This document shows positions 1 to 64,000 of a stretch of 64,000 nucleotides of DNA, piece after piece (position 1 is the first letter of the stretch; each line of letters begins with the position of its first letter). Where the stretch lies: positions 7,194,694 to 7,258,693 of the forward strand of contig NC_092122.1 of NCBI RefSeq assembly GCF_045679555.1. The letters run 5' to 3'. The notes beneath the pieces are model-generated. The model had not been told where the DNA came from, did not search any database, and saw only the letters and a program-made list of their open reading frames with translations. Both the position numbers and the translations under genes were made by a program. The DNA is from Salvelinus alpinus (lineage: Eukaryota; Chordata; Actinopteri; Salmoniformes; Salmonidae).

Positions 1-1420
1 TGCGTGCGTGCGTGCGTGTGTGTTGCATGTCTGTGTGTCCCTCCCAGCCTGTTCTGTGTGCTCGGGTCTGAGCTGCATGGCAATCCAGTCATTAGAACGG
101 CACCGCTGATTATAGACAAACACACACTCCCAGACAGCCTGCAGGATGGGACTGGGGCTGCAGGGCTGGGGCAAGGCCAGTAGATTCTACAGCTGTGCCA
201 CATCTACAGTTTACTCTCTTTGTTAGAATGGATGTTGACAAAGAATCATTGAGTAAGTGCCTAATATTGGAATACACTTCTGAATAATTTAGTGGTTGTG
301 GTTGAGAAAGGGTGTGAGAGGTTTGTGTCTTTTCGTGTCTTAAAGGCTGGGGCTGTGTTTGAACCAGGCCTGATCGATGGTTATGGATGAGACCGAGGAG
401 AGGAGGAAGAGTAGGCCAGAGGCTGCAGCACTGGATTAAAGAAACATCTCTCACACTCTCTCCTCAGAACACTGAACACTGCAGACTCACAGCGCTGCTG
501 ATACACAGATTTTACACACACGCACACACACACACATACGAACGCAGGCACACACACAACATATGCATGCATGCCTGCATGCTCACGCACACACATTATA
601 TTAATCTCATTTATTGTTTATTAATGGCTTTCATCCAATTTTGATTATTTTTATGTTGAACATTGCTGTGGTCATTTGCTGCATTCAGAGAGAGGAGAGA
701 AAGCAGGACAGTGTCAGAGGAGAGACATTCTGTTTTATCTTCTGTTTTATCATTTCATCCCTGTATACCAGCTGATGTCCTTCACTGGTCCTTTTCTCCT
801 CTTTGACAGACAGACATCTGATGCTTGTCTGATGGTGGATTGGATCTAATGGCTGACACTTGGCCTTACACTCCCCTGGTACCTCGCTGGAAAGAGCTTA
901 AAACACAGCAGGGTGTGTGTGCGTGTGTGTCTGTGCATTCGTGTGTGCGTGATGCGTCCATGTGTTTGTGTGTGTGATGCGGGGTCTCAAGGAGAAAGCC
1001 TTCAGAAGCAGGAGTTCAGTTTGCATAAACAGACATGTGGGGGTTTATAGAATAGATGGTTACACACAGAGGCTGCAACTCTCTGCAGCTCTACCTACTT
1101 CCCCCTATAACAGGCTGGCACGCTACAACCTTCAATATCAGATGAAGAAAACCTCAGCCTCTTATGGCTGGTTACTCTATTACTGCTGTTGTTAACGTGT
1201 TATTACCTGCTGTATTCATTAAGGCGCACATAGCAAACATATCAAATACAAGCATTTCTTATTGGACAAGTCCTGGTAGTTACTCACTGTTTCAGTCTGT
1301 TTGACGCCTAATGAATACAACCCTGGTTACTGTATCATCTCTTCCACCTGACCGGGGAACAGTGACAGGAAGGAGCACCACTGTTCCATTTTCATAGATG
1401 TAATGAAACTCTCCTTGCTC
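1..1420. other. Gene-poor flank, no gene recognised
   Basis: The window opens with a short (TGCG)n run, and there are imperfect CA/GT stretches near 515-600 and 915-980. Short open frames exist on both strands but none shows a recognisable domain, splice context or codon pattern. In human the gene beyond TMEM229A is GPR37; no part of it was seen here. Confidence 0.6.
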
Positions 1421-1421
1421 T

Positions 1422-1509
<88 letters not shown>

Positions 1510-1548
1510 CCTTTCTCTCTCTCTCTCCCTCTCCCTCTCTCTCTCTCC

Positions 1549-1579
<31 letters not shown>

Positions 1580-1624
1580 TCCCTCTCTCTCTCTCCCTCT
1601 CTTTCTCTATCTCTCTCTCTCTCT
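1421..1624. repeat. (CT)n microsatellite
   Basis: An almost pure CT dinucleotide tract of about 80 bp, followed by CT runs broken by CCCT and TTTCT variants, roughly 200 bp in all. The stretch 1625-2139 that follows holds nothing I recognise. Confidence 0.95.
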
Positions 1625-2139
1625 ATGCTCCAGTCTCTAGTGTGCTGAGATGTCAGTATTATGATGTGTTCTCCATAGTAATGAGCTCCATCCTACTACT
1701 TCTGTGTGCTCGAGAGCTCTTGATGCAATCCTGCAGTACATTCATTCAATAACATTCAATAGCATGTAAGCTATGATTCAAAGCAGATCATATGTAGTTC
1801 ACTTTCAAAGGTGCAATTTATGAACCCTTGATGCCATATAATCATATCATTACTCAAAGTAAATAACATGTTGACTGAATATGGAAATGGCTGTGTAGCT
1901 CAATCTGGTGCAATATTAGTTGTACATAGTGCCTGGCAAATACACTATTCATCTCGCCAGCTGCTCAGTTTGTCGGTCTTTCCTACTCTCTCTAAGTGCC
2001 TGTACAGCCGATGGATTGTTTGATGACTAATGGGAGATCACATCCCATTCCCAGGGAAGGTGTAACTCAATACCTAGTACACTAATAATCCTCCTACCCA
2101 CCCCCAACCATCAGTTAGCCAGTTGGTCATGATGTCCTT

Positions 2140-2261
2140 AAAGGAAAGTTCCACACAAAAGCATTTTTTAAATTAGTCCATAGTTGACACAGTCCCAAAA
2201 TGTTTTGCTTGTCAGCAATCAAGTTTTCAAGATATATAACTTTCAAAATACAGAAATCCGT
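2140..2261 (+). mobile_element. Left arm of an inverted-repeat element
   Basis: This block (fast landmark: ATATAACTTTCAAAATACAG, ends at 2255) reappears in reverse complement at about 3913-4025 with roughly 85-90% identity by eye. The two arms flank the LTR and SINE material in between. This suggests either an old DNA element with long inverted ends that received later insertions, or an inverted duplication. The family is not identified. Confidence 0.6.
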
Positions 2262-3692
2262 CACACCCTGATCTGTTTCACCTGTCGTTGTGCTTGTCTC
2301 CACCCCCCTCCAGGTGTCGCCCATCTTCCCCATTATCCCCTGTGTACTTATACCTGTGTTCTCTGTTTGTCTGTTGCCAGTTCATCTTGTCTTGTCAGGT
2401 CTTACCAGCGTGTTTTCCCATCTCCCTGCTTTATCAAATTCTGTTTCCTAGTAACCCCGGTTCTGACCATTCTGCCTGTCCTGACCCCGAGTCTGCCTGC
2501 CGTTCTGTACCTGCCTACCCTGACCCCGAGTCTGCCTGCCGTTCTGTACCTGCCTACCCTGACCCCGAGTCTGCCTGCCGTTCTGTACCTGCCTACCCTG
2601 ACCCCGAGTCTGCCTGCCGTTCTGTACCTGCCTACCCTGACCCCGAGTCTGCCTGCCGTTCTGTACCTGCCTACCCTGACCCCGAGTCTGCCTGCCGTTC
2701 TGTACCTGCCTACCCTGACCCCGAGTCTGCCTGCCGTTCTGTACCTGCCTACCCTGACCCCGAGTCTGCCTGCCGTTCTGTACCTGCCTACCCTGACCCC
2801 GAGTCTGCCTGCCGTTCTGTACCTGCCTACCCTGACCCCGAGTCTGCCTGCCGTTCTGTACCTGCCTACCCTGACCCCGAGTCTGCCTGCCGTTCTGTAC
2901 CTGCCTACCCTGACCACGAGTCTGCCTGCCGTTCTGTACCTGCCTACCCTGACCCCGAGTCTGCCTGCCGTTCTGTACCTGCCTGACTCTGACCAGTGTA
3001 TAAACCTCTGCCTGTCCTGACCCCGAGTCTGCCTGCCGTTCTGTACCTGCCTGACTCTGACCAGTGTATAAACCTCTGCCTGTCCTGACCCCGAGTCTGC
3101 CTGCCGTTCTGTACCTGCCTGACTCTGACCAGTGTATAAACCTCTGCCTGTCCTGACCCCGAGTCTGCCTGCCGTTCTGTACCTGCCTGACTCTGACCAG
3201 TGTATAAACCTCTGCCTGTCCTGACCCCGAGTCTGCCTGCCGTTCTGTACCTGCCTGACTCTGACCAGTGTATAAACCTCTGCCTGTCCTGACCACGAGT
3301 CTGCCTGCCGTTCTGTACCTGCCTACCCTGACCCCGAGTCTGCCTGCCGTTCTGTACCTGCCTACCCTGACCCCGAGTCTGCCTGCCGTTCTGTACCTGC
3401 CTACCCTGACCCCGAGTCTGCCTGCCGTTCTGTACCTGCCTGACTCTGACCCCGAGTCTGCCTGCCGTTCTGTACCTGCCTGACCCTGACCCCGAGTCTG
3501 CCTGCCGTTCTGTACCTGCCTGACTCTGACCAGTGTATAAACCTCTGCCTGTCCTGGCCCCGAGTCTGCCTGCTGTTCTGTACCTTATTGACTCTGCCCT
3601 GGATTACGGACCTCTGCCTGCCTTTGACCTGTCTTTTGCCTGCCCCCTGTTTGGGTCAATAAACATCTGTGACTCTAGCTGTCTGCATCTGG
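2262..3692 (+). mobile_element. Gypsy-type LTR with expanded internal minisatellite
   Basis: The left end (CACACCCTGATCTGTTTCAC) and following 180 bp match the second LTR copy at 35879-36325, including the CCCCTGTGTA(C/T)TTATACCTG TATA-like stretch. The right end carries the same LTR tail with an AATAAA at 3658-3663 and a TCTGCATCTGGGTCTT end. Between these two LTR parts, the short CTGACC...GTACCTGCC motif present a few times in the other copy has expanded to over 1 kb. No gag or pol sequence is adjacent, so this is a solo LTR or fragment. Gypsy assignment is from memory of fish LTRs starting TGTCACGCCCTGA. Confidence 0.7.
2478..3570 (+). repeat. 39-bp and 68-bp minisatellite inside the LTR
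   Basis: Twelve or so near-identical 39-bp units (core CCCGAGTCTGCCTGCCGTTC) run to about 2985. Then about four 68-bp units follow, in which the 39-bp core is joined to GACCAGTGTATAAACCTC; GTGTATA recurs at 2996, 3064, 3132 and 3200. Four more 39-bp units and a degenerate tail close the array. Since 39 is a multiple of three, the array is open in several frames; those frames are not genes. Confidence 0.95.
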
Positions 3693-3694
3693 GT

Positions 3695-3825
3695 CTTTAA
3701 AAAAAATATATATATTATTATTTAACTAGGCAAGTCAGTTAAGAACAAATTCTTATTTACAATGACGGCCTAGGAACAGTGGGTTAACTGCCTTGTTCAG
3801 GGGCAGAACGACAGAACTTATCCTG
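3695..3825 (-). mobile_element. Salmonid SINE 3' fragment
   Basis: The sequence TTTAACTAGGCAAGTCAGTTAAG with ATTTACAATGACGGCC is the reverse complement of the conserved 3' part of HpaI-type salmonid SINEs. It is joined to GTGGGTTAACTGCCTTGTTC, found in another common salmonid repeat. The tRNA-like head is missing. Confidence 0.7.
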
Positions 3826-3829
3826 AGAA

Positions 3830-3922
3830 CTTAAAATCATCCCCCTTATGATCCATTTTGCATCATACGATGCAAAACGCAGCATCATATCATGCAAAAT
3901 GCATCATAAGGGGATGATTTCT
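3830..3922. repeat. Near-perfect palindrome
   Basis: AAAATCATCCCCCTTATGAT at 3832 is mirrored by ATCATAAGGGGATGATTT at its right edge, with ATTTTGCATCAT / ATGATGCAAAAT-type complementarity continuing inward. The stretch can fold into a hairpin of about 40 bp stem. It directly adjoins the right inverted arm. Confidence 0.8.
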
Positions 3923-4025
3923 GTATTTTGAAAGTTGCATATCTTGAAAACTTGATTGCTGACATGCAAAACATTTTGGGACTATGACAACAATGGACGA
4001 ATGAAACAAATACCAAAACAGTGGG
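3913..4025 (-). mobile_element. Right arm of the inverted-repeat element
   Basis: Reverse-complement partner of the arm at 2140-2261. It shares ATTTCTGTATTTTGAAAGTT, TTGAAAACTTGATTGCTGAC and AAACATTTTGGGACT in the same order. Confidence 0.6.
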
Positions 4026-4175
4026 TGGAGGTATCCTTTACCACAGTGACTGACCTCCCTGTTATCCTCTATAGCCTCTGACAGGAAGACTATACCTGAT
4101 GATAGAGAATAATAGAGATATCCTCTGGCTTAGTGAGGGCTGCTTGGAATACAAAGGCAATACATATGCAATATA

Positions 4176-4718
4176 CACTGAGTGTACAAAACATTAGGAA
4201 CACCTTCCTAATATTGAGTTGCACCCCCTTTTGCCCTCAGAACAGCCTCAATTCATCGGCGCATGGACTTTACAAGGTGTTCGAAAGCATTCCACAGGGA
4301 TGCTGGCCCATGTTGACTCCAATGCTTCCCACAGTTGTGTCAAGTTGGCTGGATGTCCTTTGGGTGGTGGACCATTCTTGATACACACGGGGAAACTGTT
4401 GAGCGTGAAAAACCCAGCAGCGTAGCAGTTCTTGACACACTTAAACCGGTGCGCCTGGCACCTACTACCATACCCTGTTCCAAGGCAAGTAAATATTTTG
4501 TCTTGCCCATTCACCCTCTGAATGGTATACACACACAATACATGGCTCAATTGTCTCAAGGATTATAAATCCTTCTTTAACCTGTCTCCTCCCCTTCATC
4601 TACACTGATTGAAGTGGATTTAACAAGTGACATCAATAAGGGATCATAGCTTTCACCTGGATTCACCTGGTCAGTCTATGTGATGGAAATAGCCGGTGTT
4701 CCTAATGTTTTGTACTCA
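4176..4718 (-). mobile_element. Tc1/mariner-like non-autonomous element
   Basis: The ends are inverted repeats (CACTGAGTGTACAAAACATT at the left; the same GTACAAAACATTAGGAACAC in reverse at the right), flanked by TA dinucleotides at 4174-4175 and 4719-4720. On the - strand a short frame (4248-4559) contains [16 protein letters not shown], typical of the C-terminal end of fish Tc1-type transposases. The rest of the transposase is deleted. A relative lies at 38155-39197. Confidence 0.75.
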
Positions 4719-4737
4719 TAACGTACATGCTTTAAAC

Positions 4738-4992
4738 ATGAACAGAGACATTTAAACATGAACAGAGACATTTAAACATGAACAGAGACATTTAAACATG
4801 AACAGAGACATTTAAACAGAGACATTTAAACATGAACAGAGACATTTAAACATGAACAGAGACATTTAAACAGAGACATTTAAACAGAGACATTTAAACA
4901 TGAACAGAGACATTTAAACATGAACAGAGACATTTAAACATGAACAGAGACATTTAAACATGAACAGAGACATTTAAACATGAACAGAGAGT
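4738..4992 (+). repeat. 20-bp tandem repeat
   Basis: About 13 units of CATTTAAACATGAACAGAGA; in three places the ACATGA part is missing, giving a 13-bp unit. It starts about 20 bp beyond the preceding transposon end. The stretch 4993-5588 holds nothing recognised. Confidence 0.95.
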
Positions 4993-5585
4993 GGCCCTGC
5001 TAGGGAAATGTCTGGCAGCTCCACAAACAAGATGTACTGTACTGTAGCTCCATAAGGGAGTTGTACGGTGTAGCTAATGTATTCTACTTTTCACAGGGTG
5101 AAAGTTCATCTTCAGAGCTGATCACAGAGATAGGAAACAACAGGCTGAATCAGAGTGTAGCCTTTGCGGAACCTCTTACCTACCCACACGCTGTTTTTTA
5201 CAACAAACAAACACACACAGGAGAAATACACATACACGCACGCATACACACACACACACACACGAGCAGTCACTCTGCTTTTGTAGTCAGAATGCCCAAG
5301 GAGCACATTAGAAGGAGTGTGTGTTTTATTTTCTTATCTGTTGAGAGCAGAGACACATCTCTATCTACCTCTCTATTATAAGAAACAGCATCTCTGCTAG
5401 ACATCTCTATTCTCTATCATCAGACTGCTGCATTTCTACACTGACACTGACTGAATACTGGGTGGTCCTCTGTTTCACATCACAGTAACTCAACACAAAG
5501 ACAATAACTAAAGTACAGCTGAGCTAGCAGCCATAGAGTGAGCCATAAAGCCTCAGCGCCAAGAGCAGAGCTCACTAATAAGGTT

Positions 5586-5829
<244 letters not shown>

Positions 5830-6479
5830 GTTGATGATCCAGAACCATATCACTACCGGACTAATAGTATGCCCCTGCCCACGGCTGCCAGAGCCAATCA
5901 AAGGATGACACACACTCATAGAGAAACTGTATCCCATAGCAGCGCCTCTGACCCGCATCACCTGTCAGAGATCCCCTGAATTAATAAACAAAAATAGAGG
6001 ATGTTCCATTCATCTACCTCGCCTCCCTTACTGACGCGCCCTCAAAGATCTGAGAGGACTGGATAAGTGTCAATAAAATGGTGGACCCACCCTCTGACCT
6101 ATCAAGAGTCTAGGCTAGTGGCATACATCCTACTCCTCAGGGGGAGTGACACAGTGCAGTGCACAGGAATAGAGGGGATGTTATGGATGTAGGGAATCAG
6201 AATGCAGAGACAGACTCAGCCCACAGGAAGTCTGTCTCAGTGTCTGCGACCTCTGGGGTGACCTCTGGGGTGAACAGCAAACAGTCTCGTCCTCCAGTCC
6301 TGCTCTGCCTGTCTCGACAAAGGGATACAGAAAGAGACTGAGGACAGAGTGAGGAGAGAGGGCAGAGGGCTAGCTAACTGGAGGGAGATGGAGAGGGCAC
6401 AAGGCTAATTAGTGGTAGACAGATAGAGAGCAGAGGCATAGTGCTAATGGCCTGACGAGGACCGTTTGGCATGATCAAG

Positions 6480-6690
6480 TATTCAGGGGGAGAGAGAGAT
6501 GGTGAGGAGGGAGGGGAGAGGAGGGGAAGGGAGGAAGGTAAGGTGAGAAGGGGGTGAAGCAGTGTGTTGTTTTTCTGGGAAGAGGGGGAGGATGGAGAAG
6601 TAGAAGGATGAGGTAGTGTAAGAGTTGTGTTTCAGTGAGGAGGGGGTGAGGTGAGGAGTGGGTGAGTAGGGGTGAGGCAGGGTTACTGCA
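6480..6690 (+). repeat. Purine-rich (GA/GGA) tract
   Basis: About 200 bp of strongly strand-biased G/A sequence with many GGAGG and GGGGAG runs. It has no unit structure. The opposite strand reads as low-complexity Ser/Pro/Leu frames that I do not regard as genes. Confidence 0.7.
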
Positions 6691-7605
6691 GAGTGTTGTG
6701 TTACTGTGACCAGGCCCTCTAAGCCCCCGGAGGTGAGCAGAATTCCTAATGAGTTCTGAACTGTCAACAAGACTCGAGATCCACACTCGGGAATTCTGCT
6801 GCTTCCTATCAGGAATTATATTCTCTAACAGGAAGCGTCCACCCTCCCACTCCCCTCGCTCTCGCTACACAGACATACAAACACACACCGTACACTTGAC
6901 GCACGCACAAACACACACACCACAGACACACACACACACAGACACACACCTCCCTCAGCCCATCCCCTCTGTGCCTGAGGGATAAAGCTAGGCGCTCGGC
7001 TAGACCAACGAATAACAGCTCAAATTGGAGGAAATGGGATCTAAAATTACATTTCAGAGAGTCTCATTGAAAGTGCATGCCTGCGACCTGGTTAGATTCA
7101 TATTAAGACTCAATATCCTGTAGGGACATCAGAAATATTAGTCAAGCATCACGTAGCAATATAACATCTGCCCATTCACGTCCCTTTGATCAGGTTATAG
7201 AGACAGAGAGGCTGAGAAAATGGAATGGTAATGGGGTTACAATATTATGCACCTCATGTAGATACATCCTAATATATCTGCAGTCAAAAAGATTCACTGT
7301 CGTGAAAAAATGGAAGGCAGGTCGAATTAACCTCACCCCATGTTTTGTCCCCCGCACACATTGACTCATGTTTAAGAATAGTAATGACGGTAATGAGACA
7401 TTATTTGTCATAGTCTATAAAGAGTATAGGTGTAACAATATCAGGTTTGATATATCAATGAATTGATGACAGAGCTGTAGAGAAGACAGGGCCCTGCCCA
7501 AGCCACCAGATATAATATGGTACACTGACTCCACCTACTGGTAACAGTAGAGATGGCAGATTCCCCATTGATACAATAATAGTGTCAGAGAGAGAGTGAG
7601 TGAAT

Positions 7606-7758
<153 letters not shown>

Positions 7759-8400
7759 TAATCTCTGTAGACCACAGTCCACACTCTGTTTTATCCCAGC
7801 TATCTCTTTCACAAACAAACCATCTTGTGTCTATCAGACAGTGTCCTATCAGACAATGCCAACTAAACCCACACGGTCCAACTAACCCCCTCGTCTGCAC
7901 TCCAGCCACTGAACCACTCACTAAAGACTACATGATGACACTCCGGCAAGTCAACCCAACCAGAACATCATCACCTTATTAGGGGGCAGAAGCTATTCAA
8001 AGCAAACTCATCAGCACCATACTGTGGCCAAACAGACACATTGCAGTTAACTGGACTTATTTTGCTCAATTCCGACATGCCCCTTCTCCCTGAAGTGTGC
8101 ACTCATTCACCCCAGAGATGGACAGTACTTCTGTTACATGTATTTGATATATGTATTTCAACTACTTCTGAGTATTTAGTCATTTGTATTACACTGGGCT
8201 GAACTACACTCCAATGGATTTTGTAACAAGATACCGTCCAGAACTGTAATTTGTATTTTCAAAATACTAAATACTTTTCTATGCTAATTTTTTTATTGTG
8301 GTTCGCAATTTTGCCCACCCCTTTTCACCTTGCATTGGTATCAGAAGTCTGATGGCACCATGGTGGGATAAGAGCATCTGCTAAATTAACTAAATATATA

Positions 8401-9494
8401 CTGATCATAAATATAAACTCAACATGCAACAATTTCAAAAATGTCACTGAGTTACAGTTCATAATAAGGAAATCTGTCACTAGAAATAAATTCATTAGGC
8501 CCTACTTTATGGATTTCATATGACTGGGAATACAGATATGCATCTGTTGGTCAAACACCTTAAAAAAAGGATCTGAAAACCAGTCAGTATCTGGTGTGAC
8601 CACCATTTGCCTCATGCAGAGCGACACATCTCCTTTGCATAGAGTTATTCAGGCTGTTGATTGTGTCCTGTGGAATGTTGTCTCACTCCTCTTCAATGGC
8701 TGTGTGAAGTTGCTGGATATTGGCGGGAACTGGAACACGCTGTCACACAAGACGATCCAGAGCAGCCCAAACATGCTCAATGGGAGACATGTCTGGTGAG
8801 TATGCATGCCCTGGAAGAACTGATGCATTTTCAGCTTCCAGGAATTGTGTACAGATTCTTACGACATGGGGCTGTGTATTATTACGCTGAAACATGAGGT
8901 GATGGCGGCGGATGAATGGCACGACAATGGGCCTCAGGATCTCATCACGGTATCTCTGTACATTCAAATTGCCATTGATAAAATGCAATTGTGTTCTTTG
9001 TTCGTAGCTTATGTCTGCCCATACCATAACCCCACCGTCACCATGGGACACTCGGTTCACAACGTTGACATCAGCAAACCACTCGCCCACACGACTCCAT
9101 ACACAGGGCCTGCGGTTGTCAGGCCCTTAGGACGTAAAGCCAAATTCTCTAAAACAACGTAGCAAAGATGAATGAATATGAATTTCACGCTCCCTCAAAA
9201 CTTGAGACATCTGTGGCATTAAGTTGTGTGACAAAACTGCACAATTTAGAGTGGCCTTTTATTGTCCCCAGAACGAAGTGCACCTGTTGCTGTTTAATCA
9301 GCTTCTCAATATGGCACACTTGTCAAGTGGATGGATTATCTTGGCAAAGGAGAAATGTAAAGGAGGGATGTAAGCAATTGTGAGCACAAAATTTGAGAGA
9401 AATAAGCTTTTTGTGCATATGGAACATAGATATTTTTATTTCAGCTCATGAAACATGGGACCAACACTTGTTGAGTTTATATTTTTGTTCAGTG
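8401..9494 (-). mobile_element. Tc1/mariner-like element, defective
   Basis: The left end (CTGATCATAAATATAAACTC) and right end (reverse of CACTGAACAAAAATATAAAC) are inverted repeats flanked by TA. On the - strand a 115-residue open piece (8743-9090) carries VMVWADIS, a remnant of the second catalytic block and MSPIEHVWAALDR, typical of the last acidic block of Tc1 transposases. About 1.1 kb long and lacking the DNA-binding half, it is not functional. Confidence 0.85.
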
Positions 9495-9607
9495 TAAATG
9501 CATTTGCAGAAAGCATTTGCAGTATTATTCTAATGAGTTCCGGCCAGAAACAAGGCCAATAATAATACCCAGTGTGCTTTGCAGTTCATTTTGGTTCATT
9601 TTCACAT

Positions 9608-9672
9608 ATACATTTACATTTAGGCAATTTAGCAGACACCCTTATCCAGAGTGACTTACAGTCAGTGTATTC
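9608..9672 (+). repeat. Short teleost interspersed repeat
   Basis: TTTAGGCAATTTAGCAGACA followed by CCCTTATCCAGAGTGACTTAC resembles a very common teleost repeat core. I recognise the motif but cannot place the family. From 9673 to 10624 nothing else was recognised. Confidence 0.5.
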
Positions 9673-10624
9673 AACTAAGGAAGATAAACAAGAACATATC
9701 ACAGTCATAGCAAGTAAAACAGTTCTGTAATCGTTACTGAGAATGTTGTTGCTGTTCAGGCCGGCTACTTACAAATGTATTTCTGTATTTTAAAATACAA
9801 AATACAAGTATTTTGTGGTTCACTTTGATTAGTTGATCTTTATGGTATTTTGTCATTCTATTTGGTCATTTTTGCCCATTCCCGATTCACCCCAGGCATA
9901 AGCCTACATATCTGAATGCTCTCGCGGAGGAGGGTTGGTCAACATGCAGTCGCCAAGTCTGCCATATGTCTGACAACAATCTGATGCTTTTAAATCCCTG
10001 AGGGGGAGTGAGTCAGTACAGGTTTCCGGGAGAGAGGGGAGAGTCTGAATTGGGCTACAAGTCTGGACTGTTGAGCTGTAAACTATGTAGACAGACTGTG
10101 CAGTTGAGTTGAAGGACATGTTTGTCAGCCTAGTCTATACAAAAATATATTTTTGACAAATAACATTGCAGCTGCAGATGAGAGTCTGCATTTATCCAGT
10201 CAAAGCGTCCTTAACATCTGATCCAAGACACCTGTGTGTCCTTTGTGCCAGTGGGTGTTAATATCACAGTAATATCACATTAAAAGCAGGGCCCAGTAAC
10301 CTGTTAATACCTCAGTAATAGCAGGCTATAGGTCCCAGAGAGAGACATTTGAACACACTGAGTGAGTTAACATAAATCGTGGAGCAGAGGCTTGTGGGAA
10401 ACATAGTTACCTAGGAAACTGAGAAATCCTGCACATGATACCATCCCAAAATACTGTCTGGGACCAAACTGCAGTAGCCTAGGATATTTCATCTTTCTAG
10501 GTCAGGATTTGTATAGTGGTACACTAGGCTAAAGAAAGATTTACAGTAGTGTATATTAATTAAGCCATTATGCCAGGCCTACAGACCTAGGGCTACTGGG
10601 AGATTATATTGCTCAATTATGTCT

Positions 10625-10856
10625 TTTTATTTTATTTAACCTTTATTTAACTAGGCAAGTCAGTTAAAAACGAATTCTAATTTACAATGACGGCCTACCC
10701 CGGCCAAACTCAGACGACGCTGGGCCAATTGTGCACCGCCCTATGGGACTCCTAATCACAGCCGGATGTGATTCAGCCTGGATTCAAACCAGGGACTGTA
10801 GTGTCAGCTCTTACACTGAGATGCAGTGCCATAGACCACTGCGCCACTCTGGAGCC
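10625..10856 (-). mobile_element. HpaI-type SINE (tRNA-derived)
   Basis: Read on the - strand it starts GGCTCCAGAGTGGCGCAGTG (A-box), carries a B-box around GGTTTGAATCC, then the salmonid-specific body (AGTCCCATAGGGCGGTGCAC, GGCCCAGCGTCGTC) and ends in AGTTAAATAAAGGTTAAAT. This is the classic salmonid HpaI family layout, nearly full length, and is the best taxonomic marker in the window. Confidence 0.9.
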
Positions 10857-11600
10857 AAAAAGTACTCAAATGATAAATTCATAATATGGCCTATAGGCTA
10901 GCATGCCATTATAAATCGATGACAGATGTTTGTTTGACATTTCAGATGGCCACATGACCGTTAAACCAGCGGGATGTTAGGTCACTACCCACTACTGTAT
11001 AGTTTAGTCGCGTCATATGCGGAACTTGCGTTTTTTCTCCCATGTCACGCCCCCTCCGCCGCGCTCAATTATTCTCCTCTCTTTGCTGCGGAGAGGGGAA
11101 GAGGCGAAGCGAGAGGGTTTACTCCGCCCAAAATGTGTCCATGAAAATAAGTGAGAAATGTTTGTATGGCGGTCAACGAGAGCGTGTCAAATTTGGTCAA
11201 CAGAAAATGTAATTGGTAATTTGCTACATGAGGCTTATTTGGTCTAAGATATGTTTTATAATGGTTAGGTTGTTGTTACAAATGCGCTGATATAAGTGGA
11301 CACACGTGGCATTTCGGCAACTAAAAAAAAAAAACTTTATCGCAGAGTTTGAAAACCCAGAGGCGTTGTTTCTTTAGTTGTTCATTTTCTAAATAAATCT
11401 AAAGGCACAACCTAGATTCAAGCCAATATCTTAAGTAGTTGAAAATGTCATTACTCCGACCTTGTGAAAGTGACAAAGTGACACGTTTTATTTTTTATCA
11501 AAAACTTTATATCGAGGGAGTGCCTTTGATTTGCACATGCGCAGTTCGGCGCGAAACGACCAATTGACCCGATAACATGTTTTTGCGCATGAGTTCAGCT
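10857..11600. other. Non-coding stretch, no feature recognised
   Basis: It contains a CpG-bearing section near 11010-11130 (GCCCCCTCCGCCGCGCTCAA, GGAGAGGGGAAGAGGCGAAG) and another near 11540-11570. These could be regulatory or part of an old repeat; no promoter motif is clear. Confidence 0.4.
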
Positions 11601-11609
11601 ACCCATTAT

Positions 11610-12470
11610 TTCATTTATTTTTTATTGAACAGTAACATGCAAAACACACACAAAAAAACAGAACAGCCAGAGCGATTCCACAAAGAAATAAGGAAAACTT
11701 TAAAAAAAAATACAAATCCACATTATATCAATTCAAATACAGACATGTAGCGAATACATTTTTAAGACATTTTGTTTTGTGTACGTTTTAATGATTCTAA
11801 ATAGTTTTCCAAATCAGATTTTTAAAAATAAGAAAAGGGCCTTTTTCTTCATAGATTTTGATTTGTGCATGAAAAATGTTCCTAATAAAAGAAAGAGATT
11901 TATGACATACTCACGTCCAATTGTGGAATCAGTGTAGTAAAATAATATGTCAAACTTAGATATTTCAATGGTTGTATGCATTTTGTTGCCAAGATATAGT
12001 TTTACATCAGTCCAGAACACTTCACTATGTAAACAATAACAGAATAAGTGTTCAATAGATTCGGTTTCTAGTTCACAAAAACTGCACTCACTGTTAACAT
12101 CAGGTATATATTTAGAAATCAATATTTTACACGGGTAGAATCTATGTATAATCTTTAAAGGAGACCTCGTTTACTTTATTGGTCGCCATAAATGTGTGTG
12201 GCGTGAGTCAAGCACGGCGCCAGTTTACATCAAACGATGAAGCCCAACAAAATATCACAGAGGGAATAGACATCCTGTAGAAAATATCCCTTAATAAACG
12301 ATTGTTACATTTCTTATCTAGTAAACCTATGCCATTCACGTGGATATCGCTTACAAAAGGAGTTATTCCAAAATATGCATTATTCTGAAGTAAAGATTTT
12401 ATCCCACTGGGTATAGCTTTTATAACCGTGTCATATTCCTTGCTTGAAACCTCAAAGTTGTATCTAGGAA
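11610..12470 (-). mobile_element. L1-type LINE ORF2 3' fragment
   Basis: On the - strand the translation reads, with small breaks, from IKAIPSGIKSLLQNNAYFG near 12420 through DKKCNNRLLRDIFY to a 102-residue open end (11814-12122). That end contains CSFCELETESIEHLF, a C-x2-C...H pattern of the C-terminal zinc-finger-like domain of L1 ORF2. Reverse transcriptase proper is missing (5'-truncated insertion). A-rich sequence near 11640-11710 on the opposite strand fits the 3' side. It ends just upstream of tmem229a. Confidence 0.75.
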
Positions 12471-12840
12471 TATGACATTACCTACACGCGTGATCTGGGA
12501 TTTCTATTGGAGAAGCAGTTTCTGCCTATCTTCATACTGTAGTCCTACTGTATTTGACTTTTGTGCCTGTTGTTCACAAGCGTATCTGCCCTCTCGTTGG
12601 CTAGAATGGTCCCATCTGATCTCGCCTCCTCCCACCTACCTTCCATCTTTGAGGACATGTATGTCTATTGTTAAAGCGGTCACTCGACTATCTTATCAAT
12701 ATAATAGAACATCTTTGCTGTGGCTCAGGTGCAAAGCCGCTAACGACACCGCGGCAGCTCCGTTAAAAGTACAGAATGTGCCAGGAAAAAAGAACAAGCG
12801 CTGCTCTCTGATTCTCTCCGAGGAGAGAGAGAGATCAACC

Positions 12841-13863
12841 ATGGCCAGTTGTCGGAGAGAGAGCCCGCGGAGCCGGGCAGGACAGGGAGGTGGCAGTCTG
12901 AGAGCAGCGAGGAAGCCCCGGCAGAGAGATCCATCCAGCGAGTTAGGGGACGCGGGCGAATCAATGACAGATCTACCACAATGGTTGCGGCTTTATTTCT
13001 ATGGGATGCACGGTATCACTTTGGATATCCTCCTGTCGTCGGTGCAGGGGCTTTTGGCTGACAGCGACCCCAAACTGTTCGGTTTTTCCTCCCCGTACCT
13101 CTGCATCATGCACTCGGTGACCCATTTCTTGCTGGAAAAAATATATTCGCAAAAGAAGTGCTTTCAAGGACGCACAGTAGTTTTTCACCTTGTTTTCTAT
13201 CCCTCTGTGTACATCGGGCTGCAGATCCTGATTGGGAATATAAACACGCTGACCGAGCACGTTAGAATAGTCTCTGCCACTCATCTCGTCGTTCATTACC
13301 TACTGTCCCTGTACTTCACCCAAGTATTCCACAAGGGGCTTGCGCGGCTGCGCTACCACTGCCCCGGGAAACGGACCATGTCTACCCCGGAAAAGCGCAC
13401 CCTTGAGCCGCTTCCTAATAACGGTCTGCCCGATGTTGTGCGATTCCTCTTCTTTGGAATGCACGGCTTTCTGGACGAGATCCTTTTTACCTCGATATTC
13501 AACCTTGTGGAGAAATCGGACCGGACCATGAGTGGCCACACGTCCCTGTGGTCCTTCCTGATGTACGGAAGCTGCAGCTTCGTGGTAGAGAAACTCTACC
13601 TGCATTTGCACTTCAGACGGGGCTGGAGCACCTGGAGGCGGCTCCCCATCTATATCTGCTTCATCTACACCTGGGAGTTCTGTTGGGGGCTGGCGCTGCG
13701 GCAGTACGGCGCATGCTCATGGGACTATTCCCACTATCCATTCAACTTCATGGGCCTGATCACGCTCCTCTACCTGCCCGGATGGGTCTGCATCAGTCTC
13801 TACCAGGATATTCTGTCCAGCGTTCTGCTGCGCGTGGTGGTGTGTGCCAAAGACGAGGATTGA
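12841..13863 (+). CDS. tmem229a: Transmembrane protein 229A
   Basis: A single-exon gene of 340 residues, close in size to mammalian TMEM229A. The chosen ATG sits in a strong Kozak context (ATCAACCATGG). The frame stays open upstream to 12472, but that part is compositionally unlike protein and overlaps LINE-derived sequence. After a basic N-terminus (about 1-40) come hydrophobic helices. The protein is an internal duplication: FYGMHGITLDILLSS (about 52-66) is repeated as FFGMHGFLDEILFTS (about 202-216), and each is followed by a related block ending in EK(I/L)Y. This is the CmpB/TMEM229 family of predicted multipass membrane proteins; the molecular function is unknown. Its position next to a hyaluronidase and wasl matches human 7q31. 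A poly(A) signal lies about 110 bp after the stop. Confidence 0.93.
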   Translation: MASCRRESPRSRAGQGGGSLRAARKPRQRDPSSELGDAGESMTDLPQWLRLYFYGMHGITLDILLSSVQGLLADSDPKLFGFSSPYLCIMHSVTHFLLEKIYSQKKCFQGRTVVFHLVFYPSVYIGLQILIGNINTLTEHVRIVSATHLVVHYLLSLYFTQVFHKGLARLRYHCPGKRTMSTPEKRTLEPLPNNGLPDVVRFLFFGMHGFLDEILFTSIFNLVEKSDRTMSGHTSLWSFLMYGSCSFVVEKLYLHLHFRRGWSTWRRLPIYICFIYTWEFCWGLALRQYGACSWDYSHYPFNFMGLITLLYLPGWVCISLYQDILSSVLLRVVVCAKDED

Positions 13864-13970
13864 GGCCACTCAGGGCAGGGGGCTGGCATCAACGTCTGCC
13901 ATGTGTCCAGGAAAAAACTGCATTATAGGCCTAGGTCACATCTGATTTAGGGACTATTGATACTAATACA

Positions 13971-13976
13971 AATAAA
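13971..13976 (+). promoter_or_regulatory. Poly(A) signal of tmem229a
   Basis: AATAAA, 108 bp after the tmem229a stop, in AT-rich context. Confidence 0.7.
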
Positions 13977-13979
13977 GAA

Positions 13980-16070
13980 GAGGACATTTAAGACCATCAA
14001 CGGGGTACCCGCACTTAAATAATGTGTATTTCCCCTGTGGAAATGTGGAATTGATGTGGCTGTTTAGACATCTTTTATCAATGATTCTAACAAATAGACT
14101 AGCAATTTGTGACAGGTAGCCTAAAAGCACAGACATGCCTTGCCTGGCATGTGATTTAGTTTAGTTTATTAATTCGACCATTTAAAAAAAACAAGCACAC
14201 ATAAAACTTAAAAGCCATACATGCACATGAATAAAATCATCGAGGATAACACACAATAACGTCTGGGACTTATTTCCATTGTGGTCCTCTTGAGACAAGA
14301 TGGATATACTGTGTGATGACACACAGACATGCCTTCTGCTGTCATGACATCTGCCATTTCTAACTTTGATGTAGATGAAACTAGAATATTTTACAATTTA
14401 CACTTCACTTGCTTGCTCATTTTAGAGCTGTGAATAATTTCCTAAACTATATTGACAAAGTCAGCCATATGCATGGTGGCACCATTTGATTTGGTTGGTC
14501 TCTACAATCCCAGAGCTCTGAACTCATTTCTGCATGGCTGCATTCATGATCACTTAATTGCTTAAATCTTATTACCTTCAAAGAATGCATGACATTTGGA
14601 AATAAAATAGGTTCTAAAAAGTTCCGAATGTATGTAGCATGAGATGTAATCGAACAGAATAGAACGGGTGGTGGACCGAATTCATTTCACTGTGAATCTT
14701 TTTCTGAACCAAACCTTAACCTTACTGTGTTGGAGTGCCTTTCTGAGCAAACCTACAGACAGCTGGACTAAAGACAAACTGAACTACACTGTGGGCCAGG
14801 TTCCCCCTAGTCCTGGCTGAACTAAAAAAGAAGCTCAATGGGGAATTGAAAGAGCTTTTTAGTCTACAACTATAGGCTTAATCTGGGTCATGTAAACAAG
14901 CAATGTGTGCCAATCAGACAGACCCTGAGGATCAGCTTTAATCTTCTCCCTTCTTTACATAGGGACATCCCAGCCCCAGGCTTGTTTACCTCACATTTAT
15001 AAAGCAACAGAGCACCAGTCAGCGTTTTATGGTTTACACTCTATAGGTTGATCTGGAGTGGGCAATATCAGCAGTCAGCAGACCTGGGTTCAAATGCTAC
15101 TTGAAATCTTTCAGGCACTTTCACTGTTTGTTTTAACTTGCCTGGAGTGCGAGACGGGCGGGGTTTGAATGTTTGCGGCTATTCTATTGGCTCCACGCCA
15201 GGAAAGCTCAATCAAGCCTAGATAAAGTATTTGAAATGATTTCAAAATAGTATTTGAATCCAGGTCTGGGATCAACCTCCAGGTATAGAGCCCTTTGCCC
15301 TTTGGCATAGATCTTTCTGCCTGTTTTATTTCCTCGTTTGCCACTGTACCACACGGTAACGTCTCATGTTCTCTCTGAGAGGCCAAACACATACAGTATG
15401 TGAGGATACCTGGCACTGTGACTTCATTAGCAACCTGTTCCAACAGTATACTCTTTGGAAAGTTTTGAAACGTATAGTTTTTGCTCTTGTACTGATTTTA
15501 TGATTCTCTAGCATGTTTTTAATGCATTTTACTGCCTGCCTTCGTCAGTCCTGGGGATTCCGTGAAACGATGGTTGGAGGTAACTGAAAGCTGGTAATAT
15601 TGATGAGTAACACTAGTCCAGGGAAAAAGATCATATAACATATGTTATTAAAATATTACAACTTTTACACATGTTGATTTTTGACAGATGGTTCTGAATA
15701 TGGACTGAATGTTTCATGCCGTGAGAGTTTCCCTGTCCTGGGCGAACAAACAATACCTTCCAGTCTTCTGGAGACTCACACTGGACTGACTGAAATAACA
15801 CAATTATTTTCCTTTTGGTTTGTCATTTCAAAATGGTGGGCTTTTGTTGTGAGCGGTGCAAAAGAACGACGCACACGGTGAATAGGACCAGGAGTTTCTG
15901 TCCTGGTTATGTGGTCGGGGAGAATCTCCTGTCCCTGGTGAAGTTGTTATCTTAACTATATGATCATGTTTCTTTTCAAATGTGAGGTTTGGAAATCATT
16001 CATCAACTGTATTTAATAATACACTGCAATCATGCACTACATGGCTCACAATGAGGAAGTAAAACCATGT
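13980..16070. other. Intergenic, no gene recognised
   Basis: Mostly unique-looking AT-rich sequence. Short open frames at 15111-15514 (-) and 15681-15881 (+) have no recognisable domain and no splice support. Confidence 0.5.
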
Positions 16071-16600
16071 TTATTTTATTTTTTTTTTATTTTATTTATT
16101 TAACCTTTATTTAACCAGGTAGGCAAATTGAGAACACGTTCTCATTTACAATTGCGACCTGGCCACGATAAAGCAAAGCAGTTCGACACATACAACAACA
16201 CATAGTTACACATGGAGTAAAACAAACATATAGTCAATAATACAGTGAAAAAAAATAAGTCTATATACAATGTGAGCAAGTGAGGTGAGATAAGGGAGGT
16301 GAAGGCAAACAAATATATGTATAAATAAATAAAAATATAAAAAGGCCATGGAGGCGAAGTGAGTACAACACAGCAAGTAAAATAAAAACTAAAAAACACT
16401 GGAATGGTTGGTTTGCAGTGGAAGAAAGTGCAAAGTAGAGACAGAAATAATGGGGTGCAAAGGAGCAAAATAAATTAATAAATAAATACAGTAGGTAAAG
16501 AGGTAGTTGTTTGGGCTAAGGTTATAAATGAAGAGAGCCGAAATTATTCTTGCTACTGTATGCCCATGGTGGAATTGAAATGAATCAATCACTGGGTGGA
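16071..16600 (-). repeat. Salmonid interspersed repeat
   Basis: It begins TTTATTTAACCTTTATTTAACCAGG, followed by AATTGAGAACACGTTCTCAT and a long A-rich body. Read in reverse it ends in the AATAAA-rich tail shared by many salmonid SINE and LINE copies. The family was not determined. From 16601 to 16963 nothing was recognised. Confidence 0.55.
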
Positions 16601-16963
16601 AATAGTGTAGCCTGCGTACTGTACATTACTTAAATATCAAAGAATTCCATGTTGAACCGCCAACGGTTGGCCCAGTTCATGTTCATGTTGTCTTGATTGA
16701 CATCGTGCTCTCACTAAATTGCTTGTATTTACAGGTTGTCTGTGTTTCTCTCAGATCAGCTTCCTTGGAAAGCTGCACAATGTTATAAAAAACAAAATGC
16801 CTGACCTTTACAGGAAACCGCACCTCAAATATATAAAGTCAACAATGCTCTGTGACTGGATCAAGAGATACTAAATGACTCTTATCTGTGCCTGGTGTCA
16901 GATTGAGTCTGCATGAGAGGCAGAGATGATGAATCTGGTTTTTCCACCTCTGTACTGTTTGTT

Positions 16964-17152
<189 letters not shown>

Positions 17153-17667
17153 TAGACTAGGCTACCCATGGAAAGTTGTCAAGGAGACCATTCAGCGAGG
17201 TTGGAGGGGTAAGGTAAGAAGAGCTGTATTGTACATGTTGTACCTGTTATTTATGTTCTCATATATCTAATACCCAGCGACACAGCACCACCAGCCTATC
17301 TGATTGGCCATAAACATCTAGGGACAACATTGGCTTATCTAATTGGCCGGATGACTCCCATCATTCACTTCTCCTTCTGGACTCATTATCTCCCTGTAGA
17401 CTTCCTCTATTTGTTACAACTGTAAATCACTGATACTAACACAGCATTTAGTGTTGCTGTTTACTGCTTCACTGGTTCTCTGAGGTATCACTTCTCTGTT
17501 TCCAGTTAAAACACCTGCACACGCTCAAACTTGTGGGCCTAACTTCAGAAGTCTGGCAAAAAAATTCAAGGTCATTCTTTACAGAGTAAAGCAGGCTAAC
17601 GCTTAAATTCCATATATCTACAGTAATCTACTTTAATGCTTAATAAGGCTTTGGGCTCTACCGTGGT

Positions 17668-17686
17668 CCCCCCCCCCCCCCCCCCC
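17668..17686 (+). repeat. Homopolymer C19
   Basis: A run of 19 C, followed directly by TCGAG. Such poly-C runs are rare in this window and prone to length error. From 17153 to 18179 no gene was recognised. Confidence 0.95.
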
Positions 17687-18179
17687 TCGAGTTTCAAGAA
17701 GGGGTGAGGACCAACTCCAAAGTAAGGCAGGAGTCATCCACAAACACAAGGTTTATTATTATTAGGGCAGGGCAAGGAAAATCTCATATGACACTTTTGG
17801 CCATTTACTTTCATTACATTCGTTCACAATGAGTGGAGAAGAAACTATTAGTACCTCTTGTCAATGTCAATTAATAAAATATTTATAATAGCAGCTGTAA
17901 TAGGTGCCTGTCTTCACAACATCAACACCGTGAAGGTCAGTAGTGCAATAGACAACCAATGACACTGTAAATACTCACAGAGACAGAGAGTCGCGTTTTT
18001 ATTTACATATACACTCAAATGATATACAAATAACTACTGGAGACATGTTGTCACGTATTAACCATCTCTACTTGCAAAAAACTCCTCTTCGTTCCTGTCG
18101 CAACATATCTATGTCCTGCTGAATGAAATCAGTAGACCAGTAAATCAGTATGGAGCTTCATCATTACTGCAGTGTGAAC

Positions 18180-18185
18180 TTTATT
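18180..18185 (-). promoter_or_regulatory. Candidate poly(A) signal of the hyaluronidase gene
   Basis: AATAAA on the - strand about 265 bp after the stop codon. A second candidate lies at 17752-17757. Which is used cannot be told from sequence. Confidence 0.5.
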
Positions 18186-18450
18186 AAGGCACATGGACAA
18201 CAGTGACCTGAAACACCCAGGTTGTACAGTACTGCATGGCACACACTATAGTTTGTCCTTATCCGCAATCAACAACCTTTTAGTCAACATTTCACCCGAA
18301 GCCATCATCTGCATGAGACGTCACTGACCTCTGATTATTATTACTGTATTATTATAAAGGTCAAACAAGAGACTTGTGCCACCTTGTGTATGTTACACAG
18401 GACACAGTCCAGTTACACAGGTCAACACACATGATCCATCCATCGGTGTT

Positions 18451-21400
18451 TCAGTGTTTTTTCAAGTTCTCTTTAATGGTTGATTGTTCCATATCAGCTA
18501 TCACTTTATTCAGTGTCTTGGTCTTGTCAGACAGACCCTGCTGCTTCAGTCTAAACACCAGTGCTTTAGACAGGTGTATGGGCAGCTTGGGGGAACATGT
18601 CCGTCCTGCATAGCATTGACAGGTGAACCTCCTGGAGAAGAGAGTCAGGTCAGCCAGACTGGGCGTCCCCAGGACCATGTACGTGCCCCTGGCCCGGAGG
18701 ATACGGAAGTTCCCTGAGGACAGGTGGAGGTAGTGGTCCGACTCATAGTGCTTCCGGACGCAGCGCCCGTTCCCCTGGCACAGGAAGTCGCTGCAGAGCT
18801 GGGCGGCGGCTGTCACGTTGGCGACGTAGGGGTTGAGCGTGGTGGTGAGGTACGAGGAAAGAGCCTCACAGGACGCCTGTGGGAAGGGAGGGTGGAGGGA
18901 AGAAACAATACATAAAATAAAGTTATAGTGGATTCATATGTGCTGGAGTTTAAGGTAATATTCTATTCATGGTGAGAATACTTTTTTTAATGTTTTTGTA
19001 TAGTTTTGTTGCTTAAAACAATATTCTGTGTCTCAAATGGCAACTTATAAATGTCAGTGGTATTGGCTTTCAGTGTGAGTGGGCAGTATCATCTTGAGTG
19101 TGTATGTGTGTCAGAAGCCCTGTTTATACCTGGCTCTAGCATGCGTCCTTTGTCCTGATATTGTCTACATTCTGATTTTGCCCACATTTTCAGAACTATG
19201 TGAGGCTTTGGTATTAACATGTATTAACATGTGACTCAAATCCGTCCGTTGTGTCCGCATTGTGACCAAATTTCCTGGTCCCTTCTGGTTTCCTGGTCCC
19301 TCCCTATATGCGTATTTATTTATTTTAAGATACATTTTGATGCCATAAGTTAATGGTGCCACCTGTCAAATATTTTAGAAGGCAGGATAAGGATGATTGA
19401 AATGGTTTCACTGTCCAGATCCATGTACACTTGTAAGATATCCAGACACAATGCGTGCCTGACCACCTCTGGAGGTGGTGAAGAAGATCTGATCACAATG
19501 CATCTTTTGATTGTCTACATACACCTGTCTGAAAATGTGGGCACAATCAGAATGTGGACAAGATGTGGACAAATGTCACAACCAGATATAAACAGGGCTA
19601 GAGTATCACCTAACCTTGTCATCGTAGTCGGCACTGGCCCCCCACAGCACGGCTCCTGAGGCCCCCACAGCAGCACTCTCCCCGATGGTGCTGACAAGGT
19701 CCCCCTGGAGAACATCACACAGTTAACGCAGAGAAGGGTTATTATTACTGTGGTAGGGGGTATGACAGAGGTAACTGCACCTCAGTACAACATTTCTCTG
19801 ACCTCAGATCCCCACCATCACCCTGTTTCATGTGTCTGGGGGGTAGGGGCTAGCTAGAGACTCATTTAGGATTGGTCAAAAGCCTCTGTAAGAAGATATT
19901 TCTCACCTGGCTGAGGAAGCGTCTGTTCTGGTCGATGAAGACGGGTCGTGTGTACACGTAGACGGGTGCGGTGGTGGGCCGGGCGGGCAGGGCAGACACC
20001 CTCAGCGCCTCCTGGACTCGGTTCCTCACCAAGAGGGCGGCGCTATGCCTGTCCCCTAGAGACGCCTAAAAGAGGCACAACAACCCCATAGGAGTTAGTC
20101 TCCCTTACCTACAAACTAGGAAGCACTAGACTTTTAGTATAGCCTGCCAGACTACATAGGAGATGGCAAAACGAAAACACATCTGGGGGTAGATGTTAGA
20201 TTATGAATTAGTCATATCCTGCCCCGCCCCCCCAAAAAAACATTCTTACCTGCAGGTATATAGAGGGGTAGAGTGCGGAACTAGCCTCCCACAGCCAGAG
20301 TAGCTCATCGTTCTGCCCCCTCACCTCCCTGGAACATCTCCCTGTGTATCCCGGCTCCATCCATCCATGGTTATAACAGTTGGGGAACAGGTAGAATCCC
20401 CACTGGTAGTTGGGCCTGAGCCGGCTACCCAAGGACAGAGTCTCTGCCATGTAGCTGCGGGCTGCTGCCTGGAACTGCTTCTTGGCTGTAGCCGTGGCCC
20501 GCCGAGCTGTGAGTGAGCGGTCCCTCTGGCGGGCATGGGTCACTGATAGGGTCCTGTAGATCCACTTGGAGCCCCAGTTCCTGGCCCACAGGGGGCGCCA
20601 GTCCTCCCAGTCGATCACAGCCAGGCCACGGGCCATCCTGGAGGGAGGTGGAGCAGTAAAGTTATACACTTATTATGCACTGATCTAAGGTCAGTTTTGT
20701 GTCCCCAACTCTCCCATAATGGTTAAGGTTAGTGTTTGAACATGGTGTGCTAAACATCGATCTGTGCCTAAGGGCAACCTCTACATGGTTAATAATTAAG
20801 GTTAGGATTTTGGAGCTGATTCTAGATCAGTACTTGGAGGGGATGTAGTAGTTGATGTCAGCACGGGCCTTGGCCAGACTGGCCCTAAGGTTTCCTCTCT
20901 GGGGGATGCCTCCGTAGAACTGCTGCCTTGAAGGCAGGTCCACGTGGGGGTAGAGCCCCAGTCGGTCAGTATAGAACAGAGACAGGAACTGACCTGGCAC
21001 CTAGAAACAGGGAGGAAGGAAACACAGTAACGTTTTTGTTGGGAAAAAGTTATGTCTTGTACTTCTCGCAATAAATCCCCGTTAGGACATTGAAGTATAT
21101 GATTGTTTCAGGTTTGATGTGTCAAACATTGTTATGGACATCCTTCAATTTCAAACATGTTACCAGCTTTCCAAGAGGAATGTGTGTATTGTTTCTTACC
21201 TTGGCAGGTGTGGCCACGCCTCTGTAGGGGGAGGTGTCCAGGGAGATGTTGTACCTGTTACAGACCAGCTTTGGGATGTTCCAGGTCACTATGAAGGGCT
21301 CACGGTCAAATAGAGGGGGAGCAGTGTGGGGGAGAGGATGGGGGGAGGTTTTGGGCGGATGAGGAGTGAAGGTTTTGGGTAAGGGACGCGTGGTAGAGGG

Positions 21401-23011
21401 AAGAGGAGCGGTTGTTGTTTTGGGAAGAGAAGGAACAGTCGTTCTGGAGAGAGGAGGGGTGGAGGCCTGAAAGAAAGGAGGAGTGGTAGTTTTGGGACGT
21501 GGATGGGAAGTTTTGGGGAAGGGACTGGTGGTACGGGGGAGAGGACGAGGAAGAGAAGGGGAGGTTTTGAGTAAGGGAGGGTTGGTCGTTTTGGGGAGAC
21601 ACGGGCAGGAGGTTTTGAGAAGGGGAGGGGTGGTATGAGGAGGTGGAGGAGGGGAGGTTTTGGGGGGGAGTGTGATGGTGGTTGTGAACAGGGGAGGGAT
21701 GGTGGTGGAGGAAGTATAGAGGGGAGGAACGGGGGAGGACTGAGAGAGAGGAGAGGTGGTGATTTGGAGGAGAGGAGGGATGGTCGTTTTGGGGAGACGA
21801 GGCCGAGAGGTTTTTGGGCGATGAGTGGAGAAGATTTTGGGGAGACGACGGCGATATGTTTTGGTTAGGTGATGGGAGGTATCGGGAAGAGGAGGGACAA
21901 TGGTTGTGAAGGAAGTGTAGGGGACAGGAGAAGGGGAGAATTGAAAGAGAGAAGGGGTAGTGGTTTTGGGCAAAGGAGGCACGGTGATTTTGGGGAGACG
22001 AAGGTGGGATGTTTTGGGAAGACGAGTGGGGGAAATTATGGGGAGATGAGGAAAGGTAGTTTTGGGGGTTTTGGGAGAGGTTTTGGGTAGGGGAATGGTC
22101 ATATAGGGAGTAGGAGCAGGGGAGGTTATGGGAAGAAGAGGGAAGGTAGTTTTGGGGAGAAGAGGGCGAGAGGTTTTTTGGAGACAAGGGCGAGAGGTTT
22201 TGGGGAGATGAGTCAGGGAGGTTTTTGGGAGGGGACTGGCTGTGTCGGGGAGAAGAGAAGGGGATGTTTTGGGGAGATGAGGGCGGTAGGTTTCGGGGGG
22301 ATAAGTGCGGTAGGCTTTGGGGGGACGACGGCGGTAAGTTTTGTTTAGGGGAGGCAAGGTATTGAGGACAGGAGGAGGGGAGGTTTTGGGGAAAGGAGGA
22401 ACAGTTATTGTGGAGAGGGGAAGTATGGTGGTGGAGGTGGTGAAAGGGAAAGGAGCAGGAGAAGACTGAGAGACAGGAATGATGATTGTTTTCGAGAGAA
22501 GTGGACGGGGGGTTTTGAGCAGATGAGTGGGGGAGATTTTGGGGAGACGCAGGTGGGAAGTTTTGGGGAGGGGACTGGTCATATAGAGAGGAGGAGGAAG
22601 AGAAGTTTTGGGGAGACGAGGGTGGGAGGGTTTTTGGAGGAGGCGTGTAGTATGGGGGAGTCGAGGGCGAAAAGTTTTGGGTTTGGCACGGGTGGTATGA
22701 GGTAGAGTAGCGTGGGAGCTTTTGGGAAGAGGAGGAACAGTGTTTTTGGAGAGGAGTGGGATGGTGGTGTAGGGGAGAGGAGCGGGCGAGGACTGAGAGA
22801 GAGGAAGGGTTAAGGTGATGAAGGAAGTTTGATGTTGGGGCTGGGGGGATGTGGAAGTGTGGGTGAGAGGAGAGGTGGCAGTAAGTGTAAGAGAAGGGCT
22901 GGAGGTTGTTGGAGGTAGGAGGGTAGTGGAGCTGATGACACCCAGGAGAGAGAGGTTGAGGGCGGACAGCAGCAGTACAAAGCCCCTGCTCTTCTGGATG
23001 TACCAACCCAT
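18451..23011 (-). CDS. hyal4: Hyaluronidase, HYAL4/SPAM1 group, with mucin-like N-terminal region
   Basis: Glycosyl hydrolase family 56 enzyme, predicted to hydrolyse hyaluronan or chondroitin outside the cell. Six coding exons with GT-AG junctions and matching phases: 23011-21200, 21000-20834, 20637-20250, 20065-19907, 19704-19615, 18876-18451. The joined product is about 1013 residues against about 430-510 for usual family members; the excess lies in exon 1. Start: hydrophobic signal (GFVLLLSALNLSLLGVIS). The catalytic domain begins PFIVTWNIPKLVC; exon 3 carries GLAVIDWEDWRPLW with the catalytic Asp and Glu, then WGFYLFPNCYN and ALYPSIYLQ. The Tyr in that last motif is as in HYAL1 and SPAM1; human HYAL4 is reported to differ there. 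The last exon holds an EGF-like Cys-rich segment (CSDFLCQGNGRCV ... CQCYAG). No C-terminal hydrophobic GPI signal is visible, so the product is probably secreted or held by its N-terminus. HYAL4 versus SPAM1 orthology is not resolvable here; synteny with tmem229a and wasl supports the cluster. Confidence 0.9.
21200..23011 (-). CDS. hyal4: Coding exon 1 of the hyaluronidase (604 codons)
   Basis: One uninterrupted exon from the initiating ATG to the donor (GCCAAG|GTAAG, phase 0). It encodes the signal peptide (about 1-28), the mucin-like region (about 29-567) and the first 36 residues of the catalytic domain, starting DREPF, with an N-glycosylation site NIS. A splice-acceptor-like TTTCTCCTCCCCAG ends 8 bases before the ATG, so a non-coding exon probably lies upstream. 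A second frame (21306-23036) is also open throughout, but only this frame links signal peptide to enzyme. Confidence 0.85.
21311..22927 (-). repeat. Mucin-like Thr/Ser/Pro/Lys-rich coding repeat
   Basis: About 540 residues of degenerate short repeats of the type LPKTS-x-P-x-LPKT, with PLPKTS, PPLPKTT and PHTT variants. They are rich in potential O-glycosylation sites and evenly dotted with Lys. On the + strand the same DNA is extremely purine- and G-rich (GGGGAG, TTTTGGGGA), with no stop in the coding frame. Confidence 0.9.
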
Positions 23012-23124
23012 CCTTTCTCCTGGGGAGGAGAAACATTCAGCAAAGACACAGACAACAAACTGTCAATATGAAGTGTACTGCGTATAGAACATATATACTG
23101 TACAGATTTACAGATGGCTGTTTG

Positions 23125-23283
23125 TCTTAGTCATTTAGAACTTACAGTCATTTAGAACTTACAGTCATTTAGAACTTACAGTCATTTAGAACGTATAGTC
23201 ATTTAGAACTTACAGTCATTTAGAACTTACAGTCATTTAGAACTTACAGTCATTTAGAACTTACAGTCATTTAGAACTTTCAT
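23125..23283 (+). repeat. 18-bp tandem repeat upstream of the hyaluronidase gene
   Basis: About nine copies of ACTTACAGTCATTTAGAA, one with an internal substitution (ACGTATAG). It lies 110-270 bp upstream of the hyaluronidase start codon, in the promoter or first intron. Confidence 0.95.
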
Positions 23284-25290
23284 TCTACAGACATTGATTT
23301 GTTTCACAGAGGGATTTGTATCATCTTAACAATCTTCTCACAAACATTTTTCAATCCCTTTCCCCATGTCCTTAAATGAACCTCCTTGGCTAAAGGTCTT
23401 TGCCATGTCAGAATGCTGGCTATGGCAGCTGAGTGCCAGCCTCAAAGATGCCCACAAAGATGGCTGGCGCCGTATGGAAGAACTGCCATGGAACTGCCAT
23501 TTGGACAATCACTATCCCTTATCCCTAGCCTGCCAAGAATAACCCACAGATAGACATCACGACAAGGTAAAAGACAGACGACACGGTACCTGGTCATCCC
23601 TTCACATCAGGTCTTAACCACAGCTCCTTGATCTGACGACACTCTGGATCCAACGAAGACACCTTGGCTTTTGGAGAAATGGCTTTCGCACCTCATCGGA
23701 CCAGACTAAGAAGGTACTGTAAAAACAACCTCCTGGTATCCTATACAGAGGAGACTAGACCCATTTCCTACACAGACCAACCGGAGAGAGGAGAAAGCTG
23801 GGCAGAGCTGTGTATAAGGATGCACCCACCACTGCCTGTTTGTCTATCGAGAATAACTTGTTATGGTCTGCACCAGCCAAGTTGGTCTTGGAGCAAGAGA
23901 GGATGAGACACCTGGGTGTGAGGTTGTGGAGCGTGTACTGTTTTAACCTCTGTAATGTCGCAAACAGTCTGGGACCGGGGGCAGGAGCTTGGCCGGAGTA
24001 AACACGGATCGTTAAGAGGATCGACTGGGGCAGCATATGGGACTAGGGCTAGGTTAGGCTGGGGTATGGGGGTACGGCAGGGGATGGGGATTGTGATCGA
24101 TAAGGCGATTGGTAAGGGGATCTTGAAGGGGATGAGCTGGGGCTGCATATGGGGTTGGGACTGAGCTTGGGACTGGACAGAGCATCACACACAGCTTATG
24201 CTTAGTATTTATAGCAGTATTTCCGAATGCCTTACTCATTCTGATTTGATTGCCTTTACACTGCACTGAAACAAAGCCGCCGTAAAATAGAGGTGTCACA
24301 TGTCACAGTCAACCGCACATATGTTCCAGGAAATGAAACCTGAGCTGGTTATCGAAGCAGTGTAGCAGTGTAGGACTCTAAATCACTGAGACTTCCTGAA
24401 CCTGACAGTCTGAGGAAGAGCTTATAACTTTCTATTGTCTGGTTCAGAGCACATTGTTTTGGTCGTCTCCGGTACGCAGCTCGATGGGAACACTGGTTAT
24501 CTGTGCAGCGCTCCGCTCTGGCCAGACTAGTTGTCTATGCAGACCATCTCACACCTCAGTGACAGGAGAGAGGACTATTACGTAATTGATCCTACACTGA
24601 ATGTTGCTTAGAGACTCACTAGGAGAAACACTGCTGTAGTCAGGGGTGTCAAACGTGTTTGTGGAACAGACATGTTTTTCCTCCTAGGCCTCCAACGCGA
24701 CAATGCGATTCAGACACTGATGAATACATACTTATTTCAGGCATGGAAAGGGCAAGCTGGGAAAGGGTGGGAGGTATTGCAAGGTCTCTCTGCAGCTTAC
24801 AGTACATATTGTGAGGTCAAATATAAGGCAGACATACAGGCTGGAGAGTTCACATAGAGCTGAGAAACCATAATAAACCATAAATCATTAGACTAAATGG
24901 CCAGGGCTTGAATGCAGAGTCTTGAATGTAGTACAAGTATTGAATTTAGTTAGTACAATATGAAATGATAGTAAAACAACAACATACTCGTTTTGAAATG
25001 AAGAAGGGCTGTACTTTATCGTGAGAGGCTAAATTCCTTTGAATCTATTGAGGACATAGCACTGGCAGCACACCTCAGGTTCTCTCTTTTCAACCAATGA
25101 ACTCTGTGACATATGACCTCTGACCTGGTAATACTGGCTTAATATAGGATTACAGTCATGGGGCTGGGGAGTGGTCGGCGGTGACGGTGATGGGGGAGGA
25201 CACGTGCCAGGGCCACAGCACAGGGTGCTGATGGGGGATGGGAGGTGGACGTGGGGAGGTCAGAAATACAATTACGTTGTATGATGTTAA
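23284..25290. other. Intergenic, no gene recognised
   Basis: It contains a G-rich patch (24000-24170) with GGGGAT and GGGGCTG repeats. Short open frames on both strands have no recognisable domains. Non-coding first exon(s) of the hyaluronidase gene may lie here but cannot be placed. Confidence 0.4.
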
Positions 25291-25291
25291 A

Positions 25292-25491
25292 GAGCACATG
25301 TCGAACTCATTCCACGGAGGGCCAAGTGTCTGCGGGTTTTCGCTCCTCCCTTGTACTTGATTGATGAATTAAGGTCAGTAATTAGTAAAGAACTCCCCTC
25401 GCCTGGTTGTCTTGGTCTTAATTGACAGGAAAAATCTAAAACCCACAGACACTAGGCCCTACATGGAAGGAGTTTGACACCCCTGTTACAG
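25292..25491. mobile_element. MITE-like element
   Basis: The left end GTCGAACTCATTCCACGGAG and the right end GGAAGGAGTTTGACACCCCTG are imperfect inverted repeats around about 170 bp of non-coding sequence. This matches a very common teleost small DNA element whose end reads CAGGGGTGTCAAACTC. A further copy of that end motif lies at 24641-24658. A hAT-type origin is likely but unproven. Confidence 0.6.
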
Positions 25492-25899
25492 AGGGTTAAT
25501 GGATTATTTCACATATAGTACATTGTTGACATTGTCTTTTGAGAAGACAAAGTCAGATGTACTTTCCAGTACATTTTCAAATCCAACCACAAGATGGTGC
25601 TCCTAATATGACATATGAATGGGGTTGTAGAGGCTAAATTGTCCAATATAATTGTCCCAATACAATTTCCATCCTAATCCTTCCGCCATAACGGAGAGAG
25701 GTGAAATGTTAGTCTTGATGCAAACGAATCCAACATCCAGAGTTTGATTCAAGTCGAAATATAAGAATCCATGTATTTGTCGTTCTTCTTGTTTCAAAAA
25801 TGTTACAAAAAATCCAACAAAACTAATTTGTTAAACTCAAACCAAAGAAACACACAACATGCATGGTTTGGTATGGTCAAAAGAGTGTGTACTGCCATT

Positions 25900-26050
25900 C
25901 CAGTCACTCCGAAGACGTGGATGTCGATTAAGGCAGCCCTCTGCACCTCTCTGATTCAGAGGGGTTAGATTAAATGTGGAAGACACATTTCAGTTGAATG
26001 CATTCAGTTGTACAACTGACTGGGTATCCCCCTTTCCTTTCCCTTTCCCA
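25900..26050 (-). repeat. Salmonid interspersed repeat, copy 1
   Basis: It carries AAGGCAGCCCTCTGCACCTC, GAATGCATTCAGTTGTACAAC and GGGTATCCCCCTTTCCTTTC. The same order appears in reverse complement at 32650-32810. No coding content. Confidence 0.7.
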
Positions 26051-26763
26051 ATAGGCCTTGGAGCCTGTAGACATTTTAACTGTGTTCCCTTCAGTAGAGG
26101 GGGATACACACACTTCAAGATTAGTGGCAATCACACATAAAAATATACAATATAAGCCAGGGATGAGCAACTGGCAGCTCGCCCCTTTTGTAGGCACGCA
26201 GATAAATTATCCAAAACATCCTAGGAACTCAGTCGGTGTTGAGAGTTAGAATAGTAGAATACACAAGGTGCAATGTTGAAATGTGGTTGTGCATCAGCAG
26301 TTCTTCTCTTGTTATATCAGTCACTGGGAGTCACTCAATTAGTCCATCCCCATTGATTTTGTTAGTCACTCTCACTCAGATATCATATTAAAAACTGCAA
26401 CCATTTCTCTCCACCCAATGGCAAAATGTATAGAATTGCAGGAAATGAGTTGTACAATTGTAAAATGGGGGGTGCAACAAAATGTAACTTAGGGCCCACA
26501 AAAGGCTAGTGCTGGCTCTGAACCGTGAGCCACTGCAACCCCTCAGGATGAATTCATGTTTGTTGTGGCCCCCACCCCCATCAGAGTTGCCCAAGCTCTG
26601 ACAAAGATGGAACACTTTTCTTATTTTTTTCTTTCCAGTGCAATGACATTTTCACAGGTTCCTCATTCAGCCTTTTCCTGTAGATGTCCCTTTCATACCT
26701 TTTAGTGTTACTTTTTTTGCACTTTTTACCCCTTTTTCGTGATATACAGTTGGTAGTTACAGT

Positions 26764-27137
26764 CTTGTCCCATCGCTGCAACTCCCGTATGGACCCGGGA
26801 GAGGCGAAGGTCGAGAGCCATGCGTCCTCCGAAACACTGCTTCTTGACACGCTACTTGCTTAACCCGGAAGCCAGCCGCACCAAGGTGACAGAGGAAACA
26901 CCTTACAACTGGCGACCCTGTCAGCATGCATGCGCCCGGCCCGCCACAGGAGTCACTAGAGCGCGATGGGACAAGGACATCCCAGCCGGCCTGCCAAACC
27001 CTCCCCTAACCCAAACAAAGCTGGACCAATTGTGCATCGCCTCATGGGTCTTCCGGTTGTGGCCAGCTGCAACACAGCCCGGGATCGAACCCGGATCTGT
27101 AGTGACACCTCAAGCACTGCTGCGCCTCTCGGGAGGC
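26764..27137 (-). mobile_element. tRNA-derived SINE-like repeat
   Basis: Read on the - strand, it starts CCTCCCGAGAGGCGCAGCAG and has a B-box-like CCGGGTTCGATCCCGGGCTG. It continues through CAATTGTGC / CATCGCGC blocks to CTCCCGGGTCCATACGGGAG. About 370 bp, a typical salmonid composite SINE. On the + strand it happens to be open for 109 residues; that is not a gene. Confidence 0.7.
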
Positions 27138-28014
27138 CTTTTAGTATGACTTTGTGCAGTTGAATGAGTGAATGAGTGGAGAAGGGGGAAAAAAGGGCTA
27201 TATTGTATGATCTTTATTTCTGCCTAGTGTATACTGCCCTCTTGTGGTACTGTTATATTTCATCTCTCCATCTCTCTCTGATCTCTATATCTCTCCCTCT
27301 GTCTCTCTCTGATCTCTCTATCTCTCCCTCTATCTCCCTCTGATCTCTGTCTTCTCCCTGTCTCATACGAACTCTAATTTTCTTCATTCATTAAGTTACA
27401 TAATCAATTATTTCTGTTCTGTGGGGATTTGAGGAATTGACCTGGTTGCTGCATTACTCCCCCTCACTTCCCATCGCTCTGTGTGAGTAGAGCACTGGTA
27501 TGGCAAGGGGATTGTGTGTTTCAAGTTTCAAGTTTTTTTAGTAGTCATGTATATGGGATGCGCATGGTATACACCGTCCAGCGAAATGCTTACTTGCGGG
27601 TTCCTTCTCGACAATGCTACAACAATAACAAATAATAAAAGCAAGGAATACGAACAAAGTCAATGGCAGTAGAATAGAATAAACATTTGATCATAAGTGT
27701 AATACAGGAAGGCACAATCTATAGTCCAATATGTACATGTGTTTTGGGGACGGGGACATTGGGGAGAAAGTGTTTAAATTGTGCAGTATTTAGCAATAAT
27801 AATAAAAGAGTCTGGTAGCAGCAGTTGTGATGTGTGTGTAGCATGAATGTATGTGTTTGTGTGTGTGTTAGGGTTGAGTAGTGAGAACCGGGTTACAGAG
27901 ATTTCCCACTCCCTTTTCCCAGGACATTTCTCCCACGCTGCAGACAGCTGTATAGGTCCCCTAATACAGGAGTATTAAAGGCCTAGTGCACTACTTTTAT
28001 TAATATAGATTAAC

Positions 28015-28323
28015 AGGTGCAGCAGCTAACAGGTGCTCAGCATATGTGGGAACTCCTTCAAGACTGTTGGAAAAGCATTCCTCATGAAGCTGGTTGAGAG
28101 AATGCCAAGAGTGTGCAAAGCTGTCATCAAGGCAAAGGGTGGCTACTTTGAAGAATATAAAATATATTTTGATTTGTTTACACCTTTTTGGTTACTACAT
28201 GATTCCATATGTGTTATTTCATAGTTGTGAGGTCTTCGCTATTATTATACAATGTAGAAAATAGTAAAACTAAAGAAAAACCCTTGAATGAGTAGGAGTG
28301 TCCAAACATTTGACTGGTACTGT
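28015..28323 (+). mobile_element. 3' fragment of a Tc1-like element
   Basis: It carries the end of a transposase frame (KAKGGYFEEYK at about 28127-28160, where an F is expected before EE) and the typical 3' end CATTTGACTGGTACTGTA. The 5' two thirds are missing. Confidence 0.75.
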
Positions 28324-28489
28324 ATAAGTCACCCTACTAATTATACAATTATTAATTCGGCCCTACTAAAATTACATTCATAGCCTATAATTGTAACTTT
28401 GTAGGCAGCATGTCCTGCACCAGCAACGCAAGTTCTCTCCCAGCTTCATGGTTTGAAAGAAGTACGTAATTCCAATACATATAATACAG

Positions 28490-28847
28490 TGTCACGCCAC
28501 AAGGGTGGTTTGTTTAGTTTTGGTATTGTCTAGGGTTTTTGTTTACCTATGGGGATTTTGTATGGTCTAGGGGTATGTAGGTTTATGGTGGCCTGAGTTG
28601 GTTCCCAATCAGAGACAGCTGTTTCTCGTTGTCTCTGATTGGGGAGCCTATTTAGGTCGCCATTTTCCATGTTGGTTTGGTGAGTAGTTGTTTTCTGTTG
28701 TAGCATCTTACAGGACTGTTTCGATTTTCGTTTATTCACTTTGTTATTTTGTATTTCGTGTTCAGTTTTTTCAATAAAGCATGAACACTTACCACGCTGC
28801 GTTTTGGTCCGATCCTTCCTGTTCATCAGACGAAGAAGATTGTGACA
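28490..28847 (+). mobile_element. Solo LTR with 5-bp target duplication
   Basis: 358 bp from TGTCACGCC to ATTGTGACA, flanked by the direct repeat TACAG at 28485-28489 and 28848-28852. It contains an inverted repeat (AATCAGAGACAGCTG ... TCTCTGATTGGGG) and an AATAAA near 28769. Short inverted ends TGTCAC/GTGACA and a 5-bp duplication are what an LTR retrotransposon leaves after recombination between its LTRs. Confidence 0.85.
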
Positions 28848-30863
28848 TACAGTATAATATAATACAGTAGAGTAATACAGTCCACAAAATTAGCCTATTG
28901 GAGCTTGTTTAGTTTCTTTACCCAAGAGAGCATAGCTGCATCTATGGGCTTTTATGTCTTTCTGTCATGCATTATGTGAGGTAGCGTATAGCCTACTGTG
29001 TATCATAGGCTGTTTATTGGATAATGGCACTATCATTTGGGCTTTTTTGGGCTTGGGATCATAAAATGTCTTTTAAAGTAGGGCTAATAAAATATCTTTA
29101 ATGTATGGCACGTCAGGCTCAGTTAGCATCAGGCTTGAATCTTCATGCTGGTCAAAGCTCTAATCAAATATTTATATGCTTTAGAATGACACTTTTGATT
29201 TTGGCGGGAAATACTGGGTTACCTGGGAGAAAAGTGATCTATTCTCGGGATGGAACATTTATAAAATACCGGGAAAATATTCAACCCTAGTGTGCGTGTG
29301 TATGGGTGAGTGTATATCTGTGTGGGTGTGTGCGTGAGTGAGTGCATGTGTGCTAAGGTGCAGTTGGTCAGTCCAGTTTGAGTGTTCAGCAGTCTGATGG
29401 CCTGTAGACAGAAACTATCTCTGAGCCTTTTGGTATCAGACCTGATGATCCGTTGCCGTCTGCCCGACAGTAAGGGAGTGAACTGCTCGTGGCCGGGGTG
29501 TGTGGTGTCCTTGATGATGCTACGGGCCTTCCTCAGGCACCATTTGAGTAGATGTCCTGGAGGGTTGGGAGCACGGTCCCAGTAATGTACTGGGCTGTCT
29601 TCATCATCTGCTGGAGGGTCTTGCAGTCCTGGACGGAGCAATTCCCGTATCAGGTCATGATGCATCCGGTCAGGACGCTCTCGATGTTAAGAAGTATTTG
29701 GAGAGCAACCCAGTCGGCATGCCGAATTTCTTCAGCCGCCTTAGGAAGTAGAGACGCTGTTACTCCCTCTAGACAAGAGTGGTGGTGTTGTTGGTCCATG
29801 TCAAGTCCTCGGTGACGCAGAGGAACTTAAAACTTCGGACTCTATCTTTTGCAGTCCTGTTGATGTGGATCGGAGCATGTTCCTTTGGTTTGCTGACGTT
29901 GAGAGAGAGGTTGTCTCGGGGTCTCTGAGGTACCGGAACGCATGAGAAGAAAAGTGACAAACACAACGTAGGAGCGCAGCAGACAGAGTAAAAAAGCCAA
30001 GTAGCCTACTATCTATGGTGGTGAAATGGGCAGCGCTCTCCAAGGTGCTGATTCATTCAATTGATTTTAGACGTCACTGCGGAGCATGTACTATGAACAC
30101 ATGCTCGAGTATAGCTGTGGGGCTTACACAAGTCTGAATCTCTTACAGCCTCTTTTGAATCTCCTACACGGTTATCAAAATGTCACGCCAGAGTAAGCGT
30201 ACACAAAACACAGCCCTTATTTTAAGTGTTTCTAAAATCTCATATGTTGTTGCCGACCACAGGCCTGTAGTCTGCCTGTCAGGAAGTCCAGGATCCAGTT
30301 GCAGAGGGTTGTGTCCAGACCCAGGGTTCTGAGCTTGGAGGGCTGAATGCTGAATGCTGAATTGTAGTCAATGAACAGCATTCTCACATGGGTGTTCATC
30401 TTGTCCAAATGTGTAAGGGTCGTGTAAATAGCGATGGAAATGGCATCTTCCATGGATCTGTTGGAGCGGTAAGCAAATTGGAGTGGGTCCAGTGTGCCTG
30501 GCATGCTGGCCTTGGTGTGGCCCATGACCAGCCTCTCGAAGCACTTCCTGATTACCGGGGTGAGTGCCATGGAGCGATAGTCATTTGGGCATGTCACCTT
30601 GTTTTTCTTGGGCACTGGGACAATGTGTGTGTGTGTGTGCGTGTGTGCTTGATCACTGAGGCCAGGGTTTGCATTGTAGCTGGGTCTGTGGTGGCTCCAT
30701 CTCTTACAGCGTTCACTCTTGGGGCTGTTTTCTTTCTGTGGGAGATTGCTGTAACTCTTCTTGGTGCGTTGAGATTTTACAGAACACTCTCTGAGGAGGA
30801 CAAGTGGACGGATTGATGAGCTGCCCCTGAGCTACAAAGATGAAGAGTCAAGTATCCTGAATA

Positions 30864-30926
30864 GGCATGGAGTTTCAGGCATGGAGTTTCAGGCATGGAG
30901 TTTCAGGCATGGAGTTTCAGGCATGG
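30864..30926 (+). repeat. 14-bp tandem repeat with inverted neighbour
   Basis: Four to five copies of AGGCATGGAGTTTC, followed at 30932 by CTCCATGCCTGAAGTTTG, which is partly its reverse complement; the locus can fold into a short hairpin. Confidence 0.9.
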
Positions 30927-32649
30927 ATGGGGCTCCATGCCTGAAGTTTGAAAATTCACATGACTCTGTTACTGGCACAGCCTGGTCAGTGCAGTCATTA
31001 TACATTTCACAAGATGCCTCAACTCAAGTTGATTGGGAGTGAACCTTGGAAGACCTTTTGTCCGTCTGACTTCCCATTTCTTCAAATCATATTATGTAAT
31101 CTAATCCTAGAGGTTAGAGTTTCCAGAGCACTGAAAACATTCTCAGTGTTGTGTGTGTGCAGTTCAGTAGCCTGGTCCCATCTGTATGCCCTGCTTTAGC
31201 CAACTATTCTGACAACAATGGCATGCATGACACCAACGGTCAGAGGAGCTGGTTAAAACACATACAGATCTGGGATCAGTTTAATGGGCCACAGCCCTGA
31301 CTCATCAGTCATCATCAGACAGAGCATACTGTAGTTGATCAGCTAACCTGACCTAGGTCTACCCCCAAACAGTCTGTATGTCAACTCTCTCTCATTTGGT
31401 GACATGCTCTTAAGATCCTCGTGATTCGTACCAAAGAATGGTGAGAATATACGTACAGACCAGATCATTTTAAACATTTGAACAATTCTATGAATTCTAT
31501 GAATTCATGGTTAAGAATGTGTATTTGCATACATACTGTATACGTGTGTGTCTCCAAATCATAAAACCATAAAACACCCAATGATCTTGAAAAATCACAA
31601 AAGACGGTGTACGAATGTTGACAGCCAAGTTGCCTTATTACACACATCCCTGTCCTTAATTCGATCCAGCTGTAATTTTTGACTGCAGGGCACTCCTTTG
31701 TGCTCAGCTCAGTCCCAACCACAGGGAAACACACAGGCCGACCTCAGAACACTGAGGGATGTGAAACGGTGTAACTCTACTCAGAAAACCAAGGTTACAT
31801 CAGTAACGCTCCGTTCTCTGGCTTGGTTTGTGTTTCGTTGGCTTTACCACTACTGCCCTTTATAGACAATACAACCGAGCTGTCATTGTACTTAAGTGAG
31901 CAGTTAGCCTCGTCCTCTTCATCATGATCATTACTGTCATCATCATCATCATCGTTATCATCATCGTGATTTCCTTTACACTCTAAAAGAGCATTGTGTA
32001 CTATATTCATCTCCTTGACAACATCCATTCTCTCTGTCGGCATGTTTACTGATAAAGACTTTCATTCTCTGTGTTTTGACAGGCCTCCTGTGCTGGCATG
32101 CCGTGGGCCTCTCTCCCTCTTTCTCTGTTTCACTGACCCATATTGAGACCTCTGTTCTCAGTGAGGAGGGTCCTTCTCTGCCTGCCTGTCTGGTTCCACA
32201 GATTCTTTCAGTCTGCTCCATTGAGCCACTCAGAAAAACCAGCCTATGTATCATTTTACGCCAACTAACCATTTCTGATGGGAGTGGCCAGAGTCCACTG
32301 TCATGATGTAGACCCAGAAAAACAATAAAGGCATATTGTCCTGATGCTCTCATCGGGAGTGCGTGCGCGTGTGCGTGCGTGCGTGTGCGCATGTGTGTAT
32401 GAATCACTCTGTTAGAGGCTGGGAGCCGAGGCTCTGCATCTCTACCCCCTCGGGCTCCATGATAAAATATGCAGCAAGAAACGTGTATGCTGCACTCGTA
32501 GGCCTTCATTGTTTAAGCAAAATGCAACTGTGAAAACTGGAAAAAATATTTAGGTGTGTGCTGGGTACTGTACTGTCTGAGTTGAAACAATTGCTGACAC
32601 AACTGGTTAATGTGTGATTTATTCCAGCCCTGCCACGTGCACACTATTG
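30927..32649. other. Intergenic, no gene recognised
   Basis: A short ATC trinucleotide run at 31938-31970 gives an acidic Asp-rich 82-residue frame on the - strand (31795-32043), which I do not accept as a gene. A GCGTGTGC-rich patch lies at 32358-32398. Confidence 0.45.
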
Positions 32650-32810
32650 CCCACAAGGGAAAGGAAAGGGGGATACCTAGTCAGTTGCACAACTGAATGC
32701 ATTCAACCGAAATGTATGTTCCACATACATTTGTTCCACCCCTCTGTTCCACCCCTCTGAATCAAAGAGGTGCTGGGGGGCTGCCTTAATTGACGTACTT
32801 CATCGGCACC
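32650..32810 (+). repeat. Salmonid interspersed repeat, copy 2
   Basis: Inverted relative to the copy at 25900-26050. It starts AAGGGAAAGGAAAGGGGGAT and ends near GGGCTGCCTTAATTGACG. CCCCTCTGTTCCACCCCTCTG is a local duplication. From 32811 to 33397 nothing was recognised. Confidence 0.7.
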
Positions 32811-34466
32811 CGGAGAGCAGTTGTTGTTGGGGAGCAGAGCATCAGATTTTTCCATCTTTATTTGTATTTTCTATTATGTTCCTAGGATTTTATTGCAATA
32901 AAATAACAAGGCCTAAACGGCAAATAATAGGAATAATAAATAATTATGTATTTAATTGGAATGAATTATCCATGTAATAATCAGCTACTAATACATGTTA
33001 TCTAATTCTGTCCTCCTGCCCATATTATATGGCCTATTAGTGGGGGAACGACTGTCCCCGTTCATTGAAGCCACAGAAGTTCAAGGCAGACCGAGCTACT
33101 GCAGGCATAGTTTGCAGTAAACAGGATCCCCCATTATAGTGGATAGAACATTTCTATCTTGTTGGTTAATCTTCCAGTAAGTAAAAAAAGGATTTTGAAG
33201 ACAAACATGTTACCAATAATTGCTTCTAATACACCAGATGTACGTCCTTGAACTGATTTTAAAAAATCGCACACAGAAGAAGTTATAAGGATCAACTTAA
33301 ACAGGAAGCACCCGTGGTAGGGACTATTCAATGTTGGTCTGACCAATCGAAATCTATGCTTTAAGATTATTTTGATCACGCGGACTGAAAAATATTCTGG
33401 GTCGCCTCTGAGAATAGTATCGACGTATACCCTGACTCGGTGACTGGGTACATCAGGAAGTGCATAGAAGATGTTGTGACGATTAGAATTGATCTAAACC
33501 AAAACCGTGGACAAATAGCAGCATTTGTGTAAAACTGAAAGTGTGAACTGGGAAGGTGACTGGGTACATGGACATGTACAAACAGACCAGCTATGACCTC
33601 TGTAAGGTAATCAAAGAGGCAAAACGACAGTACAGGGACAAAGTGAAGTCGCAATTCAATCGCTCAGACATAAAGTGAAGCCAGCCACGTAGCGGACTCC
33701 AATTCCTCGCTCCCGGATAAGCTAAACACCTTCTTCACCTGCTTCGAGGAAAACAACATCGAGCCACCAACGCGGGCCCCTTCCTCTCACGAGGACAGTG
33801 TGCTCTCGTTCTCCGTGTCTGACTTGAGTAAGTCATTTAAGCGTGTTAACCATTACAAGGCTGCCGGCCCAGACGGCATCCCAAGCCACGTCTTCAGAGC
33901 ATGTGCAAACCAGCTGGCTGGAGTGTTTACGGAAATATTCAATCTGTCAGTCTGTCTCCCAGTCTGTTGCCCCACTTGCTTCAAGATGTCCACAATTTCT
34001 CCAGTACCCAAGAAAGCGAAGGTAACTGAACTAAATTGCCCCATAGCCCTCACTTCTGTCATCATGAAGTGCTTTGAGAGGCTAGTTAAAGATCATGTCA
34101 CCTTACCCGACAACCTAGACCCACTACAATTCGCATACCGCCCCAACAGATCCACGGATAACGCAATCGCCAATGTACTGCACACTGCCCTATCCCACCT
34201 GGACAAGAGTAATACCTATGTAATAATGCTGTTCATCGACTACAGCTCAGCCTTCAACACCATAGTGCCCTCTGAGCTCTTCACTAAGCTCAGGGCCCTG
34301 GGTCTGAACCCCTCCCTGTGCAACTTGGTCCTGGACTTCCTGACAGGCAGCCCCCTAAAGGAGCTGATCATGGCCACGCATCTCTCCAACTCAATCAACA
34401 AGTTTGCTGACGACACAACAGCGGCAGGCCTGATTACCAACAATAACGAAACTGCCTACAGGGAGG

Positions 34467-34641
34467 ATTCAGCAGCGAGACGCCTCAATCCATATTGATA
34501 GGGCCGCAGTGGAGAGGGTCAAAATATTCAAGTTCCTCGGTGTGCACGTCACTGATGACCTGAAATGGGGGCACACTGCCTGCCCTCTACAGCACCTGGT
34601 GTCACATGAAGGCTACGAATATAACCTCAACAACCCGAGCC
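34467..34641 (+). repeat. Direct repeat, copy A (about 175 bp)
   Basis: From CAGCAGCGAGACGCCTCAAT to AACAACCCGAGCCACG. It appears identical to 34871-35045 by eye. Confidence 0.9.
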
Positions 34642-34644
34642 ACG

Positions 34645-34800
34645 TAATGTAACAGTATAACTTTAAACCGTCCCCTCGCCCCGACACGGGCGCGAACCAG
34701 GGACCCTCTGCACACATCAACAACGGTCGCCCACGAAGCATCGTTACCCATCGCTCCACAAAGGTCACGGCTCTCACAAAGGATGTGAGAGCTCTGACGT
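34645..34800 (-). mobile_element. tRNA-like SINE fragment between direct repeats
   Basis: On the - strand: TGGAGCGATGGGTAACGATG (A-box-like), then GGTCCCTGGTTCGCGCCCGT (B-box). It is related to the two units at 38554-39072 and begins with TGTAACAGT at its other end. Confidence 0.7.
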
Positions 34801-34870
34801 ATGGTGCCAAGAAATTAACATCTCCTTCAACGTCAACAAGACAAAGGAGCTGATCGTGGACCATAGGAGA

Positions 34871-35045
34871 CAGCAGCGAGACGCCTCAATCCATATTGAT
34901 AGGGCCGCAGTGGAGAGGGTCAAAATATTCAAGTTCCTCGGTGTGCACGTCACTGATGACCTGAAATGGGGGCACACTGCCTGCCCTCTACAGCACCTGG
35001 TGTCACATGAAGGCTACGAATATAACCTCAACAACCCGAGCCACG
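34871..35045 (+). repeat. Direct repeat, copy B (about 175 bp)
   Basis: Second copy of the LINE segment at 34467-34641. Here it is preceded by the expected LINE sequence (AAGGAGCTGATCGTGGACCA), so this is the copy in original context. From 35046 to 35878 nothing was recognised. Confidence 0.9.
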
Positions 35046-35878
35046 GCATGTTTATCCCGCTACCATCTATGTAGAACAGAGGATTCAAGCTCACTCAGGA
35101 TATGCATATTTTTCATAGCATTTGAAAGGAAACACTTTGAAGTTTGTGGAAATGTGAAATTAATGTAGGAGAACATAACACATTAGTTCTGGTAAAAGAT
35201 AATGCAAAGAAAAAAACATGTGTTTTTTTTGTACCATCATCTTTGAATTGCAAGAGAAAGACCATAATGTATTATTCCAGCCCAGGCGCAATTTAGATTT
35301 TGGCCACGAGATGCCAGCAGTGTATGTGAAAAGTTATAGACTGATCCAATGAACCATTGCATTTCTGTTAAAAAAATTGTATCAAAACTGTCCAAATGTG
35401 CCTAATTTGTTTATTAATACACTTTCAAGTTCATAACTGTGCACTAACCTCAAACAATAGCATGGTATTCTTTCACTGTAATAGCTACTGTAAATTGGAC
35501 AGTGCAGTTAGATTAACAATAATTTAAGCTTTCTGCCAATATCAGAAATGTCTATGTCCTGGGAAATGTTCTTGTTACTTACAACCTCATGCTAATCACA
35601 TTAGCCTACGTTAGCTCAACCGTCCCATGTAATACTTACTAAATCTATAGTAAGGGCCAATTAAAGTAACAGGGTTGACGATTTAATCATAAAAACAGCC
35701 ATAAATCCCCTTGTGACAGAAAATGGCCAAAAAGAGTAGAACCAGCTATTTTTTACACTGTGGTTTGACTATTAGATGTTCAGTGTTTCTTTAAGTTCAG
35801 GTAACAGGGTTGACCTTAAAATTAGGGAAAGACGTAAATTAATAACTAATCACATTAAATAAATAATCAACCGTCCAC

Positions 35879-36325
35879 TGTCACGCCCTGATCTGTTTCA
35901 CCTGTCTTTGTGCTTGTCTCCACCCCCCTCCAGGTGTCTCCCATCTTCCCCATTATCCCCTGTGTATTTATACCTGTGTTCTCTTTTTGTCTGTTGCCAG
36001 TTTGTTTTGTTCGTAGAACCTACCAGCGTTTTGTTTCCCTGCTTCCACCTGTTCCTTGCTCCTGTTTTCTACTTTCCCATTTCTGACCGCTCTGCCTGCC
36101 CTGACCCCGGGGCTGCCTTTCGTCCTGTACCTTTGCCCCACTACTCTGGATTACCGACGTCTGCCTGCCCTGACCCTGAGCCCACCTGTTGTCCTGTACT
36201 TTACACCCTATCTGGATTATTGACCCCTGCCTGCCTTGATCTGTCGTTTGCCTGCCCCTGTTTGAGGAATAAACTTTTGTTTCTTCAACACTGTCTGCAC
36301 CTGGGTCATACCTTAAAACGTAATA
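35879..36325 (+). mobile_element. Gypsy-type solo LTR
   Basis: It begins TGTCACGCCCTGATCTGTTT and has a TATA-like TGTGTATTTATACC near 35960 and AATAAA at 36268-36273. It ends around CATACCTTAAAACGTAATA. Related to the LTR at 2262-3692 but without minisatellite expansion. No gag or pol sequence adjoins it. From 36326 to 36559 nothing was recognised. Confidence 0.75.
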
Positions 36326-36559
36326 CCCACCGATCCTGTAGAGGTTTTAAACAGTCACCACTAGCCAGCCTGCACCCAGTACCCTGCCCTGAACTTTAGT
36401 CACTGTTACTAGCCGGCTACCAACCGGTACTGTACCCTGCACCGAGACTGCTTTGCAGAACACTGGTCACTTCAATAATGTTTACATACTGGCTCATCCT
36501 ATATAACTACTGCTGTACAGACCTTTTCTATTCATATACTGTCCATTCACACCATTATA

Positions 36560-38154
36560 CAGTGCATTCGGAAAGTATTTAGATCCCTTCACTTTTTCCA
36601 CATTTTGTTACGTTACAGCCTTATTCTAAAATGTATTAAATAATTGTTCCTCCTCATCAATACCCCACACAATACCCCTCATCAATACTACACACAATAC
36701 CCCATAATGACAAAGTGAAAACAGGTTTTTAGAAATGTTTGCAAATGTATAAAAAACAGAAATATCTTATTTAGATAAGTATTGAGACCCTTTGCTATGA
36801 CTGTAAATTGAGCTCAGGTGTATCCTTTTTACATTGGTCATCTGTGAGATGTTTCTACATCTTGATTGGAGTCCACCTGTGGTAAATTCAATTGAATGGT
36901 CATGATTAGGATATGCACACACATGTCTATATAAGATCCCACAGTTGACAGTGCATGTCAGAGAAAAACCAAGCCATGAGGTCGAAGGTATTATCTGTCG
37001 AGCTCTGAGACATGACTATGTCAAGGCACTGAACTGGGAACCGGTACCAAAACATGTATGCAGCATTGAAGAACAGAATGGCCTCCATCATTCTTAAATG
37101 GAAGAAGTTTAGAACCACCAAAACTCTTTCTAGAGCTGGCCGCCCGGCCAAACTGAGCAATCGGGGGAGAAAGCCCTTGGTCAGGCAGGTGACCAAGAAC
37201 CCAAATGGAGTTCCAGAGTTGCTCTGTAGAGATGGGAGAACCTTCCAGAAGGACAACCATCTCTGCAGCACTCTACCAATCAGGCCTTTATGGTAGAGGG
37301 GCCAGACGGAATCCACTCCTCAGCAAGAAGCACATGAGAGCCCGCTTGGAGTTTGCCAAATGACACCTAAAGGACTCTCAGGCCATGAGAAACATTCTCT
37401 GGTCTTATGAAACCAAGATTGAACTCTTTGGCCTGAATGCCAAGCATCACGTCTGGAGGAAACCTGGCACCATCCCTACGGTGAAGCACGGTGGTGGCAG
37501 CATAATGCTGTGGGGATGTTTTTCAGCGGCAGGCACTGGGAGACTAGTCAGGATCGAGGGATAGATGAATGGAGCAAAGATATCCTTTATGAAACACTGC
37601 TCTAGAGCGCTAAGGACCACAGACTGGGGCAAAGGTTCACCTTCCAACAGGACTAAGACCCTAAGAACACAGCCAAGACAACACAGGAGTGGTTTCGGGA
37701 CGAGTCTCTGAATGTCCTTGAGTGGCCCAGCCAGAGCCCGGACTTGAACCCAATCGAACTTCTCTGGAGAGACCTGAAAATAGCTTTGCAACGATGCTCC
37801 CCATCCAACCTGACAGAGCTTGAGGGGATCTGCAGAGAAAAATGGGAGAAACTCCCCAAATACAGGTGTGCCAAGCTTGTAGCGTCATACCCAAGAAGAC
37901 TCGAGGCTGTAATCACTGCCAAAGGTTTTTAAACAAAGTACTGAGTAAACAGTTTGAATACTTATGTAAAATGTGATATTTCAGTTTTTATGTTGAATAG
38001 ATTTGCAAAAATGTCTAAAAACATGTTTTTGCTTTGTCATTATGGGGTATTGTGTGTAGATTGAGGGGGGAAATGGTTTAATCCATTGAAAATAAGGCTG
38101 TAACGTAACAAAACGTGGAAAAAGTCATGATCAGAATTCTTTCCAAATGCACTG
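36560..38154 (+). mobile_element. Full-length Tc1-like transposon, decayed transposase
   Basis: 1595 bp between TA dinucleotides (36558-36559 and 38155-38156). The ends are inverted repeats (CAGTGCATTCGGAAAGTATT versus CAGTGCATTTGGAAAGAATT), complementary for about 65 bp. The + strand carries broken transposase pieces. 37054-37296 covers the helix-turn-helix part (KWKKFRTTKTLSRAGRPAKL); AACCTGGCACCATCCC...GGTGGTGGCAGCATAATGCT around 37460-37510 encodes the GGGSIMLWG block; 37744-37932 has NPIELLWRDLK with the last catalytic Glu. Stops and frameshifts separate them, so it cannot make a transposase. Confidence 0.92.
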
Positions 38155-39197
38155 TATACTCTGAGTTTTGCTTCCGTCCCTCATTAAGAACACTTCTTTC
38201 CTTGACATAGATTGACCAGGTGAAAGTTATGATCCATTATTGATTGCACTTGTTAAATCCACTTCAATCAGTGTAAATGAAGGGGAGAACAGGTTAAAGG
38301 ATTTCTAAGCCTTGAGAAATATATTGTGTGTGTGCCATTCAGAGGGTGAATGGGAAAGACAAAAGATTTAAGAACCTTTGAACTGGGTATGGTAGTAGGT
38401 GCCAGGGGCACCGGTTTGTGTAAAGAACTGCAACATTGTTGGGTTTTTCACGCGCGAACAGTTTCCCATGTGTATCAAGAATGGTCCATCATCCAAAGAA
38501 CATCCAGCCAACTTGACACAACTATGGAAAGCATTGGAGTCAACATGGGGCAGTGTAACAGTTTTGCTTCCGTCCCTCTCCTCGCCCCTACCTGGGCTCG
38601 ATCCGGGCTCTGCACACATCAACAACAGTCACCCATGAAGCATCGTTACCCATCGCGCCACAAAAGCCGCAGCCCTTGCAGAGCAAGGGGAACAACTACT
38701 TCAAGGTCTCAGAGCGAGTGACATCACCGATTGAAACACTATTAGCGCGCACCAACGCACATCGGTTACACTCACCCCACTTTTGACCTCCTCCTTTTCC
38801 GCAGCAACCAGTGATCTGGGTCAACAGCATCAATGTAACAGTTTTACTTTCATCTGTCCCCTCGCCCCTACCCGGGCTCAAACCAGGGACCATCTGCACA
38901 CATCAACAACAGTCACCCACGAAGCATCGTTACCCATCGCACCACAATAGCCGCGGCCCTTGCAGGGCAAGGGGAACAACTACTTCAAGGTCTCAGAGCG
39001 AGTGACGTCACCGATTGAAACACTATTAGCGCGCACCACCGCTAACTAGCTAGCCATTTCACATTGGTTACAGCAGCATCCCTGTGGAAATCTTTCGACA
39101 CTTTGTGGAGTCCATGCCCCGACGATTGAGGCTGTCCTGAGGGCAAAAGGTGTGAGTGCAACTTAATATTAGGAAGGTGTTCCTAATGTTTGGTATA
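38155..39197 (+). mobile_element. Second copy of the 4176-4718 element, carrying an insertion
   Basis: Oriented opposite to the first copy. It runs from degenerate ATTAAGAACACTTCTTTCC through TGACCAGGTGAAAGTTATGA and [15 protein letters not shown] to the end GGTGTTCCTAATGTTT. The host sequence is split after CAACATGGGGCAG and resumes at GCAGCATCCCTGTGG, so 38554-39072 is an insertion. Its left end touches the TA of the Tc1 element before it, and a 17-bp stretch TTTTGCTTCCGTCCCTC (about 38165-38181) is shared with the start of the inserted SINE unit. Confidence 0.75.
38554..39072 (-). mobile_element. Tandem dimer of a tRNA-like SINE with inverted ends
   Basis: Two units, 38554-38770 and 38834-39072, each start TGTAACAGTTTT and end CGGTTACA or TGGTTACA, giving short inverted ends. 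Read on the - strand each has an A-box-like TGG(C/T)GCGATGGGTAACG and a B-box-like GGTCCCTGGTTTGAGCCC. A 63-bp spacer separates them. A likely GCAG duplication flanks the whole insert. Confidence 0.75.
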
Positions 39198-39205
39198 GTC
39201 AGTCA

Positions 39206-39362
39206 TACAGTGCCTTCGAAAAGTATTCAGACCCCTTCACTTTTTCCACATTTTGTTACATTTCAGACTTATTATAAATTGGAATAAATAAACACTTTTC
39301 CTCAGTAATCTACACACAATACCCCATAATGACAAAGCAAAATAAATGTTTTTTAGAAATGT
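39206..39362 (+). mobile_element. Isolated terminal part of a Tc1-like element
   Basis: CAGTGCCTTCGAAAAGTATT then CAGACCCCTTCACTTTTTCC and ACACAATACCCCATAATGAC match the end of the element at 36560. The rest of a transposon is missing. Confidence 0.75.
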
Positions 39363-39384
39363 TTGCTAATTTATAGCCTATATA

Positions 39385-39560
39385 TTTATATTCTGGACTC
39401 TGACATTGCTCATTCTGATATTTCTGAATTTCTTTCTTTTTACTTTCGGATTATGTGCGAATTGTTGTCTATGTATTATTACTGCACTGTTTGAGCTAGA
39501 AACACAATCATTTTGCTGTACCTGTGATAACATCTGTCAATAAAATTTGATGTGATTTGT
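39385..39560 (+). mobile_element. LINE/SINE 3' tail
   Basis: TATTATTACTGCACTGTTTGAGC ... ATTTTGCTGTACCTGTGATAAC and the terminal AATAAAATTTGATGTGATTTG are the 3' tail shared by salmonid LINE-mobilised repeats. Only the end is present. Confidence 0.7.
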
Positions 39561-40745
39561 CCAGGCCTAGGCCTACTCCACCATAGCCTCATCTCCTACT
39601 TATCCTCATGATAATGCTGTGTTCACTTGCTAGTCTGAACTCGGAAACTCGGAAATTTTCCGATTTAATAACTGGTTGAATTTAGCAAGTCGGGAACGTC
39701 CGGGATCCTGGTTGCGTTCAGGAATAACCAAAGATAAAACAACGAGCCAGATTTTACCGGATGTATAGATGTGAAGCATCCGGTTGGCGTGTCCACTCAC
39801 TGACAAATATGGTGACGAGAGGAAGCCCAGTGGCCGGCAGCGGGAGAAGATGGAGCGAGACAGATTATGGCCAATATTCTGCACGTTTTCTCATCAATTA
39901 AACATACAGTTTTCTGTTTCCAAAACCAGAATCTGTAACAAACAGAGTGGACTGCGTTTTGTAGACATGACCCTTTGCCAAGGTTTCAAAAAAATTGCGT
40001 TTAGAAGGACTGCAAGGTTCAATTAGAGTTATCGCACAGGCGCACTTAACATAGTAGGCGTTCCCTAACGGATATATGTAAATGAATGCTTGAACGCGCC
40101 AATAGGATCTCACTAGTTCGTGCTTGCCTCGCCCCACCTCCTTGCTCGTTCTGCCCACTGTGCTTCATTTGTTCACGTTTCAACGTCAGGCTTTGTTCCA
40201 TTTTGGGTTAGTTATAAGAATCTTTGGTATAAGCATAGGCGGACTGGATCGTACCGTTCTCTCAAAAAATATTTTAATTGCGCTTCTTTTGACGAATTTG
40301 CGTTCATTTTTAATATAAAGATTATACATGTTTATGTGATACATGTTGTGTAACAACCGTTTCATGCTCTCAAGATGATCTAGTCCTGCATTTCAAAAGT
40401 GCGCACTCCCCCTGTTACGTGTTTGGTTTATTCCCACTGACTGCCATGTTGGATTGAGCCACAAATCTGCTGCTGTTCGCGCTGGAGTTCCGATGAAACT
40501 TTAGTATCTACCGTCTTCAGGACGTTGCAGTAATGTTCTCATAATTTGGATTGAAGGAGGACCTTGCGTTGTGTTTGGAACTAACGGGAATGTTCGCATA
40601 CTAAAGCGGTTTCTATCGGGTTGTGGTCAGACGTGCATCGATGTGAGGGTCCGGTTGCAGGCCACGGCAGATCAATGACTATTTGTTTGGGTTTCATACA
40701 ACGACGAATCGGAATCATAACACACCTTTTGGTTGATTGTCAGTC
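39561..40745 (+). promoter_or_regulatory. wasl upstream region and 5' UTR
   Basis: No repeat family was recognised from about 40000 on. From about 40380 the sequence becomes CpG-bearing (GTTCGCGCTGGAGTTCCGATG, CCGTCTTCAGGACGTTGC, GACGTGCATCGATGTGAGGG), fitting a TATA-less promoter and 5' UTR ending at the wasl ATG. The transcription start cannot be fixed from sequence. Confidence 0.5.
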
Positions 40746-40850
40746 ATGAGTGGCCATCTGCCGCAACGGCGGCCCGCTAACAAGGGATCCATACTGCTAA
40801 CCCCACAAGAGAACGACTGTCTCTTCAATTACCTCGGCAGGAAATGCATG
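40746..40850 (+). CDS. wasl: wasl (N-WASP) coding exon 1
   Basis: 35 codons from ATG to a perfect donor (GCATG|GTAAGT, phase 0). The peptide begins MSGHLPQRRPANKGS and continues LLTPQENDCLFNYLGRKCM. The block LLTPQEN-x2-LF-x2-LG-(K/R)-KC is the hallmark start of the WH1 domain of N-WASP, and human exon 1 ends at the same place. N-WASP activates the Arp2/3 complex downstream of Cdc42 and PIP2 to nucleate branched actin. The poly-Pro stretch of the human N-terminus is shorter here. Only this exon is in the window. Divergent orientation from the hyaluronidase gene matches the human locus. Confidence 0.9.
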
Positions 40851-43121
40851 GTAAGTTTATCAGTTATACTTTCTTTACTAATTGCTCATGGATGATGTTT
40901 ACCCGTTTCAGGATGAATTGAAACCTGTGTAATTGATGCCTCAATATCAATCGAAGGGGAACAACTCTCGCCACTGGCACTGACGGTCCTTCCATTGGCT
41001 TCGGCTAGACGGGTTGAACGGGGTTAAGGAAAAGGGAATGTTGATATCCCAGGACACAGTGACATTTGGGCGGTAGAAAGTTTGTCAAGCCCCGAGGCCT
41101 CGGGTGTTCCCTGACACACCTGCATAGCATGGAAGCACCCAAACGAGCCAAACCACTGTTAACAAGAATGTGCGCCTCAGTTTTGTTGGCCTAGACCTGG
41201 GCCAGTGTTAGGATCTGGTAAACCCATCGACCCGGCTACGAATTATTATTCGTACCAGCGTTGCATAATGCCTTGGCAGATTTCGGAAGCCGCCTGTGTG
41301 TTCAGAACAATCTGTCTGGCATGCTACAACACTTGCCATTCATTGTTCTGTTGTCCACACAATACTTTCTCATAGGCAATCACACGATTCAATTCAGTCG
41401 ACTGCTCTCCTCGGGTTTTTGAGATGCAGCAATCAGTGAAGAATGTGTCCAATGTAGCGTTACAATGTCTCACTGGCAAATTATCTCTGATGTGCAGGGC
41501 GCTATTTAATGTGACGGCCTGATATTGATATTATATAACGCGTTTTGTTATCAATTGACACTTCACAGGAAATTATATTTCAATAGAAGCAATGTGTCCT
41601 CATGAAATATGATCTTCATTGATTGCACTCTTTAACCTTGGGTATTTTAAATTGGTGTAATGTACAATAGAATTGTACAGGCCTACACTTATGTCAACAA
41701 AACAGGTATACAGTGTCTATAAACTAGTTTTACACCCCAGTGTGTCAATTTGATCTATGTCAATAAACTACCTGGCTAGCCTTGGGTGGTAGGCGAATGT
41801 CTTCAGATGACAATTCAGAGAGAGAATGCACCCACCCCCCTTATTTCACTCTCCATACAGGTAGGAGCTACCTGTAAACACCAGGTTGGTTGATACAATT
41901 GGACGCCGTTTAATGTTGTTAATCGGTTCATCGGGCATGTGGTTTAACCGGATTTCCTCGTGGATTTAGGTCAGGCTGTGTTGCGTAATGTTTGAAACTA
42001 ACTCTGGCTTCTTGGCAGGTTTCTGTCCAGTGTGAAGACGGACACTGCTCGCACACGCTCCCTACGGTGGTTGAGCCGCCCGTTTCTTGAGAGTAGATGT
42101 GTTGACGTTTTTTGTGTCTCGGTAGTAACTTTCCCCATGCTGCGTTACCACACCCTTTACTTCCCATTATTATCTGGCTTTGAGTCATGTTACCTTTGCC
42201 GTGTTCACAAAGCAGGCTAGGTGGTGTGGAGGAAGTAGTCTGATCTTACTTCCTATTTCTCACGTGGTGGGCCAGAAGAAAGTCCCGCCTCCTACCTGTC
42301 AGTCAGTCATACCTGTCCCAGGTGTCTCTGCACATGTGTTGTACACCTGCATAAACAGCCAATGCCGTCATTCCACAGACATCCAGGCCATGTCACTCAC
42401 CATGTGACACAGCCCAGGCAGTTGCGTGAGGAACATTCCTGCCTCACTCTCCTCATGAAAAAAAATCTTGTTAAAATCCAGGAGAAGTGAGTGATTGCTT
42501 GTTATGTAATGGTCTCATGTAGCTAGAGAAGAAAATGTAGGATGTCATCATCGCTGCTGCAGTCTTTTCTCTTCCTCCACAGAGAACTGAACACCCCCTG
42601 GCTTCTGTGTTTAACCTTTTGGTTTATTCCAGTCGTTAAAGGCAAGTAATGTTATGCTAGCTGAGCCAGAAGCTAATGTCTAATACCCAAGTTGCCTGTC
42701 GGGACATAGCTGTTATATGCTACTCGGAATCAGAGCTGTCAGTGGATTTCAGCTCCGTGTCTCTCTGTCTCCTCTCTTTCAGTCATTCATACATACAAAC
42801 AGTGAGCCGCAAACTCTGAAATGCAGGGCCCTGCCAGATGATGAATCACACGTGTGAGAGGTCCAACCTGTGTTGCTGTGGCTTTACTGACATTCAACTC
42901 ATTGGTATTCCTACTGCTTCACTTTTTACTATCAGCACCGGGCTAGAGTTGGAAGCTATCCAATTCATGTGTGAGACTGCCTGAGCAGCAGTCCTCTCCA
43001 GCAGGAAGTGCGGTGGTCGACCTCCTTCAGTGTTTTGTGCAGGAGTGGCAAAAACTTGCCTTTGATCTTTACCACATACTCTCCTTCCCAACCTCTTCCC
43101 TGTTCCCACTCTTTCCCCACC

Positions 43122-43562
43122 TCTGCCTCTCCTTACCAGCCCTGCTCTGGGCCATCGGCCTCCCCTTACCAGCGCTGCTCTGGGCCATCGGCCTCCCCTT
43201 ACCAGCCCTGCTCTGGGCCTCTGCCTCTCCTTACCAGCCCTGCTCTGGGCCTCTGCCTCTCCTTACCAGCCCTGCTCTGGGCCATCGGCCTCCCCTTACC
43301 AGCCCTGCTCTGGGCCATCGGCCTCTCCTTACCAGCCCTGCTCTGGGCCATCGGCCTCCCCTTACCAGCCCTGCTCTGGGCCATCGGCCTCCCCTTACCA
43401 GCCCTGCTCTGGGCCATCGGCCTCCCCTTACCAGCCCTGCTCTGGGCCATCGGCCTCCCCTTACCAGCCCTGCTCTGGGCCATCGGCCTCCCCTTACCAG
43501 CCCTGCTCTGGGCCATCGGCCTCCCCTTACCAGCCCTGCTCTGGGCCATCGGCCTCTCCTTA
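43122..43562 (+). repeat. 33-bp minisatellite
   Basis: About 13 copies of the unit CTTACCAGCCCTGCTCTGGG + CCATCGGCCTCCC. Two or three units are shortened, with CCTCTGCCT in place of CCATCGGCCT. Unit length divisible by three leaves frames open on both strands; these are not genes. Confidence 0.95.
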
Positions 43563-44557
43563 CCATTGTCTGTATTTCCTACTACTCTCCAGTCTCTACT
43601 CCTTTCCAACTCCACTCTGAATTTCCCCCTCTCTTTCTGTCCTTCCCAACCCCAGCCATTCCTACCCAATCCCACTTTTTAGGATAAATGGGAAATACTG
43701 TCAGGACATGGATGAATGATGCACAGTTACTGTACATTCAACATCCTGTTTGTTTCCCCCTGTGAGCCCTCTACAGTCCCACTGGCTGTAGTGTGTAGTA
43801 GCACCAGCAGCCTGGAGAGTGGTGCCATGGCGAGCTTTGATGATGTCACTGGGACTGGGTGCTTCCTGTGGCCAGCGGGGCTCGTTCTGGCTGTTGCTGG
43901 TGATCAGAGCTGGAGAGGCTGATGGATGATACAGCTCAGCTCTGTGTGACCTCACTGTGGTAGCCATGTTGTGAGCACAGCCCACTAGATGAGCACAGAC
44001 AGATATTGCTTTCTTTGAAATGTAGGCTAGAAAGCTTCATGTCCCCAGACACTGCACTGAACAGCCCTACACAGCCCATCTGTGTGTAGTTAGCTACTAG
44101 GTTTTCTAGTAAACTTGGTTTACCACTTTATGCTCTGGCCTGCCTTTCATCTGCAGGGTAATGGACCTGAACCCCTCTGCGACGAGGCTAGTAAACTTGG
44201 GGAAGAACCTGGGCTCCGTTTCCCAAAAGCATTTTAAGGCTAAGTTCACCGTTAGAACCTTCGTAGGAGCGTCGGTAAATCTCTGTGCTGTTTCCCAAAA
44301 CCGTTGTTACTGAAGTTGCACTTGAAAGCGCTCGTTATTTACCGACTGCCTCAGACCACTCGTAAAACAGCTAAGTGTCGTTTTTTACCCTTCTGCGTCA
44401 CTTTACTCACAGAAGATCTCTGCTAAACATAGAATCAAGATGTTTATCTGTCTAATTGTGATCAACGATAACTTCAGAACAAAGTTGACTGCAAATATTT
44501 GCAATTGTTACAAACAAGTGAAGGATAAATGAAACCGGAGATGACTGCTTTAAAATA

Positions 44558-45732
44558 TACTTTTGGTCATGTAATGTATGTGGACATCTGCTCGTCGAAC
44601 ATCTCATTCCAAAATATTGAGCATTAATATGGAGTTGGTCCTCCCTTTGCTGCTATAACAGCCTCCACTCTTCTGGGAAGGCTTTCCACTAGATGTTGGA
44701 ACATTGCTGCTGGAACTTGCTTTCATTCAGCCACGAGCATTAATGAGGTCAGGCACTGATGTTGGGCGATTGGGCCTGGCTCGCAGTCAGCGTTCCAATT
44801 CATCCCAAAGGTGTTCAATGGGGTTGAGGTCAGGGCTCTGTGCAGGCCAGTCAAGTTCTTCCTCTCCGATCTCGACAAACCATTTCTGTATGGACCTCGC
44901 TTTGTGCATGAGGGCATTGTCATGCTGAAACAGGAAAGGGCCTTCCCCAAACTGTTGCCACATAGTTGGAAGCACCGAATTATCTAGAATGTCATTGTAT
45001 GCTGAAGCATTAAGATTTCCCTTCACTGGAACTAAGGGGCCTAGTCCAAGCCATGAAAAACAGCCCCAGACCATTATTGCTCCTCCACTTAACTTTACAG
45101 TTGGCACTGCATCGGGGCAGGTAGTGTTCTCCTGGCATCCGCCAAACCCAGATTTGTTTCCACTGCTCCAGAGTCCAATGCTGGCGAGCTTTACACCACT
45201 CCAGCCAATGCTTGACATTGCGCGTGGTGATCTTAAGCTTGTGTGCGGCTGCTCGGCCACGGAAACCCATTTCATGTAATTCCCGTCAAATAGTTATTGT
45301 GCTGACGTTTCTTCCAGAGGTAGTTTGGAACTCTGTAGTGAGTGTTGCAACCAATGACAGATGATGTTTATGTGCTTTAGCACCCGGTGGTCCCGTTCTG
45401 TAAACTTGTGTGTCCTACCACTTTGTGGCTGAACCCTTGTTGCTCCTAGAAGTTTCCACTTCACAATAACAGCACTTACAGTTGACCGGGCCAGCTCTAA
45501 CAGGGCAGAAATTTGACAAACTGACTTGTTGGAAAGGTGGCATACTATGACGGTGCCACGTTGAAAGTCACTGAACTCTTCAGTAAGGCCAGTCTACTGA
45601 CATTGTTTGTCTATGGAGATTGCATGGCTGTGTGCTCGTTTTATTTAGACAACTGTCAGCAACGGGTGTGGCTGAAGTAGCCGAATCCACTATTTTGAAG
45701 GGGTGTCTGCTTTTGTCTATATATATAGTGTA
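44558..45732 (-). mobile_element. Tc1-like transposon with partly intact transposase
   Basis: The ends are marked by TACTTTTGGTCATGTAATGT at the left and GTCTATATATATAGTGTA at the right. A 162-residue open piece on the - strand (44787-45275) contains [24 protein letters not shown] (second catalytic Asp) and [21 protein letters not shown] (third acidic residue, 34 residues after the second, DD34E pattern). The N-terminal DNA-binding part is frameshifted. Confidence 0.88.
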
Positions 45733-45834
45733 AATAGGCAACATGTACATATATATATTTTAATCGTTTTGAAATAAATTTTTTGTCAAATTCTATTTGT
45801 CACATGCTTCGTAAACAACAGGAATAGAGCTAAG

Positions 45835-47990
45835 CACAGGCAAAATCCTAGAGGAAAACCTGTAAACAGTCTGCTTTTCACCAGACACTGGGACATGAAT
45901 TCACTTTCTATAGGGCAATGACCTAAAACACATTTACAAATCTACAATGGAGTTGCCTACCAAGAAGACAATGAATGTTCCTGAGTGGCCAAGTTAGTTT
46001 TGACTTAAATCTACTTGAAAATCTATGACATGCCCTCAAATGTTTGTCTAGCAATGATCATCAACCAATTTGAGCTTGAAGAATTTTGAAAATAATAATA
46101 GGCAAATGTTGCACAATCCAGGTGTGCAAAGCTTTTAGAGACTTACCCAGAAAGACTCATAGCTGTAATTGATGCCAAAGGTGCTCTACAAATGATTGAC
46201 TCAGGGGTGTGAATACTTACATTTGAAGTCAGAAGTTTACATACACCTTAGTCAAATACATTTAAAATCAGTTTTTCACAATTCCTGACATTTATTCCTA
46301 GTAAAAATTCCCTGTCTTAGGTCAGTTAGGATCACCACTTTATTTTAAGATTGCGAAATGTCAGAATATTAGTGGAGAGAATGATTTATTTCAGCTTTTA
46401 TTTCTTTCATCACATTCCCAGTGAGTCAGAAGTTTACATACACTCAATTAGTATTTGGTAGCATTGCCTTAAATTGTTTATCTTGGGTCAAACGTTTCGG
46501 GTAGCCTTCCACAAGCTTCCCACAATAAGTTGGGTGAATTTTGGCCCATTCCTCCTGACAGAGCTGGTGTAACTCAGACAGGTTTCTAGGCCTCCTTGCT
46601 CACACGCACTTTTTCAGTTATGCCAACAAATTTTCTATAAGATTGAGGTCGGGGCTTTGATGGCCACTTCAATACCTTGACTTTCTTGTCCTTAAGCCAT
46701 TTTGCCACAACTTTGGAAGTATGCTTGGGGTCATTGTCCATTTGGAAGACCCATTAGCGACCAAGCTTTTACTTCCTGACTGATGTCTTGATGTTGCTTC
46801 AATATATCCACGTAATTTTCCATCCTCATGATGCCATCTATTTTGTGAAATGCACCAGCCCCTCTTGCTGGAAAGCACCCCCACAACATGATGCTGCCAC
46901 CCCTTGCTTCGCGGTTGGGATGGTGTTCTTCGGCTTGCAAGCCTCCCCCTTTTTCCTCCAAACATAACGATGGTCATTTTGGCCAAACAGTTCTATTTTT
47001 GTTTCATCAGACCAGAGGACATTTCTCCAAAAAGTATGGTCTGTGCAGTTGCAAACCGTAGTCTGGCTTTTTTATGGTGGTTTTGGAGCAGTGGCTTCTT
47101 CCTTGGTGAGCGGCCTTTCAGGTTATGTCGATATAGGACTCGTTTTACTGTGGATATAGATACTTTTGTACCTGTTTCCTCCAGCATCTTCACAAGGTCC
47201 TTTGCTGTTGTTCTGGGATTGATTTGCACTTTTTGCACCAAAGTACGTTCATTTCTAGGAGACAGAATGCGTCTCCTTCCTGAGCGGTATGACGGCTGCG
47301 TGGTCCAATGGTGTTTATACTTGCGTACCATTGTTTGTACAGATGAACGTGGTACCTTCAGGCTTTTGGAAATTGCTCCCAAGGATGAACCAGACTTGTG
47401 GAGGTCTACCATTTTTTTGGGGGGGTCTTGGCTGATTTTCTTTTGATTTTCCCATGATGGCAAGCAAAGAGGCAGTGAGTTTGAAGGTAGGCCTTGAAAT
47501 ACATCCACATCCACTCAAATGATTTCAATTAGCCTATCAGAAGCTTCTAAAGCCATGGCATCAATTTATGGCATTTTCCAAGCTGTTTAAAAGCTCAGTC
47601 AACTTAGTGTATGTAAACTTCTGACCCACTGGACGTGTGATCCAGTGAATTATACGTGAAATAATGTGTCTGTCAACAATTGTTGGAAAAAAGACTTGTC
47701 ATAACCGACTTGCCAAAACTATGGTTTGTTAACAAGAAATTTGTGGAGTGGTTGAAAAATGAGTTTTATTGACTCCAACCTAAGTGTATGTAAACTTCTG
47801 ACTTCAACTGTATGTAAATTAGATATTTTGGGGTTTAATTTTCAATACATTTGCAAAAATGTTTAAAAACAAGTTTTCATTTTGTCATTATGGGTTATTG
47901 TGTGTAGATGGGTGAGAAATAATATATTTAATACATTTTGAATTCAGTCTAACACAATAAAATGTCGAATAAGTCAAGTCACTGTATAGG
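45835..47990 (+). mobile_element. Older Tc1-like element split by a later insertion
   Basis: The left part (45835-46219) has CCAGACACTGGGACATGAAT, GAATGTTCCTGAGTGGCCAAG and TTAGAGACTTACCCAGAAAG, i.e. the 3' half of a decayed transposase. The right part (47811-47990) resumes with TGTAAATTAGATATTTTGGG and CATTATGGGTTATTGTGTGTAG, the usual 3' end. The two join cleanly once the inner element is removed. A short LINE tail in reverse (TGTCAAATTCTATTTGTCAC, 45786-45805) lies just upstream. Confidence 0.82.
46220..47810 (-). mobile_element. Sleeping-Beauty-like Tc1 transposon, defective
   Basis: 1591 bp between TA duplicates (46218-46219, 47811-47812). The ends are TTGAAGTCAGAAGTTTACAT and its reverse ATGTAAACTTCTGACTTCAA. 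Inner direct-repeat sites, AGTCAGAAGTTTACATACAC near 46426 and TGTAAACTTCTGACCCACTG near 47611, mark the IR/DR type. On the - strand 46993-47514 encodes KMVDLHKSGSSLGAISKSL, the paired-like DNA-binding region, and RRILSPRNERTLVQKVQ. 46669-46986 encodes [11 protein letters not shown]. Frameshifts and stops split the catalytic part, so it is inactive. Confidence 0.92.
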
Positions 47991-48115
47991 CAAGGGTAAC
48001 GTGACTGGGGAACTGGATAGATGATAGACTGAGCTGTAGCAGCAGCGTGTGTGAAAGTGTGTGTGTGTGTGGCGTGAGTTTGCATGCGTGTCCATGGTAT
48101 GTGTGTGTTGGGGTG

Positions 48116-48584
48116 TCAGTGGGTGGGTAGAGTCCAGTGTGTGTGTGTGTGGGTAGAGTCCAGTGTGTGTGTGTGGGTAGAGTCCTGTGTGTGTGTGTGT
48201 GGGGGTAGAGTCCTGTGTGTGTGTGTGTGGGTAGAGTCCAGTGTGTGTGTGTGTGGGTAGAGTCTAGTGTGTGTGTGTGTGGGTAGAGTCCAGTGTGTGT
48301 GTGTGTGGGTAGAGTCCAGTGTGTGTGTGTGTGGGGTAGAGTCCAGTGTGTGTGTGTGTGTGGGTAGAGTCCAGTGTGTGTGTGTGTGGTAGAGACCAGT
48401 GTGTGTGGGTAGAGTCCAGTGTGTGTGGGTAGAGTCCAGTGTGTGTGTGTGTGTGTGTGGGTAGAGTCCAGTGTGTGTGTGTGTGGGTAGAGTCCAGTGT
48501 GTGTGTGTGTGTGGGTAGAGTCCAGTGTGTGTGTGTGTGTGGGTAGAGTCCAGTGTGTGTGTGTGTGTGTGTGTGGGTAGAGTC

Positions 48585-48621
<37 letters not shown>

Positions 48622-50297
48622 GAGTCCTGTGTGTGTGTGTGTGGGTAGAGTCCAGTGTGTGTGTGTGTGTGTGTGTGGGTAGAGTCCAGTGTGTGTGTGT
48701 GTGTGTGGGTAGAGTCCAGTGTGTGTGTGTGTGTGTGTGTGGGTAGAGTCCAGTGTGTGTGTGTGTGGGTAGAGTCCAGTGTGTGTGTGTGTGGGTAGAG
48801 TCCAGTGTGTGTGTGTGTGGGGTAGAGTCCAGTGTGTGTGTGTGTGGGTAGAGTCCAGTGTGTGTGTGTGTGGGTAGAGTCCAGTGTGTGTGTGTGTGTG
48901 GGTAGAGTCCAGTGTGTGTGTGTGTGTGGGTAGAGTCCAGTGTGTGTGTGTGTGGGTAGAGTCCAGTGTGTGTGTGTGTGTGGGTAGAGTCCAGTGTGTG
49001 TGTGTGTGTGGGTAGAGTCCAGTGTGTGTGTGTGTGTGTGGGTAGAGTCCAGTGTGTGTGTGTGTGTGGGTAGAGTCCAGTGTGTGTGTGGGTAGAGTCC
49101 AGTGTGTGTGTGTGTGGGTAGAGTCCAGTGTGTGTGTGTGTGTGGGTAGAGTCCAGTGTGTGTGTGTGTGTGGGTAGAGTCCAGTGTGTGTGTGTGTGTG
49201 GGTAGAGTCCAGTGTGTGTGGGTAGAGTCCAGTGTGTGTGGGTAGAGTCCAGTGTGTGTGTGGGTAGAGTCCAGTGTGTGTGTGGGTAGAGTCCAGTGTG
49301 TGTGTGTGTGGGTAGAGTCCAGTGTGTGTGTGTGTGTGGGTAGAGTCCAGTGTGTGTGTGTGTGTGGGTAGAGTCCAGTGTGTGTGTGTGTGTGGGTAGA
49401 GTCCAGTGTGTGTGGGTAGAGTCCAGTGTGTGTGGGTAGAGTCCAGTGTGTGTGTGTGTGTGGGTAGAGTCCAGTGTGTGTGTGTGTGTGTGGGTAGAGT
49501 CCAGTGTGTGTGTGTGTGTGGGTAGAGTCCAGTGTGTGTGTGTGTGTGGGTAGAGTCCAGTGTGTGTGGGTAGAGTCCAGTGTGTGTGTGTGTGTGGGTA
49601 GAGTCCAGTGTGTGTGTGTGTGTGGGTAGAGTCCTGTGTGTGTGGGTAGAGTCCTGTGTGTGTGTGTGTGTGGGTAGAGTCCAGTGTGTGTGTGTGTGTG
49701 TGGGTAGAGTCCAGTGTGTGTGTGTGTGTGTGTGGGTAGAGTCCAGTGTGTGTGTGTGTGTGTGTGGGTAGAGTCCAGTGTGTGTGTGTGTGTGTGTGTG
49801 TGGGTAGAGTCCAGTGTGTGTGTGGGTAGAGTCCAGTGTGTGTGTGTGTGTGGGTAGAGTCCAGTGTGTGTGTGTGTGTGTGGGTAGAGTCCAGTGTGTG
49901 TGTGTGGGTAGAGTCCAGTGTGTGTGTGTGGGTAGAGTCCAGTGTGTGTGTGTGGGTAGAGTCCAGTGTGTGTGTGTGTGGGTAGAGTCCAGTGTGTGTG
50001 TGTGTGGGTAGAGTCCAGTGTGTGTGTGTGGGTGGGTAGAGTCCAGTGTGTGTGTGTGTGTGGGTAGAGTCCAGTGTGTGTGTGGGTAGAGTCCAGTGTG
50101 TGTGTGTGTGTGGGTAGAGTCCAGTCTGTGTGTGGGTGTGTGGGTAGAGTCCTGTGTGTGTGGGTAGAGTCCTGTGTGTGTGTGTGTGTGGGTAGAGTCC
50201 AGTGTGTGTGTGTGTGTGTGGGTAGAGTCCAGTGTGTGTGTGTGTGTGTGTGTGGGTAGAGTCCAGTGTGTGTGTGTGTGTGTGTGGGTAGAGTCCA

Positions 50298-50328
<31 letters not shown>

Positions 50329-50603
50329 GAGTCCAGTGTGTGTGTGTGTGTGTGGGTAGAGTCCAGTGTGTGTGTGTGTGTGGGTAGAGTCCAGTGTGTG
50401 TGTGTGTGTGTGGGTAGAGTCCAGTGTGTGTGTGTGGGTAGAGTCCAGTGTGTGTGTGTGGGTAGAGTCCAGTGTGTGTGTGTGGGTAGAGTCCAGTGTG
50501 TGTGTGTGTGGGTAGAGTCCAGTGTGTGTGTGTGTGGGTAGAGTCCAGTGTGTGTGTGTGGGTAGAGTCCAGTGTGTGTGTGTGTGTGTGTGGGTAGAGT
50601 CCA

Positions 50604-50634
<31 letters not shown>

Positions 50635-51829
50635 GAGTCCAGTGTGTGTGTGTGTGTGTGTGTGGGTAGAGTCCAGTGTGTGTGTGTGTGTGTGTGTGGG
50701 TAGAGTCCAGTGTGTGTGTGTGTGGGTAGAGTCCAGTGTGTGTGTGTGTGGGTAGAGTCCAGTGTGTGTGTGTGGGTAGAGTCCAGTGTGTGTGTGGGGT
50801 AGAGTCCAGTGTGTGTGTGTGTGTGTGGGTAGAGTCCAGTGTGTGTGGGTAGAGTCCAGTGTGTGTGTGTGGGTAGAGTCCAGCGTGTGTGGGTAGAGTC
50901 CAGTGTGTGTGTGTGTGTGTGGGTAGAGTCCAGTGTGTGTGTGGGTAGAGTCCAGTGTGTGTGTGTGGGTAGAGTCCAGTGTGTGTGTGTGGGTAGAGTC
51001 CAGTGTGTGTGTGTGTGTGTGGGTAGAGTCCAGTGTGTGTGTGTGTGGGTAGAGTCCAGTGTGTGTGTGTGTGTGTGGGTAGAGTCCAGTGTGTGTGTGT
51101 GTGGGTAGAGTCCAGTGTGTGTGTGTGTGTGTGTGGGTAGAGTCCAGTGTGTGTGTGCGTGTGGGTAGAGTCCAGTGTGTGTGTGTGTGGGTAGAGTCCA
51201 GTGTGTGTGTGTGTGGGTAGAGTCCAGTGTGTGTGTGTGTGTGTGTGGGTAGAGTCCAGTGTGTGTGTGTGTGTGTGTGTGTGGGTAGAGTCCAGTGTGT
51301 GTGTGTGTGTGTGTGTGGGTAGAGTCCAGTGTGTGTGTGTGTGTGTGTGGGTAGAGTCCAGTGTGTGTGTGTGTGGGTAGAGTCCAGTGTGTGTGTGTGT
51401 GGGTAGAGTCCAGTGTGTGTGTGTGTGGGTAGAGTCCAGTGTGTGTGTGTGTGGGTAGAGTCCAGTGTGTGTGTGTGTGTGTGGGTAGAGTCCAGTGTGT
51501 GTGGGTAGAGTCCAGTGTGTGTGTGTGGGTAGAGTCCAGCGTGTGTGTGGTAGAGTCCAGTGTGTGTGTGTGTGTGTGGGTAGAGTCCAGTGTGTGTGTG
51601 GGTAGAGTCCAGTGTGTGTGTGTGGGTAGAGTCCAGTGTGTGTGTGTGTGGGTAGAGTCCAGTGTGTGTGTGTGTGTGTGGGTAGAGTCCAGTGTGTGTG
51701 TGTGTGTGGGTAGAGTCCAGTGTGTGTGTGTGTGTGTGGGTAGAGTCCAGTGTGTGTGTGTGTGGGTAGAGTCCAGTGTGTGTGTGTGTGTGTGTGGGTA
51801 GAGTCCAGTGTGTGTCTGTGGGTAGAGTC

Positions 51830-51864
<35 letters not shown>

Positions 51865-54307
51865 GAGTCCAGTGTGTGTGTGTGGGTAGAGTCCAGTGTG
51901 TGTGTGTGTGTGTGGGTAGAGTCCAGTGTGTGTGTGTGTGGGTAGAGTCCAGTGTGTGTGTGTGTGGGTAGAGTCCAGTGTGTGTGTGTGTGTGTGGGTA
52001 GAGTCCAGTGTGTGTGTGTGTGTGTGTGGGTAGAGTCCAGTGTGTGTGTGTGTGTGTGGGTAGAGTCCAGTGTGTGTGTGGGTAGAGTCCAGTGTGTGTG
52101 TGTGTGTGGGGGTAGAGTCCAGTGTGTGTGTGTGTGTGTGTGGGTAGAGTCCAGTGTGTGTGGTGTGTGTGTGTGTGGGTAGAGTCCAGTGTGTGTGTGG
52201 GTAGAGTCCAGTGTGTGTGTGTGTGTGTGGGTAGAGTCCAGTGTGGGTAGAGTCCAGTGTGTGTGTGGGTAGAGTCCAGTGTGTGTGTGGGTAGAGTCCA
52301 GTGTGTGTGTGGGTAGAGTCCAGTGTGTGGGTAGAGTCCAGTGTGTGTGTGTGTGTGGGTAGAGTCCAGTGTGTGTGTGTGTGTGGGTAGAGTCCAGTGT
52401 GTGTGTGTGTGTGGGTAGAGTCCAGTGTGTGTGTGTGTGTGGGTAGAGTCCAGTGTGTGTGTGTGTGTGGGTAGAGTCCAGTGTGTGTGTGTGTGGTGGG
52501 TAGAGTCCAGTGTGTGTGTGTGTGTGTGGGTAGAGTCCAGTGTGTGTGTGTGTGTGTGGGTAGAGTCCAGTGTGTGTGGGTGGTGTGGGTAGAGTCCAGT
52601 GTGTGTGTGTGTGTGTGGGTAGAGTCCAGTGTGTGTGTGTGTGTGTGGGTAGAGTCCAGTGTGTGTGTGTGTGTGGGTAGAGTCCAGTGTGTGTGTGTGT
52701 GTGTGGGTAGAGTCCAGTGTGTGTGTGTGTGTGTGGGTAGAGTCCAGTGTGTGTGTGTGTGTGGGTAGAGTCCAGTGTGTGTGTGTGTGTGGGTAGAGTC
52801 CAGTGTGTGTGTGTGTGGGTAGAGTCCAGTGTGTGTGTGTGTGTGGGTAGAGTCCAGTGTGTGTGTGTGTGTGGGTAGAGTCCAGTGTGTGTGTGTGTGT
52901 GGGTAGAGTCCAGTGTGTGTGTGTGTGTGGGTAGAGTCCAGTGTGTGTGTGTGTGTGGGTAGAGTCCAGTGTGTGTCGTGGGTAGAGTCCAGTGTGTGTG
53001 TGTGTGGGTAGAGTCCAGTGTGTGTGGGTAGAGTCCAGTGTGTGTGTGTGTGTGTGTGTGTGGGTAGAGTCCAGTGTGTGTGTGTGTGGTGTGGGTAGAG
53101 TCCAGTGTGTGTGTGTGGGTAGAGTCCAGTGTGTGTGTGTGTGGGTAGAGTCCAGTGTGTGTGTGTGTGGGTAGAGTCCAGTGTGTGTGTGTGTGTGTGG
53201 GTAGAGTCCAGTGTGTGTGTGTGTGTGTGTGGGTAGAGTCCAGTGTGTGTGTGTGTGTGTGGGTAGAGTCCAGTGTGTGTGTGTGGGTAGAGTCCAGTGT
53301 GTGTGTGTGTGTGTAGAGTCCAGTGTGTGTGTGTGTGTGTGGGTAGAGTCCAGTGTGTGTGTGTGTGTGGGTAGAGTCCATGTGTGGGTAGAGTCCAGTG
53401 TGTGTGTGTGGGTAGAGTCCAGTGTGTGTGTGTGTGGTGGGTAGAGTCCAGTGTGTGTGTGTGTGTGGGTAGAGTCCAGTGTGTGTGTGTGTGTGTGGGT
53501 AGAGTCCAGTGTGTGTGGGTAGAGTCCAGTGTGTGTGGGTAGAGTCCAGTGTGTGTGGGTAGAGTCCAGTGTGTGTGTGTGTGTGTGGGTAGAGTCCAGT
53601 GTGTGTGTGTGTGTGGGGTAGAGTCCAGTGTGTGTGTGTGTGTGTGGGTAGAGTCCAGTGTGTGTGGGTAGAGTCCAGTGTGTGTGGGTAGAGTCCTAGT
53701 GTGTGTGTGTGTGTGTGTGGGTAGAGTCCAGTGTGTGTGTGTGTGGGTAGAGTCCAGTGTGTGTGGGTAGAGTCCAGTGTGTGTGTGTGTGGGTAGAGTC
53801 CAGTGTGTGTGTGGGTAGAGTCCAGTGTGTGTGTGTGTAGTGTGTGTGGGTAGAGTCCAGTGTGTGTGTGTGGGTAGAGTCCAGTGTGTGTGTGTGGGTA
53901 GAGTCCAGTGTGTGTGTGTGGGTAGAGTCCAGTGTGTGTGTGTGGGTAGAGTCCAGTGTGTGTGTGTGGGTAGAGTCCAGTGTGTGTGTGTGTGTGTGGG
54001 TAGAGTCCAGTGTGTGTGTGTGTGTGTGGGTAGAGTCCAGTGTGTGTGTGTGTGTGTGGGTAGAGTCCAGTGTGTGTGTGTGTAGAGTCCAGTGTGTGTG
54101 TGGGTAGAGTCCAGTGTGTGTGTGTGTGTGTGGGTAGAGTCCCGTGTGTGTGTGTGTGTGTGTGGGTAGAGTCCAGTGTGTGTGTGTGTGTGGGTAGAGT
54201 CCAGTGTGTGTGTGTGTGTGTGGGTAGAGTCCAGTGTGTGTGGGTAGAGTCCAGTGTGTGTGGGTAGAGTCCAGTGTGTGTGGGTGTGTGTGTGTGTGGG
54301 TAGAGTC

Positions 54308-54367
<60 letters not shown>

Positions 54368-55561
54368 AGTGTGTGTGTGTGTGTGTGTGTGTGTCCAGTG
54401 TGTGTGGGTAGAGTCCAGTGTGTGTGGGTAGAGTCCAGTGTGTGTGGGTAGAGTCCAGTGTGTGTGTGTGTGTGTGGGTAGAGTCCAGTGTGTGTGTGTG
54501 TGTGTGGGTAGAGTCCAGTGTGTGTGTGTGTGTGGGTAGAGTCCAGTGTGTGTGTGTGTGGGTAGAGTCCAGTGTGTGTGTGTGTGGGTAGAGTCCAGTG
54601 TGTGTGTGTGTGGGTAGAGTCCAGTGTGTGTGTGTGTGTGGGTAGAGTCCAGTGTGTGTGTGTGTGTGGGTAGAGTCCAGTGTGTGTGTGTGTGTGTGGG
54701 TAGAGTCCAGTGTGTGTGTGTGTGTGGGTAGAGTCCAGTGTGTGTGTGTGTGTGTGGGTAGAGTCCAGTGTGTGTGGGTAGAGTCCAGTGTGTGTGTAGA
54801 GTCCAGTGTGTGTGTGTGGGTAGAGTCCAGTGTGTGTGTGTGTGGGTAGAGTCCAGTGTGTGTGTGTGTGGGTAGAGTCCAGTGTGTGTGTGTGTGGGTA
54901 GAGTCCAGTGTGTGTGTGTGTGTGTGGGTAGAGTCCAGTGTGTGTGTGTGTGTGGGTAGAGTCCAGTGTGTGTGTGTGGGTAGAGTCCAGTGTGTGTGTG
55001 TGGGTAGAGTCCAGTGTGTGTGTGTGGGTAGAGTCCAGTGTGTGTGTGTGTGGGTAGAGTCCAGTGTGTGTGTGTGTGTGTGGGTAGAGTCCAGTGTGTG
55101 TGTGTGGTGTGTGTGTGGGTAGAGTCCAGTGTGTGTGTGTGTGTGTGGGTAGAGTCCAGTGTGTGTGTGTGTGTGTGGGTAGAGTCCAGTGTGTGTGTGT
55201 GTGGGTAGAGTCCAGTGTGTGTGTGTGTGTGGGTAGAGTCCAGTGTGTGTGTGTGTGTGGGTAGAGTCCAGTGTGTGTGTGTGTGTGGGTAGAGTCCAGT
55301 GTGTGTGTGTGTGTGGGTAGAGTCCAGTGTGTGTGTGTGTGGGTAGAGTCCAGTGTGTGTGTGTGTGTGTGGGTAGAGTCCAGTGTGTGTGTGTGTGTGT
55401 GGGTAGAGTCCAGTGTGTGTGTGTGTGTGGGTAGAGTCCATGTGTGTGTGTGTGTGTGGGTAGAGTCCAGTGTGTGTGTGTGTGTGTGGGTAGAGTCCAG
55501 TGTGTGTGTGTGTGTGTGTGGGTAGAGTCCAGTGTGTGTGTGTGTGTGTGGGTAGAGTCCA

Positions 55562-55592
<31 letters not shown>

Positions 55593-58357
55593 GAGTCCAG
55601 TGTGTGTGTGTGTGTGTGGGTAGAGTCCAGTGTGTGTGTGTGTGTGGGTAGAGTCCAGTGTGTGTGTGTGTGTGTGGGTAGAGTCCAGTGTGTGTGTGTG
55701 GGTAGAGTCCAGTGTGTGTGTGTGTGGGTAGAGTCCAGTGTGTGTGTGTGTGGGTAGAGTCCAGTGTGTGTGTGTGTGGGTAGAGTCCAGTGTGTGTGTG
55801 TGGGTAGAGTCCAGTGTGTGTGTGTGGGTAGAGTCCAGTGTGTGTGTGTGTGTGTGTGTGGGTAGAGTCCAGTGTGTGTGTGTGTGTGTGTGGGTAGAGT
55901 CCAGTGTGTGTGTGTGTGTGTGTGGGTAGAGTCCAGTGTGTGTGTGTGTGTGTGTGGGTAGAGTCCAGTGTGTGTGTGTGTGTGTGTGGGTAGAGTCCAG
56001 TGTGTGTGTGTGTGTGTGGGTAGAGTCCAGTGGTGTGTGTGTGGGTAGAGTCCAGTGTGTGTGGGTAGAGTCCAGTGTGTGTGTGTGTGTGTGGGTAGAG
56101 TCCAGTGTGTGTGGGTAGAGTCCAGTGTGTGTGTGTGGGTAGAGTCCAGTGTGTGTGGGTAGAGTCCAGTGTGTGTGTGTGTGTGTGGGTAGAGTCCAGT
56201 GTGTGGTGTGTGTGTGTGTGTGTGTGGGTAGAGTCCAGTGTGTGTGTGTGGGTAGAGTCCAGTGTGTGTGTGTGTGTGTGGGTAGAGTCCAGTGTGTGTG
56301 TGTGTGTGTGGGTAGAGTCCAGTGTGTGTGTGTGGGTAGAGTCCAGTGTGTGTGTGTGTGGGTAGAGTCCAGTGTGTGTGTGTGTGTGTGGGTAGAGTCC
56401 AGTGTGTGTGTGTGTGGGTAGAGTCCAGTGTGTGTGCGTGTGGGTAGAGTCCAGTGTGTGTGTGTGTGTGTAGAGTCCAGTGTGTGTGTGTGTGTGTGTA
56501 GATAACGTCACGTGTGTGTGTGTGTAGAGTCCCGTGTGTGTGTGTGTGTGTGGGTAGAGTCCAGTGTGTGTGTGTGTGTGTGGGGTAGAGTCCAGTGTGT
56601 GTGTGTGTGTGTGTGGGTAGAGTCCAGTGTGTGTGTGTGTGTGTGGGTAGAGTCCAGTGTGTGTGTGTGGGTAGAGTCCAGTGTGTGTGTGTGTGTGGGG
56701 GTAGAGTCCAGTGTGTGTGTGTGTGTGTGTGGGTAGAGTCCAGTGTGTGTGTGTGTGTGGGTAGAGTCCAGTGTGGGTAGAGTCCAGTGTGTGTGTGGGT
56801 AGAGTCCAGTGTGTGTGTGTGTGTGTGGGTAGAGTCCAGTGTGGGTAGAGTCCAGTGTGTGTGTGGGTAGAGTCCAGTGTGTGTGTGGGTAGAGTCCAGT
56901 GTGTGTGTGGGTAGAGTCCAGTGTGTGTGTGTGTGTGGGTAGAGTCCAGTGTGTGTGTGGGTAGAGTCCAGTGTGTGTGTGTGTGTGGGTAGAGTCCAGT
57001 GTGTGTGTGTGTGTGGGTAGAGTCCAGTGTGTGTGGGTAGAGTCCAGTGTGTGTGTGGGTAGAGTCCAGTGTGTGTGTGTGTGTGGGTAGAGTCCAGTGT
57101 GTGTGTGGGTAGAGTCCGGTGTGTGTGTGTGTGTGGGTAGAGTCCAGTGTGTGTGTGTGTGTGGGTAGAGTCCAGTGTGTGTGTGTGTAGAGTCCAGTGT
57201 GTGTGTGGGTAGAGTCCAGTGTGTGTGTGTGTGTGTGGGTAGAGTCCAGTGTGTGTGTGTGGGTAGAGTCCAGTGTGTGTGTGTGTGTGGGTAGAGTCCA
57301 GTGTGTGTGTGTGTAGAGTCCAGTGTGTGTGTGTGTGGGTAGAGTCCAGTGTGTGTGTGTGTGTGTGGGTAGAGTCCAGTGTGTGTGTGTGGGTAGAGTC
57401 CAGTGTGTGTGTGTGTGAGTCCAGTGTGTGTGTGTGTGTGTGGGTAGAGTCCAGTGTGTGTGTGTGTGGGTAGAGTCCAGTGTGTGTGTGTGGGTAGAGT
57501 CCAGTGTGTGTGTGTGTGTGTGGGTAGAGTCCAGTGTGTGTGTGTGTGTGTGGGTAGAGTCCAGTGTGTGTGTGTGTGTGTGTGGGTAGAGTCCAGTGTG
57601 TGTGTGTGTGTGGGTAGAGTCCAGTGTGTGTGTGTGTGGGTAGAGTCCAGTGTGTGTGGGTAGAGTCCAGTGTGTGTGGGTAGAGTCCAGTGTGTGTGGG
57701 TAGAGTCCTGTGTGTGTGTGGGTAGAGTCCAGTGTGTGTGTGTGTGGGGTAGAGTCCAGGTGTGTGTGTGTGTGTGGGTAGAGTCCAGTGTGTGTGGGTA
57801 GAGTCCAGTGTGTGTGGGTAGAGTCCAGTGTGTGTGGGTAGAGTCCAGTGTGTGTGTGGGTAGAGTCCAGTGTGTGTGTGTGTGGGTAGAGTCCAGTGTG
57901 TGTGTGTGTGGGTAGAGTCCAGTGTGTGTGTGTGTGGGTAGAGTCCAGTGTGTGTGGGTAGAGTCCTGTGTGTGTGTGTGTGTGTGTGGGTAGAGTCCAG
58001 TGTGTGTGTGTGGGTAGAGTCCAGTGTGTGTGTGTGGGTAGAGTCCAGTGTGTGTGTGTGGGTAGAGTCCAGTGTGTGTGTGTGGGTAGAGTCCAGTGTG
58101 TGTGTGTGTGTGGGTAGAGTCCAGTGTGTGTGTGTGTGTGGGTAGAGTCCAGTGTGTGTGGGTAGAGTCCTGTGTGTGTGTGTGTGTGGGTAGAGTCCAG
58201 TGTGTGTGTGTGTGTGTGGGTAGAGTCCAGTGTGTGTGTGTGTGGGTAGAGTCCAGTGTGTGTGGGTAGAGTCCAGTGTGTGTGGGTAGAGTCCTGTGTG
58301 TGTGTGTGTGTGTGTGGGTAGAGTCCAGTGTGTGTGTGTGTGTGTGTGGGTAGAGTC

Positions 58358-58394
<37 letters not shown>

Positions 58395-58419
58395 GAGTCC
58401 AGTGTGTGTGTGTGTGTGT
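48116..58419 (+). repeat. 10.3-kb compound array: (TG)n plus GGGTAGAGTCCA
   Basis: Several hundred units of GGGTAGAGTCCAG joined to a TG tract of about 6 to 55 bases, nearly all in the same orientation. The 12-13-bp core is very conserved (rare TAGAGTCCTG, TAGAGTCCCG, GTAGAGACCA and GGGGTAGAG variants), while the TG length changes from unit to unit. The - strand is free of stops across 8.5 kb in one frame because all three frames of CTGGACTCTACCC(AC)n are open; this is composition, not a gene. Confidence 0.97.
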
Positions 58420-58654
58420 TCTCGTTTTTGAGATCGTATTAGGACCTCAACTTATATAAACACCTTCCATATTAGGACCTTTGACCAAGTTAGGTCCAAA
58501 ACCATGGTCTCAACTAGGGAAACCATTGGAATAGCCTGCAAATAGCATGCTAATATGCCTGGTTTGAAAATCACACAAAACTGTCAGGGTCCTAAGAAGG
58601 GGGTATTTTTGTAAGCCACCTGGTGGTAACATACCATACTGCAAGGTATCAAAA
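58420..58654. other. Short unique spacer between arrays
   Basis: Sequence from TTCTCGTTTTTGAGATCGTA to ACATACCATACTGCAAGG. No feature recognised. Confidence 0.5.
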
Positions 58655-58943
58655 CAAATCAAATCAAATGTTCTTGTCACACACACACACACACACAGTC
58701 TTGTATTGGTAACCATTTTAGGACACATTGTAGTAATATCTAACAAGTAATCTAGCAATTCAACAACAACCGTTCCAGAACAACTACCTAATACATACAA
58801 ATCAAGTAAAGGGATGGAATAGAATATATACATATAAATATATGGATGAGTAATGACCGAGCGGCATAGGCAAGATGCCATATATGGTATAACATACCGT
58901 ATATAAAGACACATGGTTAGCAGATGTTATTGTGGCGAACGCT
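58655..58943 (-). mobile_element. Salmonid LINE-tail type repeat
   Basis: AAATCAAATCAAATGTTCTTGTCAC is the reversed 3' tail of a salmonid retroelement, interrupted by an (AC)8 run. It continues with TAATATCTAACAAGTAATCTAG and GGCATAGGCAAGATGCCATA, then ACACATGGTTAGCAGATGTTAT, another start of the same family. The satellite array begins inside it, just after GTGGCGAACG. Confidence 0.7.
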
Positions 58944-61900
58944 GTAAATCAGTCAGTTCTTAACGTGAAGACTTGAAACTCAGGATTCTGTAAAAGCCTA
59001 CCCCAATGAGGATATGTGTTTATTTTCAGCTTCCTGTGACAACCGGAAGTGCCTTGAATTGGGGTCATAGGGGCTGTTTCAAAGGGTTAAAAAGGTCACA
59101 TCTTTCTAAAATGTCATGTGTGTGATTAGGCAACCCTCATGAACCGGTACATATTATAAAAACAGATTTTTATCCGTTTGTTTTGGCTCTTTTTGGAGGA
59201 CTTACAAGTTCCACCTAGGTAGTGCTATGTATCCATGTATAGTCTGAATTTAATATATTTCCAGATTATGGTTGGGGGCCATATACAGAGCCACATATGT
59301 GAAGAGCAGCTGTCTCTGACGTTTTTGGGGAACGATATTGACATCCAGAAAGGTCTTAGCACAAGGCCCAAAACGAAGCCTGACCTAAATGTGAGGTGCT
59401 TTTGGGTGACAGCGGCAGAACCGTTGAGGCTAGAAGCACAATTCAATCACAGGAACCTTCCCAAGGTCCTCCCGATCTGTGCAAGCCTAACCTTGACAGT
59501 GTGGAATTAACCCTTAACAGTGAAAACAGGGTGTTTTCTTCTAACAGTTTACATTGACATCTCTCCCCATAGGAATACATTGCCTGCTGCACTAAATTCA
59601 ACCTGATGCCTATGTGGGTTATGATTGCCATCTCAAGCTGTCTTCAATGACAATCCATCAGGCCACTATGAGGATTACCTGTGTTGAGTTTAAGCTTCCT
59701 AGAGCAACCGGAAGTGGTTAAATTACCCTAAAAGTGGTTTTGATATACCCAACCTGCAGTTTGTATAAACACTGAGTTCAACCCTCTGTAAATCAGTCAG
59801 TTCTTAACGTGAAGACTTGAAACTCAGGATTCTGTAAAAGCCTACCCCAATGAGGATATGTGTTTATTTTCAGCTTCCTGTGACAACCGGAAGTGCCTTG
59901 AATTGGGGTCATAGGGGCTGTTTCAAAGGGTTAAAAAGGTCACATCTTTCTAAAATGTCATGTGTGTGATTAGGCAACCCTCATGAACCGGTACATATTA
60001 TAAAAACAGATTTTTATCCGTTTTTTTTGGCTCTTTTTGGAGGACTTACAAGTTCCACCTAGGTAGTGCTATGTATCCATGTATAGTCTGAATTTAATAT
60101 ATTTCCAGATTATGGTTGGGGGCCATATACAGAGCCACATATGTGAAGAGCAGCTGTCTCTGACGTTTTTGGGGAACGATATTGACATCCAGAAAGGTCT
60201 TAGCACAAGGCCCAAAACGAAGCCTGACCTAAATGTGAGGTGCTTTTGGGTGACAGCGGCAGAACCGTTGAGGCTAGAAGCACAATTCAATCACAGGAAC
60301 CTTCCCAAGGTCCTCCCGATCTGTGCAAGCCTAACCTTGACAGTGTGGAATTAACCCTTAACAGTGAAAACAGGGTGTTTTCTTCTAACAGTTTACATTG
60401 ACATCTCTCCCCATAGGAATACATTGCCTGCTGCACTAAATTCAACCTGATGCCTATGTGGGTTATGATTGCCATCTCAAGCTGTCTTCAATGACAATCC
60501 ATCAGGCCACTATGAGGATTACCTGTGTTGAGTTTAAGCTTCCTAGAGCAACCGGAAGTGGTTAAATTACCCTAAAAGTGGTTTTGATATACCCAACCTG
60601 CAGTTTGTATAAACACTGAGTTCAACCCTCTGTAAATCAGTCAGTTCTTAACGTGAAGACTTGAAACTCAGGATTCTGTAAAAGCCTACCCCAATGAGGA
60701 TATGTGTTTATTTTCAGCTTCCTGTGACAACCGGAAGTGCCTTGAATTGGGGTCATAGGGGCTGTTTCAAAGGGTTAAAAAGGTCACATCTTTCTAAAAT
60801 GTCATGTGTGTGATTAGGCAACCCTCATGAACCGGTACATATTATAAAAACAGATTTTTATCCGTTTTTTTTGGCTCTTTTTGGAGGACTTACAAGTTCC
60901 ACCTAGGTAGTGCTATGTATCCATGTATAGTCTGAATTTAATATATTTCCAGATTATGGTTGGGGGCCATATACAGAGCCACATATGTGAAGAGCAGCTG
61001 TCTCTGACGTTTTTGGGGAACGATATTGACATCCAGAAAGGTCTTAGCACAAGGCCCAAAACGAAGCCTGACCTAAATGTGAGGTGCTTTTGGGTGACAG
61101 CGGCAGAACCGTTGAGGCTAGAAGCACAATTCAATCACAGGAACCTTCCCAAGGTCCTCCCGATCTGTGCAAGCCTAACCTTGACAGTGTGGAATTAACC
61201 CTTAACAGTGAAAACAGGGTGTTTTCTTCTAACAGTTTACATTGACATCTCTCCCCATAGGAATACATTGCCTGCTGCACTAAATTCAACCTGATGCCTA
61301 TGTGGGTTATGATTGCCATCTCAAGCTGTCTTCAATGACAATCCATCAGGCCACTATGAGGATTACCTGTGTTGAGTTTAAGCTTCCTAGAGCAACCGGA
61401 AGTGGTTAAATTACCCTAAAAGTGGTTTTGATATACCCAACCTGCAGTTTGTATAAACACTGAGTTCAACCCTCTGTAAATCAGTCAGTTCTTAACGTGA
61501 AGACTTGAAACTCAGGATTCTGTAAAAGCCTACCCCAATGAGGATATGTGTTTATTTTCAGCTTCCTGTGACAACCGGAAGTGCCTTGAATTGGGGTCAT
61601 AGGGGCTGTTTCAAAGGGTTAAAAAGGTCACATCTTTCTAAAATGTCATGTGTGTGATTAGGCAACCCTCATGAACCGGTACATATTATAAAAACAGATT
61701 TTTATCCGTTTTTTTTGGCTCTTTTTGGAGGACTTACAAGTTCCACCTAGGTAGTGCTATGTATCCATGTATAGTCTGAATTTAATATATTTCCAGATTA
61801 TGGTTGGGGGCCATATACAGAGCCACATATGTGAAGAGCAGCTGTCTCTGACGTTTTTGGGGAACGATATTGACATCCAGAAAGGTCTTAGCACAAGGCC

Positions 61901-64000
61901 CAAAACGAAGCCTGACCTAAATGTGAGGTGCTTTTGGGTGACAGCGGCAGAACCGTTGAGGCTAGAAGCACAATTCAATCACAGGAACCTTCCCAAGGTC
62001 CTCCCGATCTGTGCAAGCCTAACCTTGACAGTGTGGAATTAACCCTTAACAGTGAAAACAGGGTGTTTTCTTCTAACAGTTTACATTGACATCTCTCCCC
62101 ATAGGAATACATTGCCTGCTGCACTAAATTCAACCTGATGCCTATGTGGGTTATGATTGCCATCTCAAGCTGTCTTCAATGACAATCCATCAGGCCACTA
62201 TGAGGATTACCTGTGTTGAGTTTAAGCTTCCTAGAGCAACCGGAAGTGGTTAAATTACCCTAAAAGTGGTTTTGATATACCCAACCTGCAGTTTGTATAA
62301 ACACTGAGTTCAACCCTCTGTAAATCAGTCAGTTCTTAACGTGAAGACTTGAAACTCAGGATTCTGTAAAAGCCTACCCCAATGAGGATATGTGTTTATT
62401 TTCAGCTTCCTGTGACAACCGGAAGTGCCTTGAATTGGGGTCATAGGGGCTGTTTCAAAGGGTTAAAAAGGTCACATCTTTCTAAAATGTCATGTGTGTG
62501 ATTAGGCAACCCTCATGAACCGGTACATATTATAAAAACAGATTTTTATCCGTTTTTTTTGGCTCTTTTTGGAGGACTTACAAGTTCCACCTAGGTAGTG
62601 CTATGTATCCATGTATAGTCTGAATTTAATATATTTCCAGATTATGGTTGGGGGCCATATACAGAGCCACATATGTGAAGAGCAGCTGTCTCTGACGTTT
62701 TTGGGGAACGATATTGACATCCAGAAAGGTCTTAGCACAAGGCCCAAAACGAAGCCTGACCTAAATGTGAGGTGCTTTTGGGTGACAGCGGCAGAACCGT
62801 TGAGGCTAGAAGCACAATTCAATCACAGGAACCTTCCCAAGGTCCTCCCGATCTGTGCAAGCCTAACCTTGACAGTGTGGAATTAACCCTTAACAGTGAA
62901 AACAGGGTGTTTTCTTCTAACAGTTTACATTGACATCTCTCCCCATAGGAATACATTGCCTGCTGCACTAAATTCAACCTGATGCCTATGTGGGTTATGA
63001 TTGCCATCTCAAGCTGTCTTCAATGACAATCCATCAGGCCACTATGAGGATTACCTGTGTTGAGTTTAAGCTTCCTAGAGCAACCGGAAGTGGTTAAATT
63101 ACCCTAAAAGTGGTTTTGATATACCCAACCTGCAGTTTGTATAAACACTGAGTTCAACCCTCTGTAAATCAGTCAGTTCTTAACGTGAAGACTTGAAACT
63201 CAGGATTCTGTAAAAGCCTACCCCAATGAGGATATGTGTTTATTTTCAGCTTCCTGTGACAACCGGAAGTGCCTTGAATTGGGGTCATAGGGGCTGTTTC
63301 AAAGGGTTAAAAAGGTCACATCTTTCTAAAATGTCATGTGTGTGATTAGGCAACCCTCATGAACCGGTACATATTATAAAAACAGATTTTTATCCGTTTT
63401 TTTTGGCTCTTTTTGGAGGACTTACAAGTTCCACCTAGGTAGTGCTATGTATCCATGTATAGTCTGAATTTAATATATTTCCAGATTATGGTTGGGGGCC
63501 ATATACAGAGCCACATATGTGAAGAGCAGCTGTCTCTGACGTTTTTGGGGAACGATATTGACATCCAGAAAGGTCTTAGCACAAGGCCCAAAACGAAGCC
63601 TGACCTAAATGTGAGGTGCTTTTGGGTGACAGCGGCAGAACCGTTGAGGCTAGAAGCACAATTCAATCACAGGAACCTTCCCAAGGTCCTCCCGATCTGT
63701 GCAAGCCTAACCTTGACAGTGTGGAATTAACCCTTAACAGTGAAAACAGGGTGTTTTCTTCTAACAGTTTACATTGACATCTCTCCCCATAGGAATACAT
63801 TGCCTGCTGCACTAAATTCAACCTGATGCCTATGTGGGTTATGATTGCCATCTCAAGCTGTCTTCAATGACAATCCATCAGGCCACTATGAGGATTACCT
63901 GTGTTGAGTTTAAGCTTCCTAGAGCAACCGGAAGTGGTTAAATTACCCTAAAAGTGGTTTTGATATACCCAACCTGCAGTTTGTATAAACACTGAGTTCA
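58944..64000 (+). repeat. 844-bp tandem satellite, six copies, array runs off the window
   Basis: Unit starts (GTAAATCAGTCAGTTCTTAA) at 58944, 59788, 60632, 61476, 62320 and 63164: exactly 844 bp each; the sixth is cut at 837 bp by the window end. The copies look identical by eye, except that copy 1 has a G inside the T-run at about 59180 (CCGTTTGTTTTGG against CCGTTTTTTTTGG). Each unit has two related sites, TTCCTGTGACAACCGGAAGTG and TTCCTAGAGCAACCGGAAGTG, about 664 bp apart. No known gene, RNA or transposon was recognised in the unit. Confidence 0.97.

Follow-up and report, generated by a model that had tools for sequence, protein, structure and literature searches.

We consider it probable that the minus strand of the 64,000-nucleotide stretch of Salvelinus alpinus DNA analyzed here (the window) encodes a working GH56 enzyme of the SPAM1/HYAL4 side, in which a short linker has grown inside its exon into a secreted, cationic, probably O-glycosylated spacer or tether stalk of ~530 residues. 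This reading builds on gene structure, a homologous signal peptide, frame keeping of the repeat array, a conserved catalytic motif, a purifying pattern and a pre-duplication origin of the array, all of which the analysis shows. If it is true, repeat expansion has given a GH56 enzyme an unusual architecture at a site where the examined paralogues have few residues. Below, C37 denotes the window copy of the gene, C11 its ohnologue and C9c (L014) its closest paralogue.

The predicted coding sequence comprises six exons (3042 nt, 1013 residues, no internal stops). The first coding exon (21200..23019, minus strand) is preceded by the acceptor CTCCTCCCCAG, starts translation at the ATG at 23011 and is closed at 21200 by the donor AAG/GTAAGAAA, which begins at 21199 and scores 10.85 bits, compared with at most 4.27 bits for every other GT in the exon. 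The original prediction had described one frame running from a signal peptide through a repeat of about 540 residues (21311..22927) into the GH56 start and a proper donor; read on the minus strand, exon 23019..21200 bears this out, with a repeat of 536 residues (22927..21320). The signal peptide (22928..23011) was taken as codons 1–28 by hydropathy (Kyte-Doolittle 2.39 over residues 12–26) and by gap-free alignment with C9c. It is followed by a proline-rich, cationic, mucin-like array (residues 29–564, 21320..22927) and by the start of the catalytic domain (21200..21319; Pfam PF01630 from residue 566, E 8.9e-126). The other coding exons, placed on the same strand from the sequence, are exon 2 (20834..21000), whose length across the junction equals that of C9c and whose donor CAA/GTACTG (intron 2) is weak (0.71 bits); exon 3 (20250..20637), which contains the catalytic VIDWEDW; exon 4 (19907..20065); exon 5 (19615..19704); and exon 6 with the stop (18451..18876). 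The C terminus is charged and has no hydrophobic tail by hydropathy (best 15-residue value from residue 951 on, 0.76).

PF01630 was matched over its full length (profile 1–335 of 335, residues 566–897, 419.8 bits, over the curated cut-off), and no other Pfam domain was found in the protein at E up to 1. The stretches VIDWEDW, GFYLFPNCYNH, ALYPSIYLQ and VRNRVQEA aligned with human PH-20 (9jub) and HYAL1 (2pe4), the DWE motif being present; the aligned active-site residues presumably have the roles usual in the family. Where FPDCYN has Asp, the window protein has Asn, and two paralogues (L006, L007) carry E or S. Among the four distinct solved sequences matched, a set without HYAL2–4, PH-20 scored best (402.9 bits versus 320.6 for HYAL1). 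The gene is best read as a GH56 hyaluronidase of the SPAM1/HYAL4 side, whose product is predicted to cut hyaluronan or chondroitin chains. A neighboring gene at 12964..13860 (plus strand), which we take to be TMEM229A-like, has a 94% identical copy adjoining C11, and such genes flank both copies; in human gene order, TMEM229A also flanks SPAM1. POT1 matches lie ~55–120 kb from the C6 cluster, and C37 has none.

The array is built from an 8-residue unit of about K-T-S/T-x-P-x-L-P. Its 536 residues include 24.3% P, 19.4% T, 13.2% L, 11.0% S, 6.9% K and 5.0% R, with only three acidic residues (D+E), giving a calculated net charge of about +62; it is expected to be disordered. Of the 36 gaps between lysines, 17 measure 8 residues, and 113 of the 163 Ser/Thr have Pro at −1 to +3. 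Most AAAAC (29/31) and CCAAAA (26/30) anchors share one phase; the off-phase ones were put down to chance or overlapping matches. The best match of any sampled 60-nt window elsewhere in the array was at most 0.80. The earlier description as mucin-like holds only in part. Per 100 residues, a rule for salmon mucins asks for >40% Ser/Thr and 5% Pro or more (in an excerpt of PMC5728529), and the strongly basic array, with 23 to 35 Ser+Thr per 100 residues, stays below 40%. It may nonetheless carry O-glycans, because lubricin would fail this rule too: its KEPAPTTP unit, an 8-residue Lys repeat of polyproline-II character in a heavily O-glycosylated domain (in the part of PMC12262190 used here), has Ser/Thr at 2/8 positions.

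The array appears to have arisen by expansion within the exon, because the signal peptides of C9c and C37 can be aligned over 35 residues with no gap (0/1000 shuffles as good) and only PLPTTE follows in C9c at the array site. In C37, ~535 residues take the place of these ~6, flanked by LPPTT and PPLFD in the same exon. The linker edges are homologous as well; C9c, in contrast, has its catalytic part in one undivided exon (identity in the catalytic exon, 63%; catalytic branch length 0.55 for C37 versus 0.18 for C9c). Each of the 13 further GH56 loci examined in the genome lacks an array at this position, in agreement with the expectation that family members have hardly anything between signal peptide and catalytic domain. 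A C6 fragment at 15565908, considered as a sister of C9c, is broken and resembles C9a instead. In the titles and abstract beginnings of the papers listed by a search of one full-text library, no hyaluronidase with such a domain was found.

The array looks genuinely translated. Openness alone is weak evidence and was rejected as proof of coding, because sense frame +2 is likewise stop-free and two of four CT-rich minisatellites, taken as controls (L019–L022) and classed as non-coding by appearance, have frames of 425–725 codons (577, 526 and 490 aa in L019; 725, 433 and 425 aa in L021). In the 800 nt tested of L020 and L022, no frame was free of stops (2–5 and 5–9 per frame, respectively). Dinucleotide shuffles of the array left any sense frame open in 2/2000 cases and the coding frame in 0/2000 (mean 7.6 stops per frame). 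Frame keeping is stronger evidence than openness: at 70% identity, every one of the 93 self-similar offsets is divisible by 3 but only 9 by 24, and residues modulo 24 cover all eight multiples of 3. Across thresholds (0.60–0.80 for the array), offsets in classes 0, 1 and 2 numbered 242, 10 and 8 at 0.60, 145, 0 and 1 at 0.65, and 93, 0 and 0 at 0.70. The controls, run first at 0.85 (versus 0.70 for the array) and again at 0.70–0.90, spread evenly over the three classes each time. Frame keeping would also result from a passive spacer. Within-array tests did not single out the coding frame among the three, either by mismatch rates (0.267, 0.330 and 0.318 for the first, second and third codon position) or by N/S (2.04 versus 2.55 expected; frame +2, 1.91 versus 2.59; frame +1, 2.60 versus 2.56). 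Frame +2 was stop-free in 0/5000 synonymous-codon shuffles (19.4 stops expected), a signal that is not valid because common descent has left the unit columns almost invariant (32 T against 0 C in one T-dominated column), so that codons cannot be swapped between them; dual coding was dropped.

The C11 ohnologue is a dead gene with a shorter, frame-broken array. Because it too carries the array, the array predates the C37/C11 duplication; the suggestion of a lineage-specific feature finds a partial answer in this age and in the absence of the array from C9c. A close relative with a broken frame had been named as a case against the original prediction, and C11 is one, but its frame break does not count against a translated array because the whole gene is dead. 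Units of the C37 array look older than the split, because within-array matches reach at most 0.80 (60 nt) versus 0.91 between the copies. Since the units look old and C11 has nearly no extra array sequence (7 bases, bordering the aligned stretch), the living copy seems to have kept the long array. The catalytic domain of C37 is under a purifying pattern: since the split, 269 codons have acquired 3 nonsynonymous and 7 synonymous changes in C37, against 15 and 4, plus 2 stops, in C11 (Fisher p 0.017 for 3:7 versus 15:4).

Selection on array composition left no signal between C37 and C11. Across 239 shared codons, without those gapped in C11 or 5′ of 22772 and counting single-change codons only (58), Ser/Thr losses (8 versus 10.2 expected) and Pro losses (10 versus 8.2) did not depart from chance. 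This would suit a translated yet idle array, a minisatellite that expanded neutrally and in frame within a tolerant linker and whose frame is kept only to spare the downstream enzyme; so would a dN/dS of 1.14 in the array (256 codons) versus 0.32 in the catalytic part, and an exon 1 identity of 0.91, like that of introns (0.92–0.95). We nevertheless hold an idle array to be rather unlikely. A long array was kept in the living copy, its units less alike than the two copies are; C11 has no array sequence missing from C37 save the 7 edge bases; and mucin domains drift in sequence too, PTS domains being poorly conserved among species (in an excerpt of PMC5728529).

It is quite improbable that the main transcript lacks the array, be it through a cryptic intron in exon 1 or an alternative first exon spliced into acceptors near the array end. 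Strong-looking acceptors do exist there, at 21468 (TTTCTTTCAG) and 21445 (TCTCTCCAG), behind a long pyrimidine-rich stretch, and the gene has gained other introns. However, GTs in the array score at most −0.92 bits and the best in the signal-peptide region 2.15, versus 10.85 for the real donor. Among in-frame donor–acceptor pairs that would skip 1000 nt or more, none of the top ten has a donor above 2.15 bits, and wherever one of these ten has a pyrimidine-rich acceptor, the signal peptide is lost wholly or partly. Met is absent between residues 304 and 661, and 93/93 in-frame offsets would hardly be expected of a non-coding array. The same offsets, unlike those of the four controls, make it extremely unlikely that the frame is open merely by chance, in the CT-rich DNA of a decaying gene, as do 1013 codons without a lesion and the 3:7 versus 15:4 pattern; the open control frames and frame +2, the dead ohnologue, the long C37 catalytic branch and the weak intron 2 donor are what such decay has in its favor.

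The preferred reading, a working enzyme with a grown stalk, would start from a short linker after the signal peptide, such as PLPTTE in C9c. A 24-base unit would have duplicated repeatedly in frame inside the exon to reach ~530 residues. The enzyme would then leave the cell with a proline-rich stalk, extended, disordered, strongly cationic and probably O-glycosylated, which may space the catalytic domain and hold the enzyme on a polyanionic matrix (hyaluronan, chondroitin sulfate or sulfated mucus); the original prediction had proposed that such a stalk could tether it in mucus or egg coats. The function would rest on the array's length, frame and composition; its exact residues seem free to change. 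A bolder proposal, which we put forward as speculative and unlikely, is a self-tethering hyaluronidase whose O-glycosylated polyproline stalk of about +62 binds its own polyanionic substrate or sulfated mucus, having originated in a fish SPAM1-like gene from some six linker residues before the split and remained intact only in the surviving copy; if true, a lubricin-style brush and a GAG hydrolase would be joined in one polypeptide. The gene is well suited to finding out cleanly how a matrix-cutting enzyme is affected by a long, disordered, cationic stalk. Its dead sister copy dates and polarizes the array change, and the array exemplifies how a CT-rich repeat that is translated can be distinguished from a minisatellite whose frames merely happen to be open.

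The window protein shares with SPAM1/PH-20 and HYAL4 a full-length catalytic domain and VIDWE, and its gene may share a TMEM229A-like neighbor with theirs; the protein differs from both in ~530 additional N-terminal residues. Unlike SPAM1/PH-20, it lacks the hydrophobic C-terminal tail that a GPI signal would need. Compared with 11 intact relatives in the same genome, the gene has three introns where they have one open exon; these introns 1–3 gave only short, chance-level matches to each other, and an introner-like origin was rejected on this ground. The C6 cluster looks like the tilapia locus, whose order is wasla-hyal6-hyal4-spam1-gpr37a-pot1 (as given in a portion of PMC8488396). The likeness to lubricin/PRG4 is one of repeat form, namely an 8-residue Pro/Thr-rich unit with one Lys and Ser/Thr below 40%; the array differs in being Leu-rich and strongly cationic with hardly any acidic residues, and in being joined to a GAG hydrolase. 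The lubricin repeat is bordered by somatomedin B and hemopexin domains, neither of which was found in the window protein (Pfam, E up to 1). MUC7 has sub-exonic repeats that are sequence-divergent, densely O-glycosylated and copy-number variable (in the part of PMC4997351 used here). The array shares with them its place inside one coding exon and its high divergence, whereas its units look old, with no more than 0.80 identity in 60-nt windows.

The hyaluronidase gene is read from the minus strand as six exons. Exon 1 (23019..21200) is preceded by a pyrimidine-rich acceptor and closed by the donor AAG/GTAAGAAA, with the ATG at 23011; exons 2 (21000..20834), 3 (20637..20250), 4 (20065..19907), 5 (19704..19615) and 6 (18876..18451) were placed from the sequence. 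The coding sequence (3042 nt, 1013 residues) has no internal stops. As the original prediction held, a single frame runs from the signal peptide through the array (residues 29–564, window 22927..21320) into GH56 and ends in a strong donor (10.85 bits). Glyco_hydro_56 is the sole Pfam domain (residues 566–897, full profile, E = 8.9e-126), and VIDWE and the adjacent motifs align with those of the top solved relatives, human PH-20 (9jub, 402.9 bits) and HYAL1 (2pe4, 320.6 bits). Within this known enzyme family, the protein is a new domain variant. The intron 2 donor (window 20833) is weak: CAA/GTACTG scores 0.71 bits versus 7.3–11.0 for the other four donors. It is identical in C11, a second copy of the gene, and retention of this intron would lead to an early stop.

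Exon-level matches to PF01630 number 33 in the 2.37-Gb genome. N-termini were read at 13 loci besides the window gene and C11, the fragments C6:15565908 (broken) and C12:10877868 being left out. The array was absent from all 13 GH56 loci, in agreement with the earlier statement that family members have almost nothing between signal peptide and catalytic domain. Twelve of them have an in-frame Met 31 to 48 residues ahead of the catalytic match (L008 has a longer upstream open frame in addition); at L007, the exon with the match has no in-frame Met. C9c is the closest paralogue, at 63% identity across 278 columns, and the sister of the window gene in the tree (support 100/99). A 35-residue alignment of the two signal peptides needs no gap and scores 53, a value reached by 0 of 1000 shuffles. 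In C9c, PLPTTE and then PPLFD come next; the window gene has the array between LPPTT and PPLFD. Because signal peptide and flanks align, and an acceptor-like site lies a few bases ahead of the ATG in both genes, the array is taken as an expansion that arose within the exon. Three introns (21001–21199, 20638–20833 and 20066–20249, minus strand) split the catalytic domain, which is one open exon in 11 intact paralogues; they are also present in C11 and are probably gains made in this lineage before the two copies split. Novel introns in other fish genes offer a comparison (excerpt of PMC3151243). A further GH56 pair, L010 (C28) and L011 (C17), has a divergent catalytic domain, with LRWGQW at the place of IDWE in L010 and stops in L011.

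Dinucleotide shuffling of the array gave an open sense frame in 2 of 2000 cases. An open frame is by itself less convincing than it seems, because frame +2 of the actual array also lacks stops and two CT-rich minisatellites have long open frames. A DNA search returned 32 array-related matches, the strong ones being the window gene itself and C11 only; four weak matches, all CT-rich minisatellites, served as controls (800 nt each in the offset test). Open frames reach 577, 526 and 490 aa in L019 and 725, 433 and 425 aa in L021; in the remaining two loci, stops interrupt each of the three frames within the 800 nt tested. A better test asks whether insertions and deletions within the array preserved the frame. 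Self-match offsets (at least 70% over 48 nt), which share ancestry and are not independent, were multiples of 3 in 93 of 93 cases and multiples of 24 in only 9, with residues modulo 24 occupying all eight multiples of 3. Offsets in the four controls were spread roughly evenly across the three classes modulo 3, and the C11 pseudogene gave 8 in class 0 and 15 in class 2. A non-coding array would hardly keep frame in this way. A second overlapping open frame (21306–23036, minus strand, 576 codons) covers the array from end to end and terminates where the catalytic domain begins; a possible dual-coding signal was probed, but the test was discarded. Elsewhere, the window holds a 10 kb minisatellite (48119–58419; unit 26–28 bases, about 380 copies), frames resembling transposase remnants when read by eye (37447–37932, 44787–45293 and 46669–47514), which we take to be Tc1/mariner-like, and fragments picked by eye (30232–30831 and 33674–34498) that are presumably reverse-transcriptase-like.

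Since both copies adjoin a TMEM229A-like gene (94% identity) and their introns match at 0.92 to 0.95, we regard the window gene and C11 as an ohnologue pair, probably, given the divergence, from the salmonid genome duplication. C11 is dead: neither its start nor its signal-peptide region can be aligned, exon 2 no longer has an acceptor AG, two stops interrupt the frame, exon 3 has lost 15 bases, and deletions in both the array and exon 6 break the frame. Its array is shorter, C11 having probably lost the rest. The remaining exon 1 aligns with the window gene at 0.91, and 78 sampled 60-nt segments of the window gene's array match other places in it at 0.80 at most, so the units appear to predate the split. 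Changes in the main catalytic part (269 codons, counting only those with a single change) were assigned to each copy with C9c as outgroup: the window copy has accumulated 3 nonsynonymous and 7 synonymous changes, and C11 15 and 4 plus 2 stops (Fisher p = 0.017; small numbers, with 11 changes ambiguous and 5 codons with several changes). The window gene looks to have been kept working since the split. Between the copies, dN/dS (own Nei-Gojobori script) is 1.14 in the array and 0.32 in the catalytic domain, and retention of Ser/Thr and Pro in the array is not beyond chance. The array sequence appears free to drift, its frame being the only feature demonstrably kept. The catalytic branch of the window gene (19907–21319) is about three times that of C9c (0.55 vs 0.18).

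Acceptor-like sites near the array end (21468 and 21445) would allow an alternative first exon farther upstream. Donor scores, from a weight matrix of our own, speak against removal of the array within exon 1: the real donor reaches 10.85 bits, every GT in the array is at −0.92 or below, the signal-peptide region offers 2.15 at best, and the best ten in-frame splice pairs skipping at least 1000 nt have donors of at most 2.15 bits. Nor can an ATG just past the array serve as a start in exon 1, because there is no Met between residues 304 and 661.

For the function of the protein and its array we rely on inference. The most likely working would be a secreted enzyme carried on an extended polyproline-type stalk. 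Mammalian sperm hyaluronidases are GPI-anchored (PMC9141766, in part); GPI anchoring is unlikely here because the C-terminus has no hydrophobic tail. Human SPAM1/HYAL4-group genes cluster on 7q31.3 (excerpt of PMC11275217), and HYAL4 cleaves chondroitin sulfate, not hyaluronan (excerpt of PMC9501593); the fish enzyme could therefore have either substrate. The array is rich in Pro (24.3%), Thr (19.4%), Leu (13.2%), Ser (11.0%), Lys (6.9%) and Arg (5.0%), has a calculated charge of +62 at pH 7 and a pI of 11.8, and contains acidic residues at 3 of 536 positions. Being so basic and almost free of acidic residues, it suggests a stalk that would hold the enzyme on polyanions. Three Cys (residues 276, 469 and 471) are unexpected for a plain stalk.

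The original interpretation is partly borne out. Its term "mucin-like" fails the salmon PTS rule as worded in the excerpt of PMC5728529: the array, with at most 35 Ser+Thr per 100 residues, is not a mucin domain by that rule. Lys-to-Lys gaps are 8 residues in 17 of 36 cases, in agreement with the 24-base period found in several array parts by Tandem Repeats Finder. Lubricin comes closest in design: its 8-residue unit, KEPAPTTP, carries a single Lys, is O-glycosylated and shows polyproline-II character (PMC12262190, in part); unlike lubricin, the window array is strongly basic and almost without acidic residues.
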